A DNA stretch of 64,000 nt from Flavivirga algicola (lineage in GTDB: Bacteria > Bacteroidota > Bacteroidia > Flavobacteriales > Flavobacteriaceae). Positions 1 through 64,000 of the stretch are shown in pieces. The stretch covers positions 377,001 to 441,000 of the forward strand of contig NZ_JABBHF010000002.1 in the NCBI RefSeq assembly GCF_012910715.1, written 5' to 3'. Both the position numbers and the translations under genes were made by a program. The notes below the pieces were generated by a model. The model did not search any database. It was not told where the DNA came from and was given only the letters and a program-made list of their open reading frames with translations. Within the stretch, counting starts at the first letter, position 1. The number at the start of each line of letters is the position of its first letter.

Positions 1-1165
1 TTAATGTGTAATCCTCAAATTTTATTTGCTTCTTACCCTCCACCAGATCAAAATCAGGAAAAACACTTTCTTCAATTTCCTCTATTGAAATATTATGCTT
101 TTTTGCTCCTGCTTCAAGGTTTTTATTTATGTTTTTGAGAGCTGCCTTGTGCTTAATGTTAAGCCGTAACTTCGTTAGCCCTAATAGCGAATCTTTTGTG
201 CACATCTCACCTAACACATTAATGCAAATATTCCCTAATCGTTGGGCATGAATGCAACTTTCATATTCATCTACTCGAATTCTTACATATGCTTTTTCTG
301 CTATATTAGTGATTGACTTGATCGTATTTTCATCAGGATATGAAACCAATGACCATATTAAACCTTGAAGAAATATTTCTGTATCACCTAGAAATCCGCG
401 TATAATGAATCCATCTTCATCTTTCCTAACTGGATCACTTTCAGCACATACCATTAAAAGTTGCCTCGCGACATTAAGATAAGTTTCTTCTCCTATTTGT
501 TGAATTAATCCTGAAACCTCTCTCTTAAATTTATCGGATGGCTTAGAGTCAAAAGCACTAGCAAATAAGATGAATGTCTTGTTAAATAAATTTCTATTAT
601 TTTTTATAGAATCAATTATTTTATTTAAACGATCATCAATAGTCGTATCATAAAATTGAAAAGGCTCATCATAACCATACTTTATTAAAAACTGTCGAAC
701 AGCCTGAGCATCTTTCTGATGTATGCTATATGAAGCATAGTAAGGGAGGGAAAGTAGTTTTAATATAAAGGAAATAATTTTTTCTGAAGGAGGTTTTGAA
801 CCCAGCCCATTTTCTAATTTTTCTAAAGATTTAATAATAGCATTAGTTAAAAACCGATCTCTAAATGTATTTCCTAATACAGTAGTAAGTTTTAGAAAAC
901 TATTTTGTAAAACAATCCATTCTTCTTCTGTGTAAGAAGAAAGATTTGTTACTAATGAGTTTCTAAACTCTGCTGTATAATCACATAATTCGCTTTCCTC
1001 ATAATGATAGTCATTTTTTTTTCTAAATTTTATCAAATCAATTAGACATTCGTTGATGTCAAGAATCGCATGTTTAATTTCCTGGTCAGAGAATTGATCC
1101 AGTTTGTTATTAGCAAATTTTGTTTTAAACAATTCTACCCTTTTTCGTAATTCTTCTATTTTCAT
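1..1165 (-). CDS. DUF4132/MolR-like protein, N-terminal part (runs off left edge)
   Basis: A reading frame opens at the ATG at 1163-1165 and stays open for 388 codons to the window edge, so the C-terminal part is missing. The visible part is mostly alpha-helical and soluble, with no signal peptide. Its last 120 residues (RGFLGDTEIFLQGLIWSL, then AEKAYVRIR, LGNICINVLGEM, LRLNIKHKAALKNINK, ISIEEIEESVFPDFDL) resemble the helical repeat segment that precedes the DUF4132 domain in MolR-like and WGR/DUF4132 proteins. The DUF4132 domain itself would lie beyond the edge. The function of this family is not established. It starts 15 bp after the stop of the Gly-Gly protein at 1181-1564, so the two are probably one operon. 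The family call rests on recalled sequence pattern only. Confidence 0.6.
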   Translation of the reverse strand, partial: MKIEELRKRVELFKTKFANNKLDQFSDQEIKHAILDINECLIDLIKFRKKNDYHYEESELCDYTAEFRNSLVTNLSSYTEEEWIVLQNSFLKLTTVLGNTFRDRFLTNAIIKSLEKLENGLGSKPPSEKIISFILKLLSLPYYASYSIHQKDAQAVRQFLIKYGYDEPFQFYDTTIDDRLNKIIDSIKNNRNLFNKTFILFASAFDSKPSDKFKREVSGLIQQIGEETYLNVARQLLMVCAESDPVRKDEDGFIIRGFLGDTEIFLQGLIWSLVSYPDENTIKSITNIAEKAYVRIRVDEYESCIHAQRLGNICINVLGEMCTKDSLLGLTKLRLNIKHKAALKNINKNLEAGAKKHNISIEEIEESVFPDFDLVEGKKQIKFEDYTL

Positions 1166-1180
1166 ATATGTAATATTCGG

Positions 1181-1564
1181 TTATCCTCCAACCAATGGAG
1201 TTAATTTAAAAAAAGACACTTTAGTATCATTAGTGATAAGAAATTCTTGATCAAGACTTTCAGCTTGTTTATCATCAATTATGATGAAAAAACCATTCTT
1301 CTGAAAAGCCCCTAAAGCGATATATATCTGACTTTCAATATCAATATTATCCTTTTTAGCTTTCAAACTATTTTGATTAAGTAGTTTCTCTGTCTTTGTA
1401 GGAACTACTAACCTACAATCTAAGTCAAGCCATTTTTCTACTTCTGTGATTACTCGAACTCGAATGAGTTCTTCTACCGTGATATATTCTTTATTAAACT
1501 TAAGAGAAATTTTATTTAAAACCTCTCCCGTAACTGTTTCGTCTGCTATTATTAGAGTGCTCAT
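1181..1564 (-). CDS. small beta-grasp-like protein with C-terminal Gly-Gly
   Basis: This 127-residue protein has no signal peptide or membrane segment. Residues 1-45 read as two beta strands followed by a helix (ITVEELIRVRVITEVEKWL). The last 35 residues contain GFFIIIDDKQAESLDQEF and then DTKVSFFKLTPLVGG. The pattern D-x-V-x-F...P-L-V-G-G at the extreme C terminus is the one seen in ThiS and MoaD sulfur carriers (typically ...F-P-P-V-A-G-G). The middle, about residues 48-85, is a charged insertion. I infer a ubiquitin-like beta-grasp fold; no E1-like activating enzyme or peptidase is visible in the window. Similar proteins ending in PLVGG are, as I recall, encoded beside DUF4132 genes, as here. 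A promoter-like repeat ends about 50 bp upstream of the start. Confidence 0.6.
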   Translation of the reverse strand: MSTLIIADETVTGEVLNKISLKFNKEYITVEELIRVRVITEVEKWLDLDCRLVVPTKTEKLLNQNSLKAKKDNIDIESQIYIALGAFQKNGFFIIIDDKQAESLDQEFLITNDTKVSFFKLTPLVGG

Positions 1565-1617
1565 TTTGGTGTTTTTATATTTTGTGAATTATTTCTCTTT
1601 TTATTAATTTATCATTC

Positions 1618-1668
1618 CAAATCTACAGAATAGCATATTTACTAAACTACCCTGAATTCAGTGAATTT
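1618..1668 (-). promoter_or_regulatory. promoter-like repeat module, copy 1
   Basis: On the minus strand the sequence gives AAATTCACTGAATTCAGGG (1668-1650), then a GTTTA box, then TAGATTTG (1625-1618), which fits the Bacteroidota TAnnTTTG -7 box exactly. The start codon at 1564 follows after about 53 bp. The palindrome CTGAATTCAG lies just upstream of the -33 region, where an activator or operator would bind. The same arrangement recurs at 2081-2133, 3566-3618 and 4696-4748. Confidence 0.55.
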
Positions 1669-1839
1669 CAATTATGACTTATTTAATGCTATGTAGTTTT
1701 ATGAGTTAGCAATTGATTTTTAATATCATCCTTGTCCCTTTTGTAAAGCACTTATATTAATATGGACAATTACTTATGTGAGAATTCGAATCGACTCTTC
1801 TGTAATTAATAGTTACAGCTGTCAATATATGAAAGTGAA

Positions 1840-1932
1840 TATATAAATAGGTCAGACGGTAAGCAACTTATTTTTGGTCAACCAACCAAGCCAAACCTTT
1901 AAATCCAAAACCGAATCTGACCTATTTATATA
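1840..1932. repeat. 93-bp inverted-repeat element, copy 1
   Basis: The ends are a perfect 17-bp inverted repeat: TATATAAATAGGTCAGA at 1840-1856 and its complement TCTGACCTATTTATATA at 1916-1932. Inside, CGGT/ACCG and TTTTTGG/CCAAA can extend the pairing, leaving a loop around ACCAACCAAG. A related element lies at 3768-3852. It could be a MITE-like or REP-like element, or a structured RNA or terminator. There are no obvious target-site duplications beyond the AT-rich arms. Confidence 0.7.
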
Positions 1933-2080
1933 CTGTGTATTTTATATCAACATGAAGTATTCTCAGAGTTAACTTAATTTCAAATAACTTGTAAGTTTGA
2001 AATATCAAAGCTCAAAATCTTTATAATATTAGAGACTTCATAATGCTGTCTATTATTTTCTTTTTATAGATTCATTACTG

Positions 2081-2133
2081 CAAATTTATGGGATAATGTA
2101 TGTACTAAAACACCCTGAATTCAGTGAATTTAT
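2081..2133 (-). promoter_or_regulatory. promoter-like repeat module, copy 2
   Basis: CCCTGAATTCAGTGAATTTAT (2113-2133, read on plus) is followed on the minus strand by a TTTTAG box and TAAATTTG (2088-2081), a full TAnnTTTG match. No gene follows it on the minus strand before copy 1; only the hairpin element at 1840-1932 does. It may be a remnant of a lost gene or drive a short untranslated RNA. Confidence 0.5.
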
Positions 2134-2307
2134 TGTGATTTTTTTTATAATTTAAGCTTATACAAGGTACATATACTATAAAATAACCTATCTATAATTT
2201 AGTCATTCACATTTCCTAATCACATAGCTTATTTATAATCTTTTACACGAGTCTTTCATACACACATTCAATACTCAAATCATATGCTACGTTAACAGCT
2301 TACTTTT

Positions 2308-3015
2308 TTATTTCACTATATTTTCTAAAAGTAACTTTTCTTCTCCCTTGTATGTTCTTATTCCAATTTTCACCTTTTCTGTTATCCAATTTTCAGATTC
2401 ATAAAAACTAATATGTCTTTGTTTTTGAGGAATTTCCTCAAAGAAATTGTCTATTAATTTAAGTATTTCTTCTTGGTGTCTCTTTTCTGTTATATAATAG
2501 AATTTAATGGAAAAAGGATAGCTAAACCCTCCACTTTGTATAAAAAATGCATCAGTAGGTTTAAAACAGAGCGGACTCTTTCTAAATTTTGGGAATTTAA
2601 AATTACTTGTAAGTACTTTTTTTAGTTCCTCAATTTTTTCGGTGTCTCTATACATTAAAGTATTCTCAAATGGTTCAAATGAGGGTTCTTTTTTATTTTT
2701 TCTAGCACTAATAAGTTCAATGTATCTTATACATTCTACACACTTTATACTCCCACTCAAGTTTGGATATTTTGGATAAAGTGTTTCACTAAGTTTGAGA
2801 TACGCTTCTTCTGGTAAATTTAATAATTGTTCAAAAGTTATTTTTGGGAGTTCTTCAACATAATTTTCCTCGTAACATTTATCGCAAACTCTAACACCGT
2901 ATCCTGGGAGTTTCCGCATGGGGGGAAAGTTATTATTTGCAAATTCTTTCCAAATATGCGTACATACCTTCGAAAAATTTTGTTTTCCATGAACTTGACA
3001 TAAAATTATCCCCAT
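2308..3015 (-). CDS. cysteine-rich protein of unknown function
   Basis: I do not recognise this 235-residue protein. It has no signal peptide or membrane helix and is probably cytoplasmic. Its N-terminal half carries several potential metal ligands: C6/H9, a CTHI segment, a CDKC pair near residue 45 and a CVEC pair near residue 92. CxxC pairs spaced like this often form zinc ribbons. The C-terminal half has alternating charged helices and short strands and a GIRTYKGEEK tail. It starts 141 bp after the DUF2493 gene (3157-3504) in the same direction. The ATG at 3013-3015 gives MGIILCQVHG, so the first potential ligand is only five residues in. Its place among other small accessory genes fits a defence or conflict-related role, but nothing in the sequence shows this. 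Confidence 0.55.
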   Translation of the reverse strand: MGIILCQVHGKQNFSKVCTHIWKEFANNNFPPMRKLPGYGVRVCDKCYEENYVEELPKITFEQLLNLPEEAYLKLSETLYPKYPNLSGSIKCVECIRYIELISARKNKKEPSFEPFENTLMYRDTEKIEELKKVLTSNFKFPKFRKSPLCFKPTDAFFIQSGGFSYPFSIKFYYITEKRHQEEILKLIDNFFEEIPQKQRHISFYESENWITEKVKIGIRTYKGEEKLLLENIVK

Positions 3016-3156
3016 AGTTTTCCTATTTTATACTTATAGCTGAAGATTAAATACTCTATAAAAGGCTTTTATATAGTATTGGCTACTTTATACCCTTCTA
3101 CTATTTTGTTAATGAGTCCCTACAAGTACCTGCTTATATATTCAAGTTAACCACAC

Positions 3157-3504
3157 TTAAAAATAACTAACCCTCACTTTTAAATTGGCACGCTTTGCCA
3201 GGTCTATCATATGTTTAGTACCTCTACTCTTACCATCCCAAAAAGCAATTAAAGCATCTGCATATTCCGCCATTTGTGCATTGCGCCTATATCCCGCACT
3301 TTTACCGTATTTACTCCAATTAGCAGGAAATCGTTTTATCAGATACCCGCTATCATTTGCATACTTCTCACCTAGTTTATCTGCTCCTTTAGCAGTTCCG
3401 CTAACTATTTCAATTTCTGTTTGTTTGGACAATACTTTATTACAAAACCGGAAAAGCTTTTTGTAATCATCAAAGTTTCTCCCCCCTGCTATTATTACTT
3501 TCAC
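3157..3504 (-). CDS. DUF2493 family protein (SLOG superfamily, YspA-like)
   Basis: The protein is 115 residues, the normal size for this single-domain family. It opens with MKVIIAGGRNFDDY, the typical strand plus GGR nucleotide-binding loop, followed by VSGTAKGADKLGEKYA (the GTAKGAD motif) and ADALIAFWDGKSRGTKHMIDLAK, the conserved D-G-x-S-x-G-T motif at the end of the Rossmann-like fold. SLOG domains bind nucleotides or nucleotide-derived ligands, and some act in bacterial conflict systems; the ligand here is unknown. A promoter-like repeat (3566-3618) ends about 60 bp upstream of the ATG. The family assignment is firm; the role is not. Confidence 0.85.
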   Translation of the reverse strand: MKVIIAGGRNFDDYKKLFRFCNKVLSKQTEIEIVSGTAKGADKLGEKYANDSGYLIKRFPANWSKYGKSAGYRRNAQMAEYADALIAFWDGKSRGTKHMIDLAKRANLKVRVSYF

Positions 3505-3565
3505 AATCCCTTAATTCTTAAAAAAACATCAATGTGTACTAGTTTCTTTTATAGATTCGTTTCTC

Positions 3566-3618
3566 TAAATTTACGGGATAGTCAATATGTCAAACCATCC
3601 TGGATTCAGTAAATTTAT
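3566..3618 (-). promoter_or_regulatory. promoter-like repeat module, copy 3
   Basis: The module carries CCTGGATTCAGTAAATTTAT (3599-3618, plus sense), then on the minus strand GGTTTGACAT as the -33 region and TAAATTTA (3573-3566), one base off TAnnTTTG. The start of the DUF2493 gene (3504) lies about 60 bp downstream. It has two base changes relative to copies 1 and 2 in the CTGAATTCAGTGAA core. Confidence 0.5.
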
Positions 3619-3767
3619 TGTAAAATCTAATGGTCTCATAGGCAGTTTTATCTTTTGTTGGATGGTATTTTTCACATTACTTTCCGAGTACAAGTATTAG
3701 TTACCAAAAAACACGTTTCAATACAGTTCACTTCCAGACCTTTTATAATTATTAGTTCAACGGTCAA

Positions 3768-3852
3768 TATAAGTAGGTCAGGTGGCGAGCAATTTATTTT
3801 GGGTAACCAAGCCAAATTTTTAAATTTAAAACCAAACCTGACCTATTTTATA
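3768..3852. repeat. 85-bp inverted-repeat element, copy 2
   Basis: The arms TAGGTCAGGT (3774-3783) and ACCTGACCTA (3836-3845) pair perfectly, and AT-rich extensions pair imperfectly. The interior ATTTTGGGTAACCAAGCCAAA is clearly related to the interior of the element at 1840-1932. It lies about 115 bp downstream of the stop of the gene at 3968-4531. Base changes at matching arm positions (AGA/TCT in copy 1, GGT/ACC in copy 2) look compensatory and so preserve the hairpin. Confidence 0.65.
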
Positions 3853-3967
3853 TAGCATTTTCTTAGAGCAGTTCAAACAAAATCCTGTTTTAATACTGCT
3901 TATTTTTGGTCATCAATATTTATTTTGTCTTAAAAAAAGAAAAAGCAAATATTTTAATTGATTCATC

Positions 3968-4531
3968 CTAATTATACATTTCATTTATCCAGTTTGTAAA
4001 TTCTATCACACGTTCTTTTCCATTCGCCTCTATATTTTGGTCCCTAATCTGGTCATAGTATTCAAGTTCATGAATTAGGATTGGTTTTGTCGTTATTTGA
4101 GCCTTATGAATTTCTCGAACTGTCTCGACTAATATACTGACGAAGTTTTCTGTTATTTCACCACCCTTTTCCATACAAGCATCAAAGTCTTTTTCTTCAT
4201 CTTGGTCGGTATAATTCAAGCCAATACTTGAAATCCAGTCTTCTATTATTTTTCTCCCTTCTTTATCTTCTTCGTTACCCAAAACAGTTATTTCGTTTTG
4301 AAGCCAAAACGCATAATTCCATTTAGCTTCACTTTCATCCCAAGCAGCGTCAATTTCGTTTTTAAAATTGGTATTGGTATTGAATCCAATAGTTAATGTT
4401 GGGTACCTTGGGTCATCATTCTCATCATACACATAAAATGAGAATCCATAGATATCTTCTAAAGTTTTATCATCTATTGATTTAATAGCTTTTATACAAG
4501 CATTGAATATGTGTTCTGATATTTGTTTCAT
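3968..4531 (-). CDS. DUF4303-like cytoplasmic protein
   Basis: This 187-residue acidic protein has no signal peptide. Its N-terminal half (IYGFSFYVYDENDDPRYPTL, TIGFNTNTNF, and EAKWNYAFWLQNE) matches the pattern I associate with DUF4303 proteins, where a strand pair ending in a PTLTIGFNT-type motif is followed by a W-N-x-A-x-W-L segment. Members of this group often occur near polymorphic toxin immunity proteins, but no toxin gene is visible here. Downstream lies the hairpin element at 3768-3852; upstream lies promoter-like repeat copy 4, with a leader of about 165 bp. The family call is from memory; the function is unknown. Confidence 0.55.
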   Translation of the reverse strand: MKQISEHIFNACIKAIKSIDDKTLEDIYGFSFYVYDENDDPRYPTLTIGFNTNTNFKNEIDAAWDESEAKWNYAFWLQNEITVLGNEEDKEGRKIIEDWISSIGLNYTDQDEEKDFDACMEKGGEITENFVSILVETVREIHKAQITTKPILIHELEYYDQIRDQNIEANGKERVIEFTNWINEMYN

Positions 4532-4695
4532 TGTTAATACTGCTTAAAAACAGAAACATGAAGGGACATATAGCCAGCCTTCATACTCTGTGTATTTTAA
4601 CCAAAAGGCGTTTGATTAGATTTAAATGAGTCCGATATAATATCAAGAGGCTTTATGCATTTCTTCCCATTGATGATTATATGGATTTATGACAG

Positions 4696-4748
4696 CAAAT
4701 TTATAGCATACTATATGAGTCAAACCACCCTGAATCCAGTGAATTTAT
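4696..4748 (-). promoter_or_regulatory. promoter-like repeat module, copy 4
   Basis: The module carries CCCTGAATCCAGTGAATTTAT (4728-4748, plus sense), then on the minus strand GGTTTGACTC and TAAATTTG (4703-4696). TTTG and TAnnTTTG are separated by 17 bp, close to published Flavobacterium spacing. It would drive the gene ending at 3968, whose start is about 165 bp further on. Confidence 0.55.
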
Positions 4749-4783
4749 CATATAACAAATGAGGAGGGCACTAAATTTAAATG

Positions 4784-4813
4784 AAACGAGCCCGATAATA
4801 TCGGGCTCGTTTT
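4784..4813. terminator. strong hairpin terminator
   Basis: AAACGAGCCCGAT and ATCGGGCTCGTTT pair perfectly over 13 bp around an AAT loop. On the plus strand a TTTTGTTTTG tract follows; on the minus strand an AT-rich TTCATTTAAATTT stretch follows. It would end the small gene at 4857-5054 and insulate the accessory block. Confidence 0.8.
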
Positions 4814-4856
4814 GTTTTGTATTCTTATTTGGGGTTTTGTTTCTATTTAATCTTTT

Positions 4857-5054
4857 TTATGCTTTTAAATAAATTAAACATTGATTTAATTCTGGGTTTT
4901 GCTGTACGAGAGAAAGAATATATATTTTAAGCTCTTCTAACTCATAAGGTAGTAAACGTTGCACTGCCTTCTGTACTTCTTTGCAAAACAACGTTGAATC
5001 AAAACTAACTTTACCAAGAATAGTTTTGGTATACTCTAGCATTGCTCTTGCCAT
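4857..5054 (-). CDS. conserved small protein of Flavobacteriia
   Basis: This 65-residue protein starts MARAMLEYTKTILGKVSFD and contains LFCKEVQKAVQRLLPYELEELKIYIL, an amphipathic helical segment. I recall near-identical short proteins annotated only as hypothetical across Flavobacteriaceae, which supports it as a real gene. It has no signal peptide, membrane helix or metal site. It is monocistronic and is followed by the hairpin terminator at 4784-4813. No function can be given. Confidence 0.7.
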   Translation of the reverse strand: MARAMLEYTKTILGKVSFDSTLFCKEVQKAVQRLLPYELEELKIYILSLVQQNPELNQCLIYLKA

Positions 5055-5182
5055 AATTTGTTTATAAGGTTTATAGGTTTGTAATAGTAGATTTTTGTAA
5101 TAGGCTTATGTCTTTTCATTAGTGAACTCTAAAATTAATGAAAAATTACATAAGTTTTTTCGTTTAATGTAAATTTAACATT

Positions 5183-5982
5183 TTAGAAACGATTATCACC
5201 ATCTAGTATATCTCCTATGCCTCCTAAAATACTTCCTTCCCCCCTATTTTTTCCACCTGCTTGAGGCGCAGAAGCCAAAACACGTCCCGCTAACCTACTA
5301 AATGGTAATGATTGAATATAAACTGTACCAGGACCTTGTAGTTTTGCAAAAAATAGACCTTCCCCTCCAAAAATGGTATTTTTAATACCTCCAACAAATT
5401 CTATATCATAGTCTACACCTTGTGTAAACCCAACAATACATCCTGTATCTACTTTTAAAGTTTCACCAGCCAATAACTCTTTTTTAGCCATGGTTCCACC
5501 CGCATGAACAAATGCCATACCATCACCTTCCAGTTTTTGCATAATGAAACCTTCCCCCCCAAATAAGCCTCTTCCTAATTTTTTCGAAAACTCAATACCT
5601 ACACTCACGCCTTTGGCTGCGCATAGAAAAGCATCCTTTTGACAAATAAACTTCCCTCCCAAGGCTGATAAATCAATTGGTAAAATTTTCCCTGGATATG
5701 GGGAAGCAAAAGAAACATTCCGTTTACCAACTAAATCATTATAAAAAGCGGTCATAAATAAACTCTCTCCTGTAAGAATACGTTTCCCCGCTCCTAAAAT
5801 TTTACCTAAAATCCTGTGTCTTTTTGAGAACCATCACCAAAAATGGTTTCCATTTTTATACCATCGTCCATCATCATAAAACTACCTGCCTCAGCTATAA
5901 CCCCTTCCTGTGGGTCAAGTTCAATTTCTACATATTGCATTTCTTCTCCGTAAATTCTATAATCAATTTCGTGTGCTGTCAT
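5183..5982 (-). pseudogene. AIM24 family (TIGR00266) protein with apparent -1 frameshift
   Basis: The downstream frame (5183-5755 with its first internal ATG) encodes the beta-rich, glycine-rich core of an AIM24/TIGR00266 protein ([20 protein letters not shown], then [22 protein letters not shown] and [12 protein letters not shown]-like repeats). The family's N terminus is present upstream in another frame: from the ATG at 5980-5982 it reads [20 protein letters not shown] and on to a stop, after about 66 codons, at the run TTTT (plus strand AAAA, 5808-5811). One extra T there would join the frames (...[24 protein letters not shown]) into a normal full-length protein of about 266 residues. It is either a true single-base deletion or a sequencing error. 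A TAAATTTG promoter box lies about 50 bp upstream. Confidence 0.8.
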
Positions 5983-6033
5983 TTTTGTATTTTTTTAATT
6001 CGTTTATAGGTAGGTTTGTTTAGTACTTTGTTA

Positions 6034-6041
6034 CAAATTTA
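6034..6041 (-). promoter_or_regulatory. -7 box for the AIM24-family gene
   Basis: On the minus strand TAAATTTG fits TAnnTTTG and lies about 50 bp before the ATG at 5982. The -33 element is not clear; a TTTA occurs about 23 bp upstream. Confidence 0.4.
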
Positions 6042-6196
6042 TAAAACTCATATTTTCTATATTCTAAATTATGGGTAAATACAATCAATTATTTTATCGC
6101 GTTTTTCAAACATTCACTGAAATTAAAAAAGATAAAGAATACTTACTAATTTCTACCCGCCGCTACTTACCGAATACCTGTTACTTATCAATAAAA

Positions 6197-6652
6197 CTAC
6201 TGCTTCACTTTAATGCTCCATTCAAAGTCGAAAGTTGAAACCTCTACCCCATCTTCATTAACACCTATAGATTTCACCCAAATAGTCTGCCCTTCACCTG
6301 TTTCTATGGCTTTTTTAACGATATCTTCTATAAGATTTCCATCATGACAAGTAAATGTTATTCTTCCAGTAGCCTTTTTTGTAAATATGGCTTTATTAGA
6401 AGTCACTAACATCGAGATCCGTTTTCTAGATGCTTTAATTTTAGAAATCATCAAAGCGCCTGTAGAAAATTCGGCTGCCATACCTTGTACCGCCCAAAAC
6501 ATAGATTTAAACGGGTTTTGATTTATCCATTTATGCTTTACCGTTACAATACACTTGGAAGCATCTATATGTTTTGTTCTAACCCCACAAAAATATGCAG
6601 CAGGTAATTTAAACATTTTGAAAGTGTTTAGTTTTCTGGGTGTTATGTTCAT
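6197..6652 (-). CDS. DUF4442 domain protein (hotdog, thioesterase-like)
   Basis: The 151-residue protein matches the DUF4442 pattern: an N-terminal helix (LNTFKMFKLPAAYFCGVRT), a strand (CIVTVKHKWINQNPFKSMFWA), the central helix VQGMAAEFSTGALMISKI and a C-terminal sheet ending FDFEWSIKVK. DUF4442 proteins are related to PaaI-type hotdog thioesterases. The substrate is unknown. The central helix has GMAAEFSTG where hotdog enzymes usually place catalytic residues. The protein is cytoplasmic, with no signal peptide. It is transcribed divergently from the DUF4870 gene across a 147-bp spacer. Confidence 0.8.
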   Translation of the reverse strand: MNITPRKLNTFKMFKLPAAYFCGVRTKHIDASKCIVTVKHKWINQNPFKSMFWAVQGMAAEFSTGALMISKIKASRKRISMLVTSNKAIFTKKATGRITFTCHDGNLIEDIVKKAIETGEGQTIWVKSIGVNEDGVEVSTFDFEWSIKVKQ

Positions 6653-6762
6653 TATGACAGGGTTTATTTTTTCACTAAGTTATAAAATTAATAGTTAGTT
6701 TGAAATGTTAATATTTTGTTAAATTTTAGTACTATGCGTAACATAATACCTTCTTTTAGACA

Positions 6763-6770
6763 TATATTTG
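6763..6770 (+). promoter_or_regulatory. -7 box for the DUF4870 gene
   Basis: TATATTTG matches TAnnTTTG and ends 29 bp before the ATG at 6800, a plausible short leader. The upstream region is AT-rich with several TTTTG/TTTTA runs, so the exact -33 box is uncertain. Confidence 0.45.
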
Positions 6771-6799
6771 TATAAGAAACTATTATATGTTTTAAAATC

Positions 6800-7246
6800 A
6801 TGCAAGACAATCATCAAAAAAACATCGCCACATTTATTCATTTATCAACCTTTAGCAGGTTTATAATTCCATTTGGAAACTTTATTGGTCCTATTGTTCT
6901 TTGGGTTGCAAATAAAGATAAATCAGAATTTATAGACACACATGGTAAACAAGCTATTAATTTTCAAATTAGTATTTTACTGTACGCGCTCGTTTTAGGA
7001 ACTTTAACTATTCCATTTTTTATTTTTAAAATCTTTAACGGTATTGATTTTATAGATTTTCATGGATTTAATGATTTTCATATCAATATTGGTAAGCCCT
7101 CACCGTTACTTTATATTGGAGGTGGTTTAGGTGTTTTAGCTATTTTAGGATTTATTTTAGAGCTTATTTTTATTATCAATGCCAGTTTAAAAGCTAGGGA
7201 TGGTGAACTTTATAAATATCCATTAACCATCAACTTTTTAAAATAA
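6800..7246 (+). CDS. DUF4870 domain membrane protein
   Basis: The 148-residue protein has the DUF4870 signature: IATFIHLSTFSRFIIPFGNFIGPIVLW, then KSEFIDTHGKQAINFQ, then two further membrane helices (ISILLYALVLGTLTIPFFIF and YIGGGLGVLAILGFILELIFI). The motif D-x-H-G-K-Q-A-I-N-F is the most conserved part of this family. It is a small inner-membrane protein of unknown role, commonly found near PadR/PspC genes in Bacteroidota, as here. It probably begins the transcript that continues into the PadR and PspC genes; the 81-bp gap before PadR has no terminator. Confidence 0.85.
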   Translation: MQDNHQKNIATFIHLSTFSRFIIPFGNFIGPIVLWVANKDKSEFIDTHGKQAINFQISILLYALVLGTLTIPFFIFKIFNGIDFIDFHGFNDFHINIGKPSPLLYIGGGLGVLAILGFILELIFIINASLKARDGELYKYPLTINFLK

Positions 7247-7327
7247 CACACACTGAATTAGTTTTCAGTATTTCATCAAAATCAATCAAAAAATGAACAG
7301 TTTCATAATATTAAAACGCTTTAGAAT

Positions 7328-7669
7328 ATGAAGATAGAAAACACAAAAGCACAAATGCGTAAAGGTGTATTAGAATTTTGCATACTTTCTGTCTTAAAGG
7401 ACGATGATGCTTATGTAGCCGAAATTTTAGGTACCCTTAAAGACGCCAAGTTGCTTGTAGTAGAAGGTACTATTTACCCACTACTTACCCGACTTAAAAA
7501 TGCAGGGCTCTTAAATTACAGATGGGAAGAGTCGACCTCTGGGCCTCCAAGGAAATATTATGGATTAACAGAAACAGGGAAATTGTTTCTTAAAGAATTG
7601 AATACAACCTGGAGCGAATTGCAAAATGCAGTGAATATAGTAACAAGCCAAAAAACAACAAAAAAATGA
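7328..7669 (+). CDS. PadR family transcriptional regulator
   Basis: The 113 residues form a compact winged-helix protein with PadR hallmarks: MRKGVLEFCILSVLKDDDAYVAEIL, then GTIYPLLTRLKNAGLLNYRWEES and SGPPRKYYGLTETGK. The recognition helix and the P-P-R-K-Y-Y wing motif are intact. There is no extra effector domain, so it probably acts as a dimer that senses envelope or small-molecule stress. Its stop overlaps the start of the PspC gene by 4 bp (ATGA), which indicates translational coupling. It probably regulates its own operon (PspC and GIN genes). Confidence 0.9.
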   Translation: MKIENTKAQMRKGVLEFCILSVLKDDDAYVAEILGTLKDAKLLVVEGTIYPLLTRLKNAGLLNYRWEESTSGPPRKYYGLTETGKLFLKELNTTWSELQNAVNIVTSQKTTKK

Positions 7670-9492
7670 ATAAAACTGTCAATATAAATTTAGCTGGTAT
7701 ATTTTTTCATATAGATGAAGATGCATACTTAAAATTACAACGCTATCTTGAGGCTATAAAACGTTCATTTACAGATTCTCAAGGACGCTCGGAGATTATA
7801 TCAGATATTGAGGCGCGTATTGCTGAGCTTTTTAATGAGCGTGTACAAAATAATAAAGAAGTTATTCGTATTAAAGAAGTAGACGAAGTTATTTCAATCA
7901 TGGGACAACCTGAAGATTATTTGGTTGACGACGAAATTTTTGAAGATGAACCACAAACATCTTACAAACGCAAAACCTCATCTGCAAAAAAATTATTTAG
8001 AGATATAGATAACTCATATATAGGTGGTGTCTCTTCTGGATTGGGTCATTATTTTGGCATTGACGCTATTTGGGTGCGTTTAGCTTGGATCATACTATTT
8101 AGTGCAGCTGGTACAGGTGTTTTGCTTTATATTTTACTTTGGGTTTTAGTCCCTGAAGCTAAAACAACCGCAGAGAAAATAATCATGACTGGAGAACCTG
8201 TTACGATTAGCAACATCGAAAAAAAAATTAAAGACGGTTTTGAAAACGTAACAGATGTCGCAAAAAACGTCACAGATTCGGTGGGTGCTGCTGCTAAGAA
8301 TGTTTCAGATTCTGTTTCGAATGCAGCCAAAAATGTAGATTTCCAGAAACAAAGCAGTCGAATCAAATCAAGTTCAAAAACGTTTTTTGATACACTAGGG
8401 GAAGTTATCATGTTTTTCTTTAAAGTGTTTGCAAAATTTATAGGGGTAATCTTAATGTTTGCTGGATCAATAGCCATTATATTTCTAATAATTGCTTTGT
8501 TTTCTTTAGGTGTTTTTAATGTGATTCATATCCCTGGCCTTGACCTTGTAGATGTTTTAAACGCTGGAAATACACCTATTTGGTTAGTATCTTTATTTAT
8601 CTTTTTCTCAGTTGGAATTCCCTTATTTTTTCTATTCTATTTAGGATTGAAAATACTAATAAACAATTTAAAATCAATTGGTAATATTGCTAAATTCACT
8701 TTATTAGGTTTGTGGGTAATTAGTACTATTGGCCTGGTTGTTATTGGTATAAGACAAGCAAGTGAACATACTTTTAATGAGCGTGTTATTACAAAACATG
8801 AATTAAATATAACAGCAAGCGATACTTTAAAAGTGAAAATGGCGGAAAACGACCTTTATATGAACCATCGCTATAGAAGCAATGCTTTCAAAGTGTTAAA
8901 TAATGAAAATGGAGAAAAAACCATTTATAGATCTGATATCAGGATCATTGTTAAATCTACTAACGATTCTTTAGCAAAAATAGGGATTGAAAAAAGTGCA
9001 GACGGCAGTAATTATGAAAAAGCCATTGAACGTGCAAAAAACATAAGTTACGACTACGCTTTTAATGGGAATGAATTATTGTTAGATTCTTATTTATCAA
9101 CACTTTCAGAAAATAAATTTAGCGATCAGGAAATTGTTGTTATTCTTTATTTGCCAGAAGGAAGCATTGTTAATTTTAGCAATAGTACCAAATCATTTTT
9201 AAATTATAGGACCTATGACGGAAATATTGTGTCATCAAGCGATGCCAACCACTATTTAAAAATCATCGACGGGGGTATTACATGTTTGGACTGCCCTGTT
9301 AAAGAACCTTACAAAGTAGACATTGATGTTCATGATAATAAATCTGATGTTAAAATTGATAGTACTGGTTTAGAAATAAAAGATGAGGATGTTAATATAA
9401 AAGTAAACGGGAAAGGTGTTACAGGAGAAGACAAATCCGTTAAAGTTGAAATAGATTCAGACGGTATCAATATAAAATCTAAAGACAATTAA
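7666..9492 (+). CDS. PspC domain membrane protein
   Basis: The 608-residue protein starts with a cytoplasmic region (residues 1-90, HIDEDAYLKLQRYLEAIKRSF and IEARIAELF) typical of Bacteroidota PspC fusions. The PspC domain proper follows at about residues 105-165 (LFRDIDNSYIGGVSSGLGHY, then WVRLAWIILF and LLYILLWVLVPEA). Residues about 180-225 form an amphipathic stretch with repeated K-N-V-(T/S)-D-(S)-V-like units. Three or four more membrane helices follow (about 240-370), and the C-terminal 230 residues form an extracytoplasmic beta-rich domain. PspC proteins belong to envelope-stress responses. It is coupled to PadR upstream and to the GIN-domain lipoprotein downstream. Confidence 0.85.
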   Translation: MNKTVNINLAGIFFHIDEDAYLKLQRYLEAIKRSFTDSQGRSEIISDIEARIAELFNERVQNNKEVIRIKEVDEVISIMGQPEDYLVDDEIFEDEPQTSYKRKTSSAKKLFRDIDNSYIGGVSSGLGHYFGIDAIWVRLAWIILFSAAGTGVLLYILLWVLVPEAKTTAEKIIMTGEPVTISNIEKKIKDGFENVTDVAKNVTDSVGAAAKNVSDSVSNAAKNVDFQKQSSRIKSSSKTFFDTLGEVIMFFFKVFAKFIGVILMFAGSIAIIFLIIALFSLGVFNVIHIPGLDLVDVLNAGNTPIWLVSLFIFFSVGIPLFFLFYLGLKILINNLKSIGNIAKFTLLGLWVISTIGLVVIGIRQASEHTFNERVITKHELNITASDTLKVKMAENDLYMNHRYRSNAFKVLNNENGEKTIYRSDIRIIVKSTNDSLAKIGIEKSADGSNYEKAIERAKNISYDYAFNGNELLLDSYLSTLSENKFSDQEIVVILYLPEGSIVNFSNSTKSFLNYRTYDGNIVSSSDANHYLKIIDGGITCLDCPVKEPYKVDIDVHDNKSDVKIDSTGLEIKDEDVNIKVNGKGVTGEDKSVKVEIDSDGINIKSKDN

Positions 9493-9598
9493 CAATTCAT
9501 CTATAAAAACATACAATTCAGATAGTTAAATTACTAATCAATAATATTTAATCAGACATTTGAATAACAAAAAATCATCAATCAAAAAACGAACAATT

Positions 9599-10327
9599 AT
9601 GACAACACTAGTAAAGTTTATTTTAGCGACCATCTTAAGTTTAACGCTCTTTTCATGTAACTTCGATATGCATTTCAGTACTGGAGTTCGTGGGAATGGA
9701 AATGTTATAACCGAAGAAAGAACCATTCACGAGCCTTTTTCAGTCATCAAAGCTACCGAAGGTTTAGATGTATATTTAACACAAAGCGATAACGAAAGTA
9801 TAGCAGTTGAAGCTGATGAAAATCTACATGATCTAATTATGGTAGAAGTTGAAAATGATGTTTTAAAAATACATACCAGAGAAAGTATTGGTAGAGCTAA
9901 ATCTAAAAAAGTATTGGTTAGCTTTAAAGATATTTCAAGTATTATTTCTACCAGTGGTAGCGATGTATATTCCACAAATGTTATAACTACCGAAAGCTTA
10001 GATCTCAAATCTACCAGCGGAAGCGATATGAAACTTGAAGTCGACACTTCTGTATTAAACTGCAAATCTACAAGTGGCAGTGACTTACGATTATCTGGAA
10101 AAACGGTAAAACTTATCGCAGAGGCCACCAGTGGTAGCGATATTAAAGCTGCCGATTTAATAGCTGAATCCAGCCATGTAAAAGCTACAAGTGGAGCCGA
10201 TATTACGATTAATACTTCCAAAGAACTTATTGCTAAAGCTACAAGTGGTGGTGATATAAAATATTACGGAAATCCTGAAAAAGTAGATAAAAGCAATAAT
10301 TCTTCAGGTAGTGTTAGAAAACAATAG
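9599..10327 (+). CDS. GIN-domain lipoprotein (DUF2807, head GIN domain)
   Basis: I take the ATG at 9599, which begins MTTLVKFILATILSLTLFSC, a lipoprotein signal with lipobox LFSC; an in-frame TTG at 9560 would put 13 extra residues before the signal. The protein is then 242 residues. The mature part is a GIN/DUF2807 right-handed beta-helix (GNGNVITEERTIHEPFSVIK, then EGLDVYLTQSDNESIAVEAD). It carries six copies of the motif (S/A)TSG(S/A/G)D about 20 residues apart, each one coil of the helix. The role is unknown; such proteins usually accompany PadR/PspC genes, as here. Confidence 0.85.
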   Translation: MTTLVKFILATILSLTLFSCNFDMHFSTGVRGNGNVITEERTIHEPFSVIKATEGLDVYLTQSDNESIAVEADENLHDLIMVEVENDVLKIHTRESIGRAKSKKVLVSFKDISSIISTSGSDVYSTNVITTESLDLKSTSGSDMKLEVDTSVLNCKSTSGSDLRLSGKTVKLIAEATSGSDIKAADLIAESSHVKATSGADITINTSKELIAKATSGGDIKYYGNPEKVDKSNNSSGSVRKQ

Positions 10328-10352
10328 ATTAAGTCAACCAAAATGATACCTT

Positions 10353-10394
10353 AAAACCATTTCAAACCTTAAAAAGTTTGAGATGGTTTTTATT
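10353..10394 (+). terminator. hairpin terminator after the PadR/PspC/GIN operon
   Basis: AAACCATTTCAAAC and GTTTGAGATGGTTT pair over 14 bp with one mismatch around CTTAAAAA, followed by TTTATTTATTATTT. It lies 26 bp after the stop of the GIN gene. Confidence 0.7.
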
Positions 10395-10450
10395 TATTAT
10401 TTACTTTTGAATTTTAAATGTATCTTTAAGTCTTCTTTAATAACAAAGCT

Positions 10451-11653
10451 ATGACTTTTAAGCATCATTTAATTACTAAAATTATATTGTCTACACTTAT
10501 AGTAACATCTCTTTTAAATTGTAAAAAACCAGAAGCTAAAATTTCTAATAACCCAAGTTTTGCCGATCACGTTAAAAAACTTGAAGTTATAAATGGCCTA
10601 CAAGTTTTAAAACATGATAATGCTGCTATAGCTTTTTCGGGCGCTTATCAAGGTAGAGTATTTACGAGTACCGCAAATGGTTTGAATGGAAAGCCTTATG
10701 GTCATGTTAATTGGAAATTATTAGATGAAGGGACTTATGAACATACCATGGCCCGATTAGGTGGAGAGAGTAGAATGTGGTTTGGCCCCGAATTTGGCAA
10801 ATATTCCATTTTTTTTGATAAAGACGCTAAACAAGACATTAAAAACATAAAGATATCGCCCGATTTAGATATCAAGAAGTTTTCTTTAATTGAAAAGGAC
10901 AAATTATCTGCAACATATGGCGCCGATTTGGAAATAAGAAATACTTTTGGTTATATTTTCAATATTAATGCAAAGCGAAAAATTTCACTTTTAACCCAAC
11001 CTCAAATTGAAAATGACTTAAATATTATTCTTAATGAGAACATATCCTTTGTTGGGTTTAGTGCTGAAACAACTATAAAAAATTTAGGAGAACAATGGCG
11101 CAAGGAAAATGGGCTTTTGTCTATTTGGGAACTAGGATGCATGCTCACCAACCCTGATAATCGAGTGATTATCCCTCTAAAAAAAGAAACAGATTCGGTT
11201 ACAGGGTATTTTACGCCTGTAACTTCAGACAGGTTAGTTACTAAAGATAGTGTTGTTTTTTATAAAGCTGATGCCGACGGTTTAAACAAAATTGGGGTAA
11301 GACCCGATTTATCCAAAAACATCATGGGTAGTTATTCTGCAAAAAACAATCTTTTAAACATTGTAAAATTCACTTTTGAAAACGACTCTTTATACGTAAA
11401 CTCATTACCTGGAAACGACACACCTTACAATGGTGATGTTACCAATATCTTTAATGGTGAAGTCGATGAAGCCCTAGATAAAAACTGGCCATTTTATGAG
11501 TTTGAAAGTTCTTCCAGTACTAAAGAACTTAACACCAATGAAACGATGCACCATAAACATACAACCTATCATTTTGAGGGCTCATTTGAAGACCTTAACG
11601 CGATTAGCTTAAAAGTACTTGGTGTTGATTTAAGTGATATCCCAAAGTTTTAA
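10451..11653 (+). CDS. DUF6786-like lipoprotein
   Basis: The 400-residue protein has a lipoprotein signal (IILSTLIVTSLLNC, then KKPEAK). The mature protein resembles the DUF6786 family: HDNAAIAFSGAYQGRVFTST, NGKPYGHVNWKLLDEG, MARLGGESRMWFGPEFGKYS, then GFSAETTIKNLG and ISIWELGCML-type segments, and an H-H-K-H-T-T-Y-H-F segment near the C terminus. The motif GGE-x-R-x-WFGPE resembles the sugar-epimerase/galactose-mutarotase fold, so a carbohydrate ligand is possible but not shown. It has its own terminator-bounded start and does not belong to the starch operon by strand or spacing. Confidence 0.6.
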   Translation: MTFKHHLITKIILSTLIVTSLLNCKKPEAKISNNPSFADHVKKLEVINGLQVLKHDNAAIAFSGAYQGRVFTSTANGLNGKPYGHVNWKLLDEGTYEHTMARLGGESRMWFGPEFGKYSIFFDKDAKQDIKNIKISPDLDIKKFSLIEKDKLSATYGADLEIRNTFGYIFNINAKRKISLLTQPQIENDLNIILNENISFVGFSAETTIKNLGEQWRKENGLLSIWELGCMLTNPDNRVIIPLKKETDSVTGYFTPVTSDRLVTKDSVVFYKADADGLNKIGVRPDLSKNIMGSYSAKNNLLNIVKFTFENDSLYVNSLPGNDTPYNGDVTNIFNGEVDEALDKNWPFYEFESSSSTKELNTNETMHHKHTTYHFEGSFEDLNAISLKVLGVDLSDIPKF

Positions 11654-11945
11654 AAAAACCGCTGCCAAATTATTTGCATAAAGATTTCTTTTTTTAAAAC
11701 GGTAATAAAATTATTTTATACTTCATTTCAAATTATAATAGGTCTTATTCTCATATTCTTCTATCCATAGGAATCCATTAGATATAACAATTCTTTATTT
11801 TCACTCTATTAGGCATATATAACAAGAAATAGTTCCTACAGATACATGGAGAGATAGATATTTGTTATTTCTACTGTTTTATTTACAAATTATTTGGCAC
11901 TAAAAAAATTTGTTCCACTATCTGTAAAAACATTAAATTTAAACC
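11654..11945. other. 292-bp spacer with a weak distant inverted repeat
   Basis: There is no gene. GCCAAATTATTTG (11664-11676) and CAAATTATTTGGC (11886-11898) face each other across about 210 bp with one mismatch. This could be chance in AT-rich DNA or the worn ends of a small element. No clear terminator follows the gene ending at 11653. Confidence 0.3.
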
Positions 11946-12920
11946 ATGAACACTATTTATTATAAAAAGTTTATCATGTGTACGCTCATTTTACTTTGCA
12001 ACATGGTATTTATACAAGCCCAAACAATTAATATTCCTTTTGAAAATAATATAATTGAGCCTAAAAAGTCAATAAAAAAAATACCTGTTCTCATAGTGGA
12101 TGGTTTTAGTAACCACCATTGGAGATTGAATACGAAGTACCTTAAGCAAATATTGGAGGCTAGTGAGAAATTTGATGTGTCTATTAGCACATGCCCCAAC
12201 CAAACGGAAAATAAATCTGAATGGAGAAATTGGAATCCAAATTTTTCAGATTATCCTGTCGTTATACAGACTTGTAACAACATCAATAAAGAAGCCAAGC
12301 TTCAATGGCCTGATGCTGTAAAAGTGTCGTTCCAAAAGTATGTTAAAGAAGGTGGTGGCGTATATATGTATCATGGGGCAACCAATGCTTTTAAAAGCTG
12401 GAGGGCCTACAATGATATGATAGGCCTTGGGTGGCGCAATAAAGATTTTGGTATTGCGATAACCATTGATGGATCTGAAAACATCAAAATTGTACCTAAA
12501 GGAAAAGGAGAAAACACAGGGCATGGAAAACGTAGAGATGTATTGATTACGCGAATGGGAAATCACCCTATCCATTTGGGAATGCCTAAAAAATGGGTAG
12601 GAGCAGATATAGAAGTTTATCGTTATGGAAGAGGGACGAAGAAAAACTTAGAAGTCCTCTCCTATGCCAAAGATGAAAAAACCGGTTTAAACTTCCCAAT
12701 GGAATGGGTTGTTAAATATGGCAAAGGAAAAGTTTATTGTTCAACATATGGGCATTTATGGCATAATCAAGACTGGCCCCCTAGTATGCGCTGTGCTGCA
12801 TTTCAACAAAGTATGATACGATCTTTGCAGTGGTTAAGTGGACATGAGGTAGACAATTATGTTGAATCGGATTTTCCTACCGATAAAAACCCAGTATTAA
12901 GATTACCTATTGAATACTAA
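11946..12920 (+). CDS. secreted ThuA-domain protein
   Basis: The 324-residue protein has an N-terminal signal peptide (FIMCTLILLCNMVFIQAQ) and a ThuA-like class-I glutamine amidotransferase fold. Visible family motifs are PVLIVDGFSNHHW, VVIQTCN, YVKEGGGVYMYHGATNAF, NHPIHLGMPKKW and GKGKVYCSTYGHLWH. ThuA was first linked to trehalose utilization, but secreted Bacteroidota members accompany many glycan loci and their reaction is unknown. The usual nucleophile Cys of the amidotransferase elbow is replaced by the YMYHGA region, as is usual in ThuA. It converges on the GH13 gene at 12952-14610 across 31 bp. Confidence 0.8.
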   Translation: MNTIYYKKFIMCTLILLCNMVFIQAQTINIPFENNIIEPKKSIKKIPVLIVDGFSNHHWRLNTKYLKQILEASEKFDVSISTCPNQTENKSEWRNWNPNFSDYPVVIQTCNNINKEAKLQWPDAVKVSFQKYVKEGGGVYMYHGATNAFKSWRAYNDMIGLGWRNKDFGIAITIDGSENIKIVPKGKGENTGHGKRRDVLITRMGNHPIHLGMPKKWVGADIEVYRYGRGTKKNLEVLSYAKDEKTGLNFPMEWVVKYGKGKVYCSTYGHLWHNQDWPPSMRCAAFQQSMIRSLQWLSGHEVDNYVESDFPTDKNPVLRLPIEY

Positions 12921-12951
12921 TTTTAAATAATTGATAAAAAAAAAGAGTACG

Positions 12952-14610
12952 TTATTTCTTTTCTAACAAAACGATATTAAACTCAGAATCAACCAATACT
13001 TTTCCGTTTTTAACCTTTACCTTCTTATTTGAATAGGCATCACGAAGCACTTCTTTATTCTTAAATACTCCTGATACATCCAGTATTTTCTCTCCTTTAG
13101 GTAAACCTAACCCAACGACCACCAGATCTTTATAATCATCTTTTAAAAAACTTCTATAAAATACATATGGTTCGTTAGTTATCATTTGATGAACACCTGC
13201 TCCTACTGCTGAGTGCTTGGCTCTAAACTGTCCCAATTTTTGCCAGTGCAACAATATACTTTTGGTTTTTGCATCATTTTTTATAGTATTCCAGTTCATC
13301 GGGGATCTTAGAGTAGCATCGCCTACGGTTCCTTCAATAATTAAAGAACGTGCAGACTCATCCCCATAGTAAACCTGTGAAGTTCCTGGAGTGAGTATTA
13401 ATCTTGTTGCGGTATCATATGGTTTTTCCCTTGAGGCATCATATGGTTTTCCATCATCATGGGATGTTAAATAATTTAATGTGCCATAACCTTTTAAATC
13501 GGTTTTTAAATAATTTGAATAACTGTTAAACAACTTGTTATAATCTTGCTGAGCAGCATGCCATTTAAACTGAAAATTGATGAGACTCTGGAATGCTTTA
13601 TCAAAATAATTGATTTTTTTATCGCCAAAATCGAAATATTGCCCTGTACTAATCCCATAATTATAAATTTCTCCAACCAAATAAAAATTGTTGTCATCCA
13701 ATACTTTATCAGGGTTATTTTTTTTCCATATGGCAAAAGCATAGTCACATTCGGTCTTAAATTCTTGCCACACATATGCTTCGGTATGTTTTACGGTGTC
13801 ACAACGATACCCATCAATTCCAAATTCGGCAATATAATCTGTTAACCATTTTATTATATAAAATCTCGGTGCTCTGGGATACCCTGTTCGATTAAAAAAA
13901 TCATCTAATTCGGTTACTTCTTGCTCATACCGTCCTTCTTTCTTCCATTTTTCTATAAGCTGGTCTGGTAAGTCAACAAATTCATCAACTTCAGTTTTTA
14001 TATCTGGAAGATTATCGACCAATGTACAAGTAATGGTCGAATCGTAAGTTTTATAGCTACATTTAGGACTCGTTCGAACCCAATCATTAGGCCACACAGA
14101 GTCTTTATCTGTAACTGGGCCTGTATGATTAATTACGGCATCCAATACAATTCTAATACCTTTTTTATGTGCTACGGCTACTAATTCTTGTAAATCTTCT
14201 TTGGTACCGAAATTTGGATCTAAAGCAGTCCAATCTCTGGTCCAATATCCATGAAAGCCATAACTTAATCCAGTCCCTTCATCTGTTCCTCCATGTATTT
14301 GTTCAACAATTGGTGTTAACCAAATAGCATTAATTCCTAAATCGGTAAAATATCCTGTTGCAATTTTTTGGGTTATCCCTTTTATATCACCTCCTTCGAA
14401 ACCACGAAGTTTCCCTGTTTTTTGGGTTCTATTAAAGTTAATATCGTTAGAGGGGTCTCCATTATTAAAACGATCTGTAAGTAAAAAATATAGGTTAGCA
14501 GCCTCCCATACAAATGGTGTTTCTTCACTTGCTTTAGTCGTTTTATTTTTTTGTGTCCCACACGAATTAAGACATACTAAACTGTATAGTATTAATAAAA
14601 AGTACCTCAT
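12952..14610 (-). CDS. GH13 alpha-amylase family lipoprotein
   Basis: The 552-residue protein has a lipobox at LVCLNSC (Cys17). The GH13 TIM barrel begins at about residue 40 (LYFLLTDRFNNGDP). Conserved GH13 regions are visible: DAVINHTG (region I), GIDGYRCDTVKH with the nucleophile Asp (II), FYLVGEIYNYG with the acid/base Glu (III) and NYLTSHDDGKP with the transition-state Asp (IV). A short C-terminal beta domain follows. It probably hydrolyses alpha-1,4-glucan or maltodextrin at the cell surface or in the periplasm. It is the last gene of the seven-gene minus-strand operon that starts with the importer; its ATG directly abuts the stop of the upstream GH13. Confidence 0.93.
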   Translation of the reverse strand: MRYFLLILYSLVCLNSCGTQKNKTTKASEETPFVWEAANLYFLLTDRFNNGDPSNDINFNRTQKTGKLRGFEGGDIKGITQKIATGYFTDLGINAIWLTPIVEQIHGGTDEGTGLSYGFHGYWTRDWTALDPNFGTKEDLQELVAVAHKKGIRIVLDAVINHTGPVTDKDSVWPNDWVRTSPKCSYKTYDSTITCTLVDNLPDIKTEVDEFVDLPDQLIEKWKKEGRYEQEVTELDDFFNRTGYPRAPRFYIIKWLTDYIAEFGIDGYRCDTVKHTEAYVWQEFKTECDYAFAIWKKNNPDKVLDDNNFYLVGEIYNYGISTGQYFDFGDKKINYFDKAFQSLINFQFKWHAAQQDYNKLFNSYSNYLKTDLKGYGTLNYLTSHDDGKPYDASREKPYDTATRLILTPGTSQVYYGDESARSLIIEGTVGDATLRSPMNWNTIKNDAKTKSILLHWQKLGQFRAKHSAVGAGVHQMITNEPYVFYRSFLKDDYKDLVVVGLGLPKGEKILDVSGVFKNKEVLRDAYSNKKVKVKNGKVLVDSEFNIVLLEKK

Positions 14611-16071
14611 TTACAAATCAACTAAAATTTTATAGCCCCATGGAGCAAGTGTTATATCTTCATTATTGAAAAAGATCTCTTTATTGGCCATGTAATCTAA
14701 AAATTTGCCTTTATCGGTCATTTTAAAAGTTTGAGGTTTACTCGAAAAATTAGCTACAAAGGTTAGCTTTTCTCCGTTTTTACTTCTGGTATATTTTAAA
14801 ACATTTTCATTATTTGTTTCAAAAATGAGGTAAGAAGCACTTGATTTTCCTCCATTTAAGGCTACATTGGTGTTTTTAAGTATTCCCATTTTTTTTAAGA
14901 CTTTCCACATGCTTCCTTTCGTTTTTGGAATGGTATCTTTTTCGAAAAATTTTAAGCGGTGGCTTAAGTTATACTCTTGTCCAGAATAAATTAATGGCAT
15001 TCCAGGAATCATATAACTAAATACCGTCATAAGCTCTGAAGCATCTCCCATACGTTCTTGTATGGTACCGTTCCATGAATTTTCGTCGTGATTCGTAACA
15101 AAATTCATAAGCATATCATCCTTTTCATAATCTGATACTAATTTTGTTGCATAGGCATCCCAATCTTTTAAAGACTTTTCTTCTTGAGCCATATCATTCA
15201 ATAAATGATGGCCATCCCACGCATAGGCCATATCGAATAAATTATCCTTTAAAAGTTCTGGTTCCCAAGCTTCTGCTAACATAAAAACCTCTTTTTTTGA
15301 ACGTAATTGAGGGATCGCCTCTTGCCAAAAATCTGTTGGTACGGAACCAGCAACATCACACCTAAAACCATCAATACCTTCTTCTGTAATCCAATAGCTC
15401 ATATCGGCTATCATAGCCTTACGCATCTCTTTATTATCATAATTTAAATCGGCAACATCTGTCCAATCTGTTCCTTCTGGATGTACAACATGACCTTTAT
15501 CATCGTGCGTATAATAATCTGGTTGGATTTTCAACCATTTATGATCCCAACCTGTATGATTAGCCACCCAATCTAAAATCACATAGATACCATTTTTATG
15601 AGCTTCGTTAATCAAATTCCTAAAATCTATGATAGTACCAAACTCGGGATTTATTTTTGTAAAATCTGAAACGGCATAGTAACTTCCTAGCATTTTATTT
15701 CTTCTTACCTCATCTTTAATTAAGCTTGCAAATTCACCACCTGTAGCTTTTCGCTTGGTTTGGGATATTGGAAATACAGGCATGAGCCAAATAATTTTTA
15801 CTCCTAATTGTTTTAGCTCAGGAATATCTTTGGTAAATGCCTTAAAAGTCCCTTCTGGCGAATACTGTCGAATATTAGCTTCATAAATAATTCCTTGTTC
15901 TAAAACAGCATTATTAATTGGTTTTATTTCAGCTAAAGCAGCTTCATCTTGTGCTTCGCTAGTTGATTCTATTTCAGCTCCTTCTGTCTGTGATTTAGAT
16001 TCTTCTGTTTTTTTATTTTTACAGGCAAAAACTGCAAAAACAACCATTAAAAACATGATTGATTTTCTCAT
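14611..16071 (-). CDS. GH13 alpha-amylase lipoprotein
   Basis: The 486-residue lipoprotein (VFAVFACKNKK, Cys17) has a Glu/Ser-rich linker and then a GH13 barrel from about residue 60 (GIIYEANIRQYSPEGTFKAF). GH13 regions: DWVANHTGWDH (I), EGIDGFRCDVAG (II, nucleophile Asp), VFMLAEAWEP (III, Glu) and MNFVTNHDENSWNG (IV). It resembles flavobacterial periplasmic alpha-amylases that trim maltooligosaccharides. Together with the two other GH13 lipoproteins it gives the operon three related but clearly different amylases, which suggests divided labour on chain length or branch points. Confidence 0.93.
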   Translation of the reverse strand: MRKSIMFLMVVFAVFACKNKKTEESKSQTEGAEIESTSEAQDEAALAEIKPINNAVLEQGIIYEANIRQYSPEGTFKAFTKDIPELKQLGVKIIWLMPVFPISQTKRKATGGEFASLIKDEVRRNKMLGSYYAVSDFTKINPEFGTIIDFRNLINEAHKNGIYVILDWVANHTGWDHKWLKIQPDYYTHDDKGHVVHPEGTDWTDVADLNYDNKEMRKAMIADMSYWITEEGIDGFRCDVAGSVPTDFWQEAIPQLRSKKEVFMLAEAWEPELLKDNLFDMAYAWDGHHLLNDMAQEEKSLKDWDAYATKLVSDYEKDDMLMNFVTNHDENSWNGTIQERMGDASELMTVFSYMIPGMPLIYSGQEYNLSHRLKFFEKDTIPKTKGSMWKVLKKMGILKNTNVALNGGKSSASYLIFETNNENVLKYTRSKNGEKLTFVANFSSKPQTFKMTDKGKFLDYMANKEIFFNNEDITLAPWGYKILVDL

Positions 16072-16131
16072 GATGTTATTACTTTAATTTAATCCCTTTT
16101 TATTTGTTGATATGTTTTGAAATTGAAAACC

Positions 16132-16167
16132 AAATAACAAAAGACTATATGAAGTCGTTTTGTTATT
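16132..16167 (-). terminator. intercistronic hairpin between two GH13 genes
   Basis: AATAACAAAAGAC and GTCGTTTTGTTATT pair over 13 positions with one bulged G around a TATATGAA loop. It starts at the stop codon of the GH13 gene at 16166-18142. On the minus strand the hairpin is followed by TTGGTTTTC, a poor T-tract, so it may be an mRNA-stability or partial-termination element rather than a full stop. Confidence 0.5.
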
Positions 16168-18142
16168 AAATTTTTGTCGTTAAAACCATACTTCCTCTGG
16201 TATCTAACTTTATATTATCATGCCATATTAATGTATCTCCCGAAATGATATTCTTAAGCAATTTACCTTGCAAATCAATCTCTTTGAAACGAGATAAATC
16301 TAAATCTATAGGCTGTTCATTCTTATTTAAAATATGGACAACCGTTTCATTTTCAATAATTCTACATAATACGTAAATACCATTCTCAGGTGAAAAATGA
16401 ACCGTTTTCCCTTCATGAATTGCCCGACTGGATTTTCTATAATTCAACAGTTTTTTTAGATACAACTGCATCTCCTTTTGGACTTCTGTTAATCCTGTAC
16501 CTGTAAATGCATTCGTTGTATCGGTCTCCCACCCTCCGGGAAAATCTGTTCGTACCAAACCGTGATCTCCAGGTTTTTCGAAATCATTCATCAAGATCTC
16601 CGTCCCATAATATATTTGTGGAATTCTAGGCAACATAAGCAAGTAACTTAATGCCATTTTTGTATTAATAATATCACCATTTAATTGCGTAAAAATGCGG
16701 CTCATATCATGATTGTCCAGAAAAATCATAATATCTTTTGGGGTTACATAATGAAAATCGTTTGCGAGTCCCTCGTATATTTTTATCAGACCTTTATCCC
16801 AGGATTCGGTTTCATTTAGAGCTTCAACTATGGCCCGTTGCATCGCAAAATCCATAGGTGATTTTAAATTAGAATCATAACCATCTTTATTTTTTGCGCC
16901 TCTTTGCCAATAACCAATTAGCAATGGATTATAACTCCACTCTTCTCCAACAATGCTAAAATTTGGATATTCGTTCATTATAGCTCCCGCCCAATCACTC
17001 ATAAAATCTTTATCAGGATAAGGATAGGTGTCTTGTCGAATTCCTCCCAAACCAACAGTTTCTATCCACCAAATACTATTTTGAATGGTATATTTGGCCA
17101 TGAATGGATTTCGTTGATTTAAATCTGGCATGGCAGAGACAAACCAACCTACACTCATATTTTCCTTATCAATTTTAGAAGCATACATATCTTGATTGGT
17201 AGTACGCTTATGATTAGTCGTAATGCTTTTGTTACCATCCCAATCATTTTTATTCTTTTCGTAGTTATCTTGATAATTTATCCAATCTTTAAATGGTAAG
17301 TCTTTTATCCACCAATGTTCTAGTCCACAATGATTAGCGACTTGGTCCATAATTAATTTCATGCCTTTTTTAGACATTTTGGAAGCTAATAACTTGTAAT
17401 CATCTAAAGTACCGTATCGAGGGTCAATTTCGTAGTAATCTGTAATAGCATAACCATGATAAGAACTTTGCGGCATATCATTAGTTTGTAGTGGACACGA
17501 CCAAATGGCTGTAAAACCTAAATCTTCAACGTAATCTAAATGCTTTATTATACCTTCTATATCTCCCCCATGTCGTGCATAGTTATTAGTTCTATCAATC
17601 GTTTTTTCTTTTAAACTTTCAACGATATCATTATCAGGGTTACCATTTGCGAATCTATCTGGAGTAATAAGGTAAATAGCATCACTGCTATCAAAACCGA
17701 TATAATTTTCTGCTGATTTTTCTCTTGGTTTTAGTTCATACGTATAAACTAAATCAGCTTCATTTTCTTTTTTAAAAATGATATTGAATTTTCCAGCTTT
17801 TGTCTCTTTTGAAATATTTAAATCTATAAAAAGGTAATTAGGGCTATCTGCATGATGCGTTTTTTCAATTGAAATACCTTGATAAGAAATTTCAGGAATC
17901 CATTCAGAAATATTAGGATGATGTACCAAAAGTTGCAAGGTTGAATCTTTAAACCCTACCCACCAATTTAGAGGTTCGATACGTAAAATATCCTGTTTTT
18001 CAACTATTGAAGCTTTCTCATCCAGATTTTCTGAGGGCATATCATTTTTCTTTTTGCAAGATAAATTTAAAGCAAATACAAACAGTAAAGCAATTAAAAC
18101 CGATTGTTTAACCTTTTTTTGTTCTATATAAAAACGCTTCAT
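16166..18142 (-). CDS. cyclomaltodextrinase/neopullulanase-type GH13 lipoprotein (SusA-like)
   Basis: The 658-residue protein has a lipobox at FALNLSC (Cys29). Residues about 50-140 match the N-terminal cyclomaltodextrinase domain (RIEPLNWWVGFKDSTLQLLV). The GH13 barrel follows from about 150 (AIYLITPDRFANGNPDND), with DQVANHCG (I), GLGGIRQDTYPY with the nucleophile Asp (II), FSIVGEEWSYNP with Glu (III) and IMIFLDNHDMSRIF (IV). A C-terminal beta domain closes it. The family cleaves cyclodextrins, pullulan and short maltodextrins in the periplasm. It lies between GH97 and the other GH13 genes and is translated in the same direction with an 11-bp gap from GH97. Confidence 0.93.
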   Translation of the reverse strand: MKRFYIEQKKVKQSVLIALLFVFALNLSCKKKNDMPSENLDEKASIVEKQDILRIEPLNWWVGFKDSTLQLLVHHPNISEWIPEISYQGISIEKTHHADSPNYLFIDLNISKETKAGKFNIIFKKENEADLVYTYELKPREKSAENYIGFDSSDAIYLITPDRFANGNPDNDIVESLKEKTIDRTNNYARHGGDIEGIIKHLDYVEDLGFTAIWSCPLQTNDMPQSSYHGYAITDYYEIDPRYGTLDDYKLLASKMSKKGMKLIMDQVANHCGLEHWWIKDLPFKDWINYQDNYEKNKNDWDGNKSITTNHKRTTNQDMYASKIDKENMSVGWFVSAMPDLNQRNPFMAKYTIQNSIWWIETVGLGGIRQDTYPYPDKDFMSDWAGAIMNEYPNFSIVGEEWSYNPLLIGYWQRGAKNKDGYDSNLKSPMDFAMQRAIVEALNETESWDKGLIKIYEGLANDFHYVTPKDIMIFLDNHDMSRIFTQLNGDIINTKMALSYLLMLPRIPQIYYGTEILMNDFEKPGDHGLVRTDFPGGWETDTTNAFTGTGLTEVQKEMQLYLKKLLNYRKSSRAIHEGKTVHFSPENGIYVLCRIIENETVVHILNKNEQPIDLDLSRFKEIDLQGKLLKNIISGDTLIWHDNIKLDTRGSMVLTTKI

Positions 18143-18153
18143 GGGTTTTGATT

Positions 18154-20271
<2,118 letters not shown>

Positions 20272-20297
20272 TTAATATTTTTACACCAAAAGCTTAA

Positions 20298-22607
20298 TTA
20301 ACTAGTGGCTTTTAAGATTTTCTTTTTTAATAATACAAGTTTGTCATTTACGATAATCTCCAAGTCATCACCATATAGTACTTCAAAATTTGTTTGATTT
20401 TGACTTATGTCAATTTTTAAAATATGGTTTCTGAAATTTAATTTAAACGAGTAACTCTCCCACTGCTTAGGAATTTTAGGTGTAAATGACAGTTTATCAC
20501 CTTTAATTCTCATGCCTCCAAAACCTTCAACAATACTCATCCAAGTGCCCGCCATTGAAGTAATGTGCAAGCCTTCATGTACCTCATGGTTGTAATCATC
20601 TAAATCTAAACGCGAGGTACGCAAATAAAACGTATAGGCTTGTTCCATTCTATCCAATTTAGCTGCTTGAATACTATGTACACAAGGCGACAGGGAACTT
20701 TCGTGAACTGTGAATGGTTCATAAAAATCGAAATGACGCTCCAGGTCTTCTTTTGAAAATTCATCTTCGAAAAAATAAAAACCTTGCAGAACATCTGCTT
20801 GTTTTATATATGGAGAACGCAGGATTTTATCCCAGGACCATTTTTGATTGATAGGTCTTTCCAACTTATCTAAATCTTCAACAGTAATCAATTCTTTATC
20901 TAAAAATCCATCTTGCTGTAGGTAAACTTGATGTGTTTCCGAATAAGGAAAATACATATTATCTGCAACAGATTTCCACGCTTTCAGTTCTGTTTTAGAT
21001 AATTTAACCTTATTCATAATTCTTGTAAAATCATCAGAGAATTCTGTTTCTATCTTATCAATATTTTCTAGCGTATAGTTAATACACCATTGTGCTAAAT
21101 AGTTAGTATACCAGTTGTTATTTATATTGTTTTCATATTCATTTGGACCAGTAACTCCTAGAATAACATACTTGTTTTTATCTTCAGAAAACGTAGCACG
21201 TTGCTGCCAAAAACGAGCTATGGCAATTAAAACTTCTAATCCTTTTTCTTTTATATAACTGTAATCCCCCGTGTAGCGATAGTAATTATAAATAGCAAAT
21301 GAAATAGCTCCATTACGATGAATTTCTTCAAACGTAATTTCCCATTCATTATGGCATTCTTCTCCATTCATAGTTACCATTGGAAATAATGCTGCGCCAT
21401 TATTAAATCCTAATTTTCCAGCATTCTCAATGGCCTTTTCTAAATGATTATATCTGTATTCCAAAAGACTTCTGGCTACTTTTTCATCTTTTGTTGCCAT
21501 ATAAAAAGGAATACAATAGGCTTCTGTATCCCAATAAGTACTGCCCCCATATTTTTCACCAGTAAACCCTTTTGGTCCAATATTTAATCTGGAATCTTTA
21601 CCTAAATAAGTCTGATTCAATTGAAAAATATTGAAACGTATACCTTGCTGCGCTTTAACATCCCCTTGTATAGTAATATCTGCTCGTTCCCAAATTGCCG
21701 CCCAAGCTTGTTTCTGTTTTTCTAAAAGCGCATGGAACCCTGTTTCTACAGCCTTTTTCAATACTTCTTTTCCCCTTAAAACCAATTGGGTTTTATCATA
21801 ATTTCTATCAACTATATAACCGCCATACTTATATATGGTATAAGTTTCTCCTTGCTTGACTTGATGCTGATAACCAAAAGAAGCGTAATTAGAATCTGCC
21901 TTTATATTAGGCTCTATTAATATTGGTTTATTATTTATAAAAACCTTAGATTCCATGAACGTACAGGTATAAAAATCTGTTTTCATGGTTTTAGCTTGAA
22001 TAAATGCCTGGTGATTTTCGTGACTAACTTTTATAGTATCCCAAAACTTATCGTCCCAGTTAGTATCTTTATTAGTGATACCACTATCCAAATATGGCTG
22101 AAAAACAATTTCTGCATCATTGTTTATTGGTGTAACACTATAATCAATAGCACCTAGCTCATCAGAGTCTAAACTTAAAAAACGTTTTGTTTCGACTTGA
22201 ATTTCAATATTATTTTTTAGTGTTGCCTTAAAGCTTCTAGATAACCACCCTTCTTGCATATTGAGTTCCCTTCTAAAATCGGTCACTTTTTTACACGTAA
22301 ATAAATCAAGTTGCTCCCCATTAATAGACACGTGAATCCCTATCCAGTTTGGAGCATTCAGTACTTTAGCAAAATATTCAGGGTAGCCATTTTTCCACCA
22401 GCCAACTCTAGTTTTGTCCGGATAATAAACACCAGCAATATAACTCCCTTGAAATGTAGAGCCAGAATAATGCTCTTCAAAATTGGCACGCTGCCCCATA
22501 GCACCATTTCCAATACTAAATAAACTTTCTGAAGATTCCACTCGCTTTGCGTCAAATCCTTCTTCTATGATGGACCAGTTATCTGGTTTTATATAATCTT
22601 GATTCAT
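20298..22607 (-). CDS. GH65 phosphorylase, probably maltose phosphorylase
   Basis: The 769-residue protein has no signal peptide and is cytoplasmic, the normal size for GH65 phosphorylases. It has the N-terminal super-sandwich (ESLFSIGNGAMGQRANFEEH), the (alpha/alpha)6 barrel with the catalytic Glu in VTGPNEYENN, the barrel signature GAALFPMVTMNGEECHNEW and a final jelly-roll lid. GH65 includes maltose, trehalose, kojibiose and nigerose phosphorylases. The alpha-glucan locus favours maltose, giving glucose and beta-glucose-1-phosphate. The gene upstream is beta-phosphoglucomutase, which uses exactly that product; their stop and start codons share one base (TAATG). Confidence 0.93.
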   Translation of the reverse strand: MNQDYIKPDNWSIIEEGFDAKRVESSESLFSIGNGAMGQRANFEEHYSGSTFQGSYIAGVYYPDKTRVGWWKNGYPEYFAKVLNAPNWIGIHVSINGEQLDLFTCKKVTDFRRELNMQEGWLSRSFKATLKNNIEIQVETKRFLSLDSDELGAIDYSVTPINNDAEIVFQPYLDSGITNKDTNWDDKFWDTIKVSHENHQAFIQAKTMKTDFYTCTFMESKVFINNKPILIEPNIKADSNYASFGYQHQVKQGETYTIYKYGGYIVDRNYDKTQLVLRGKEVLKKAVETGFHALLEKQKQAWAAIWERADITIQGDVKAQQGIRFNIFQLNQTYLGKDSRLNIGPKGFTGEKYGGSTYWDTEAYCIPFYMATKDEKVARSLLEYRYNHLEKAIENAGKLGFNNGAALFPMVTMNGEECHNEWEITFEEIHRNGAISFAIYNYYRYTGDYSYIKEKGLEVLIAIARFWQQRATFSEDKNKYVILGVTGPNEYENNINNNWYTNYLAQWCINYTLENIDKIETEFSDDFTRIMNKVKLSKTELKAWKSVADNMYFPYSETHQVYLQQDGFLDKELITVEDLDKLERPINQKWSWDKILRSPYIKQADVLQGFYFFEDEFSKEDLERHFDFYEPFTVHESSLSPCVHSIQAAKLDRMEQAYTFYLRTSRLDLDDYNHEVHEGLHITSMAGTWMSIVEGFGGMRIKGDKLSFTPKIPKQWESYSFKLNFRNHILKIDISQNQTNFEVLYGDDLEIIVNDKLVLLKKKILKATS

Positions 22608-23275
22608 TATTTTTTAATCTTTTGCTGAGTTAGCCTTGCAAAGAAATCATAAGGCATCTCAGTTAAATTGTTAAAATTGAAATCGGCTTCACTCAGTGTA
22701 TCTTTATCTCCAATACCCACCGATATCATGTTTGCTTTATTCGCTGCTTCTATACCTGCTATTGCATCTTCAAAAACAATACAGTTTTCTGGCTTCAGAT
22801 TAAGTCTTTTTGCTCCAATTAAAAAGACCTCCGGATCTGGTTTTGCTTTTGATACGCTATTGCCATCAACAATACCTTCAAATCTTTCTAACAACCCAAC
22901 TTGTTTTAAAATTAGCGGTGCATTTTTACTGGCAGACCCCAGTACGTACCTAATACCCTGACTATCTAGTTCATTAAGAAGACCATTGACTCCAGGTAGG
23001 ATTTCGTCAGCATTCATTTTTCTTATATATTCTAGATAATCTTCATTTTTACTTATTAAAGCATTTTGCTTGCTTTCATCTGTCAATGTTACATTGCCTA
23101 TATTTAATAGTATTTCTAAAGAACGCACACGACTAACACCTTTTAGTAATTCGTTATGTGCTTCAGTAAATTCAATATGCAAATCATTAGCAAGGTTTTT
23201 CCATGCTAGAAAATGATACTTAGCGGTATCAACAATAACCCCGTCAAGGTCGAATATAACTCCTATTGTACTCAT
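22607..23275 (-). CDS. pgmB: beta-phosphoglucomutase
   Basis: The 222-residue HAD-superfamily enzyme begins MSTIGVIFDLDGVIVDTAKYHFLAW: Asp8 is the phosphorylated nucleophile and Asp10 the general acid/base (DxD). The cap domain has ELLKGVSRVRSLEILL, motif II is YVLGSASKN, and motifs III/IV are SKAKPDPEVFL and VFEDAIAGIEAA. These are the standard beta-PGM residues. It converts beta-glucose-1-phosphate from the GH65 enzyme to glucose-6-phosphate in the cytoplasm. It is translationally coupled to GH65 and starts 9 bp after the importer. Confidence 0.95.
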   Translation of the reverse strand: MSTIGVIFDLDGVIVDTAKYHFLAWKNLANDLHIEFTEAHNELLKGVSRVRSLEILLNIGNVTLTDESKQNALISKNEDYLEYIRKMNADEILPGVNGLLNELDSQGIRYVLGSASKNAPLILKQVGLLERFEGIVDGNSVSKAKPDPEVFLIGAKRLNLKPENCIVFEDAIAGIEAANKANMISVGIGDKDTLSEADFNFNNLTEMPYDFFARLTQQKIKK

Positions 23276-23284
23276 TCTATTTTT

Positions 23285-24658
23285 TTAGTGTTCTGTTTGG
23301 TAAGTGATTGCTTTTTTATTGGTAATCAAAAAATTACATAACCCTGCAATGATTAGACTTGATCCAGCGACTACCATTGCGTTAATGGTTTCATCTCCAA
23401 AAAGTCCAGCGATAAAATTAATACCGCCAATAGCTGCTATAATTTGAGGAATGACAATAAACATATTAAAAATCCCCATAATAACACCCATCTTTTTGGG
23501 GTCTACGGAACTTGATAACATGGCATAAGGCATGGATAAAATGCTTCCCCAAGAGAAACCTATAAGTGTAAATGATAAAACAAGATATTCTGGAGAAGGA
23601 ATAAAATACATTGAAATGAACCCTATACCTCCTAATATCAAAGATATCATATGAACATACTTTCTGTTTATACGCCTTCTGGATGTATATAGCACCAATA
23701 ACAATGCAAATACCATTGAGGATAACCCATAAATACCCATATATTTCCCTACTTGATTTGAAGATTTCTGAAATGAGGTATTTGCTAAATCATATGCTTG
23801 AGCTTCAGCCGCGTTCGTCATATCAAAAGCACTTTCTATTGGTGCTGGCGTATTGAAAACGTGCTCTGTAAGTGCTGGGTTAGCTAAACTCCACATAGTA
23901 AAAAATGCAAACCAACTAAAAAACTGTATGAGTCCAAGTTTTTTCATTGTTATTGGCATATTCCCAATATTCTTGATTATATCTGAAAAGAATTGGTTCT
24001 TTTTTTGTTTTTCCTTTTCAAAGGCCTCCATATCTTCAGGAGGGTACTCCGATGTTGTAAAAACAGTATATAGAATACTGATTAGAAACACCGCGGCTCC
24101 AATTACAAATGCAACTTTAACAGACATAGGAATAACACCAGCATCCGCAGAATCGCTTACCCCTAATTGAGAAACTATCCAAGGTAAACTACTGGCAACC
24201 CAAGTACCTATGCCTATAATTAGTGTTTGAACAACAAAACCATAAGATCTTTGAGAATCTGGAAGTTTATCAGCTACCAAAGCCCTGAAGGGCTCCATAG
24301 AAATATTAATAGAAGCATCAAGAATCCATAAAAATCCGGCAGCAATCCAAAGTACAGGGGAATGCGGGACTAAGCATAATGCAATAGAGCTTAAGATGGC
24401 TCCAATTAAAAAATAAGGACGGCGCCTTCCTAATTTTGGACTCCAGGTCCTATCGCTCATATAACCGATAATCGGTTGTACAAGTAACCCTGTTAAAGGT
24501 GCAGCTATCCATAAGATAGGAATATCATCTATCTCAGCTCCTAGGGTTTGAAAAATTCTTGACATGAATCCACCTGTTAAGGCCATTCCAAACTGAATTC
24601 CCAGAAACCCAAAACTCATATTCCAGATTTGCCAGAAGCTTAATCTACGCTTTTCCAT
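23285..24658 (-). CDS. MFS sugar importer (maltose-type, SLC45/GPH-like)
   Basis: The 457-residue protein has about twelve membrane helices and the short motif YMSDRTWSPKLGRRRPYFLIG between helices 2 and 3, the usual MFS loop-2/3 signature of the SLC45/GPH sugar:cation symporter group. The N terminus MEKRRLSFWQIWNMSFGFLGIQ is typical of flavobacterial maltose transporters encoded beside GH65 and beta-PGM. It probably imports maltose intact for phosphorolysis. It is the first gene of the minus-strand alpha-glucan operon, with a 280-bp leader carrying palindromes. Substrate identity is inferred from context. Confidence 0.88.
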   Translation of the reverse strand: MEKRRLSFWQIWNMSFGFLGIQFGMALTGGFMSRIFQTLGAEIDDIPILWIAAPLTGLLVQPIIGYMSDRTWSPKLGRRRPYFLIGAILSSIALCLVPHSPVLWIAAGFLWILDASINISMEPFRALVADKLPDSQRSYGFVVQTLIIGIGTWVASSLPWIVSQLGVSDSADAGVIPMSVKVAFVIGAAVFLISILYTVFTTSEYPPEDMEAFEKEKQKKNQFFSDIIKNIGNMPITMKKLGLIQFFSWFAFFTMWSLANPALTEHVFNTPAPIESAFDMTNAAEAQAYDLANTSFQKSSNQVGKYMGIYGLSSMVFALLLVLYTSRRRINRKYVHMISLILGGIGFISMYFIPSPEYLVLSFTLIGFSWGSILSMPYAMLSSSVDPKKMGVIMGIFNMFIVIPQIIAAIGGINFIAGLFGDETINAMVVAGSSLIIAGLCNFLITNKKAITYQTEH

Positions 24659-24938
24659 TAAATAGTACGTTTAAATTAATACTATTTGATAAGCGATTTT
24701 ATACCAATTTAATTATAAAACAACGCATTCAAGTACGTTTTTTAGTTCTGTTTCCTTATTTAAAATTTTTGTAGTAAAACTACGTAAATCAATCACGACG
24801 TGATTTAACAAAAAAGAACTTTATTTTTTGATAACTATGTTGGTATGCTTACCAAAACTTATTGTGAGAAGTGAAAATATAAGTTTTGATTTCGCATCAA
24901 AGATATACAAAAGATTTTTATTCTTCCAAATAAATTTT
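24659..24938 (-). promoter_or_regulatory. leader of the importer/GH65 operon, with promoter and palindromes
   Basis: On the minus strand TATCTTTG (24905-24898) fits TAnnTTTG, with a TTTG about 21 bp upstream; transcription would start just after the LacI stop. The long leader that follows contains TTGGTATGCTTACCAA (24839-24854), a tight hairpin; AATCACGACGTGATT (24791-24805), a 7+1+7 palindrome; and GTAGTAAAACTAC (24771-24783). The second has the size of a repressor operator and overlaps the leader rather than the promoter. No copy of the ACGAAAACGTTTTCGT site is present here. Confidence 0.4.
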
Positions 24939-26012
24939 TTATTTAGTTGATTCTCTTTCGATAATTTCGGTCTCAATCACCATTTTTATAAAATCAGATT
25001 TTCTCTCGTCATTCGTGAAATACTGGTCACTTTCAGCATCTGCGGCCTCCAATCTATCTATCAATAAATTTGCTGCTTGCTCCCCTATTTTTTGACCATG
25101 TTGGCTCACCGTTGTTAAACTGGGTGTGGCGTGTTTTGAAAGTACACCATCTGTAAAACCTATAACTTGTATATCATCGGGTATGCTCAAACCTAACTTT
25201 CTTGCAACCTTCATAGCAGTAACAGCATACAATTCATTGACAGCAAAAACCCCATCTATATCTTCATTTATTTTAAAAAACTGAGCAATTTCATTTTCTA
25301 AAATCTCTAAATGATTTTCTACATCCAAACTATCATCGATCTTCAATATCAAATTCGAATCTGCATCTACCCCGCTAGTTTCCAATGCTTCTATATATCC
25401 TTGAGTCCTCAATCTACCAACACTTACATAGTCCATTGTGGTTATAAGCGCTATATGCTTACAATCATTAGCAATCAACTTTTTAACGGCTTTAACAGCT
25501 CCATTAAAATCATCTACTATCACCTTATCACAGTCTACTTCATTTACAACCCTATCAAACATAACAATAGGCATTCCTTGGTTTATAGTCGCATTAAAAT
25601 GGTGATAATCCTGCTTAAGCAACGTCTCTTTAGAAATGGAAAGAATAAACCCATCTATACTACCATTAGCAAGCATTTCCATGTTTATAATTTCTTTAGT
25701 AAACGATTCGTTTGACAACCCAACAATAACGTTATATCCCCGCCTATTTGCTATTAACTCTATACCCCGAATAACGGTTGAAAAAAAATGATGCACAATT
25801 TCTGGTATTAAAATACCTATGGTCTTAGTCTTTCTGTTCTTTAAACTTAGTGCAATATTATTGGGCTTATAATTATACAACTTAGCAAATGCCTGAATTT
25901 TTTTGGTGGTGTCTTCACTAATCTCTTTACTATTACTAAGCGCCTTGGAAACCGTTGAAATTGAGACATCTAATTCTCTAGCTATTTGTTTTAAAGTAAT
26001 TTTCCTTTTCAT
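24939..26012 (-). CDS. LacI family transcriptional regulator of the alpha-glucan locus
   Basis: I take the ATG at 26010-26012, giving MKRKITLKQIARELDVSISTVSKAL; an in-frame TTG at 26081 would add 23 residues and lies in the intergenic region. The protein is then 357 residues. It has an intact LacI HTH, a hinge segment (KPNNIALSLKNRKTKTIGILIPEI) and a periplasmic-binding-like effector domain (GYNVIVGLSNESF, then IDGVFAVNELYAVTAMKVARKLGLS and VIGFTDGVLSKHATPSLTTV). The effector is probably maltose or a maltodextrin, by analogy and position. It lies between the divergent operons, just upstream of the palindrome at 26104. Confidence 0.93.
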   Translation of the reverse strand: MKRKITLKQIARELDVSISTVSKALSNSKEISEDTTKKIQAFAKLYNYKPNNIALSLKNRKTKTIGILIPEIVHHFFSTVIRGIELIANRRGYNVIVGLSNESFTKEIINMEMLANGSIDGFILSISKETLLKQDYHHFNATINQGMPIVMFDRVVNEVDCDKVIVDDFNGAVKAVKKLIANDCKHIALITTMDYVSVGRLRTQGYIEALETSGVDADSNLILKIDDSLDVENHLEILENEIAQFFKINEDIDGVFAVNELYAVTAMKVARKLGLSIPDDIQVIGFTDGVLSKHATPSLTTVSQHGQKIGEQAANLLIDRLEAADAESDQYFTNDERKSDFIKMVIETEIIERESTK

Positions 26013-26103
26013 TACTATGTCTATAAAAGCACTAAGGTAGTTTAAACATCTAAATCTATGAATTTTTATCAATAAAACCAACGAAAACTAGAAAGTTGTT
26101 AAC

Positions 26104-26119
26104 ACGAAAACGTTTTCGT
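26104..26119. promoter_or_regulatory. LacI-type operator palindrome
   Basis: ACGAAAACGTTTTCGT is a perfect 16-bp palindrome with the central CG typical of LacI-family operators. It lies 92 bp upstream of the LacI start and about 46 bp upstream of the susC -7 box. An extra half-site ACGAAAAC occurs at 26081-26088, 23 bp away. Its position allows control of both susC and the regulator itself. Confidence 0.8.
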
Positions 26120-26164
26120 TGCGAATTTCGTAATTTATAATTATTTCTTTACGATTTCTTTACA

Positions 26165-26172
26165 TAGCTTTG
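26165..26172 (+). promoter_or_regulatory. -7 box of susC (alpha-glucan locus)
   Basis: TAGCTTTG matches TAnnTTTG. With initiation about 7 bp downstream the leader to the ATG at 26229 is about 50 nt, which also argues against the TTG at 26175 as a start. Confidence 0.5.
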
Positions 26173-26228
26173 ATTTGAGGAGTGAAAATATAAAACTAAA
26201 CAAACTAACATTAATTCAACAAAGTTAC

Positions 26229-29135
26229 ATGAAAACATTTACTAAAAAATTGCTGTTCTTTATGCTTATTTTACCTGTGTATATATTTGGGCAGAATAAG
26301 CTATCGGGAACAGTAACAGAACAGTCGACTTCCATTCCCTTGCCTGGGGTTAATGTTGTTATAAAAAGCACGACAACAGGAACTAGCACAGATTTTGATG
26401 GAAATTATCAAATCGAAGTCAATACTGGAGATATTATTGTATTCTCCTATGTGGGCTATCGCACACAAGAAATAACATATACTGGTCAAGCAACTTTGAA
26501 TGTACAATTAACCGATGATGCAGCTCAATTAGACGAAATTGTTGTTATCGGTTATGGTTCTACAACTAAAAAAGACGCTACAGGCTCAGTGGAAGCTATT
26601 ACTTCAGAAGATTTTACAAAGGGAAATATTGTTACTCCTGAAAATCTTTTAAATGGTAGAGTATCGGGTGTAAGTATCACTACTGGAGGAGCTCCTGGTG
26701 CTGGATCTCAAATTACCATTCGAGGCGGCTCTTCTATTAATGCCTCTAATTCACCTCTTATAATAATTGACGGACTACCTATTAGTAACGATGGCCTAAA
26801 TGGGTCTAGAGGTATTTTAGCGAGTATTAATCCAAACGATATTGACTCCTTTTCTGTCTTAAAAGATGCATCGGCTACGGCCATTTATGGTTCTAGAGCA
26901 TCTAATGGTGTTATCATTATTGTCACAAAAAAGGGTAAATCTAAACTTAGTGTTACCTATGATGCGCAATATACTTTTGGTGAAATCACAGATAGAATCA
27001 ATGTTTTTTCTGGTGATGAATTTAGAGCATTAGTAGCATCTCAACCTATTAATGGTACGACATTGGATGAAAGTTTATTAGGCGCAGCAAATACAGATTG
27101 GCAAGATGAAATTTTTAGAAATACGGTGTCAGCTCAACATAATATAACTATGCAGGGATTGGTTTTAAAGGCAGTCCCAACCAGATTTTCATTTGGTACA
27201 ACAAATCAAGAAGGTGCTATACTTACTTCCAAATTTGAAAGAAGAAGTCTTGGTCTATCTGTTAATCCTAGTCTTTTTGACGATCATTTAAAGATTAATT
27301 TAAATGCTAATTTAGCATTTGAAGATAACCGATTTGGCAATACTATAGGACAAGCCATACGTTTCGATCCAACACAACCCGTTTATGATGCTTCATCCCC
27401 TTTTGGAGGCTTTTACCAACATAGAAATGGATCCGTGGTATCAAACGGTACAACAAACCCTGTAGCATCACTTTTACAATCTAACAATACGGGAGATTCT
27501 AATAGATCCTATGGTAATTTAAATTTTGAATATAAATTCCATTTCTTACCAGCTTTAAAAGCTGTATTGAATATAGGGTTTGATGAAACTGAAGCAAAAA
27601 CAATAAATATTACATCAACTCAGGTTCCAACAAATGATCCTGTAAAAGGAAATGACTCACGAGGGTTTCAAAGAAGAACAAATAAATTGCTAGATGGGTA
27701 TTTATCATATAATAAGGATTTTGATAAAATAAGCGCTGGATTTACAGCTGGTTATTCGTATCAGAAATTCACTAACAATGGCGGTAACACAGGAAACAGG
27801 AGAGATGATGCCAGCTTTGCTTCCACATTTGCAGATCCTGATGTTGTTCTTATCGGTTTTTTTGGTAGAGCGAATCTATCCTTTCTTGATAAGTATCTGT
27901 TAACATTAACATACAGACGTGATGGTACTTCTCGTTTTGGAGAAGGTAATAAGTGGGGTGATTTCCCAGCTGCTGCCATTGCTTGGAACATGAGTGATGA
28001 AGACTTCTTAAAAAATTCGAATACCATATCGAATCTAAAACTAAGAGCTAGTTACGGGATTACTGGACAACAAGATCTACCTGGCCAAAATGATATATTC
28101 CTAAACCGTTATAGAGGTGGGGATCAAAACTCTCAATATCAATTTGGCAATGCAGTAATACAATCTTTAATAGCTTCTGAAGTTAATCCTGATTTGAAAT
28201 GGGAAGAAACAACAACTATCGAATTTGGTATTGATTACGGTTTATTTGATCAAAGAATATCTGGATCTTTAAACCTCTTTCAGAAAAACTCTACCGACTT
28301 ATTATTTACCGCAGCGGTAGCAGATGGAACCAACTTTTCAAACAGTATCATTCAAAATATTGGTGAGTTACAAATACAAGGTCTCGAATTCTCTTTAAAT
28401 GCCGATGTTATTAAAAATGAAAATTTCAATGTAGATTTTAACTTTAATGCTACTTTTTTAGATAGAGAAATTACCGAATTGGCATTAGGACAAGATGTAA
28501 GAACAGGAGGTATTTCGGGAGGTACTGGAAATACTATTCAACTATTACGCGTTGGAGAAGCACCAAATTCTTTTCACGTATTTAAGCAATTATACGATAC
28601 ATCTGGAGCTCCTATTGAAGGTGCTTATGTTGATTTAAACGGTGATAATATCATTAATGATGATGATAGATATTTAAAAGAAAACCCAGGAGCAGATGTT
28701 ATTCTAGGGTTTCAATCAAATATTAATTATAAGAAATTTGATCTGTCTTTTAATTTAAGAGCAAATATTGGAAATTATGTATACAACAATGCAAATTCTT
28801 CGAGAGCTCAATACGAGTTGTTGCAAGACAATGCTGTATTAGGGAATATTCCAACTACAGTTTTAAATACAGGTTTCCAAAGAACTTCAGATGTTATAAT
28901 CTCAGATGCTTATGTTGAAGATGCCTCGTTTTTAAGAATGGACAACATTACTTTGGGCTACACCTTTAACAATATTTCTAAACAATTAAAGAGCGTAAGG
29001 CTTTGGGGCGGCGTACAAAACGTATTTACTATAACCAACTACAGCGGTTTAGATCCTGAAGTATTTAATGGAATAGATAACTTGATTTTCCCTAGATCAA
29101 GAAACATTTTAGCTGGAGCTAATTTTAAATTTTAA
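26229..29135 (+). CDS. SusC-like TonB-dependent receptor (alpha-glucan)
   Basis: I use the ATG at 26229, which begins MKTFTKKLLFFMLILPVYIFGQ, a clean signal peptide; an upstream TTG would precede the likely transcription start. The protein is 968 residues. It has a CarboxypepD_reg-like domain (LSGTVTEQSTSIPLPGVNVV), the TonB-box/plug (DEIVVIGYGSTTKKDATGSV, then LKDASATAIYGSRASNGVI) and a long outer-membrane beta barrel ending RSRNILAGANFKF. It imports oligosaccharides bound by the SusD lid, energised by TonB. It heads the susC-susD-susE/F operon with 10-18 bp gaps and responds to the adjacent LacI operator by position. Confidence 0.95.
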   Translation: MKTFTKKLLFFMLILPVYIFGQNKLSGTVTEQSTSIPLPGVNVVIKSTTTGTSTDFDGNYQIEVNTGDIIVFSYVGYRTQEITYTGQATLNVQLTDDAAQLDEIVVIGYGSTTKKDATGSVEAITSEDFTKGNIVTPENLLNGRVSGVSITTGGAPGAGSQITIRGGSSINASNSPLIIIDGLPISNDGLNGSRGILASINPNDIDSFSVLKDASATAIYGSRASNGVIIIVTKKGKSKLSVTYDAQYTFGEITDRINVFSGDEFRALVASQPINGTTLDESLLGAANTDWQDEIFRNTVSAQHNITMQGLVLKAVPTRFSFGTTNQEGAILTSKFERRSLGLSVNPSLFDDHLKINLNANLAFEDNRFGNTIGQAIRFDPTQPVYDASSPFGGFYQHRNGSVVSNGTTNPVASLLQSNNTGDSNRSYGNLNFEYKFHFLPALKAVLNIGFDETEAKTINITSTQVPTNDPVKGNDSRGFQRRTNKLLDGYLSYNKDFDKISAGFTAGYSYQKFTNNGGNTGNRRDDASFASTFADPDVVLIGFFGRANLSFLDKYLLTLTYRRDGTSRFGEGNKWGDFPAAAIAWNMSDEDFLKNSNTISNLKLRASYGITGQQDLPGQNDIFLNRYRGGDQNSQYQFGNAVIQSLIASEVNPDLKWEETTTIEFGIDYGLFDQRISGSLNLFQKNSTDLLFTAAVADGTNFSNSIIQNIGELQIQGLEFSLNADVIKNENFNVDFNFNATFLDREITELALGQDVRTGGISGGTGNTIQLLRVGEAPNSFHVFKQLYDTSGAPIEGAYVDLNGDNIINDDDRYLKENPGADVILGFQSNINYKKFDLSFNLRANIGNYVYNNANSSRAQYELLQDNAVLGNIPTTVLNTGFQRTSDVIISDAYVEDASFLRMDNITLGYTFNNISKQLKSVRLWGGVQNVFTITNYSGLDPEVFNGIDNLIFPRSRNILAGANFKF

Positions 29136-29145
29136 AAAAACAACT

Positions 29146-30750
29146 ATGAAAACAAGATTTAATATATATAAAACAATTGGACTTATATGTCTTTTTATTG
29201 TTGTATTAGCATCATGCACTAGCGATTTAGATATTATACCTAAAGATGACCAAACAACACTAAGTGAAGACCTTTTTGATAATGATACTGCTTACAAACA
29301 AGTATTGGCTGGTATATATGCAAATTTAGCGTTAACAGGTACAGACGGAGGAGGAAGTTCCAACCTCAAAAACATAGATGCTGGTACCAGTCAGTTTGGA
29401 CGTGTACTTCTATATACACAAACACTTTCTGCAGATCAAATGATTTGGTCTTATGAAAACGACCCAGGAACTAGAGAAATACAAAGAAATCTTTGGACTG
29501 CTCAAAACCCATTACTTCTTGGTATGTTTAGTAGAACGCATTTATCTATTGCATTAGCTAATAACTTTTTACGAGAAACAACCGATGATAAATTAGATGG
29601 TAGAAATGTATCTTCAGCTGTTCGAAGCGAGATACCAGCTTACAGAGCTGAAGCCAGGCTATTAAGAGCTATGGCTTATTATTATATGATGGATCTTTTT
29701 GGTAAAGCAAATTTTGCTACAGAGGACGACCCAGTTAGTTCTCAACCTATAGTTTACGACAGAGCTCAGTTATTTGATTTTATAGAAACTGAGTTAAAAG
29801 AAATCGAAACGGATTTAATTGCTCCACGACAAAATGAATACGGAAGAGCAGATAAGGCTGTTGCTTATATGATTTTAGCTAAAATATATTTGAATGCCGA
29901 AGTTTATATTAAAGAGAACAAATACAGTGATTGCATTAATTATTGTGAAAGAATCATTGCAGGTGGCTATAATTTGGCTGATAATTATTTGCACAATTTT
30001 ATGGCAGATAATAATACCAATTCGGCAACTAATGAGATTATTTTCCCTATTATCTCAGACGGTGTTGTTACACAAAACTTTGGCCCAACAACGGTTATGA
30101 TCAATGGTTCGGTAGGAAGCATTGAAGAAAATGGAATCGAAGTAGGTGTAGGTTCTGGTGGTTGGGGCGGTGCCCTAAGAGTAAGAAAGCAATTAGCAAA
30201 CCTTTTTGGACCAGCTTTTGCCAATGATGATAGAAATACCATTATATCTAGTGGCAGACCTATCGATATTGTAGATATTTCTGATAGAGACACCGGGTTT
30301 ATTCTTCAAAAATATTCTAATGCGACTTCTACTGGTAGTTTTGGTTCCGATCAGACATTTGTAGATACAGATTTCCCATTATACAGATTGGCAGATGTTT
30401 ACTTAATGTATGCCGAAGCGCATCTAAGAGGTGGCGGTGGTAGTTTATCTACTGCTGTTGACTATATTAATGCTCTAAGAGATAGAGCCAACAACTCTAA
30501 TACGATAACCTCAGGAGATTTGTCTTTAGATTTTATCCTAGACGAAAGAGCTCGCGAATTACATTGGGAAGCACACAGAAGACAGGACCTCATTAGATTT
30601 AAAAGATTTACTGGAGGTAGCTACAATTGGGTATGGAAAGGAAATGGTAGCAATGGCATATCGCTTCCTGCGCACTTCGATATTTACCCTATTCCGCAGG
30701 CTAGTATAGCAGCCAACCCTAATAACCTTACTCAAAACCCTGGGTACTAA
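29146..30750 (+). CDS. SusD/RagB lipoprotein (alpha-glucan)
   Basis: The 534-residue lipoprotein (IGLICLFIVVLASC) is a standard-sized SusD. Family features are the N-terminal DLDIIPKDDQTTLSEDLFDN, the central helical TPR-like region RAEARLLRAMAYYYMMDLFG, and the C-terminal LYRLADVYLMYAEAHLRGGG, then DERARELHWEAHRRQDLIRF. It acts as the surface lid of the SusC channel and binds the glycan. It lies 10 bp after susC. Aromatic residues such as YNWVWKG near the C terminus could line a starch-binding site. Confidence 0.95.
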   Translation: MKTRFNIYKTIGLICLFIVVLASCTSDLDIIPKDDQTTLSEDLFDNDTAYKQVLAGIYANLALTGTDGGGSSNLKNIDAGTSQFGRVLLYTQTLSADQMIWSYENDPGTREIQRNLWTAQNPLLLGMFSRTHLSIALANNFLRETTDDKLDGRNVSSAVRSEIPAYRAEARLLRAMAYYYMMDLFGKANFATEDDPVSSQPIVYDRAQLFDFIETELKEIETDLIAPRQNEYGRADKAVAYMILAKIYLNAEVYIKENKYSDCINYCERIIAGGYNLADNYLHNFMADNNTNSATNEIIFPIISDGVVTQNFGPTTVMINGSVGSIEENGIEVGVGSGGWGGALRVRKQLANLFGPAFANDDRNTIISSGRPIDIVDISDRDTGFILQKYSNATSTGSFGSDQTFVDTDFPLYRLADVYLMYAEAHLRGGGGSLSTAVDYINALRDRANNSNTITSGDLSLDFILDERARELHWEAHRRQDLIRFKRFTGGSYNWVWKGNGSNGISLPAHFDIYPIPQASIAANPNNLTQNPGY

Positions 30751-30763
30751 AAACGAATTAGAA

Positions 30764-31894
30764 ATGAAAAACATAAAAAAAATATCAATATTTATATTTA
30801 CAGTATGCGCTTTTATACTGTCTAGTTCATGTGATGATGATACTGAAAAATTCATTGCATCAGAAACTGCACCTGTGGTATTGTCTGATTTAACCATAGC
30901 TACCATTGAGTTGGATCCAGTTAACATAAACAACCCAGCTATGACACTTTCATGGAATGAAGCCGATTACGGTCAACAAGCTTCGGTTAACTACAGTATC
31001 GAAATTGCATCAGATGAAGCTTTCACAGAGTCAACTGTAGCAACAAGTATTACTGGCAACAATACGGTAACACTTTCAGTGAGCGAATTAAATGCTGCTG
31101 CTGGATCGGTTGGATTACCTCCATTCGCATGGAATATGTTATATGCAAGGGTAAGCTCATCCATTGGATCACAAAATGGATTATCTGTAAAATCTAATAG
31201 TATTAGCTTTAGCGTGTTTCCTTACTTCAATTATAAATTTAACGACTTTTATCTAGTTGGTAATGGTACGGCACCAGGATGGAACAATAATGATAATAAC
31301 CCACCCTTATTTAGAGATCCCGTTAATTCCAATTTATATCACTATACAGGTTATTTTACCAAAGGCTCAGGTGGTGATGGTGAAGGCAGATTTAAAGTTT
31401 TAGAGACCAGAGGGTTATGGCAACCACAATGGGGTGTAACAGATAATGAAGGTGATGATGACATTAAAACCTCTGGGGAAATAGCTGGTAATCCTGGAAC
31501 ACAATCTGGTGATCCTGGTAGATTTGGTGTTCCTAGTGATGGATTTTATTCATTTACTATTGATTTCTCAAAAAACACTTATACCAATGAACCTTTTGAT
31601 GCTAGTGGTGCTACAGATTTTACAAGTATGGAAATTCAAGGCTCTGCAACTGCTACGACCGCAATGACACAATCTAGTTTTGATAGCCATTTGTGGAATA
31701 TAACCAGTGTACGATTAGTTCCTGGAGATTTGCAATTTGTTACCAATACAGGTTCTACTTGGTCAGGAGCTACAGAGTTTTCTGGTCAAGCTACGGAAAA
31801 TACGGGAAGTATTCCTGTGATTGTTGAAGACGATTACGAAGTTTGGTTTAGCGATTTAGATGGTCGTTACATATTAATTCCGTTGAATTTATAA
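30764..31894 (+). CDS. SusE/SusF-like starch-binding lipoprotein, first copy
   Basis: The 376-residue lipoprotein (FIFTVCAFILSSSC) has an N-terminal SusE Ig-like domain (about residues 35-155, MTLSWNEADYGQQASVNYSI) and then a starch-binding module (FYLVGNGTAPGWNNNDNNP, LETRGLWQPQWGV), with a short second beta module to the end. The Trp residues in PGWNNN and WQPQW sit where SusE/SusF binding sites have aromatic platforms. It is surface-exposed and holds alpha-glucan near SusCD. It is 13 bp downstream of susD. The module is clearly homologous to the next gene, so the pair arose by duplication. Confidence 0.88.
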   Translation: MKNIKKISIFIFTVCAFILSSSCDDDTEKFIASETAPVVLSDLTIATIELDPVNINNPAMTLSWNEADYGQQASVNYSIEIASDEAFTESTVATSITGNNTVTLSVSELNAAAGSVGLPPFAWNMLYARVSSSIGSQNGLSVKSNSISFSVFPYFNYKFNDFYLVGNGTAPGWNNNDNNPPLFRDPVNSNLYHYTGYFTKGSGGDGEGRFKVLETRGLWQPQWGVTDNEGDDDIKTSGEIAGNPGTQSGDPGRFGVPSDGFYSFTIDFSKNTYTNEPFDASGATDFTSMEIQGSATATTAMTQSSFDSHLWNITSVRLVPGDLQFVTNTGSTWSGATEFSGQATENTGSIPVIVEDDYEVWFSDLDGRYILIPLNL

Positions 31895-31911
31895 TTATAA
31901 AAAGATTAGAT

Positions 31912-33375
31912 ATGAATTTATATACTAAAAAAATAGGCTTTCTATGTCTTTTACTTGCCTTAATATTTTCGGCTTGTGAAACTGAAGAAAGCATTGAGAT
32001 AACGTCTCCCGAACCAGCCTTTGTTTTACAACAACCTGGTATAAGTAATGTGTTTTTAAATTTTGGAACGCCTACAAACGCAGCTATTACCATGGCGTGG
32101 AATGATGAAGTGACAGGTAGTACCTCTTATGATGTTGAAATGTCATTGGATGCCGATTTCCCTTCAACAGTAAACTTAGGTAACGTAAGTGCAAACTCTT
32201 TTACTATCAGTGTTGAGGAGTTAAACAACGCCATAAGAAATGCAGGAGCTTCAACTTTTAGAGATGTTGCCATATATGTGAGAATTAATGCTGGTGGAAC
32301 CATTAGTAATGCTGTGCAATATTTAGTAACGACTTACCCAACAGAAGTGCCTCAAATGTCAAGCCCTTCAAATAACGATGCCTTTGTTTTATCATTGGCA
32401 ACCTTAAATGATATTGCTATGACTGTAGAGTGGACAGACCCTGTTTTATCTTCTTCATTAGGAATTGATGTTACATATACAATTGAAGCTGCGGCTTCTG
32501 GAACCGATTTTGCAGCCCCCGTAACAGTTGGAACTTCAACCAATGGGACTTCCATTACATCAACACACGGAGATTTAAATGCTGTTGCAATTGGTATTGG
32601 ATTAGCTGCTGATACAGCAGGAGACATGGATTTAAGAATTGTTGCCCGAAATACCAATTCTAATGGAAATGAATTAGAACGTACTTCTGAAACTATTACA
32701 GTTTCTGTTACGCCTTATAATGTATCTTTCCCTTATTTATATATGGTAGGCGATGCTACAACACCAGGTTGGGACAACAATAATAACAACACACCAATAT
32801 TTAGAGATCAAGACGTGCCAAATAATTATTTCTTTACAGGGTATTTTGGTGCGGGTGCATTCAAGTTATTAGAAACAAAAGGACAATGGCAACCACAATG
32901 GGGTACCAATGATGGTTCTACATTAGCTGTAAATCCTGGTGGCGGTTCAGATCCTGGTACTTTTAATGTTGCCAGTGCTGGATATTACACCTATTCATTT
33001 ACCACTGTTGGAGAATCTGGCAGCTTTACAGTGACATCTTATGATGCCTCTGGCTCTGCAACTTATACCACGATGGGAATTATAGGACAGGCTATTGGAG
33101 GCTGGGGAGACGGTGATGAAATTAACTTCACGCAAGACCCTAACAATCCTCATTTATGGTATGCACTTTCAGTGTCTTTCCAACAAGGCGAAGAGTTTTT
33201 AATTAGAGCTAATGATATGTGGGATGATGTTTGGAGATATACAGGATCATCCGAGCTTTATGGAACCGCTTTATTAGCAGGCGGTGGAGACAACTTCCCG
33301 TTTACCGAACCATCTGGAAACTACGATGTATGGTTTAACGATTTGGATGGAGGCTATGTGATTATTCCTAATTAG
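31912..33375 (+). CDS. SusE/SusF-like starch-binding lipoprotein, second copy
   Basis: The 487-residue lipoprotein (FLCLLLALIFSAC) begins with two tandem SusE-type Ig domains (ITMAWNDEVTGSTSYDVEMS and MTVEWTDPVLSSSLGI). Then comes the starch-binding module YLYMVGDATTPGWDNNNNNT with LLETKGQWQPQWGTND, and a final domain (MGIIGQAIGGWGDGDEINFT, MWDDVWRYTGSSELYG). Compared with the preceding gene it has one extra Ig domain, which extends the binding module further from the membrane. A hairpin terminator follows 14 bp after the stop. Confidence 0.88.
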   Translation: MNLYTKKIGFLCLLLALIFSACETEESIEITSPEPAFVLQQPGISNVFLNFGTPTNAAITMAWNDEVTGSTSYDVEMSLDADFPSTVNLGNVSANSFTISVEELNNAIRNAGASTFRDVAIYVRINAGGTISNAVQYLVTTYPTEVPQMSSPSNNDAFVLSLATLNDIAMTVEWTDPVLSSSLGIDVTYTIEAAASGTDFAAPVTVGTSTNGTSITSTHGDLNAVAIGIGLAADTAGDMDLRIVARNTNSNGNELERTSETITVSVTPYNVSFPYLYMVGDATTPGWDNNNNNTPIFRDQDVPNNYFFTGYFGAGAFKLLETKGQWQPQWGTNDGSTLAVNPGGGSDPGTFNVASAGYYTYSFTTVGESGSFTVTSYDASGSATYTTMGIIGQAIGGWGDGDEINFTQDPNNPHLWYALSVSFQQGEEFLIRANDMWDDVWRYTGSSELYGTALLAGGGDNFPFTEPSGNYDVWFNDLDGGYVIIPN

Positions 33376-33388
33376 TTTAGTTAAAGTT

Positions 33389-33426
33389 AAAAAAAGGCTG
33401 TGCATAATTTAGTACAGCCTTTTTTA
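33389..33426 (+). terminator. hairpin terminator between susF-like gene and amylase
   Basis: AAAAAAGGCTGT and ACAGCCTTTTTT pair perfectly over 12 bp around a 12-nt loop and end in a T-run. The gene after it starts at 33444, so the amylase is probably transcribed by readthrough or from a promoter within or just after the hairpin. Confidence 0.8.
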
Positions 33427-33443
33427 TTAAATTTTATAAAAGC

Positions 33444-36400
33444 ATGAAAAAGAAACTTTCCTTACTCCTTTTATTCTTTGTATCATTTTCCTTTGCGCAA
33501 TCGGTATCAACCAATCCAGTAATTCCAACAGCCAATAATGCACTTACCATAACATTTGATGCTACTGGATCGGAATTGGATGGATATACAGGAGATATTT
33601 ATGCCCACACAGGTGTTCTAACATCTGCATCCTCGAGTAACACAGATTGGAAGCATGTTATAGGAGAATGGGGAAACAATACCACACAACCAAAACTTAC
33701 AAATATAAGCGCAAATATTTATGAGCTTACAATGACTCCAGATGTATTAACATTCTACAATGTTGATACAAATGAAACTGTAACAAACATTGCTATTGTT
33801 TTTAGAAGTAGTGATGGCAGCCTACAATCCAGACCAGATTTATTTATTCAAATTTTTGAAGAAGGTTTGAATGTTACTATTACCAATCCATCAAATGACG
33901 CTGTCTTTGATTTAAACGACAACATTACAATAACTGCAGAATCTAGCACTACCGCAGATTTAGAGTTAACAGTTAACAATAATTCCATAGGTACTGAATT
34001 GGCTTCAACTAGTATATCTGTACCATATACATTTTCTTCAACTGGCATTTTTACCATTAATGCAACAGCCACTCAAAATTCTGAAACCAAAGAAGAAAGT
34101 ATCTCTGTTTATGTAAAAACACCCACACAAAATGAAACGTTACCAAATGGATTAGAAAACGGACTTAACAAAAACAATGATGGTTCTGTGACTTTTGTAC
34201 TTCAGGCTCCATTGAAAACTGATGTTTTTCTAATTGGCAACTTTAATGATTGGAAATTGGATCCATCATATCAAATGAAAAAAGATAATGATACGTTTTG
34301 GCTAACGGTAAGTGGTTTAGATGCTGATACCGAATATGTCTATCAGTATTACGTAGATTATTCCTTAAGAATAGCAGACCCTTATGCTAAAAAAGTACTT
34401 GACCCAAATAATGATCAATTTATTCCTGATACCACTTATCCTAATTTAATGGACTACCCAACGGGCAAAACCAATGGTATAGTATCAACTTTTCAAATTA
34501 ATGAAACCCCTTATAATTGGCAAATCAATTCGTTTTCAAAACCTAACCAAGAAAATTTAGTTGTTTATGAAATGTTGATTCGTGATTTTACCGAAGACGA
34601 CTCATTTTTAGCTGCCATGACTCATCTAGATTATCTTGAAAACCTAGGTATAAATGCTATTGAATTGATGCCTATAAGTGAGTTTGAAGGCAATGAGAGT
34701 TGGGGTTATAATCCATCGTTTCATGGTGCTTTAGATAAGTATTACGGCACTCAAAATCATTTTAAAGCATTTGTAGATTCGTGTCACGAAAGAGGTATTG
34801 CTGTAATAATTGATGTAGTTTACAATCATGTATTTAGTCAAAGTCCTCTGGCGCAATTATATTGGGACAGTGCTAACTTTAAACCTACGGTAGATAATCC
34901 TTGGCTAAATCCAGATGCCAGACACCCATTTAACGTGGGTTATGATTTTAACCATGAAAGTGACTATACCAAAACCTACGTAAAACAGACACTTAAATAT
35001 TGGATTGAAGAATTCAAGGTAGACGGTTTCCGTTTCGATTTATCAAAAGGATTTACGCAAACCAACAACCCAAATAACGTTGGGGCTTGGGGTAATTTTG
35101 ATACTTCCAGAATCGCTATTCTGCAAGACTATGCAGATTATATTTGGAATCATGTATCTGCCGATGCTTATTTGATTCTCGAACATTTTGCAGATAATAC
35201 AGAGGAGACCGCCCTGGCAAATTACGGTTTTATGCTTTGGGGCAATCTTAACCATAGTTTTAACCAAAATACAATGGGCTATTCAGCCGATTCTGATATT
35301 TCGTGGCTCTCTTACACTGAAAGAAATTGGAACAACCCACATATTGTTGGCTATATGGAAAGTCATGATGAAGAACGGTTAATGGTTAGAAACATTAATA
35401 ATGGAAATTCAAACGCTGAACATGACACTAAAGATTTCCAAACAGCTTTAAACAGAATTGAGGCAGCTACGGCTATTTTTTATAGTGTTCCTGGGCCTAA
35501 AATGCTTTGGCAATTTGGAGAATTAGGTTACGATAAAAGTATTAATTGTGAAAATGATATTAATGATGGGAGTTGTAGATTGGACAGAAAACCTGTGGCA
35601 TGGACTTTAAATTATGACGAAGACCCTGACAGATTAGACCTATACAATGTAACCTCAAAGATGATTATGTTGAAGAAAACATACCCATCAACATTTAATA
35701 CAGACGATTTTTCATATAGTTTGAATGGATTGGTTAAGCGTATCAATCTTAATGACAGTTCAGGTGATTTTGATGTGACTGTTATTGCCAATTTTGATAT
35801 CGTAGAAAAATCGGTAGTTCCTAATTTTTCAACTACAGGAACATGGTATAGCATATTAAACAACAATAAACCATTAGATGTTACTAATGTATCAGCTTCC
35901 ATAATATTAGCTCCAGGTGAATATCGTGTTTATGCACCCCAACCTGTTATAGATCCTAACGACTTGGATAGTGATGGTGTTTTAAATACCAATGATGCCT
36001 GTGCAAATACACCTTTGGGTACCCATGTTGATGCCACTGGTTGCGAAGTTTTTATATTACCTACCAATAATTTTAGATTACAAATAAGCAGTGAAACCTG
36101 CAGAAGCAGCAATAATGGTATTATTGATATTGCAGCTCAGGAAAATTTAAATTATACCGCTACCATCACAGGAAATGGTTTAAATAGCTCGGATTTCTTC
36201 ACCTTGTCTTATATTAAAACCGATCTTGAAGCTGGAGATTACAGGGTTTGTATTACGGTTGAAGGGCAAACAGGTTACGAACAATGTTTCAATATTACCA
36301 TTACAGAACCTGAGGATTTATCAGTAATATCCAAGGTATTAAATACTAAAAACGCTATTTCTTTAAACCTAAGCGGAGGCGATGCTTATGAAATTACTTT

Positions 36401-36764
36401 AAACGGTGTAACCACTGAAACCTCTGCTTCAAGTATTGAATTACCCCTGCAGTTCGGTGAAAATAAAATGAGTATTAAAACCAATAAAGATTGTCAAGGA
36501 AACTATGAAGAATCCATTTTTTATGGTGATGGTATTTTGGCTTTTCCAAATCCAATAACCAACAATTTAAATGTGCGCCTAGGCAAGCTAGAAAACAAGC
36601 CTGCTAGCGTTGTAATATATTCTATTCTAGGAAACAGCGTTTATAATACGGAAGTTACAAAAGCCAACCTAAATATTGATACTTCAGGTTTTTCTAAAGG
36701 CATTTATATTTTAAGAATAGCTACAGAAACAAACAGTAAAAGCTTTAAAATTATTAAGAACTAA
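33444..36764 (+). CDS. secreted multidomain GH13 amylase with type IX secretion tail
   Basis: The 1106-residue protein has a Sec signal (LLLLFFVSFSFAQ). Domains in order: an N-terminal domain (20-135) of the kind found before flavobacterial amylases; an Ig-like domain (about 140-225); a CBM48-type module (about 250-330, FLIGNFNDWKLD); the GH13 barrel (about 375-740) with DVVYNHVF, VDGFRFDLSKG (nucleophile Asp), YLILEHFAD (Glu) and GYMESHDEERL; a beta domain; one thrombospondin-type-3-like calcium loop (DLDSDGVLNTNDACANTPLG); a beta domain; and a C-terminal sorting tail (FPNPITNNLNVRLGK, then SKGIYILRI). It should be exported by type IX secretion and anchored or released at the surface to open large starch-like polymers. 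Confidence 0.93.
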   Translation: MKKKLSLLLLFFVSFSFAQSVSTNPVIPTANNALTITFDATGSELDGYTGDIYAHTGVLTSASSSNTDWKHVIGEWGNNTTQPKLTNISANIYELTMTPDVLTFYNVDTNETVTNIAIVFRSSDGSLQSRPDLFIQIFEEGLNVTITNPSNDAVFDLNDNITITAESSTTADLELTVNNNSIGTELASTSISVPYTFSSTGIFTINATATQNSETKEESISVYVKTPTQNETLPNGLENGLNKNNDGSVTFVLQAPLKTDVFLIGNFNDWKLDPSYQMKKDNDTFWLTVSGLDADTEYVYQYYVDYSLRIADPYAKKVLDPNNDQFIPDTTYPNLMDYPTGKTNGIVSTFQINETPYNWQINSFSKPNQENLVVYEMLIRDFTEDDSFLAAMTHLDYLENLGINAIELMPISEFEGNESWGYNPSFHGALDKYYGTQNHFKAFVDSCHERGIAVIIDVVYNHVFSQSPLAQLYWDSANFKPTVDNPWLNPDARHPFNVGYDFNHESDYTKTYVKQTLKYWIEEFKVDGFRFDLSKGFTQTNNPNNVGAWGNFDTSRIAILQDYADYIWNHVSADAYLILEHFADNTEETALANYGFMLWGNLNHSFNQNTMGYSADSDISWLSYTERNWNNPHIVGYMESHDEERLMVRNINNGNSNAEHDTKDFQTALNRIEAATAIFYSVPGPKMLWQFGELGYDKSINCENDINDGSCRLDRKPVAWTLNYDEDPDRLDLYNVTSKMIMLKKTYPSTFNTDDFSYSLNGLVKRINLNDSSGDFDVTVIANFDIVEKSVVPNFSTTGTWYSILNNNKPLDVTNVSASIILAPGEYRVYAPQPVIDPNDLDSDGVLNTNDACANTPLGTHVDATGCEVFILPTNNFRLQISSETCRSSNNGIIDIAAQENLNYTATITGNGLNSSDFFTLSYIKTDLEAGDYRVCITVEGQTGYEQCFNITITEPEDLSVISKVLNTKNAISLNLSGGDAYEITLNGVTTETSASSIELPLQFGENKMSIKTNKDCQGNYEESIFYGDGILAFPNPITNNLNVRLGKLENKPASVVIYSILGNSVYNTEVTKANLNIDTSGFSKGIYILRIATETNSKSFKIIKN

Positions 36765-37480
36765 TGAAAAAATCAGTTATATATCGTATTGCCAGTTTGA
36801 TACTTTGCGTTTTTAGTTTGAACTGCAGCAGCGGCGATGACCCCACAGAACCAAACTCAGGACCAGGGCAAGTAGATCCGCCCAGTGCATCCACTCTGGT
36901 ATACCCAGAGCAGAACTCAGAGTGTACAACAGGATCTAACCTAACAAGTACAGAAAGTACCATTATATTTAATTGGAATGATGCCAACAATGCCGATTCT
37001 TATCAATTATTTGTAAAAAATCTGGGTACTCAAAATACTCAAAATTTCACATCTAATATTTCAGAAAAAAGTGTAACCATTTTACGGGGCACACCTTACT
37101 CATGGTATGTCGTATCTAAAAACTCGGGAGCACAAACAGCGCAAAGCAATACTTGGAAGTTTTACAATGCAGGAGAAGCGGTATCATCATATGCGCCATT
37201 TCCAGCAGAATTGGTAGCTCCAATTTTATCAGAAACCTTAAACGCTTCCACTACTAATGTGACTTTAGAATGGAAGGGCGAAGATGTTGATAATGATATA
37301 AAAGAATATGATGTGTTTTTTGGCACCATAAATCCGCCAACAAATAAAGAGCGTACAACAAGTAGTATATCCACTTCGGTAAATGTCACTTCTGGTAATA
37401 CGTATTATTGGCGTGTTGTAACACATGACGATGCAAACAATAATTCAGAATCTCAGATATTTCAATTCAGTGTGGAATAA
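36764..37480 (+). CDS. surface lipoprotein with two fibronectin-III-like domains
   Basis: The 238-residue lipoprotein (LILCVFSLNC) has a Pro/Gly/Ser-rich tether (DDPTEPNSGPGQVDPP) and two beta-sandwich domains related to Fn3. The first runs from STIIFNWNDANNADSYQLFV to SYWYVVSKN-like segments; the second from VTLEWKGEDVDNDIKEYDVFF to NTYYWRVVTHDDANN. No catalytic residues are visible. Its start overlaps the amylase stop by one base (TAATG), so it is co-translated with the amylase. It may be a glycan-binding or scaffold partner of the secreted amylase. Confidence 0.8.
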   Translation: MKKSVIYRIASLILCVFSLNCSSGDDPTEPNSGPGQVDPPSASTLVYPEQNSECTTGSNLTSTESTIIFNWNDANNADSYQLFVKNLGTQNTQNFTSNISEKSVTILRGTPYSWYVVSKNSGAQTAQSNTWKFYNAGEAVSSYAPFPAELVAPILSETLNASTTNVTLEWKGEDVDNDIKEYDVFFGTINPPTNKERTTSSISTSVNVTSGNTYYWRVVTHDDANNNSESQIFQFSVE

Positions 37481-37516
37481 TATAAAAGTACAGCCACACA
37501 CTACTTTGAATAAAAA

Positions 37517-37563
37517 AGGAAGCTTAAAAAGTTTTGATAACATCAGAAGGCTTTAAGCTTTCT
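37517..37563. terminator. bidirectional terminator between converging loci
   Basis: AGGAAGCTTAAA pairs with TTTAAGCTTTCT around about 22 nt, with A-rich and T-rich flanks. It lies between the converging genes ending at 37480 and 37584 and separates the alpha-glucan locus from the second locus. Confidence 0.5.
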
Positions 37564-37583
37564 GTTTATAGCATAAAAATTTT

Positions 37584-38423
37584 TTAAGCAAATTGAATAA
37601 AAACCAAAATCGGTAAGTGATCTGAGGGGTATTTACAGTCTTTAGAATCACTCAAAACACCATATTTTTTTATGCTGATGTTTTGCTTACTCACAAAAAT
37701 ATAATCAATTCTTCGAGTTACAGGCTTTTCAAAATGGAAACCGTTGTATGTGCCTGATGGTCCAAAGGGTCGTGTTTCCGAAACATCCTTAGCATCAAAA
37801 AGGGTATCTTTTATAATTTGAAGGTTTTCTGTCTCAGGTTCTAAATTAAAATCCCCCATTAAAACCACTGGTAGATTATTTTTGTTTAATGCATCTATTT
37901 TTTTCAAAATCAGTTTAGGACTTGACATTCTCGCCACTTTTCCTACATGATCAAAATGCGTGTTGAATACCCAAAAACGTTGCTTAGTTTTTCTATTCTC
38001 TAACAAGGCATAAGTGCAAATACGATTACATACAGCATCCCATCCCATAGATACCTTGTCTGGTGTTTCAGATAACCAAAATGTGCCACTTTCCACTACT
38101 TTGAACATATCTGTTTTATAGAATATAGCAGAATATTCGCCTTCATCTTCACCGTCATCCCTCCCCACTCCAATAAAATTATAATTTTCAAGAACAGCAT
38201 CTAAATATTGCATTTGATTTGATAGGGCTTCTTGTACGCCAAAAACATCTGGTTCGTAGAAATTAATTTGCCCCACAATCAAACCTTTACGATGCCCCCA
38301 ACTGTTAGGTCCAGCTTTTGGATGATCTAATTTGATGTTATAAGTCATTATTTTGGTCGTTTCCTGCCCTGTTATAATCTGCAAACAGAAACACAATAGC
38401 ATAAAGCAAATTAGTTTATTCAT
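37584..38423 (-). CDS. secreted endonuclease/exonuclease/phosphatase-fold hydrolase
   Basis: The 279-residue protein has a signal peptide (ICFMLLCFCLQIITGQ). The fold motifs are complete: KIMTYNIKLDHP (Asn), FGVQEAL (Glu), FWVFNTHFDHVGKVAR (His), VVLMGDFNLEP (Asp/Asn) and PSDHLPI (Asp-His). These form the divalent-metal site of phosphodiesterases and phosphatases; the secreted form in glycan loci probably acts on phosphate esters or diesters rather than DNA. Its start overlaps the GH97 stop by 8 bp, so it is the last gene of the GH2-esterase-sulfatase-GH97 operon. Substrate unknown. Confidence 0.88.
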   Translation of the reverse strand: MNKLICFMLLCFCLQIITGQETTKIMTYNIKLDHPKAGPNSWGHRKGLIVGQINFYEPDVFGVQEALSNQMQYLDAVLENYNFIGVGRDDGEDEGEYSAIFYKTDMFKVVESGTFWLSETPDKVSMGWDAVCNRICTYALLENRKTKQRFWVFNTHFDHVGKVARMSSPKLILKKIDALNKNNLPVVLMGDFNLEPETENLQIIKDTLFDAKDVSETRPFGPSGTYNGFHFEKPVTRRIDYIFVSKQNISIKKYGVLSDSKDCKYPSDHLPILVFIQFA

Positions 38424-40509
38424 TTACATTATTTTTAGGCATTATAGAAATAGCACATCCGCCACCGGCAGCTAAATATAATTCCAGAACGGTTTTACTA
38501 TCAACCTCTTGTTCTTCAATTTGATAAGCTTCAGGATTGTTTAAATAATGAGCATCTGATGTATCTTTATATAATTTTGCTATATATGTTCTATCTGAAT
38601 CTAAAAAATCAAGCGTCACTTTTAGGGTTCTTTTATTTTCATCAGTAATCGTTCCCAAAAACCAATTTTGAGTACCTTTTTCTTGTCTTGCTACAGTAAT
38701 AAAATCCCCTATTTCAGCATCCAAAACCTTTGTTTTATTCCAATCGACACCAACATCTTCAATAAATTGCAATGCAGGATTGTTTTCGTAATGCTTAATT
38801 AAATCTGGTACCATTTGCACAGGGCTATATAAAACGACATAAAGCGCCAACTGGTGCGCTAAGGTTGTATTAATCTGGTTATGTTCTTTATAGGGGTTTA
38901 GAGATGTATTAAAAATACCTGGTGTATAATCTATGGGACCACCTAACATTCTTGTAAATGGCACTATGGTTAAATGCTCTGGTGGATTGCCACCATCATT
39001 CGACCAAGCATTGTATTCCTGTCCTCGAACACCTTCTCGTGCAATCGCTACGGGGTAGGTACGTCGTTTGCCTGTGGCTTTAATAGGCTCATGTGCGTTA
39101 ATGGCAACTTGTGTTTCCAAACCTTTGTCTAAAACTTTCTGATAATGATTCACCATGTACTGTCCATGATGGTATTCGCCTTCTGGAATGATACGACCTA
39201 CATAACCCGTTTTCACACTATGAATGTCGAGCGACTGCATTAAAGCAAAAGCTGTATCTAATTGCTTTTCATATCCAATAATATCGGCAGAAGTTTCATG
39301 ATGCATTATTAACTCAACTCCTTTCGATTTTCCATAGCGTACAACTTCTTCTAAATTGTAATCTGGATAAGGTGTAACAAAATCAAAGTGTTCTTTTTTA
39401 TTCTTTTTATCCCACCATTTTTCCCAACCTGTATTCCAGCCTTCAACCAACATCCCTTGAAAGTTATGGGCTTCTGCAAAATCTATCATTTTTTTGGCAT
39501 ACACTGTATTTGCGGCATGGTATTTCCCTGAATAGTCCCAATTACCAGTGCCAATGTGCATATCCCACCAAATGCCGACATACTTCATGGGCTTAAAATA
39601 AGGCATACTATCAATAACACTTGGATCGTTTAAATTCAAAATTAACTTAGATTCTATTAAATCACCCGCCCTATCTGTTATTTGAATGGTTCGCCACGGA
39701 GTTTCAAAAGGAATTTCCTGTATTACTTTTATGTTTTGTTTATTACCAACCAACGCACTTTTCATTTTTAATTTCAAAGTATCGACCGCTAAAGTCATCC
39801 CTGCATAATCGGTTAGGTCGGCCTCATGAAAACTTAGGTATACACCCGAATCTGTTTTCATCGTTACAGGGGTATTCACAGCATTTTCTGGAATGTATGT
39901 TTGCCCTAAATGAGTTCCTGGCTTATAGTATTTCAAAGCATCAATCTCTGAAAATTTAGTCGTATTATACAAATACTCATAAATGTCCCAATCTCCAGGG
40001 ATCCACCATACTTTATGGTCTCCTACTAAATTAAACTCCGTATTTTCATCGGTAATCACGATATGATCTAGATTTTTTTGCTCAGGAAATTCATAACGAA
40101 AACCAAGACCATCATTGTAAACTTTAAAAATAATATTCAGTTTTCTTTTTAATTCCGAATGTTCTTCCAATACAACTTTCAATGTGTTATAATGATTTCG
40201 TACTTGTGCATCTTCTCCCCAAATCATACTCCAGGTTTCATCTGTAGTCGACTTTTGAACGTTTAGAATTTTAAAATTTTTACTTAACGGTAATGCATCC
40301 TTCAATTCGAATCCCAATTTCGATGAGTCTATAAGCTTCTCTTTTTTATACTGTACTAAATATGATGGCTCATTTTGATCGGAAAGAAAAAAATCAACTT
40401 TAATATGCCCATCTGGAGACACTACGGTTGTTTCTATAGAATTCTTTTTAGGTGTACAAGACACTAGAAAAATGATACATATGATACTTTTAACGATTGG
40501 AGCTCTCAT
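38416..40509 (-). CDS. GH97 glycosidase, inverting type, lipoprotein
   Basis: The 697-residue protein is the second GH97 of the window, here a lipoprotein (IICIIFLVSCTPKK). The inverting-type residues are Glu405 in MHHETSA, Glu474 in NAHEPIKATG and Glu498 in VRGQEY, with the same 69 and 24 spacing as in SusB. Other family motifs: WWIPGDWDIYEY, MLVEGWNTGWEKWW and RMLGGPIDYTPGIF. GH97 acts on alpha-glucosides or, in retaining members, alpha-galactosides; the glutamate set favours alpha-gluco. Its presence with beta-glycosidases and a sulfatase suggests a glycan with an alpha-linked side chain. It overlaps the downstream hydrolase gene by 8 bp. Confidence 0.92.
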   Translation of the reverse strand: MRAPIVKSIICIIFLVSCTPKKNSIETTVVSPDGHIKVDFFLSDQNEPSYLVQYKKEKLIDSSKLGFELKDALPLSKNFKILNVQKSTTDETWSMIWGEDAQVRNHYNTLKVVLEEHSELKRKLNIIFKVYNDGLGFRYEFPEQKNLDHIVITDENTEFNLVGDHKVWWIPGDWDIYEYLYNTTKFSEIDALKYYKPGTHLGQTYIPENAVNTPVTMKTDSGVYLSFHEADLTDYAGMTLAVDTLKLKMKSALVGNKQNIKVIQEIPFETPWRTIQITDRAGDLIESKLILNLNDPSVIDSMPYFKPMKYVGIWWDMHIGTGNWDYSGKYHAANTVYAKKMIDFAEAHNFQGMLVEGWNTGWEKWWDKKNKKEHFDFVTPYPDYNLEEVVRYGKSKGVELIMHHETSADIIGYEKQLDTAFALMQSLDIHSVKTGYVGRIIPEGEYHHGQYMVNHYQKVLDKGLETQVAINAHEPIKATGKRRTYPVAIAREGVRGQEYNAWSNDGGNPPEHLTIVPFTRMLGGPIDYTPGIFNTSLNPYKEHNQINTTLAHQLALYVVLYSPVQMVPDLIKHYENNPALQFIEDVGVDWNKTKVLDAEIGDFITVARQEKGTQNWFLGTITDENKRTLKVTLDFLDSDRTYIAKLYKDTSDAHYLNNPEAYQIEEQEVDSKTVLELYLAAGGGCAISIMPKNNVNE

Positions 40510-40519
40510 AAAAAAATAT

Positions 40520-42190
40520 TTAATGTTCGTATGCTTTCATCGGCTTTCCCCTTAAACGTTCAAAACCTTTATAACTTCTTTTGATTTGTTCTTTATTTGC
40601 TTGCTTAAATTCTTGTTCGGTGACATTGTATTCTAATTGTAAAGCCTTTATTTTTTTTTGAAGTTGCATTTCGATATCATCGTAAATAGTATCATTTATC
40701 AAATTGTTAATCTCGCTTGGATCTTTTTCTAAATCATATAATTCCCATTCATCAATATCGTCGTATACATGAATTAACTTATACCTTTTTGTACGTACTC
40801 CATACATCTTTTTTACCATGTGAAACGCAGGAAAATCATAATAATGATAATATATGGCGTCTCTAAAATGATCATCTTCAATAGCATTTTCTACTAATGG
40901 TTTTAAGGATTTCCCTTGCATATCTTTAGGAATAGCAACTCCTGCAAAGTCTAAAAAAGTTTCAGCAAAATCCAGGTTTTGTGTTAGGGCTGTCACTTCG
41001 GTCCTTGGTTTTATCAACCTCGGATACTTTATTAACATAGGCATTGCCAATGATTCTTCGTACATAAAACGCTTATCAAACCAGCCTTTTTCACCCAAAT
41101 AAAAACCTTGATCTGTGGTATACACTACTATGGTATTTTCTTCCAGATTGTTTTCCTTTAAATAATCCAAAATCTTACCAACACCTTCATCAACTGCTGT
41201 TATGGTTGCTAAATAATCTTGTAAATAGCGTTGTAGTTTCCATAAACCCAAATCCTTTCCGGATAAATTTGCGTCGTGAAAGGCATCGTTTTTGGGTTGA
41301 TACGCTTTATTCCATGCTGTAGTTTGCTCTGGTGTCATACGTTCAAAATCCGTTGTCCATGGATTATGCGCCAATTCTGAGTTTCCTTTTTTCTTGGTCA
41401 TTTTTAAATCATGCCCCTCATACATATCTCGATAAACGGTTTGGTATTGTTCTTTTGAGGCTATAGACCCTTCGTGATTTGTAAAATAGGTCTCTGGCAC
41501 TGGAAATTCAATATTATCATATTTGTTCAAATGCCGTAAAGCGGGCATCCAATTTCTATGGGGAGCTTTATGCTGTACCATGAGCATAAATGGTTGTTCT
41601 TCATCTTTTACTTTTTCTAGATATTTCAAAGCATCCTCAGTTACAATATCTGTGGCGTACCCCATAACCATTGTGGTGTCAACTTGATGGGTATCCTTAT
41701 TTTCTTTAATAAAATTAGGATTGTAATAGTTTCCCTGGTCTTGTAAAATGTTCCAATAATCAAACCCCTGTGGCAGACCATGTAAATGCCATTTTCCAAT
41801 CATAGCCGTTTTATAACCTGCTTTTTGCAATAATTTCGGATAAGTTTGTTGATTACCATCAAAACGGTCTCCATTCATTCTAAATCCGTTAACATGACTA
41901 TGTTTTCCTGTTAGTATCACAGCTCGACTTGGTCCACAAATGGAATTGGTACAAAAGTTATTTTTAAAAATAGCCCCTTCGTCTGCAATTCTATCAATAT
42001 TTGGTGTCGGTGCCAATTGGCTTATTGGGTGACCATAAGCACTAATGGCTTGCGTAGCATGATCATCGGCCATAATGAAAATAATGTTTGGCTTTTGAAC
42101 AGTTTCCTCATGAAAAACTTCTTTCTTTTCCTTTTTACAAGATTGAAATACGACAGCTAAGAGTAAAACATATAAGATTTTATTAATCAT
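40520..42190 (-). CDS. S1 family sulfatase, lipoprotein
   Basis: The 556-residue lipoprotein (VVFQSCKKEK) has the S1 sulfatase core: PNIIFIMADDHA (metal Asp pair), and SICGPSRAVILTGKH, where Cys85 in C-G-P-S-R is the residue converted to formylglycine, then AMIGKWHLHG and VVYTTDQGFYLGEKGWFDK. The C-terminal subdomain with YDLEKDPSEINNL is typical of glycan exo-sulfatases. It should remove sulfate esters in the periplasm. The S1 subfamily cannot be set by eye. It overlaps the esterase gene by 8 bp and precedes GH97 by 10 bp. Confidence 0.92.
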   Translation of the reverse strand: MINKILYVLLLAVVFQSCKKEKKEVFHEETVQKPNIIFIMADDHATQAISAYGHPISQLAPTPNIDRIADEGAIFKNNFCTNSICGPSRAVILTGKHSHVNGFRMNGDRFDGNQQTYPKLLQKAGYKTAMIGKWHLHGLPQGFDYWNILQDQGNYYNPNFIKENKDTHQVDTTMVMGYATDIVTEDALKYLEKVKDEEQPFMLMVQHKAPHRNWMPALRHLNKYDNIEFPVPETYFTNHEGSIASKEQYQTVYRDMYEGHDLKMTKKKGNSELAHNPWTTDFERMTPEQTTAWNKAYQPKNDAFHDANLSGKDLGLWKLQRYLQDYLATITAVDEGVGKILDYLKENNLEENTIVVYTTDQGFYLGEKGWFDKRFMYEESLAMPMLIKYPRLIKPRTEVTALTQNLDFAETFLDFAGVAIPKDMQGKSLKPLVENAIEDDHFRDAIYYHYYDFPAFHMVKKMYGVRTKRYKLIHVYDDIDEWELYDLEKDPSEINNLINDTIYDDIEMQLQKKIKALQLEYNVTEQEFKQANKEQIKRSYKGFERLRGKPMKAYEH

Positions 42191-43070
42191 CTTTGGTTAT
42201 AATTTTTTTAGTTTGGATTGTTATTTCATCATAAATGGTCTTATTAAAAAAATCCAGTACGGTTTTCATCTCTTTAAATGGTATTTGGCACAGTTCATGT
42301 CCACCACCTATAACTTTATGGAAATAATAGGAGGTGTTCAAATCATCTAATTTATCAGCTATTTCTTCAGAACCATTCAAAATTAAATAGCCTAACTTAT
42401 CGATAGCACAATAGTGATGCGATGCTTTACCTATAGGCACAAGCTTATCATCAGTGCCATGAAACAAAACAGTAGGCACCGCATTGTATTTCGAAATGTA
42501 ATCGGTATTAAGTAATGCACCAGCAAGTGATATGACTCCAGAAAAGTTTACAGCGTTGTATTTTGAAATGTCGTCCACAAAAATGTCTTTCTGGTAAACA
42601 GCGCCTAAAACCCCTTCAGCGCCTGCACTACTACCTCCTGCAATAATTTTTGTAGGGTCTACTTGAAGTACATCCTTGTTATTGACCACATATTTTGCAG
42701 CATCTAAATAATCTATGGTTGCTTGCCTAAAAATATCTAGTTTAAAGGTTTTCGGGCAATCACATCCTGAATTTATTTTTAAGTTTTTAAGCAATAACCT
42801 ATATGATATAGAAATACCTATGTAGCCTTGTTCGGTTAGGTATTTCATCATTTTAACCTCAGCAGGATTGTCACGTTTACCACCTGCGAATCCACCGCCA
42901 TGCATCCACAAAACCACAGGTAATCTATCTGATTTTTTGATATTATTGGGTTTATAAACATCTATTTTCAATGAATCTGCTTCTTTAACAGCATAGGTAT
43001 ATGTTTCCTTGTTTTGGGAAAACACGCAAGCACACAGGCAAAAGGCAGCTATTAAAAACTTGTTTTTCAT
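42183..43070 (-). CDS. secreted alpha/beta-hydrolase esterase
   Basis: The 295-residue protein has a signal peptide (FLIAAFCLCACVFSQ). It has the oxyanion motif VVLWMHGGGFAGGKRD (HGGG), the nucleophile elbow IAGGSSAGAEG (G-x-S-x-G), FHGTDDKLVP (Asp) and a His in KVIGGGHELC. This fits an acetyl- or acyl-esterase of the HSL/BD-FAE type. In a glycan locus it would remove acetyl or other acyl groups from sugars. It shares one base with the GH2 gene and overlaps the sulfatase by 8 bp, so the three are translationally coupled. Confidence 0.85.
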   Translation of the reverse strand: MKNKFLIAAFCLCACVFSQNKETYTYAVKEADSLKIDVYKPNNIKKSDRLPVVLWMHGGGFAGGKRDNPAEVKMMKYLTEQGYIGISISYRLLLKNLKINSGCDCPKTFKLDIFRQATIDYLDAAKYVVNNKDVLQVDPTKIIAGGSSAGAEGVLGAVYQKDIFVDDISKYNAVNFSGVISLAGALLNTDYISKYNAVPTVLFHGTDDKLVPIGKASHHYCAIDKLGYLILNGSEEIADKLDDLNTSYYFHKVIGGGHELCQIPFKEMKTVLDFFNKTIYDEITIQTKKIITKDD

Positions 43071-45715
43071 TAATTTAGTTTTTCTATTAAGACACCACTA
43101 ATTACAGGTTTACCTTGAATTGGTTTTAATGAAATTGTTAACCCTTCATTATTTTTAATTTTGGTTTTGGCAGACTTTTCAATCCCATACTTCTCAGGGT
43201 ATTTTTCTGCCATATTAAATTGGCTTTCTATACAAGTATCATTCAAATAAATATCGAAAATACGCTGTTCTTTTTTTACACCTATACTCTCTTCATTAGC
43301 ATTCAAATTATAAATATTTTCTGTGGGCTTTATTTTGGGTTCCACAAAAAACAAAATCACTTTATACATACCATTCGGAATATCCAGTTTATATTCGGTA
43401 CAGCCTTCCAACATCGTTTGAAATAAGGGTTCTAAATGGGTGTTTTTTATACTATAAGGCATGCCTTGATGCTTATCGCTACTTACATTAAAAATATTGC
43501 CATTTACATAACCAAAAGTCCCTTTTTCATAGGAACGGTCTGGAATAAAAGTCGTTTGGTGTTCTTTATCTATAAAATAAAAATGGGAGCCTAAGTTAAT
43601 TCCTAAGAGAGCGTATGTTTCAAAATTAACAGCTCCCATTTTAGATACCTGGATTGTTTTTTCTTCTGAAATAGTTTCAGAAATAACCTTAATCGTATTT
43701 ATTCCATTTTTAAACGGCATATCAATAGTAGCTACACCGTTTTTAAATCGTACATTTTGAAGTTTTTGGCCATTTAATAAGATATCTCCATTATTTTGAT
43801 TGGAATAAACCTGAACAGGGTAAGTATCATCGTTAAATAATACGAGTCCTTTTAAATAATTAGCAGCTATATGAATAAAGGGTTCTTGTTTATTTAAGAC
43901 CGATTTATACCAGAAATAAATATCTTTTGGTTCTCGGTTGTACCGAACCAAACCCTTTTGATTCACGTGCGGGATAGCATCTCCACGGAATTCAGAGCCA
44001 AAATCGGCAAAATTCCAGGCAGTCATCCCAGACATATAAGACCTTTGTGTGATTTGTTCGTAATAGGATTGGTGTAATTTTGATTGGTATTCTATAGAAA
44101 AATCGAACTTCTTAGGCGTTTTTGTAAAAATTCTAACATCAGCCCCAGGACCATATTCAGAAAGCAATAAAGACCGATTTGGATATCTTTTATGTTGTTC
44201 ATCTAAAAAAATACCCAAATCTGAAATGTCTTTATCGTACCAACCAAAGTATAAATTCCATCCGAATAACATTGGTAAATCGGCTATGCCCGTTTCATTG
44301 TATAATTCGTTTAAATGCCCTGCCATAACGGTAATATGATTTGGCGCTAACTCACGTGTTAATTGCTCTAATTGTTTCGCTAAAGCAAAAGCTGCTTTTT
44401 TTTGATTTTCTTTTTCTATTTCTATAGATTTATTATCAAACGCCAATCGCAAATAGATCTCGTTCATGTAACCAAACATCACTACAGAAGGATGGTTATA
44501 ATATTGTTTTATATGCTCTTTTTGCATATTTATACAGACATCAAAAAATGCTTTGGTGTCTGTTACTTTATTAACAATAGGTATTTCTGTCCAGATTAAA
44601 ATTCCCAACTTATCACACATATCGTACAACTCTCGAGATTGCGGGTAATGGGCATTTCTAAGTACGTTAGCCCCCATTTCCTTTATGAGTTGAATATCTT
44701 TTTTTTGGAGCTCTAATGGTACTGCATTTCCATAGCCTTGATAATCCTGATGGCGGTTTACTCCAATCAATTTCAAAGACTTCCCGTTTAAGAAAAAACC
44801 TTTATCTGCATCAACATGTACCCAACGAAAAGCAATATTTTGTTTTCTTTCATCTAAAATATTTTCACTATCGTCTATAAGTTGAAGCTGTAACTTATAT
44901 AAATATGGCGATTCGGGCGACCATAATTTGGGGTTGTAAATCTCTGAGAGCTTAATGTTTATGGCTTCGGAAACACCAGCACTTAAATTCAACTTGATCC
45001 GTTTAGAGAAAAGTGCATCATTATTAGCGTCTGAAAGGGATACTTTTATAATATTTGAAGTATTAATGCTTCCAAGATTATCAATTAAAACTTTGACCGA
45101 AACTCCTGCTTTTTCTTCTGAAACATGGTAATAATCTACATAAAACCCATCGGAAGCATGATCTGATAACGAGATATGCTGTTGGGGTTTTGAAATAAGT
45201 TGGACATCTCGATAGATTCCTCCATAAAAAGTAAAATCTGCATCCAAAGGCGGAACATTGGGATTATGGCTGTTATCGACTTTAACCTCAATTAAATTAT
45301 AGGTATCATACTTTATCCACTTCGAAATATTGAAATTAAACGCAGTATACCCCCCTTTGTGATTCCCGACGTGATTGCCATTCACATAAACATCCGTTTC
45401 TTGATTGACGCCTTTAAAATGTAGGTAATGGATTAAATCTTCTGTTTTTTTAGAAAAGAAAACCTGTTTTCTATACCACCCAACACCTCTATGATAGCCT
45501 TTTACATCATCAAAGGCATCATCCTTATTCCATGTATGCGGAATATTTACAGTTTCCCAATCGGTTGAAGCTTTTTCTCCTAGAATAAATTGCCAACCAG
45601 AATTTATTGTAACTGTTTGGGCTTCTATTTTAAACAAAACAAGTCCCCAAAACAACATAAAAGCAGTCATTCCAACTTTAAAGATTCTATTTATTTTCAA
45701 TGTAAATTGCTTCAC
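43070..45715 (-). CDS. GH2 glycosidase with C-terminal malectin-like domain
   Basis: The 881-residue protein has a signal peptide ending near FKIEAQ. The GH2 order is intact: sugar-binding jelly roll (WQFILGEKASTDWETVNIPHTW), Ig-like domain, then TIM barrel with LIGVNRHQDYQG, acid/base Glu in MFGYMNEIYLR and nucleophile Glu in LLLSEYGPGA. After the barrel come a beta domain and a malectin-like carbohydrate-binding domain (about 720-880, INLGSHFYF and YKVILFFVEPK). GH2 covers beta-galactosidase, glucuronidase and mannosidase activities; which applies cannot be told. It heads the GH2-esterase-sulfatase-GH97-EEP operon after a 216-bp spacer. Confidence 0.9.
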   Translation of the reverse strand: MKQFTLKINRIFKVGMTAFMLFWGLVLFKIEAQTVTINSGWQFILGEKASTDWETVNIPHTWNKDDAFDDVKGYHRGVGWYRKQVFFSKKTEDLIHYLHFKGVNQETDVYVNGNHVGNHKGGYTAFNFNISKWIKYDTYNLIEVKVDNSHNPNVPPLDADFTFYGGIYRDVQLISKPQQHISLSDHASDGFYVDYYHVSEEKAGVSVKVLIDNLGSINTSNIIKVSLSDANNDALFSKRIKLNLSAGVSEAINIKLSEIYNPKLWSPESPYLYKLQLQLIDDSENILDERKQNIAFRWVHVDADKGFFLNGKSLKLIGVNRHQDYQGYGNAVPLELQKKDIQLIKEMGANVLRNAHYPQSRELYDMCDKLGILIWTEIPIVNKVTDTKAFFDVCINMQKEHIKQYYNHPSVVMFGYMNEIYLRLAFDNKSIEIEKENQKKAAFALAKQLEQLTRELAPNHITVMAGHLNELYNETGIADLPMLFGWNLYFGWYDKDISDLGIFLDEQHKRYPNRSLLLSEYGPGADVRIFTKTPKKFDFSIEYQSKLHQSYYEQITQRSYMSGMTAWNFADFGSEFRGDAIPHVNQKGLVRYNREPKDIYFWYKSVLNKQEPFIHIAANYLKGLVLFNDDTYPVQVYSNQNNGDILLNGQKLQNVRFKNGVATIDMPFKNGINTIKVISETISEEKTIQVSKMGAVNFETYALLGINLGSHFYFIDKEHQTTFIPDRSYEKGTFGYVNGNIFNVSSDKHQGMPYSIKNTHLEPLFQTMLEGCTEYKLDIPNGMYKVILFFVEPKIKPTENIYNLNANEESIGVKKEQRIFDIYLNDTCIESQFNMAEKYPEKYGIEKSAKTKIKNNEGLTISLKPIQGKPVISGVLIEKLN

Positions 45716-45931
45716 TTATTATTCGGATTTCCAATACTTTAAACACTATTTAGTTTTACTAAATGCCATTAAGCTAAGGAAACTATTTTTATTTATCACA
45801 TGAGGCACTTCAGCTATTTTCAATATAAACCAAAGTCGAAATGTGCTATAAAAACAAAGACTCAATGTCTTCTACTGCAATCAGGTTGACATTTATTTAA
45901 TCCTTAACTCAATGGCTGGGTTAGCAATCCA

Positions 45932-48187
45932 TTATTCCAATATAAAGGTTTGTTCAAAATTAAAATCCGAAGTCCCTTTTATACTAATTTCAAATTCTCC
46001 TTGTTCCACTGTAAATTCTTTGTTGTTATAAAACTTTAAATCCTCAGCGGTCAAGCTAAAACGTACTTCTTTACTTTCTCCTTTTTTTAGAAATATTTTT
46101 TCGAACCCCTTAAGTTCTTTTATGGGCCTTGTAATACTCCCTACTTTATCGTGTATATATAACTGTACCACTTCATAGCCGTCATAATCTCCCGTATTTT
46201 TAATTTTAACAGAGGCTGTTAAAGTATCTGTAAATCCTATTTTATTTGTGGATAATTCAATATCAGAATATTCGAAAGTCGTGTAACTCAACCCATGACC
46301 AAAGGGATACAATGGTGTATTGGGTATATCGATATAATTGGATTTATAGTCTTCTTTAGGATTCTCTGGCGGAATTGGCCTTCCAGTATTTTTCATATTA
46401 TAATAAATAGGAACTTGCCCTAGAGTTCTTGGAAAAGTTACTGGCAATTTCCCTGATGGATTGTATGTGCCAAACAATACATCTGCAACACCATATCCAC
46501 CGCTGCTTCCTGGAAACCAAGTTTCTAAAATGGCATCTGCCAAGGTGTCTTCTTCCGATAAATCCAATGGACGTCCATTCATTAAAACTACAATGATTTT
46601 TTTATTAGGGACTGCTTTTCGAATCGCTCTTATTAAATCGGTTTGGCGTCCAGGTAACCCGATATTGGTTCTACTGGCTGCTTCACCACTCATATCGTAA
46701 TCTTCACCTAGCACCATCACCACTTTATCAGCTCTTTTTGCTACCCTAATAGCTTTTTTAAAGGCACTTTCATCGTCGCCTTCAATGTCGCAACCCTTAG
46801 CATACTTAATTTTAGAATCGTCCAGATATTCCTGAATACCTTGATATACGCTAATTGCTTTTCCTTTTCTATCGCCTGCTGCTGCCCAATTTCCTATAAT
46901 ATTTTCTTTATCTTTTACTAACGGCCCTATAAGTGCTATGGTTTGATTTTTATCTAAAGGCAATGCTTTATCATCATTTTTTAATAGCACCGAGGACATT
47001 GCGGCAGATTGACGCGCAGCTTCTAAAAACTCAGGTTTATAAATCACTTCTTTTTCACGTTGTTCATCACAATATCTATATGGGTCATCAAACAATCCCA
47101 GTTTGTATTTTGCCAAAAGAATACGCCGGCAGGCATCATTTATCAACGCTATATTAACCTGTCCCTCATTTACCAGTTCTTCTAAGTATAAACGGTTGGC
47201 ACTGCTCATCATATCCATGTCAATTCCAGCATCAATAGCTAGTTTCGTAGCATGTTTTTCATCTTTTGCAAATCCGTGCTCTACCAATTCATTAATGGCT
47301 GTATAGTCGGTAACAACAAACCCATTAAATCCCCATTCGTTTCTTAAAATATCTCTAAAAATAAATTTATTTCCTGTAGCTGGAACACCGTTCAACTCAT
47401 TAAAAGCTGTCATAAATGTTTCTACACCAGCATTTACCGTAGCCTTAAAAGGTGGCAGATATACATTGCGCAATTCATCATCTCCCATATTTACCGTATG
47501 GTAATCGCGGCCAGCCTGTGCAGCACCATAGCCCACAAAGTGTTTAGCACATGCCAAAATAGTATTGTGTTTTGATAAATCGTCTCCCTGAAACCCTTTT
47601 ACATAAGCTTTTGCTATTTCACTTCCTAAATAGACATCTTCTCCAGCGCCTTCCGATATACGCCCCCAACGCGGATCCCTCCCAATATCAACCATAGGAG
47701 CAAATGTCCAATGGATACCTTCAGCTGAAGCTTCTTCGGCTGCAATACGGGATCCTTTTTCTATATCTTCTAAGTCCCAACTTGCTGCCAAACCTAAATT
47801 GATAGGAAATATGGTTCTGAATCCATGAATAACATCGTAGCCAAAGAGTAATGGAATGCCTAAACGGGTTTCTTCAACCGCCATTTTTTGCAAATCTCTC
47901 GTGCCCTTAACACTATACACATTTAGCATGGCTCCAATATTCCCTTCTTTTATAAATTTTTTATTGTTTGAACTCACAGTGGGGCCCGTAACACTCCAAC
48001 CGCCACTGTACATAATAGTTTGACCAATTTTTTCCTGCAAAGTCATGATGTCCATCAATGAATCGACTTTAGCATCAAAAGGTGTTTCTGTTGAAGCAGT
48101 ATTTGCTCCCTTTTTTGTTCCTGTATGACAACTAAAAACAGTAAGTATGAGTAAAAAAACACAAGCTTTCGTTCGTTTTATATTCAT
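45932..48187 (-). CDS. GH3 beta-glucosidase, lipoprotein
   Basis: The 751-residue lipoprotein (LILTVFSCHTG) is a BglX-type GH3: an (alpha/beta)8 domain (LLFGYDVIHGFRTIFPINLG, the AKHFVGYG and HTVNMGDDE motifs, nucleophile Asp in GFVVTDYTAIN), an (alpha/beta)6 sandwich (MVLGEDYDMSGEAASRTNIG) and a C-terminal Fn3 domain (YIHDKVGSITRPIKELKGF). Next to two GH144 genes it probably cleaves sophorose and beta-1,2-glucooligosaccharides, as characterised GH3 enzymes do in comparable loci. It is 53 bp downstream of the second GH144 gene. Confidence 0.92.
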   Translation of the reverse strand: MNIKRTKACVFLLILTVFSCHTGTKKGANTASTETPFDAKVDSLMDIMTLQEKIGQTIMYSGGWSVTGPTVSSNNKKFIKEGNIGAMLNVYSVKGTRDLQKMAVEETRLGIPLLFGYDVIHGFRTIFPINLGLAASWDLEDIEKGSRIAAEEASAEGIHWTFAPMVDIGRDPRWGRISEGAGEDVYLGSEIAKAYVKGFQGDDLSKHNTILACAKHFVGYGAAQAGRDYHTVNMGDDELRNVYLPPFKATVNAGVETFMTAFNELNGVPATGNKFIFRDILRNEWGFNGFVVTDYTAINELVEHGFAKDEKHATKLAIDAGIDMDMMSSANRLYLEELVNEGQVNIALINDACRRILLAKYKLGLFDDPYRYCDEQREKEVIYKPEFLEAARQSAAMSSVLLKNDDKALPLDKNQTIALIGPLVKDKENIIGNWAAAGDRKGKAISVYQGIQEYLDDSKIKYAKGCDIEGDDESAFKKAIRVAKRADKVVMVLGEDYDMSGEAASRTNIGLPGRQTDLIRAIRKAVPNKKIIVVLMNGRPLDLSEEDTLADAILETWFPGSSGGYGVADVLFGTYNPSGKLPVTFPRTLGQVPIYYNMKNTGRPIPPENPKEDYKSNYIDIPNTPLYPFGHGLSYTTFEYSDIELSTNKIGFTDTLTASVKIKNTGDYDGYEVVQLYIHDKVGSITRPIKELKGFEKIFLKKGESKEVRFSLTAEDLKFYNNKEFTVEQGEFEISIKGTSDFNFEQTFILE

Positions 48188-48240
48188 ATTTTAATTTTTT
48201 TTAAAGCATTATTTAAGGGGCTTAGAATCTGTATAAATTT

Positions 48241-49626
48241 TTAATAATTGAAACCTAGTTTATCCAATCCTTTTTTAACGTCTTCATTCTGCATAAATAA
48301 ATTCCAAAGTAACCCTGTTCTATGGTTTTCAATCATGATAACTTGGGGACCTTGATCTATGGCCAAATAGGTCTCGGTAACCCAAAAATCGTAGTGCGGA
48401 CTAAAAGCATCGTAAAACCCTGCTGGCCCTAACATTTTATCTTTGTTCTGGTATAAATAATGCATCACTTTTAAAGATTCGACAGGGGTATATGGTATAG
48501 AACTTATGGCTGCTGTTGGTGACACAACGCCTTTATCGTTAGATGGACTGTGAGCAGAATAGCCTCTAGTTCCATCAGTATTTCTGGAATAGCTGGCTGT
48601 TAAGCCCCAACAATTTTCCCCGTAATCGGTATAATTTTTTGGATTGGCAATACAATATTGACGATTAATTTGGGTATGGTTAACTACCAGATCCCAATAA
48701 TTACCATATGTGTCGGTTAAATTTTCAGGCTTTAGACCCAGAAATGAATAATGACTAAAAAACAAAGGGCCTCCAAAATTTGAAACGCCAGCATGTTTTA
48801 ATATAAGTGGAAAGCCATATTGCGAACTGGAAGATACTATGGATCCGCTATTAGCCCATCCTTTTTCGTAAGCTGATTTATCAATGGAATAATCTGGAGA
48901 AGCTGCTGCCAAAATATATGTTATTAAAACTTCATTATAGCCCGTTAGTTTTAAATTAATATCGAAACCATGATTTGGACTCCAATGCCAATATAATACA
49001 TCTTGATTTTGGGTGTACCAATTCCACTCCACTCCTTTCCAGAGTTCATCTGCTTTTTGTGCTAAAGTTTTTTCAATATCTGATCCGTTCTTAAAATATT
49101 CCTTTATACAAATGAGCCCTTGTGCTAAAAATGCTGTTTCTACTAAATCGCCACCATCGTCTTTTGCACTAAAAGGGATTGTACTTCCAGAGTTTCCATC
49201 TGTCCAATGGGACCATGCACCGTGAAACCGATCTGCATTTTCTAAAAATGCCAGTATTTTGTTAAGCCTTGAAACGGCTTGTTCTCTGGTAATAAATTGG
49301 CGTTCTATACCAACCAAAATACTCATCAATCCAAAACCAGTACCACCAGTAGTTACTACATTTTGATTTAGGGTTGGTTCATTAGGGTGATAACGCTCTT
49401 TTGCTGCACCAGAATTGGTATGTGCAAAATCCCAAAAGTATTTAAAGGTTTCTTTTTGAGTTAAATCCATCATTTCTTCATCAGTCAAAGGATCAACTGT
49501 AACAGGATCATCACCATTAGCGTCGGGATTATAAGGTTCTTGATATCCAGGCCCATCATCATTTCCACACGAGAAACATAAAACCCATAATATTATTAAC
49601 CCATATCGAATCATATTTCTATTCAC
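48241..49626 (-). CDS. GH144 enzyme, lipoprotein (endo-beta-1,2-glucanase family), downstream copy
   Basis: The 461-residue lipoprotein (ILWVLCFSCGN) has an acidic Pro/Asp linker and then the GH144 (alpha/alpha)6 domain (PF10091, often mislabelled glucoamylase). Diagnostic segments: VVTTGGTGFGLMSILVG, DRFHGAWSHW, DDGGDLVETAFLAQG, VLYWHWSPNHGF, GYNEVLITYILAA, VSPTAAISSIPYTP and YLAIDQGPQVIMIEN. The acidic triad Asp156, Asp160, Glu163 has the spacing reported for the active site of the founding Chitinophaga enzyme (135/139/142). The upstream gene is a close paralogue, and the two overlap by 8 bp. Expected activity: endo-cleavage of beta-1,2-glucan at the surface. Confidence 0.88.
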   Translation of the reverse strand: MNRNMIRYGLIILWVLCFSCGNDDGPGYQEPYNPDANGDDPVTVDPLTDEEMMDLTQKETFKYFWDFAHTNSGAAKERYHPNEPTLNQNVVTTGGTGFGLMSILVGIERQFITREQAVSRLNKILAFLENADRFHGAWSHWTDGNSGSTIPFSAKDDGGDLVETAFLAQGLICIKEYFKNGSDIEKTLAQKADELWKGVEWNWYTQNQDVLYWHWSPNHGFDINLKLTGYNEVLITYILAAASPDYSIDKSAYEKGWANSGSIVSSSSQYGFPLILKHAGVSNFGGPLFFSHYSFLGLKPENLTDTYGNYWDLVVNHTQINRQYCIANPKNYTDYGENCWGLTASYSRNTDGTRGYSAHSPSNDKGVVSPTAAISSIPYTPVESLKVMHYLYQNKDKMLGPAGFYDAFSPHYDFWVTETYLAIDQGPQVIMIENHRTGLLWNLFMQNEDVKKGLDKLGFNY

Positions 49627-50980
49627 TTTTCTGATACGAAAACCCTAATTTATTGAGACCTTTTTGTACGTCGCTGTTTTTCATGAATAAATCCCATAGC
49701 ATACCTGAACGATAATTTTCAATCATTACAGGAATGGGACCTTGATCGATAGCCAAATATCTTGGGTTATACCAATCATGCTCAAAACTGAATGCGTCGT
49801 AAGGTCCATATTTTCCTATTAGACTATCATGGTCCTTGTATAGTTTATGTAACATCTGCATACTTTCTTTTGGGGTATATGGAAACGAAGCCAATGCTGC
49901 TGTTGGTGCAATAACACCTAAGTCTTTGTCTGGTCTGTGTCCTTTATATCCTTTTACGGAATAGCTTGATGTTAATCCCCAGATACTATCTCCATAACCT
50001 TTGTAGTTTTTTGGATTAGCCACGGCATGTTTATAATGAATTTTAGCTTGGTTTTGAACCAGTTTCCAATAGTCTGCATAAGTGTCGGATAGACCTTTTG
50101 GTTTTAACCCTGTATAAGAATAGTGCGCCCAGAACATGGGTCCCACTGGTGATTCATCATGCTCGTAATAATCAAGTACCAAGTCTTCATCATAATACTT
50201 TTCATTGGAAACGATGTCTCCGTTTCTAGCCCAACCTTTATGATATACTGCTTCATTTATTGAATGTGTAGGCGATGAAGCAGCCAAAATATACATGATT
50301 AAACATTCATTGTAACCGCCAACAGGGAAGTTCATTTCCCAATTGTATTGGGGTGACCAATGCCAATACAAAACATCTTCACCCTTAGTGTACCAATCCC
50401 ATTCCACCTCGTGCCAAAGTTTCTCAATTTTTGTAGTTAATTTTTGTTCTTCTTTGTTACCATTTTTAAAATACTCGGCAACGGTCAACATCCCTTGAAT
50501 TAAAAATGCGGTTTCAACCAAATCGCCTCCATTATCTTTTTTACTGAAAGGCATCGTTTTACCTGTTTGTCCATCCAGCCAATGTGGCCATGCACCATGG
50601 AATCTATCGGCCTTCTCTAGAAAATCTATCATTTTGACAAAATGGTTAAATGCCTGTTCTCTAGTAATAAAACCTCGTTTTACGCCTACCAAGATAGCCA
50701 TCATCCCAAAACCTGTCCCGCCTGTAGTTACTGTATGCTTAGGAGATGTTGGATAGATATTATCCATATGTAAACGCTCTGGTGCCAGTCCTGAATTTGG
50801 TTCTGCACCATCCCAAAAATAATTAAAGGTTTGCTTTTGAATGGTGTCCAATAAAGCGCCATCATCTAGAACATAACGTGTATTATTAGATGTTAAATTA
50901 GAATTATTGACTTTTTCATTGTTTTTACAATTGAAAAGGAAAAACAATATCACTGACAAAAAAAGTAGTCTTATCTTCAT
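49619..50980 (-). CDS. GH144 enzyme, lipoprotein, upstream copy
   Basis: I take the ATG at 50978-50980 (MKIRLLFLSVILFFLFNC), a good lipoprotein signal with Cys18; an in-frame TTG 15 bp earlier is less likely. The protein is then 453 residues. It shares the GH144 core with the next gene: TVTTGGTGFGMMAILVGVKR, DRFHGAWPHW, DNGGDLVETAFLIQG, VLYWHWSPQYNW and YLAIDQGPIPVMIENYRSG. The triad is Asp149, Asp153, Glu156; the residue after the first Asp is Asn instead of Asp, one of several differences from the other copy that could alter specificity. It is the first gene after the hairpin at 51006-51062. Confidence 0.88.
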   Translation of the reverse strand: MKIRLLFLSVILFFLFNCKNNEKVNNSNLTSNNTRYVLDDGALLDTIQKQTFNYFWDGAEPNSGLAPERLHMDNIYPTSPKHTVTTGGTGFGMMAILVGVKRGFITREQAFNHFVKMIDFLEKADRFHGAWPHWLDGQTGKTMPFSKKDNGGDLVETAFLIQGMLTVAEYFKNGNKEEQKLTTKIEKLWHEVEWDWYTKGEDVLYWHWSPQYNWEMNFPVGGYNECLIMYILAASSPTHSINEAVYHKGWARNGDIVSNEKYYDEDLVLDYYEHDESPVGPMFWAHYSYTGLKPKGLSDTYADYWKLVQNQAKIHYKHAVANPKNYKGYGDSIWGLTSSYSVKGYKGHRPDKDLGVIAPTAALASFPYTPKESMQMLHKLYKDHDSLIGKYGPYDAFSFEHDWYNPRYLAIDQGPIPVMIENYRSGMLWDLFMKNSDVQKGLNKLGFSYQKSE

Positions 50981-51005
50981 AAAAAATAGGTACAAATGAA
51001 TAAAT

Positions 51006-51062
51006 AAATTCTAGCTGCATTTATTCCCTAGCATATTCTTTTTATATATGCAGCTAGAATTT
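51006..51062 (-). terminator. 15-bp perfect inverted repeat between SGBP and GH144 genes
   Basis: AAATTCTAGCTGCAT (51006-51020) and ATGCAGCTAGAATTT (51048-51062) pair perfectly around a 27-nt loop. On the minus strand it lies between the LamG gene stop (51105) and the GH144 start (50980) and is followed by ATTTATT. It can act as a partial terminator or as an RNA-stability element for the upstream SusC/SusD/SGBP message. Confidence 0.7.
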
Positions 51063-51104
51063 TCAATTATAAACAACAAACTAAACTAAAAATAATAATC
51101 TCTA

Positions 51105-52892
51105 TTAATTACCCATAATGTCCTGAATTTCGGACTGGGTAAGTGCTTTATTGTATAGATGTAATTCATCTAAGAAGCTAGAATCCGATTTATGATTCCA
51201 ACCTGTAAAACGAGGTGCCCCAGACATTATCGATAAAATATCACATCCTGTCCAGTCTACACCTGTTATATCACTTTCTTTAGCGACTTCTCCATTAATA
51301 TATACAATGGCTTTGCTACCTGAAATTGTAAATGCCAAGTGTACCCATTCATTAGCAGTAGGGTCTACATCTGCAGCAGTACCGCCATCTACCCAGACAT
51401 TTGCCGCACCAGTTCCAACATTTAATTTGAAACGTTGCATGCCACCAGCATCTTCTCTAAAAAATCGGAATCCTGCATTTCTATTATTTTGAACATCAGG
51501 ATAATTTGCATTTCCAGTATCCTCTGGACCAATTACCAATACACCTGCTCTATCGGGTGTTGCATTCACTTTATGCCACATGGCTGCACTAAATTCACCT
51601 GACAATAATCCTGTGGTTGGGAAGGTTAAATAAGCATCATCAACACCCGCATAGGCATCGGCTCCCAGCTTACTCTCTCCAGCAAAACCAGGACTACCAA
51701 CTGTTGTTGCTGTAGCACCAGTTACCCAATTTTTATATGTGCCATCAAAGGCCATGTACATGGTTTCTCCATCTGCGGGTGTATAAGGATTTGTGACTCC
51801 TAGTATATTCTGAATTTCTCCTTGAGACAGAGCTACATTAAAGAAACGTAGTTCGTCCATATAACTGTTATCCGATTTATGGTTCCAACCCGTAAAACGA
51901 GGTGCGCCAGACATTATGGACAAAATGTCGGTACCAGTCCAATCTACAGGGCTTTCCAAAGCACTTTCTTTTGCCAATTGACCATTTATATAAACACGAG
52001 CTTCAGTAGTTGAAATAGTAAATGCGATACTAACCCACTCATCTTTATTAGGATCTATGTCGGAAGCATCTCCCCCATCAACCCAAACGTTTTTATCTCC
52101 AATTCCAACATTTAGCTTAATACGTTGGTCGCCTCCCGCATTTTCTCTGAACAATCTAAACCCACTGTTTCTGTTATTTTGTTTAACAGGATAATCGGCA
52201 TTGGTTGGGTCTTCTGGACCAATAACCAAAATACCTGCCCTATCTGGAGAAGCATTTACTTTGTACCAGAAAATAGCAGAAATCTCATTTCCTAGCTGCA
52301 TCGTACTAGTTGGTAGTGTTAAATATGAATCTTCTGTACCTGCATAGGCATTGTTACTAGCCAAACCTTCTCCCGCAAAACCTGGATTCCCAACCTCTGT
52401 TGCCCTGGTAACACTAATAAATTCTGTGTAATCTGTTTCAAAATCCATATAAATGGTTTCATTCGCAAAAAGTGGAATATATGGCGGTTCTTTTTCAAAA
52501 TTTGCGGTTGCAGTCGTGTTGTTTCCACTAATATCTGTAGCAACAATTTTAAGCTCATGTTGTCCGGTAGTGACATTATCAAAAGGCACTTCGGCCAATA
52601 CCCGTCTGTAATCTTTAAAATCACCACTCATCGAGGCTATTTCACTGTTATTAATTAACACAGAGATTGTTTCTACCTCAATATCGTCAGTAACTTCAAA
52701 CTCAATGTTTATAGCCACAACAGGGTCATTTACTTTAATTTTTGTCCCATCTACAGGATACTTTAAAGTCACTTGAGGTGCACCAGCATCGGCTCCTGGG
52801 TCTACCTTGGTTATTGGATCTATACCATTATCACAGGAAAGCACAAGTAATAATGCTACAATTCCGAAAAATTTATTTATAAATATTTTCAT
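51105..52892 (-). CDS. surface glycan-binding lipoprotein with two LamG domains
   Basis: The 595-residue lipoprotein (ALLLVLSCDNG) starts with an Ig-like domain (PQVTLKYPVDGTKIKVNDPV) and then has two tandem LamG/concanavalin-like domains, about residues 145-375 and 378-595. They are strikingly alike: both contain SPDRAG or TPDRAG followed by (I/V)LVIGPED, QNNRN(S/A)GFR, RIKLNVG or RFKLNVG, VWVDGG, and SIMSGAPRFTGWNHKSD. No catalytic residues are visible. Following SusD in the operon (12-bp gap), it is the likely surface glycan-binding protein of this locus and takes the place that SusE/F hold in the alpha-glucan locus. Confidence 0.85.
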   Translation of the reverse strand: MKIFINKFFGIVALLLVLSCDNGIDPITKVDPGADAGAPQVTLKYPVDGTKIKVNDPVVAINIEFEVTDDIEVETISVLINNSEIASMSGDFKDYRRVLAEVPFDNVTTGQHELKIVATDISGNNTTATANFEKEPPYIPLFANETIYMDFETDYTEFISVTRATEVGNPGFAGEGLASNNAYAGTEDSYLTLPTSTMQLGNEISAIFWYKVNASPDRAGILVIGPEDPTNADYPVKQNNRNSGFRLFRENAGGDQRIKLNVGIGDKNVWVDGGDASDIDPNKDEWVSIAFTISTTEARVYINGQLAKESALESPVDWTGTDILSIMSGAPRFTGWNHKSDNSYMDELRFFNVALSQGEIQNILGVTNPYTPADGETMYMAFDGTYKNWVTGATATTVGSPGFAGESKLGADAYAGVDDAYLTFPTTGLLSGEFSAAMWHKVNATPDRAGVLVIGPEDTGNANYPDVQNNRNAGFRFFREDAGGMQRFKLNVGTGAANVWVDGGTAADVDPTANEWVHLAFTISGSKAIVYINGEVAKESDITGVDWTGCDILSIMSGAPRFTGWNHKSDSSFLDELHLYNKALTQSEIQDIMGN

Positions 52893-52904
52893 CTTGTTAA
52901 TTTT

Positions 52905-54452
52905 TTAATTAGTTATTTCACCCAAAATCGGAAACTCGTCTATTTGATCCTGATGGTATGTCACAAAAGCCTTATCAGCAGTAAAAGTTCTACCTTCATA
53001 ACTTAATTCACCATATCTTTCCAGTCTTACCATATCAAAAAATCGCTTGCCCCACTCCATAGCAAGTTCAGCATATTTCTCATCGACAACTTGATCTAGA
53101 GTCACGCCACTTAAAGGTGTAAGCCCTGCTCTTGTTCTAACCATATTAACTGCTTGGTCTGCTGTCATTGCCAAATTTGAAGCTCCTTGAATTAAAGCTT
53201 CTGCATACATTAGAAGTACTTCTGCATAACGATAAACGATATAGTGCTTATTACTACCATAGGCTGTTCTACCAGATATCAATTGATTAGAAGGTAAATA
53301 GTGCTTTCCACTTGAGAAAATATTTCTTTCACTGTTATTCAATTGATCGCCATCTCTAGTTGTTGAGGAAACAAAGGACGGCAATGTAGCTACTGTGTAA
53401 GTTGTACTCGAAATAATACTATCTATACCTTTATCTGTAAATAACACTGAAGTTTCCAGGCGTATATCATCGCCCCTATCGAGCATGAACTTTACATATT
53501 TCATACTAGGTTCAAAGAAGCCCCATCCGCCTCCAGCACCAGCAACTGCAGGCGTCCAGCCTTGAGGTCCATAAGGCGCATATAAATGACTTTTACGATC
53601 ACCCTCTCCCGATCCAAAGTCAGAAAATTGCATTTCAAAAAGATTTTCGTCACTCAATTTACCAGGCGTCTTGAAAAGCTCGTAATAGTCTCCAAAAAGA
53701 TTAAACTTTCCTGAGCTTATAATTTCTCCTGTGGCATCAGCTACTACTTGATAATTTTTCAATTCTTGATTTGCTGACGCCTTAATCATTAACGCAGTGT
53801 ATTTAGTAACTCCACCTGGCAAATCCGTTCGTTCGTTTGGTCGCATGTCCAATAAAAATGGTATGGCTTCATCCATTTGATCTGAAATATGCTGCATTAC
53901 CTCATCTTTATTAGGCACTGACGTTACATTAGCAAAATCATTAAGGTTTGAAGATTCTGGAATAAAAACCGCGCCATAAACCTGAGAAAGCTGTAAAAGC
54001 AAAATAGCCCTAAGCACTTTAGCTTCAGCTACATATTGTTCTCCCAAAGCAACACCGTTGGCATCGGCTAAATCCATATATCTCTGAATCTGCTCCATCG
54101 CAGTATGAGCCGTTATTATAGTTCCATAATACCCTTCCCATAAGGTTCTAGACCCAAAAAATGAATTATCGTATACATAGCGATCTTGATTTTTTAAGCC
54201 TTGTTGGTCTCCAGCAGCATTTACATCATCACCTCTTGTTGAGACTACTAACGGTCTTTCCCAGTTTCTATAGGATACTTCTCCATACAAACCTATAAGA
54301 GAAAAAACCATGTCTTCCGTTTTTGAAAAATCAGTACCTCCAGCAAAATTGTTATTCAATTCTGGTTGATTTAATTCACTAGAACAGCTAGTAAGTAAAA
54401 CCCCCAACAATACCAATAGTATTTGTAATTTGTTTGTTTTTATAAATATCAT
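52905..54452 (-). CDS. SusD/RagB lipoprotein (second locus)
   Basis: The 515-residue lipoprotein (ILLVLLGVLLTSCSS) has the SusD features: YVAEAKVLRAILLLQLSQVYG (helical core), YIVYRYAEVLLMYAEALIQGA and EKYAELAMEWGKRFFDMVRLERYG (C-terminal segment). It should cap SusC and bind the target glycan. It lies 12 bp downstream of susC. It is distant from the SusD at 29146-30750, consistent with a different glycan. Confidence 0.94.
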   Translation of the reverse strand: MIFIKTNKLQILLVLLGVLLTSCSSELNQPELNNNFAGGTDFSKTEDMVFSLIGLYGEVSYRNWERPLVVSTRGDDVNAAGDQQGLKNQDRYVYDNSFFGSRTLWEGYYGTIITAHTAMEQIQRYMDLADANGVALGEQYVAEAKVLRAILLLQLSQVYGAVFIPESSNLNDFANVTSVPNKDEVMQHISDQMDEAIPFLLDMRPNERTDLPGGVTKYTALMIKASANQELKNYQVVADATGEIISSGKFNLFGDYYELFKTPGKLSDENLFEMQFSDFGSGEGDRKSHLYAPYGPQGWTPAVAGAGGGWGFFEPSMKYVKFMLDRGDDIRLETSVLFTDKGIDSIISSTTYTVATLPSFVSSTTRDGDQLNNSERNIFSSGKHYLPSNQLISGRTAYGSNKHYIVYRYAEVLLMYAEALIQGASNLAMTADQAVNMVRTRAGLTPLSGVTLDQVVDEKYAELAMEWGKRFFDMVRLERYGELSYEGRTFTADKAFVTYHQDQIDEFPILGEITN

Positions 54453-54464
54453 AGCTATTATTTT

Positions 54465-57400
54465 TTAAAGTTTAATGTTAACCCCCAAGGTATACACGCC
54501 TGGTATAGGGTATGTTTGTTGATCTCTACCGTTTGCCACTTCTGGATTAAATCCATTATAATCAAATAAAGAAAGTGGTCTTTCTGCGGTTACGTAGAAT
54601 CTGATATCTGGATTGAATTTTCCTTTTAATTTTGGTAGTGTATACCCTAAAGTAACATTTTGCAGACGAATAAAATCGCCGTCTTCCACAAAGAAACTAT
54701 TTAGAAACTGATTACTCCAAGGGTTTCTTATACCTCGAGCCGACGGATATGTATTTGAAGTTCCAGGACCATGCCATCTGTTGATTGCAAAATCTCTATC
54801 GATATTAGGGTCTGGTGTTTGTCTAATTTGAAAACGCTTAATATTGGCTATTACATTGCCGCCTTGTCCTATGACATTTAGAGAAAAGTCCCAAGCTTTA
54901 TAATTGAAACCAAAATTAAAACCGAAGGAATAGGATGGTAGATAAGAACCTAAATCTACTCTATCTTGCGCATCTATTTCTGAATCTCCATTGTGGTCTA
55001 CAAACCTGAAATCACCTGGCTCTACAGTTAAGCCATTTCCGCGCGCTGCAACGGCTGCTGGATCTGCTAAAATTTCTTCTTCTGTTTGATATACCCCTGC
55101 AACCTCAAGACCGAAAAAAGCGTCTATAGAACCTCCAACTACAGATCTTTGGGCCACATCTCCACCAGTAGTTAAATTCTCCTGTCCTGCTAAGTCTAAT
55201 ATTTCATTTTTTAAGGTAGAAAAGTTTCCACCTATGGTATAACTAAAATCATCTGAAACACGCTTCGTCCAATTTAATACCAGTTCAAAACCTGAATTTT
55301 TAATTCTTCCTATATTTTGTCTGGTTTCCCCTGGCACTAAAAGCCTGGAAACTGGTATGATGGCATCTTTAGTCTCTCTGCTATAATAATCGGATTCTAT
55401 AGATAATTGGTTATCAAATAACCTTGCCGTAATACCAAAATTTGTTTCTTCGGTCACCTCCCATTTTAAAGCCTCAAAGTCACTACTTGTTACCAAACCT
55501 GGGAAGCGTACGTCTCCAAAAGCTACATCAGTTTCTTCCGATGTTATGCCTCCTGAACTGGAATTTACATTTGCATTTCCTAACTCTCCCCAACTGGCTC
55601 TTAACTTTAAGAAATCAAAAATACCATTGTCTTTCATAAAAGACTCTTCTGAAATCACCCAGCCAGCTCCAACAGTAGGAAAGTACCCCCATTTTTCTTG
55701 ATATTTGCTAGTTCCATCGGCACGGAATGTACCATATAATAGATATTTATTATCATAATTATAAGCGACTCTTCCAAAGTATGAAAAGAAATATTGTCTA
55801 ACGCCGTTATCACCAACGCCATCAATATCTATAGTTTTTGATAAATCTAAAAAATACGACTCATCGCCTATCCCCGGACCATTTGGAAAATTCAGCCCTT
55901 TTGCTTCTAATTGTTCAAAAGATCTATCTCTAAAAGATGTACCTGCCAAAACAGTCAAGTTATGCTTGCCAAAATCATTATTATAGGTTAATGTATTGTC
56001 CCAAGTTTGTTCAGAAAACGTCTCGTTTCTTTTAATTAATTCTGCATTTTCTCTAAAAGCATTTCCATTACCAAAGAAGAAAGGCAACCTCACTTCTCTT
56101 GTTTCAAGAGTTTCAAAATTATGATAGTAAGCCGTTTTAAAATTTAATTTATCAGGAATGACTTCATATTGTAAATCAAAAGTCATTAATGTATTTCTTA
56201 TTTTATTTCTGTTCTCAGTATTTTCCATTAGAGGGAATGGGTTCTGTGTACCTCTATAACCTAAATCTTGTGCATTTGCATAAGGTTTTGGAAAAGCATC
56301 TGTTTTAGATGGGTCTAAAACCGGCATGGTAGGTACTGCGAAATAAGCTAATGCAAAGGCGCCTTCTTCTGGACGATACCTGGTAGCATTACTTAAAAGC
56401 GCCGAAACACCAACTTTTAATCGATCGCTTATATCAGCACTCAATTTGGTTCTAATATTAAAGCGCTCATAATCATTTTTCATTCTAAGGATACCTTCTT
56501 GTTCAAATTGACTTAGTCCAACTGAATAGTTAATACCTTCGGTTCCCCCAGTAACACCCAAACTGTGATTTTGTATAAGCGCCTGACGCAAAATTAAATC
56601 ATACCAATCTGTATTAACATCAGGAACATTGGGATTGATTCTACTTCTCCCATAACGTTGCATAGCATTTTCTATGAATTGAGCTTCTGCGACAGAACCA
56701 GATTCTCTAGCTAAAGTAGAAAACTGTTCTGAGTTTGAGAGTTTCACTATATTATGAGCAATTTGAACCCCTTGATAGCCATTATAAGTAATTTGAGGTT
56801 TTTGATTAGCCTTTCCTGAATGTGTTTCAATAAGTATCACACCGTTTGCGGCTCTAACACCATAAATAGCTGATGCTGAGGCATCCTTTAATACTGAAAT
56901 CGTTTTAATGTCTTCATTATTTAAAAAATCGATATCATCGAAAAAAGCGCCATCAACAACATAAAGCGGGTTAGAAGCCCCATTGCCTGTATAAGAACCC
57001 AGGCCACGTACCCTAACCGTTGGAGATGTACCTGGTGCCCCTCTACTTACTACTTGTAAACCTGCTACTTTTCCTTGAAGGGATTGCATAGCAGCCCCAG
57101 CAGGTGTTCTTGTAATATCCTCAGATTTAATAGTTGTAATAGCACCTGTTAAATCTGCTTTCTTTTGTGTACCATAACCAATAACCACAACTTCTTCTAA
57201 CGTTGCTATATCAGATTCTAAAGTTACGTTTACTTGAGTTTGATTTTGAATTAAGATGGATGTCGTTTTAAAACCAAGCGAACTAAATTCTAATGTCTCA
57301 CCTTGGTTTACTTCAATAGAATAACGCCCGTCAAAATCTGTACTTACACCTCTAATTGTTCCTTTTACAATAACACTTGCTCCAGGTATTGGCATATTAT

Positions 57401-57497
57401 CTTCAGAACTAATCACTGTTCCTCCAATCGTTTTTTCCTGTGTAAAAGCATGGATCGTAAACAAAAGAATTAGCAATAAAGTAAATCTTGTTTTCAT
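54465..57497 (-). CDS. SusC-like TonB-dependent receptor (second locus)
   Basis: The 1010-residue protein has a signal peptide (LLLILLFTIHAFTQE), a CarboxypepD_reg-like domain (GGTVISSEDNMPIPGASVIV), a plug (EEVVVIGYGTQKKADLTGA, then LKDASASAIYGVRAANGVI) and a barrel ending GVYTLGVNIKL. It heads the susC-susD-SGBP operon. Its 224-bp leader contains the four TACGTCA heptamers. The regulator gene upstream is transcribed in the same direction. Confidence 0.95.
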   Translation of the reverse strand: MKTRFTLLLILLFTIHAFTQEKTIGGTVISSEDNMPIPGASVIVKGTIRGVSTDFDGRYSIEVNQGETLEFSSLGFKTTSILIQNQTQVNVTLESDIATLEEVVVIGYGTQKKADLTGAITTIKSEDITRTPAGAAMQSLQGKVAGLQVVSRGAPGTSPTVRVRGLGSYTGNGASNPLYVVDGAFFDDIDFLNNEDIKTISVLKDASASAIYGVRAANGVILIETHSGKANQKPQITYNGYQGVQIAHNIVKLSNSEQFSTLARESGSVAEAQFIENAMQRYGRSRINPNVPDVNTDWYDLILRQALIQNHSLGVTGGTEGINYSVGLSQFEQEGILRMKNDYERFNIRTKLSADISDRLKVGVSALLSNATRYRPEEGAFALAYFAVPTMPVLDPSKTDAFPKPYANAQDLGYRGTQNPFPLMENTENRNKIRNTLMTFDLQYEVIPDKLNFKTAYYHNFETLETREVRLPFFFGNGNAFRENAELIKRNETFSEQTWDNTLTYNNDFGKHNLTVLAGTSFRDRSFEQLEAKGLNFPNGPGIGDESYFLDLSKTIDIDGVGDNGVRQYFFSYFGRVAYNYDNKYLLYGTFRADGTSKYQEKWGYFPTVGAGWVISEESFMKDNGIFDFLKLRASWGELGNANVNSSSGGITSEETDVAFGDVRFPGLVTSSDFEALKWEVTEETNFGITARLFDNQLSIESDYYSRETKDAIIPVSRLLVPGETRQNIGRIKNSGFELVLNWTKRVSDDFSYTIGGNFSTLKNEILDLAGQENLTTGGDVAQRSVVGGSIDAFFGLEVAGVYQTEEEILADPAAVAARGNGLTVEPGDFRFVDHNGDSEIDAQDRVDLGSYLPSYSFGFNFGFNYKAWDFSLNVIGQGGNVIANIKRFQIRQTPDPNIDRDFAINRWHGPGTSNTYPSARGIRNPWSNQFLNSFFVEDGDFIRLQNVTLGYTLPKLKGKFNPDIRFYVTAERPLSLFDYNGFNPEVANGRDQQTYPIPGVYTLGVNIKL

Positions 57498-57576
57498 ATA
57501 GTTATATTTAAATTGTTAGTTTGTACTAAATTATAAACTATCAAGAGCCTCTACAAAAAATGGCTTACACATAAAT

Positions 57577-57685
57577 TACGTCATGCAGCAAAAAATCCAT
57601 AAAATAGCTGTTTGACGTACTATTTGAAGGTTATAAACAAACAAAAACATTAAGATAAAAGCGATTATGACGTAGTTTTGACGTA
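57577..57685. promoter_or_regulatory. cluster of four TACGTCA heptamers in the susC leader
   Basis: TGACGTA occurs at 57613-57619, 57668-57674 and 57679-57685, and the reverse orientation TACGTCA at 57577-57583. The first-base distances 55 and 11 are near multiples of a DNA helical turn, so the three same-direction copies face one side of the DNA. The cluster lies between the HTH sensor gene (stop 57722) and susC (start 57497). A weak TTTG...TAATTTAG promoter is placed close to susC, downstream of the heptamers. Confidence 0.65.
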
Positions 57686-57721
57686 GTAATTGAAATGGGT
57701 TTAGATAATTTTAAAAGGGCT

Positions 57722-60517
57722 TTATTTGAAATTCCTTAAATAATCACCCAGAGATTTATCATTTTCTAAATTTAGTTTGCGTTTTAATCTATATCGATGG
57801 GTTTCTAGACCTCTTATTGACACATTCATGAGTGGTGCAATTTCTTTAGTCAACAAATTCATTTTGATGTAGGCACAGATCTTTAAATCTTTATGGGTTA
57901 ATTGCGGGTGTTTATTTTTTAATTGGTTGAAAAATTCTTCATGTACCTGATTGAAATTATATTCAAATATTTCCCATTCGTCTTCATGACCTATGGAGTT
58001 GTCTATTTTACGTAAGAGATGTTTGTACGCCAATGAATTTGTAAACCCTGTTTTTTGTTTTTCCAACTCCTCTTTTATTTCCAGCATAGATTCATTTTTC
58101 TTTACTAAAGCCATAGCTGTATTAGCAAGTTGCTTACTCTTAAGCTTCACTTCATTCTTTAAGGACTGATTTCTTAACTGAACAATTTTCTTTTCATTTT
58201 CAATGGCTTTTTCTTTAAGAAGATCTTCTTGTTCCTTCGCAAATTTTTCTTCTAAAAGTCTTTGTTCTTTAGCTATTTTCTTCTTATGTAGTTTATAAAA
58301 TAACAGAATAATCAAAATAGCCGTAACTCCATACAAAGCAATGCCTATACTATTCTTATACCAGGGTGGTAAAACGGTAAAATTTATTACTTTAATATCT
58401 GAAGTATCCCCTAAGCTATTAGCTGTTCTAAAATGTAACGTATAATCTCCATTACTTAAATTTGATAATCTTATTTTACCATTTTCAGTTTTTATCCATT
58501 CTAGAGAACCGTTTATTGTTAGAGCATACTCAAAAAAATGATTCGAGGATTTAGCTGAAGATATTGCTATATTAACATCCTCTTTAAATGGGAAATCAAA
58601 AGTGGCTTTTTGGTCTATGTCTATATAATCATCTCCTACTTTTATATTTTCCAGCATGGGTTTATACAAAGTGTTTGTATGAGAATAATTCTTTTTGTTT
58701 ACATTCATAAACCCACCATAAAGATTAAGGGAGTATAGCGAGTCATTTATTTTTGAAATTTTTTCTGAACCTACAATGAGTCTATCTTTAAAATAACTAC
58801 TTGGAATGTGTAAATCATCTTCTCCTTCTATTAAGGACTGTATATAAATCTTATCCTTGTTATTTTTAATCGCCAGTTCGCTATTATTTTCTTCTGAAAG
58901 CAAATAAGCTTCATCTCCAAAGTTTTCATTTAATAAATTGAAAGGTACGATGCTATCTATTAAGGATTCATATTTTAACCACCCCTCATTGGTTTTAAAG
59001 CATATATCACTTTTAATTTTGTAAACCCTAACGTTAAACTCAGAATTAAGCCCTTTCTTTTCATAGGGTACAATACTTATAATTTTATCATGATTTTCAT
59101 TAAATTCCACTCTAAACAACCCTTTATAAGCGTGGGCTAACCATGCTGTATATTGATCCTCGAAAGCCAAATATTTTATAGGAATGGTAGGTTCTCCTAA
59201 ATGTTTTACGTGCCATGCTCCTTCATGTTTTTCATATTTGACCAACCCCGTATAAGTCCCTTGTATGTAAGTGTTATTTTCTTCTGGCACCTTTTTTATT
59301 GTCCACCCCCCTGTGCTATTAGATATTTTTTTCTTTAGTTTTTTATTTTTCACTAAATAGGTTCCGTTATTGTGTCCACAAAATAAATCACCTTTTATTT
59401 TATTCAATGACCAGACCTGGCCTTGAGATTCTTCTATAAATTGTAATTTATTTTCTTTATCAATGTAAAACAGTCCTGTGTTAGTACCTATATATGTAAT
59501 GCCTTCATAATTGATGATATCGTAAACAGCGCCTAACTTCCCTGAGTTGTCATTAAAAAAAGAATAAGGGCTGCTTAAATCGACGGAAGCCAAACCATTA
59601 TCCAAACCAACATATAATTTCGATCGCTCATCTACTGTTTGACATAAAACAGTATTGTTTAACAGACCATTTTCTTTATTAATATGGTACAATACTTTTC
59701 CTTGGTTATTAGAAACATAAACCCCATTTTTAATAGTTCCAAAAATCATATCACCATTTTTTAATTTGGAAAAACTATTGAGTTGATGCTTTTTTATAAT
59801 ATCGTTTATTTCGGAATACCATGAAGTTAATTGGGTTTCCGAATAAGTAAAGCACCCTTTCAAAGCTGTAGAAATTAATAGTTTGCCTTTGTAATTTGAA
59901 ATGCTTATAACTTTAGAATCTTTAAGCAATGAACCATTTATATAGGGGTATAAGTGATCTTCACGCAAAATAAAAATACCATGTTTTAAAGTGGACACAT
60001 AAATAATATCATCAACAATATCAATAGATATGATAGTCGATTCTGGCTTTATGGTTATAATTTTCCCGTCTTGGTATATATAAAGGTTTAAAAAAGACCT
60101 AAATATTATGGCGTCTTTATGAGATAATATCTGCCAAAATTCCTCGTTTAATTGAGGTTGTTTTTCAATTAAATCATTTAATGATGTATATCCCAGTTTA
60201 CCTTTATTATTTCTTCTCCAATAACCAAATTCTTCATAAGAACCTGTGTATATAAGGTCTTTGTGGGCTAAAACAGATCTTATAATTGTTTTATTTGGCA
60301 ATTCATTAAAATTCCAATTGATGCCGTCAAATTCCAGTAACCCATTATTGTTAGCTACATAGAGTTTTCCATCTTCTGATATGGATACGCCCCAATTTTG
60401 ATTACCAGCATTGAATTCAGATAAAGAGTAGTTTTTGAAGTATGGGGTATACTGGGCATATAATTCATTTCGGCATAAAAATATACCAATTAAAATAAAA
60501 AAATATTTAAATTTCAT
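57722..60517 (-). CDS. membrane sensor with propeller, Y_Y_Y domain and LuxR-type HTH
   Basis: I take the ATG at 60515-60517 (MKFKYFFILIGIFLC signal); an ATG two codons earlier is also possible. The protein is about 931 residues. After the signal come two-component-regulator propeller repeats (NWGVSISEDGKLYVANNNGLLEF, ITYIGTNTGLFYIDKENKL), a Y_Y_Y domain (SNGDYTLHFRTANSLGD), one membrane helix (SIGIALYGVTAILIILLFY), a long coiled coil (about 760-850) and a C-terminal LuxR-type HTH (LTHKDLKICAYIKMNLLTKEIAPLMNVSIRGLETHRYRLKRKL). There is no kinase or receiver domain, so it is a one-component transmembrane regulator. The periplasmic part probably senses the glycan; the HTH would bind near susC. 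Confidence 0.9.
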   Translation of the reverse strand: MKFKYFFILIGIFLCRNELYAQYTPYFKNYSLSEFNAGNQNWGVSISEDGKLYVANNNGLLEFDGINWNFNELPNKTIIRSVLAHKDLIYTGSYEEFGYWRRNNKGKLGYTSLNDLIEKQPQLNEEFWQILSHKDAIIFRSFLNLYIYQDGKIITIKPESTIISIDIVDDIIYVSTLKHGIFILREDHLYPYINGSLLKDSKVISISNYKGKLLISTALKGCFTYSETQLTSWYSEINDIIKKHQLNSFSKLKNGDMIFGTIKNGVYVSNNQGKVLYHINKENGLLNNTVLCQTVDERSKLYVGLDNGLASVDLSSPYSFFNDNSGKLGAVYDIINYEGITYIGTNTGLFYIDKENKLQFIEESQGQVWSLNKIKGDLFCGHNNGTYLVKNKKLKKKISNSTGGWTIKKVPEENNTYIQGTYTGLVKYEKHEGAWHVKHLGEPTIPIKYLAFEDQYTAWLAHAYKGLFRVEFNENHDKIISIVPYEKKGLNSEFNVRVYKIKSDICFKTNEGWLKYESLIDSIVPFNLLNENFGDEAYLLSEENNSELAIKNNKDKIYIQSLIEGEDDLHIPSSYFKDRLIVGSEKISKINDSLYSLNLYGGFMNVNKKNYSHTNTLYKPMLENIKVGDDYIDIDQKATFDFPFKEDVNIAISSAKSSNHFFEYALTINGSLEWIKTENGKIRLSNLSNGDYTLHFRTANSLGDTSDIKVINFTVLPPWYKNSIGIALYGVTAILIILLFYKLHKKKIAKEQRLLEEKFAKEQEDLLKEKAIENEKKIVQLRNQSLKNEVKLKSKQLANTAMALVKKNESMLEIKEELEKQKTGFTNSLAYKHLLRKIDNSIGHEDEWEIFEYNFNQVHEEFFNQLKNKHPQLTHKDLKICAYIKMNLLTKEIAPLMNVSIRGLETHRYRLKRKLNLENDKSLGDYLRNFK

Positions 60518-60538
60518 TACCATGCAGTCAACATTCAA

Positions 60539-60880
60539 TTCGTAACCAGACAGTTACTAAGCTGGAAGTTTCTAAATTAATTTAACTTTTTAAGGCTAAA
60601 ACTAAGCGTGTTTATTACAAATCTAATTAATTTTCATAGAACAATTCTTAGCATGTAATATTTTGCTCGTTCAGGGATAAAGCTAAATTTTTATTTGATA
60701 ATAATTCAGGAGTTGATTGTTTCGTGAATTTGTAGCATGCAAAACCTTTAAAACACTTTTATATTGTATATAAATTATGTCCTGCTAAGGCTAAATTTCT
60801 GTAATGATAATGCTTAATTTATCAATAATTATATAATAACCACTTACAGCGATATTAATGGTTATTAATAATCACAATTA
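60539..60880 (-). other. 342-bp spacer upstream of the sensor gene
   Basis: There is no gene. AATAACCA (60835-60842) and TGGTTATT (60859-60866) form a weak hairpin directly after the sulfatase stop (60881) and are followed by ATATAATTATT on the minus strand, a possible terminator for the sulfatase/GH2 operon. The rest holds the promoter of the sensor gene; a TAATTTAG near 60585 is the best -7 candidate. Confidence 0.4.
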
Positions 60881-62344
60881 CTAAAAAGAAAATAGATCAG
60901 ACGCTACGCTTGCTTCATGCATCAAACTTTTAAGTTCTTTAACAATTTCTGGATGTTCTTCTGCTATGTTGTTTTCTTCTGCAAGGTCCTTCGATAAATC
61001 ATAAAGTTCAAAATTGCCTTGTTTCTTTTTATTTATACTATACCAAACACCTTTCCAGTTTCCTTTTCTAATAGCTTTCCTTCCTCCTTTTATATTAAAC
61101 TCCCAATATAAGTAGTCATGCTGCTTTTGGTTTTCATTTCCTAAAAGAGTTGGCAACATTGAAATTCCATCGCTTTGTTTTGGTGTCTCTATTCCTGCTA
61201 AATCTGCTAGCGTTGGCATAATGTCCCAAAACGCCGAAATATGATTTGAAACAGTTCCTGCTTTTATTTTTTTAGGCCACACGGTTATAAAAGGGCTTCG
61301 AATTCCTCCTTCGTACAAATCACGCTTAATACCTTTTAACCCTCCATTGCTGTTAAAAAAGTCTGGATTTGCACCGCCTTCTCTTGCTGGTCCGTTATCA
61401 CTAGCAAACATGATTATGGTATTTTCTGAAAGACCTAATGTTTCCAATTTAGCAACTATTTCTCCTACTTGTTTGTCTAACCTATCTATCATAGTCGCAT
61501 AGGTAGCATAGGGTTTTTCTTGAGGGCAATACTCATAAAACTTCATGTCTTCATCTCCATAATCTGAAGTGTATTTTTCTTCATTTTTAAGTGGTACTTC
61601 TTCAAACCTCCCGTTGTATTTAGAAAATAAAGTATCATTAGGTACTATAAGTTCTGCATGTGGTATCACAGAAGGAATGTACGCGAAAAAAGGGGTGTCT
61701 TTGTTGTTTTCAATAAACTTTAGTGTCTCTTCCTGAATTCTATCTGGTGCATATGTTACTTTTTGAGTCCAGTCATTACCCTCTAGAGAATCGATGTCTT
61801 TATTGTGATTTAAATATGGTGGATAATAACGATGTGCCAATTTCTGATCGTTGTAACCATAAAACTCATCAAAACCCTGTGTATTTGGGTCTCCTTCATT
61901 AAAACCTAATCCCCATTTACCAAACATTCCTGTAACATATCCTGCCTCTTTTAACACCTCGGCTATAGTGATAGAACTAGCTGGTAAAGGCACCTGACCT
62001 CCTTTTCCTTCCATGATTTCTTTGTTACCACGAATAGGTGTATGCCCAGTATGCTGCCCAGTCATCAATGAAGATCTTGCTGGAGCACAAACTGCCGCTC
62101 CACTATAATGCTGTGTAAATTTTATGCCTCGCGAAGCTAAAGCATCAATATTTGGTGTTTTAAATTTTTCCTGCCCGTAACAGCTTAAATCACCATACCC
62201 TAAATCATCTGCAAGGATGTATATAATATTGGGTTTTTTAACCTCTTCTTTTTTACTTTCATCAACATGTTGAGTTGTTTTTTTACAACTTACACATAGT
62301 GTTAAACCGATTACAATCCTTAAAGCTAGTTTTGTTTTTATCAT
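60881..62344 (-). CDS. S1 family sulfatase, lipoprotein (second)
   Basis: The 487-residue lipoprotein (IGLTLCVSCKK) has IIYILADDLGYGDLSCYGQ (metal Asp pair), AAVCAPARSSLMTGQHTGHT with formylglycine Cys86 in C-A-P-A-R, GMFGKWGLGF and MFASDNGPAREGG. The C-terminal subdomain has FELYDLSKDLAEENNIAEEHPE. It is an arylsulfatase-like S1 enzyme, distinct from the sulfatase at 40520-42190 in length and motif. Its ATG directly follows the stop of the GH2 gene at 62345, so the two are co-translated. Confidence 0.93.
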   Translation of the reverse strand: MIKTKLALRIVIGLTLCVSCKKTTQHVDESKKEEVKKPNIIYILADDLGYGDLSCYGQEKFKTPNIDALASRGIKFTQHYSGAAVCAPARSSLMTGQHTGHTPIRGNKEIMEGKGGQVPLPASSITIAEVLKEAGYVTGMFGKWGLGFNEGDPNTQGFDEFYGYNDQKLAHRYYPPYLNHNKDIDSLEGNDWTQKVTYAPDRIQEETLKFIENNKDTPFFAYIPSVIPHAELIVPNDTLFSKYNGRFEEVPLKNEEKYTSDYGDEDMKFYEYCPQEKPYATYATMIDRLDKQVGEIVAKLETLGLSENTIIMFASDNGPAREGGANPDFFNSNGGLKGIKRDLYEGGIRSPFITVWPKKIKAGTVSNHISAFWDIMPTLADLAGIETPKQSDGISMLPTLLGNENQKQHDYLYWEFNIKGGRKAIRKGNWKGVWYSINKKKQGNFELYDLSKDLAEENNIAEEHPEIVKELKSLMHEASVASDLFSF

Positions 62345-64000
62345 TTATTTAAGATTTAAGACTCCTTTTTTAAGATCTTTGGATGTAACCGTCAACTTAG
62401 CCCCATCCATTACTTGCCCCATTTTCAGTATCACCAAACAGGCTCCTTGCTTTGTTTTTCTGGTTTCAATATTGCTAGCCGAAGTATCATCATACATATC
62501 ACCATTAGACAATCCTAAAATTTCTGCATCGCCCTCTATTTTAAAATACAAATCCACAGGTTGATGGGTAACCAACACATTTTTTTTATCTAAAATCGAT
62601 ACTTCTATTTGAACGATATCTCCAGAATTGATATGTTTATTATAAGGCTTCAGGTTAATTTTATAAGGCTCTCCTGTTGTTTTTAACTCAAACTCGCAAA
62701 CTTCTTTGCCGTTTATAATTCCAACAGCTTTTAAGGTGCCTTCTTCAAAAGCGGTATCTTGCCATTTCATAATCCAATTTGGGAAATCTGATAGCTTTTT
62801 ATTGCCAATAAGCTTATTGTTTAGATATAAATTCACCGATTCACAATTGGTATAGGTTACTAAATCTTTCTTCTCTCCTTTTTTAAAATTCCATGCTTCA
62901 TATATTGGAGGCCATCCCCAACGCCCAGATGTTGAAAAATCGTTAGCATCACCTTCATAAACGGCTATGCTTACCATGGGTTTTTCTGACCAAAACGCTT
63001 GGTATAAATACGATTCCGTTTTTTTAAATCCAGCTATATCCAACAACCCACTGGTTGAGCCTAATTTGGGATACTTTTTCGATTCCCCCAAATAATCAAT
63101 CCCCACCCATAAAAAGAGCCCTATGTTATGGTCGTTCTCCAATACATCAATCCAAGGCGAGCGTTCAATATTTGCAAAACGTTTTTCTGGCGAACTGTTA
63201 AAGTATCTATAACTTTCGGTACTTACATAAGGCATTTCCAGATTTCTTTTTCCAATTTCTTTACACCATTGCTCACCATAGTTCAATGCTATTAAATCCA
63301 TTTCACTACAAGTATTGATTATAGCATCAATTTTGTCATTTACAGGAATATCCCTACCTCTTTCCATACCCGAAACAACTGGACGTGTACTATCTAAACT
63401 ACGCACATAAGACGTATATTTTCTTAACCCTTGAACTTGTTCTTCGGCCTCAGGCGGATAGTTTTCGTTACCAACGCTCCACATGATTACACTGGGGTGA
63501 TTTCTATCTCTTAAAACAGTGGACTTGTAATTCTTTTGCCATTCAAATTCAAAATAAGGGTCACCAAAACCATTAGGGTTAAAAAAATTATTTAATCCTT
63601 TTCCTTTTTTCTCATTTGTTTTATCCGCATTCCACTTATCTACAAATTCATTCATTACCAAAAAGCCCATAGTATCACATAAATCCAAAAACTCCGGAGA
63701 TGGTGGGTTATGTGCCGCTCTTATGGCATTACACCCTATTTCTTTTAAATTATCTAATCTTCGCTTCCATATTTCTATGGGTACCGCTGTACCTAAAATC
63801 CCACCATCATTATGCAAGCAAACCCCTTTTAATTTTAAATTTTCTCCATTTAGGAAGAACCCTTTTTTGGCATCAAAATCAATGGTTCTAATTCCGAATG
63901 TCGTTTCATAATTATCTACTGTTTTATTATTTACAATGACTTTACTTTTAGAAATATAAAGCTCTGGATTCTCAGTAGACCATAATATCGGGTTTTCAAT
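62345..64000 (-). CDS. GH2 glycosidase, N terminus beyond the right edge
   Basis: The frame is open to the window edge: the 61 codons at 63818-64000 read IENPILWSTENPELYISKSK and then KKGFFLNGENLKLKGVCLHND, normal GH2 sequence, so a TTG at 63817 is not the start. Visible parts are the end of the Ig-like domain, the TIM barrel with acid/base Glu in IMWSVGNENYPPEAEE and nucleophile Glu in PYVSTESYRYF, a DUF4982-type domain (WIMKWQDTAFEEGTL) and a final GH2 C-terminal domain (LGLSNGDMYDDTSAS). At least 551 residues are encoded here. With the sulfatase it forms the end of a further operon for a sulfated beta-linked glycan, probably beta-galactosidic. Confidence 0.9.
   Translation of the reverse strand: MENPILWSTENPELYISKSKVIVNNKTVDNYETTFGIRTIDFDAKKGFFLNGENLKLKGVCLHNDGGILGTAVPIEIWKRRLDNLKEIGCNAIRAAHNPPSPEFLDLCDTMGFLVMNEFVDKWNADKTNEKKGKGLNNFFNPNGFGDPYFEFEWQKNYKSTVLRDRNHPSVIMWSVGNENYPPEAEEQVQGLRKYTSYVRSLDSTRPVVSGMERGRDIPVNDKIDAIINTCSEMDLIALNYGEQWCKEIGKRNLEMPYVSTESYRYFNSSPEKRFANIERSPWIDVLENDHNIGLFLWVGIDYLGESKKYPKLGSTSGLLDIAGFKKTESYLYQAFWSEKPMVSIAVYEGDANDFSTSGRWGWPPIYEAWNFKKGEKKDLVTYTNCESVNLYLNNKLIGNKKLSDFPNWIMKWQDTAFEEGTLKAVGIINGKEVCEFELKTTGEPYKINLKPYNKHINSGDIVQIEVSILDKKNVLVTHQPVDLYFKIEGDAEILGLSNGDMYDDTSASNIETRKTKQGACLVILKMGQVMDGAKLTVTSKDLKKGVLNLK

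Follow-up and report, generated by a model that had tools for sequence, protein, structure and literature searches.

A SusCD-type locus with two GH144 enzymes and a sulfatase

The window, a stretch of 64,000 nucleotides from Flavivirga algicola, a marine-type flavobacterium, contains a catabolic polysaccharide utilization locus (PUL) that on balance we consider to serve the use of a sulfated beta-1,2-glucan, probably carrying its sulfate at O6, whose size would prevent uptake of the intact polymer. The genes form a SusCD-type locus that is kept together in many genera, and they include a sulfatase gene (SulfD) that is tied to GH144 genes across the family. The original prediction was of a SusCD locus for beta-1,2-glucan spanning 45932..57497 and composed of SusC, SusD, LamG, two GH144, and GH3 genes. 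All six are present at these coordinates on the minus strand, with Pfam and PDB matches that confirm them, and the proposed target is a probable one in view of GH144 membership; the range itself is incomplete and the sulfatase was left out. The minus-strand run extends past 45932 to 37584, adding genes for a GH2 enzyme, an esterase, the sulfatase, a GH97 enzyme, and an EEP-family protein, and from SusC onward neighboring genes are spaced by −8 to 216 bases (overlaps or gaps). SusC and SusD adjoin and the CAZyme genes are co-directional, in keeping with the definition of a PUL in the Bacteroidota.

The regulator, SusC, SusD, LamG, GH144a, GH144b, and GH3 genes are all carried by 67 of 80 related loci, in an order that is identical in 67/67. 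Most gene counts below refer to 60 loci, which are the 61 'adjacent' loci minus L070; this was removed because only 0.6 kb of its contig remains beyond GH144b and its sulfatase match cannot lie downstream there. Locus L036 was left out of the locus searches.

Upstream of SusC is a gene (57722..60538, minus strand) for a membrane sensor-regulator with a C-terminal LuxR-type HTH (Pfam GerE, E 4e-5) and a weak Y_Y_Y match (E 5e-4, under its cut-off), which probably regulates the locus. In 58/60 merged loci a homologue of it is encoded upstream of SusC (a first-pass count of 59 took in one downstream copy), the exceptions being L065, which has none, and L028, where the contig ends. The flavobacterial promoter motif has 5 matches in the window versus 6.2 expected and none before the operon, there are 76 sigma-70-like sites (76.9 expected) and 6 terminator-like sites (10.5 expected) between 42000 and 61000, and the window has no Rfam match at gathering scores.

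The SusC-type TonB-dependent transporter (54465..57497, minus strand) scores 798 bits to TIGR04056 (cut-off 368), has Pfam Plug and CarboxypepD matches, and is found in 60/60 loci. The SusD-type surface glycan-binding lipoprotein (52905..54452, minus strand; PF07980, SusD_RagB, E 3e-26) is likewise present in 60/60 loci counting any match, four of them weak at 56–59 bits, such that a 60-bit threshold gives 56/60. It is followed by a lipoprotein (51105..52892, minus strand) with Pfam Big_7 and Laminin_G_3 matches in two stretches, a candidate for surface glycan binding that has homologues in 57/60 loci and whose two LamG domains are 63% identical to each other by self-comparison.

GH144 enzymes and their predicted locations

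GH144a (49619..50995, minus strand; PF10091, E 2e-75; CpSGL structure 5gzh, E 8e-167) is a candidate beta-1,2-glucanase and GH144b (48241..49626, minus strand; PF10091, E 3e-78; 5gzh, E 6e-151) a candidate endo-beta-1,2-glucanase, and both are lipoproteins. They are homologous to the family over the catalytic domain, with 58.3% (GH144a) and 54.7% (GH144b) identity to the endo-beta-1,2-glucanase CpSGL, and it is this membership that points to beta-1,2-glucan as the probable target and suggests the linkage specificity. Equivalents of the clan-defining residues of CpSGL (E211, F268, and Y330) and of its essential acidic residues (D135, D139, and E142), as listed in PMC12102758, are all present in both proteins, and the set is complete in 77/77 GH144a and 81/81 GH144b homologues. 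The acidic triad had been placed correctly, at D156/D160/E163 in GH144b and, if numbering begins at the MKIR methionine, at D149/D153/E156 in GH144a (D154/D158/E161 with the TTG start that we use), in alignment with CpSGL D135/D139/E142. The general acid, CpSGL E211, was absent from that account and aligns with E230 in GH144a and E232 in GH144b.

One or both enzymes could have changed specificity to another linkage or sugar, and in Bacteroides xylanisolvens the GH35 enzyme encoded next to a GH144 homologue is a beta-1,2-galactosidase that is inactive on beta-1,2-glucooligosaccharides (PMC11739564); GH144a and GH144b also differ consistently at 13 columns. We consider such a change very improbable here, in the face of 55–58% identity to CpSGL and seven tested positions that are identical across all 158 GH144a and GH144b proteins.

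The two copies had been described as paralogues. There are two GH144 genes, but they are not recent paralogues: their mutual identity of 52.7% is under that of GH144a to CpSGL, and they fall in separate supported clades in the tree, which together rule out a recent tandem duplication. On this evidence GH144a and GH144b belong to old separate clades with no local duplication. Assignment of GH144a to a long N-terminally extended type resembling BDI_3064, as judged from length, was also rejected, since both of the window GH144 proteins are about 460 aa.

The lipoprotein tails suggest where in the cell these proteins act. We scored a tail as acid-rich if it has at least two acidic residues at positions +2 to +6 after the lipobox cysteine, using a purpose-made lipobox finder; the surface export signal (LES) of F. 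johnsoniae is SDDFE, derived from SusD proteins (PMC5080379). Among homologues with a lipobox, such tails are present in 62/69 SusD, 71/73 LamG, and 50/79 GH144b proteins, the other 29/79 GH144b tails having fewer than two acidic residues; the figures are 5/75 for GH144a, 0/47 for GH3, and 9/53 for SulfD. The window GH144b tail, CGNDDG, is LES-like, and GH144b is probably displayed at the cell surface. GH144a has no surface-export tail and is therefore probably periplasmic.

GH3 and the downstream enzymes

The GH3 protein (45932..48187, minus strand) is a BglX-like beta-glucosidase (GH3 N-terminal domain, E 2e-74; NF011678, 821 bits, cut-off 666) and a lipoprotein without an export tail. It is of an unusual type among such loci as judged from its matches to known structures, which score 802 bits for JMB19063, 735 bits for 5xxl, and 576 bits for Lin1840. 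The structure 5xxl, which we take to be BT_3567, the GH3 beta-1,2-oligoglucan beta-glucosidase of Bacteroides thetaiotaomicron, scores 1094 bits with the GH3 of locus L016, a type that is present in 64/79 related loci; the window GH3 is less similar to 5xxl than is usual for such loci, and its own genome contains nothing closer to the L016 type than 52% identity. Lin1840, a sophorose-preferring Listeria enzyme, gives similar scores with the window and L016 proteins (576 and 588 bits), so the splitting of sophorose proposed for this GH3 is still plausible, although the case is weaker than in most such loci.

Downstream are a GH2 protein with a malectin domain (43070..45715, minus strand; Pfam; PDB 8dhl, 623 bits) and an esterase-like alpha/beta-hydrolase (42183..43070, minus strand) with weak NCBIfam and PDB esterase matches, which has counterparts in 37/60 loci, four being truncated where the retrieved sequence ends. 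The sulfatase gene is followed by one for a GH97 protein of the SusB (inverting alpha-glucosidase) type (38416..40509, minus strand; PDB SusB, 616 bits), in which equivalents of SusB E439, E508, and E532, whose roles are given in PMC12102758, are aligned. The last gene of the run (37584..38423, minus strand) encodes an EEP-family phosphatase/phosphodiesterase homologue (PF03372, E 3e-17; PDB 4c1r, mannosyl-6-phosphatase, 193 bits) and has counterparts in 36/60 loci.

GH2 and GH97, and elsewhere GH43, hint at other sugars or linkages besides beta-1,2-glucose, and the substrate could be a heteropolysaccharide with beta-1,2-glucose as one of its components. Taken further, the substrate could be an algal sulfated heteropolysaccharide with beta-1,2-glucose as a short spacer or side chain and with GH2, GH43, and GH97 acting on other sugars; GH43 is found in 41/60 loci (the window locus has none), GH2 in 25/60, and GH97 in 9/60, and there may be many sulfatases in the genome, with 58 candidates at first look using SulfD as query, four of them at E ≤ 1e-50. 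However, several loci such as L074–L077 have no GH2, GH43, or GH97 in the stretch seen and yet keep both GH144 genes, GH3, and SulfD, and the suggestion that the glucanase requires binding at subsites −3 and +2 (PMC12102758) does not fit a short spacer, which would not provide it. This version of the substrate thus seems to us distinctly unlikely.

The sulfatase and the nature of the substrate

SulfD (40520..42190, minus strand) is a formylglycine-type sulfatase (Pfam Sulfatase, E 1e-48), and the sequence CGPSR, the C-x-P-S-R maturation motif that marks S1 sulfatases, is present in 54/54 homologues tested. Its closest structure, 9s03 (950 bits), is labelled only 'putative sulfatase' and a literature search found no paper on it; the second-best, 5g2v (531 bits), is a GlcNAc-6-sulfatase and is the nearest structure with a stated sulfate position, such that the homologues point to O6. 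A mucin-desulfating sulfatase scores 520 bits, whereas phosphonate monoester hydrolase chains score only 80–81 bits, and a role of that kind is disfavoured. SulfD may be an S1_11-like 6-O-sulfatase.

Orthologues of SulfD are present in 48/299 Flavobacteriaceae genomes, including the window's own, and span 42/236 sampled genera of the family. All 48 of these genomes are among the 75 that are GH144-positive and none is among the 224 that are GH144-negative, and in 47 of them the SulfD and GH144 genes are no more than 25 kb apart (40 on the same strand and seven on opposite strands). The sulfatase is found in 45/53 genomes with at least two GH144 genes versus 3/22 with one, and Fisher tests on these genome counts treat species as independent although they are not. 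There is no sulfatase in 15 of the 75 related loci with enough sequence, a group from which L025, L060, L061, and L070 are excluded as their contigs end early. We found no coupling between the sulfatase and the GH144b tail, which is export-like in 11/15 loci without a sulfatase and in 37/60 with one; because sulfatase-free loci keep the tail, the sulfatase and the surface enzyme are not strictly coupled. A second sulfatase gene in the window (60881–62344) was also considered as the conserved one and rejected, having a strong orthologue only in L007 (699 bits) among the stretches searched.

The substrate had been proposed to be either derived from feeding on other bacteria or an overlooked marine glucan, and the dedicated sulfatase favours the second half of this proposal, the first being the less likely of the two. 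Beta-1,2-glucans are regarded mainly as products of bacteria. Among such products, the substrate could be an osmoregulated periplasmic glucan (OPG) of proteobacteria, a linear or cyclic beta-1,2-glucan including rings closed by an alpha-1,6 linkage, in which case GH144 would open and cut the glucan, the esterase would remove succinyl or acetyl groups, the EEP protein and a sulfatase-superfamily enzyme would remove phosphoglycerol-type groups, and GH97 would handle the alpha-glucosidic linkage. The window does have an esterase, an EEP phosphatase homologue, and an alpha-glucosidase-type GH97, and bacteria are known to make beta-1,2-glucans (PMC12102758), with O-succinyl and other substituents reported on OPG backbones (PMC4726272) and an alpha-1,6-closed ring made by Xanthomonas (PMC11228985). 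We nonetheless regard an OPG as an unlikely substrate: SulfD groups with sulfatases and not with phosphonate monoester hydrolases, GH97 is present in few of the loci, and small glucans should need neither a surface endo-enzyme nor a LamG binder. To our knowledge, there is no sulfated OPG.

Compact loci that have a single GH144 and neither a surface enzyme nor LamG are a better fit to a small-glucan role. In the sister genus g2, the regulator, SusC, SusD, GH144, and GH3 are present in 19/19 loci in the same order as in the window, but with one GH144 without an acid-rich tail and no LamG detected, where the window has two GH144 genes and LamG. Acid-rich tails are present in 0/19 of the g2 GH144 proteins and 17/19 of the SusD proteins, and there is no sulfatase on the locus strand within about 9 kb. 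Three loci from outside the family (L170–L172, f2) have two GH144 genes with neither a sulfatase nor LamG seen. The phylum sample contains 106 GH144-positive genomes, of which 100 were examined over about 9 kb on either side of GH144, some being cut by contig ends; the six left out are the window's own, G141 and G344 (match at the contig start), and G109, G161, and G440 (position not given). Genome G305 has no sulfatase within about 9 kb but has one at about 12 kb, and locus L143 was scored as 'single', the second of its GH144 genes being more than 6 kb away.

A proposed pathway for a sulfated beta-1,2-glucan

For the large sulfated beta-1,2-glucan that we favour, the polymer would be gripped at the surface by SusD and the LamG lipoprotein and cut inside the chain by surface-displayed GH144b, and the oligosaccharides would be imported through SusC. 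In the periplasm, GH144a would shorten them and SulfD would strip the sulfate; removal of other substituents or caps would fall to the esterase, EEP phosphatase, GH2, and GH97, and glucose would be freed by GH3. The order of these steps and the large size of the polymer are what we infer from this arrangement. More tentatively, and with some doubt on our part, this may be a family-wide flavobacterial pathway for a large O6-sulfated beta-1,2-glucan that has never been isolated, in which a compact ancestral locus, whose periplasmic GH144 acted on small beta-1,2-glucans after their import, was remodelled: GH144b moved to the surface, and another periplasmic GH144 of ancient divergence, a LamG binder, and a dedicated sulfatase were added.

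If this is so, the locus predicts both the existence and the main features of the polymer, and the breadth of sulfatase-linked loci among genera together with a probable surface endo-enzyme would mean that a sulfated beta-1,2-glucan polymer is encountered by many flavobacteria. The genes would also be tools for finding it: inactive GH144b could serve as a capture probe and SulfD could report on the presence of sulfate, and a natural contrast is offered by the two kinds of gene set, those that include the sulfatase and those that lack it.

Relationship to described loci

The locus type has been published in outline (PMC6499787, PMC8072126, PMC10405439). The addition of a sulfatase to GH144 PULs by marine organisms was reported in 2019 by authors who proposed a ubiquitous unknown marine polysaccharide with sulfate decoration (PMC6499787); that report concerns the PUL class, whereas here the association is with one sulfatase orthologous group, restricted to GH144-positive genomes in our sample, and is joined to a predicted surface/periplasm split and a clade history. 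The cluster of Maribacter dokdonensis 62-1, with one GH3, two GH144, susCD, and sulfatases, matches the core set in the window, and these GH144 genes are described in all Maribacter and Zobellia and in many marine flavobacteria (PMC8072126). The window adds GH2, esterase, GH97, and EEP genes, some or all of which are not mentioned in the account of that cluster in PMC8072126, and differs from many of its relatives in having neither the ~270-aa esterase nor GH43, and from most of them in GH3 type. Clustering of a GH3 beta-glucosidase with a GH144-family glucanase is also seen in Bacteroides thetaiotaomicron (PMC8861115), but the window GH3 is of another type than 5xxl (735 bits, as against 1094 for L016). 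A GH144-based PUL of Mesoflavibacter and hadal Bacteroidetes has been assigned to beta-1,2-glucan, as here, by prediction (PMC10405439). That report names the strain Mesoflavibacter zeaxanthinifaciens DSM 18436, from which our related locus L042 comes.

Extent and conservation of the GH144 locus

All six genes named in the original prediction, encoding SusC, SusD, a LamG lipoprotein, the GH144 enzymes GH144a (49619-50995) and GH144b (48241-49626) and a GH3, lie co-directionally on the minus strand between 57497 and 45932 and have the identities first given to them. The operon was rightly spotted and is real and conserved, but its range was drawn too short, with further same-strand genes downstream in the order GH2, esterase, SulfD (a formylglycine-type sulfatase, 40520..42190), GH97 and EEP (an EEP-family phosphatase homologue, 37584..38423); spacing in the co-directional run is -8 to 216 bases (overlaps or gaps). 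A Y_Y_Y/LuxR-type regulator gene is located upstream. The cluster at ~12952-37480, in which GH13, GH97, GH65, HAD phosphatase, MFS transporter and LacI regulator genes face SusC, SusD, two SusE/F-type proteins and a T9SS-tailed amylase on both strands, looks like a separate starch/maltodextrin-type unit. Beyond the regulator on its upstream side (60881-64000) there is another sulfatase, together with a GH2 that the window edge cuts; in the stretches compared, a strong orthologue of this sulfatase was seen in one related locus only (L007, 699 bits). A DUF6786 protein adjoins a ThuA-domain protein at 10451-12920.

A genome scan with GH144b as query gave 589 loci encoding a relative, the best 80 of which are from Flavivirga, Gaetbulibacter, Winogradskyella, Allomuricauda, Maribacter, Polaribacter and other genera. 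Among these best 80, 67 are complete for regulator, SusC, SusD, LamG, GH144a, GH144b and GH3, and all 67 keep that order; the incomplete loci are without LamG (5), GH144a (3) or the regulator (2), or are cut by a contig end (3). In a SulfD search covering 79 of the 80, 60 proved to have an orthologue of at least 62% identity 2.4-15.8 kb downstream, on the same strand of the same contig, and SulfD is absent from 15 loci with enough sequence. L070 was dropped from the SulfD-bearing set, leaving 60 loci, for which longer stretches were taken, merged and scored for gene content. These 60 (from the best 80 of 589) encode SusC (60), SusD (60, four weak), LamG (57) and GH144a, GH144b and GH3 (60 each). 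More variable are a ~270-aa esterase-like protein (47), GH43 (41), the esterase (37, of which four are truncated at an edge), EEP (36), GH2 (25) and GH97, which in the window is SusB-like with three catalytic glutamates present and occurs in just 9. The shortest loci, such as L074-L077, extend barely beyond SusCD, LamG, two GH144, GH3 and SulfD. Six of the 60 (L008, L014, L017, L022, L038 and L059) have a calcineurin-like metallophosphoesterase inserted after GH144b, a further phosphoesterase linked to the GH144 pathway.

A sulfatase tied to GH144

SulfD and GH144 are tied. We surveyed 299 Flavobacteriaceae genomes sampled irrespective of GH144 and including that of the window, at cut-offs of E <= 1e-200 for SulfD and E <= 1e-100 for GH144. 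SulfD is present in 48 and GH144 in 75; all 48 SulfD genomes are GH144-positive and none of the 224 GH144-negative genomes contains SulfD (Fisher 1.8e-36, relatedness not corrected). SulfD lies within 25 kb of GH144 on the same contig in 47/48 genomes, on the same strand in 40 and the opposite strand in seven, and is found in 45/53 genomes with two or more GH144 versus 3/22 with one.

In a phylum survey of 100 of 106 GH144-positive genomes, spanning ~9 kb each side of the best match, a SulfD orthologue (>600 bits) is present in 5/8 Flavobacteriaceae outside a sister genus with single-GH144 loci, 0/19 of that genus, 0/7 of another family, 1/36 in other families of the class and 0/30 elsewhere. 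In one of the eight (G305) SulfD lies just beyond this range. For any sulfatase on the GH144 strand the corresponding counts are 5/8, 0/19, 0/7, 2/36 and 3/30. Three genomes outside the class (L215, L216 and L223) have GH144 with a distant sulfatase, scoring 237-261 bits to SulfD or SulfU (a second sulfatase query), possibly through independent recruitment.

Residues and ancestry of the GH144 pair

Both enzymes match CpSGL, a GH144 endo-beta-1,2-glucanase of known structure, across the whole catalytic domain. The acidic triad originally noted in each is present as the equivalents of CpSGL D135, D139 and E142, and in a 303-sequence alignment these, together with E211, F268, Y330 and D400, are kept in both window enzymes and in 77/77 GH144a and 81/81 GH144b. 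According to the accessible text of PMC12102758, E211 is the general acid and E142 the most plausible general base.

In a midpoint-rooted tree GH144a and GH144b each have a clade of their own (support 0.988 for GH144a and 1.0 for GH144b), so that the pair looks like an old association and not the product of local duplication. GH144b groups with the single GH144 of the sister genus and proteins of the other family (0.986). GH144a lies towards CpSGL, among GH144 from further families of the class, where deeper support is moderate (0.765).

Predicted cell location

Surface lipoproteins of Bacteroidota are marked by acidic residues just past the lipidated cysteine (PMC5080379, accessible portion). 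Using our own lipobox finder, and leaving out proteins without a lipobox found, we scored tails with at least two acidic residues at +2 to +6. Such tails occur in LamG (71/73), SusD (62/69) and GH144b (50/79), and are rare in GH144a (5/75), GH3 (0/47) and SulfD (9/53); net negative tails are found in 65/79 GH144b versus 3/75 GH144a. The enzymes of the locus are thus probably split between surface and periplasm, as predicted from these signals. In single-GH144 loci of the sister genus the acid-rich tail is present in 0/19 GH144 and in 17/19 SusD of the same loci, although net charge alone gives a weaker contrast (negative in 11/19 versus 19/19). The GH144b tail is equally frequent without SulfD (11/15 loci) and with it (37/60, among the best 80 of 589), which counts against a simple story.

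Relation to described loci and predicted substrate

The interest of the operon is its polymer, and the gene set provides a means of testing for it. As far as the accessible parts of the papers extend, GH144 PULs rank among the abundant types and gain a sulfatase in marine organisms, as in the window, which was taken to suggest a sulfated marine polysaccharide that is ubiquitous but still unknown (PMC6499787, 2019); a Maribacter cluster shares one GH3, two GH144, susCD and sulfatases with our locus, and GH144 genes occur in all Maribacter and Zobellia (PMC8072126, 2021); and beta-1,2-glucan PULs are predicted in marine Bacteroidetes, enriched in Mariana Trench bottom waters and relatively common in Mesoflavibacter (PMC10405439). 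This kind of locus is therefore already known. Our searches of the open-access literature did not turn up a description of SulfD being confined to genomes with GH144, of the split between surface and periplasm, of the origin of the GH144 pair from two clades, or of how such loci differ from compact ones.

The closest structure to SulfD is 9s03 (950 bits), named a putative sulfatase, followed by a GlcNAc-6-sulfatase (531 bits) and a mucin-desulfating sulfatase (520 bits); scores fall to 80-81 bits for chains labelled as phosphonate monoester hydrolase, and the CGPSR motif is kept in 54/54 SulfD homologues tested. EEP matches a mannosyl-6-phosphatase in a structure search. Because SulfD is near a GlcNAc-6-sulfatase and EEP near this phosphatase, O6 decoration of the substrate would be the most economical guess.

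The window GH3 differs in type from that of 64/79 related loci (best 80 of 589). Against 5xxl, which we take to be BT_3567, it scores 735 bits and the L016 GH3, one representative of the usual type, 1094; the host genome contains no match to the L016 type above 52% identity. The two score alike against Lin1840, however (576 and 588 bits), so that release of glucose, the least certain step in this species, may still take place. Lin1840 is a Listeria GH3 of beta-1,2-glucan metabolism (PMC4757417) that prefers sophorose (PMC8861115), according to the accessible text of each. In 15 loci of the window's close relatives (L001-L012, L018, L021 and L023) the stretch showed no GH3 of the usual type, leaving the other type on its own; elsewhere among the best 80 of 589 the latter is a second copy, in 16 loci.
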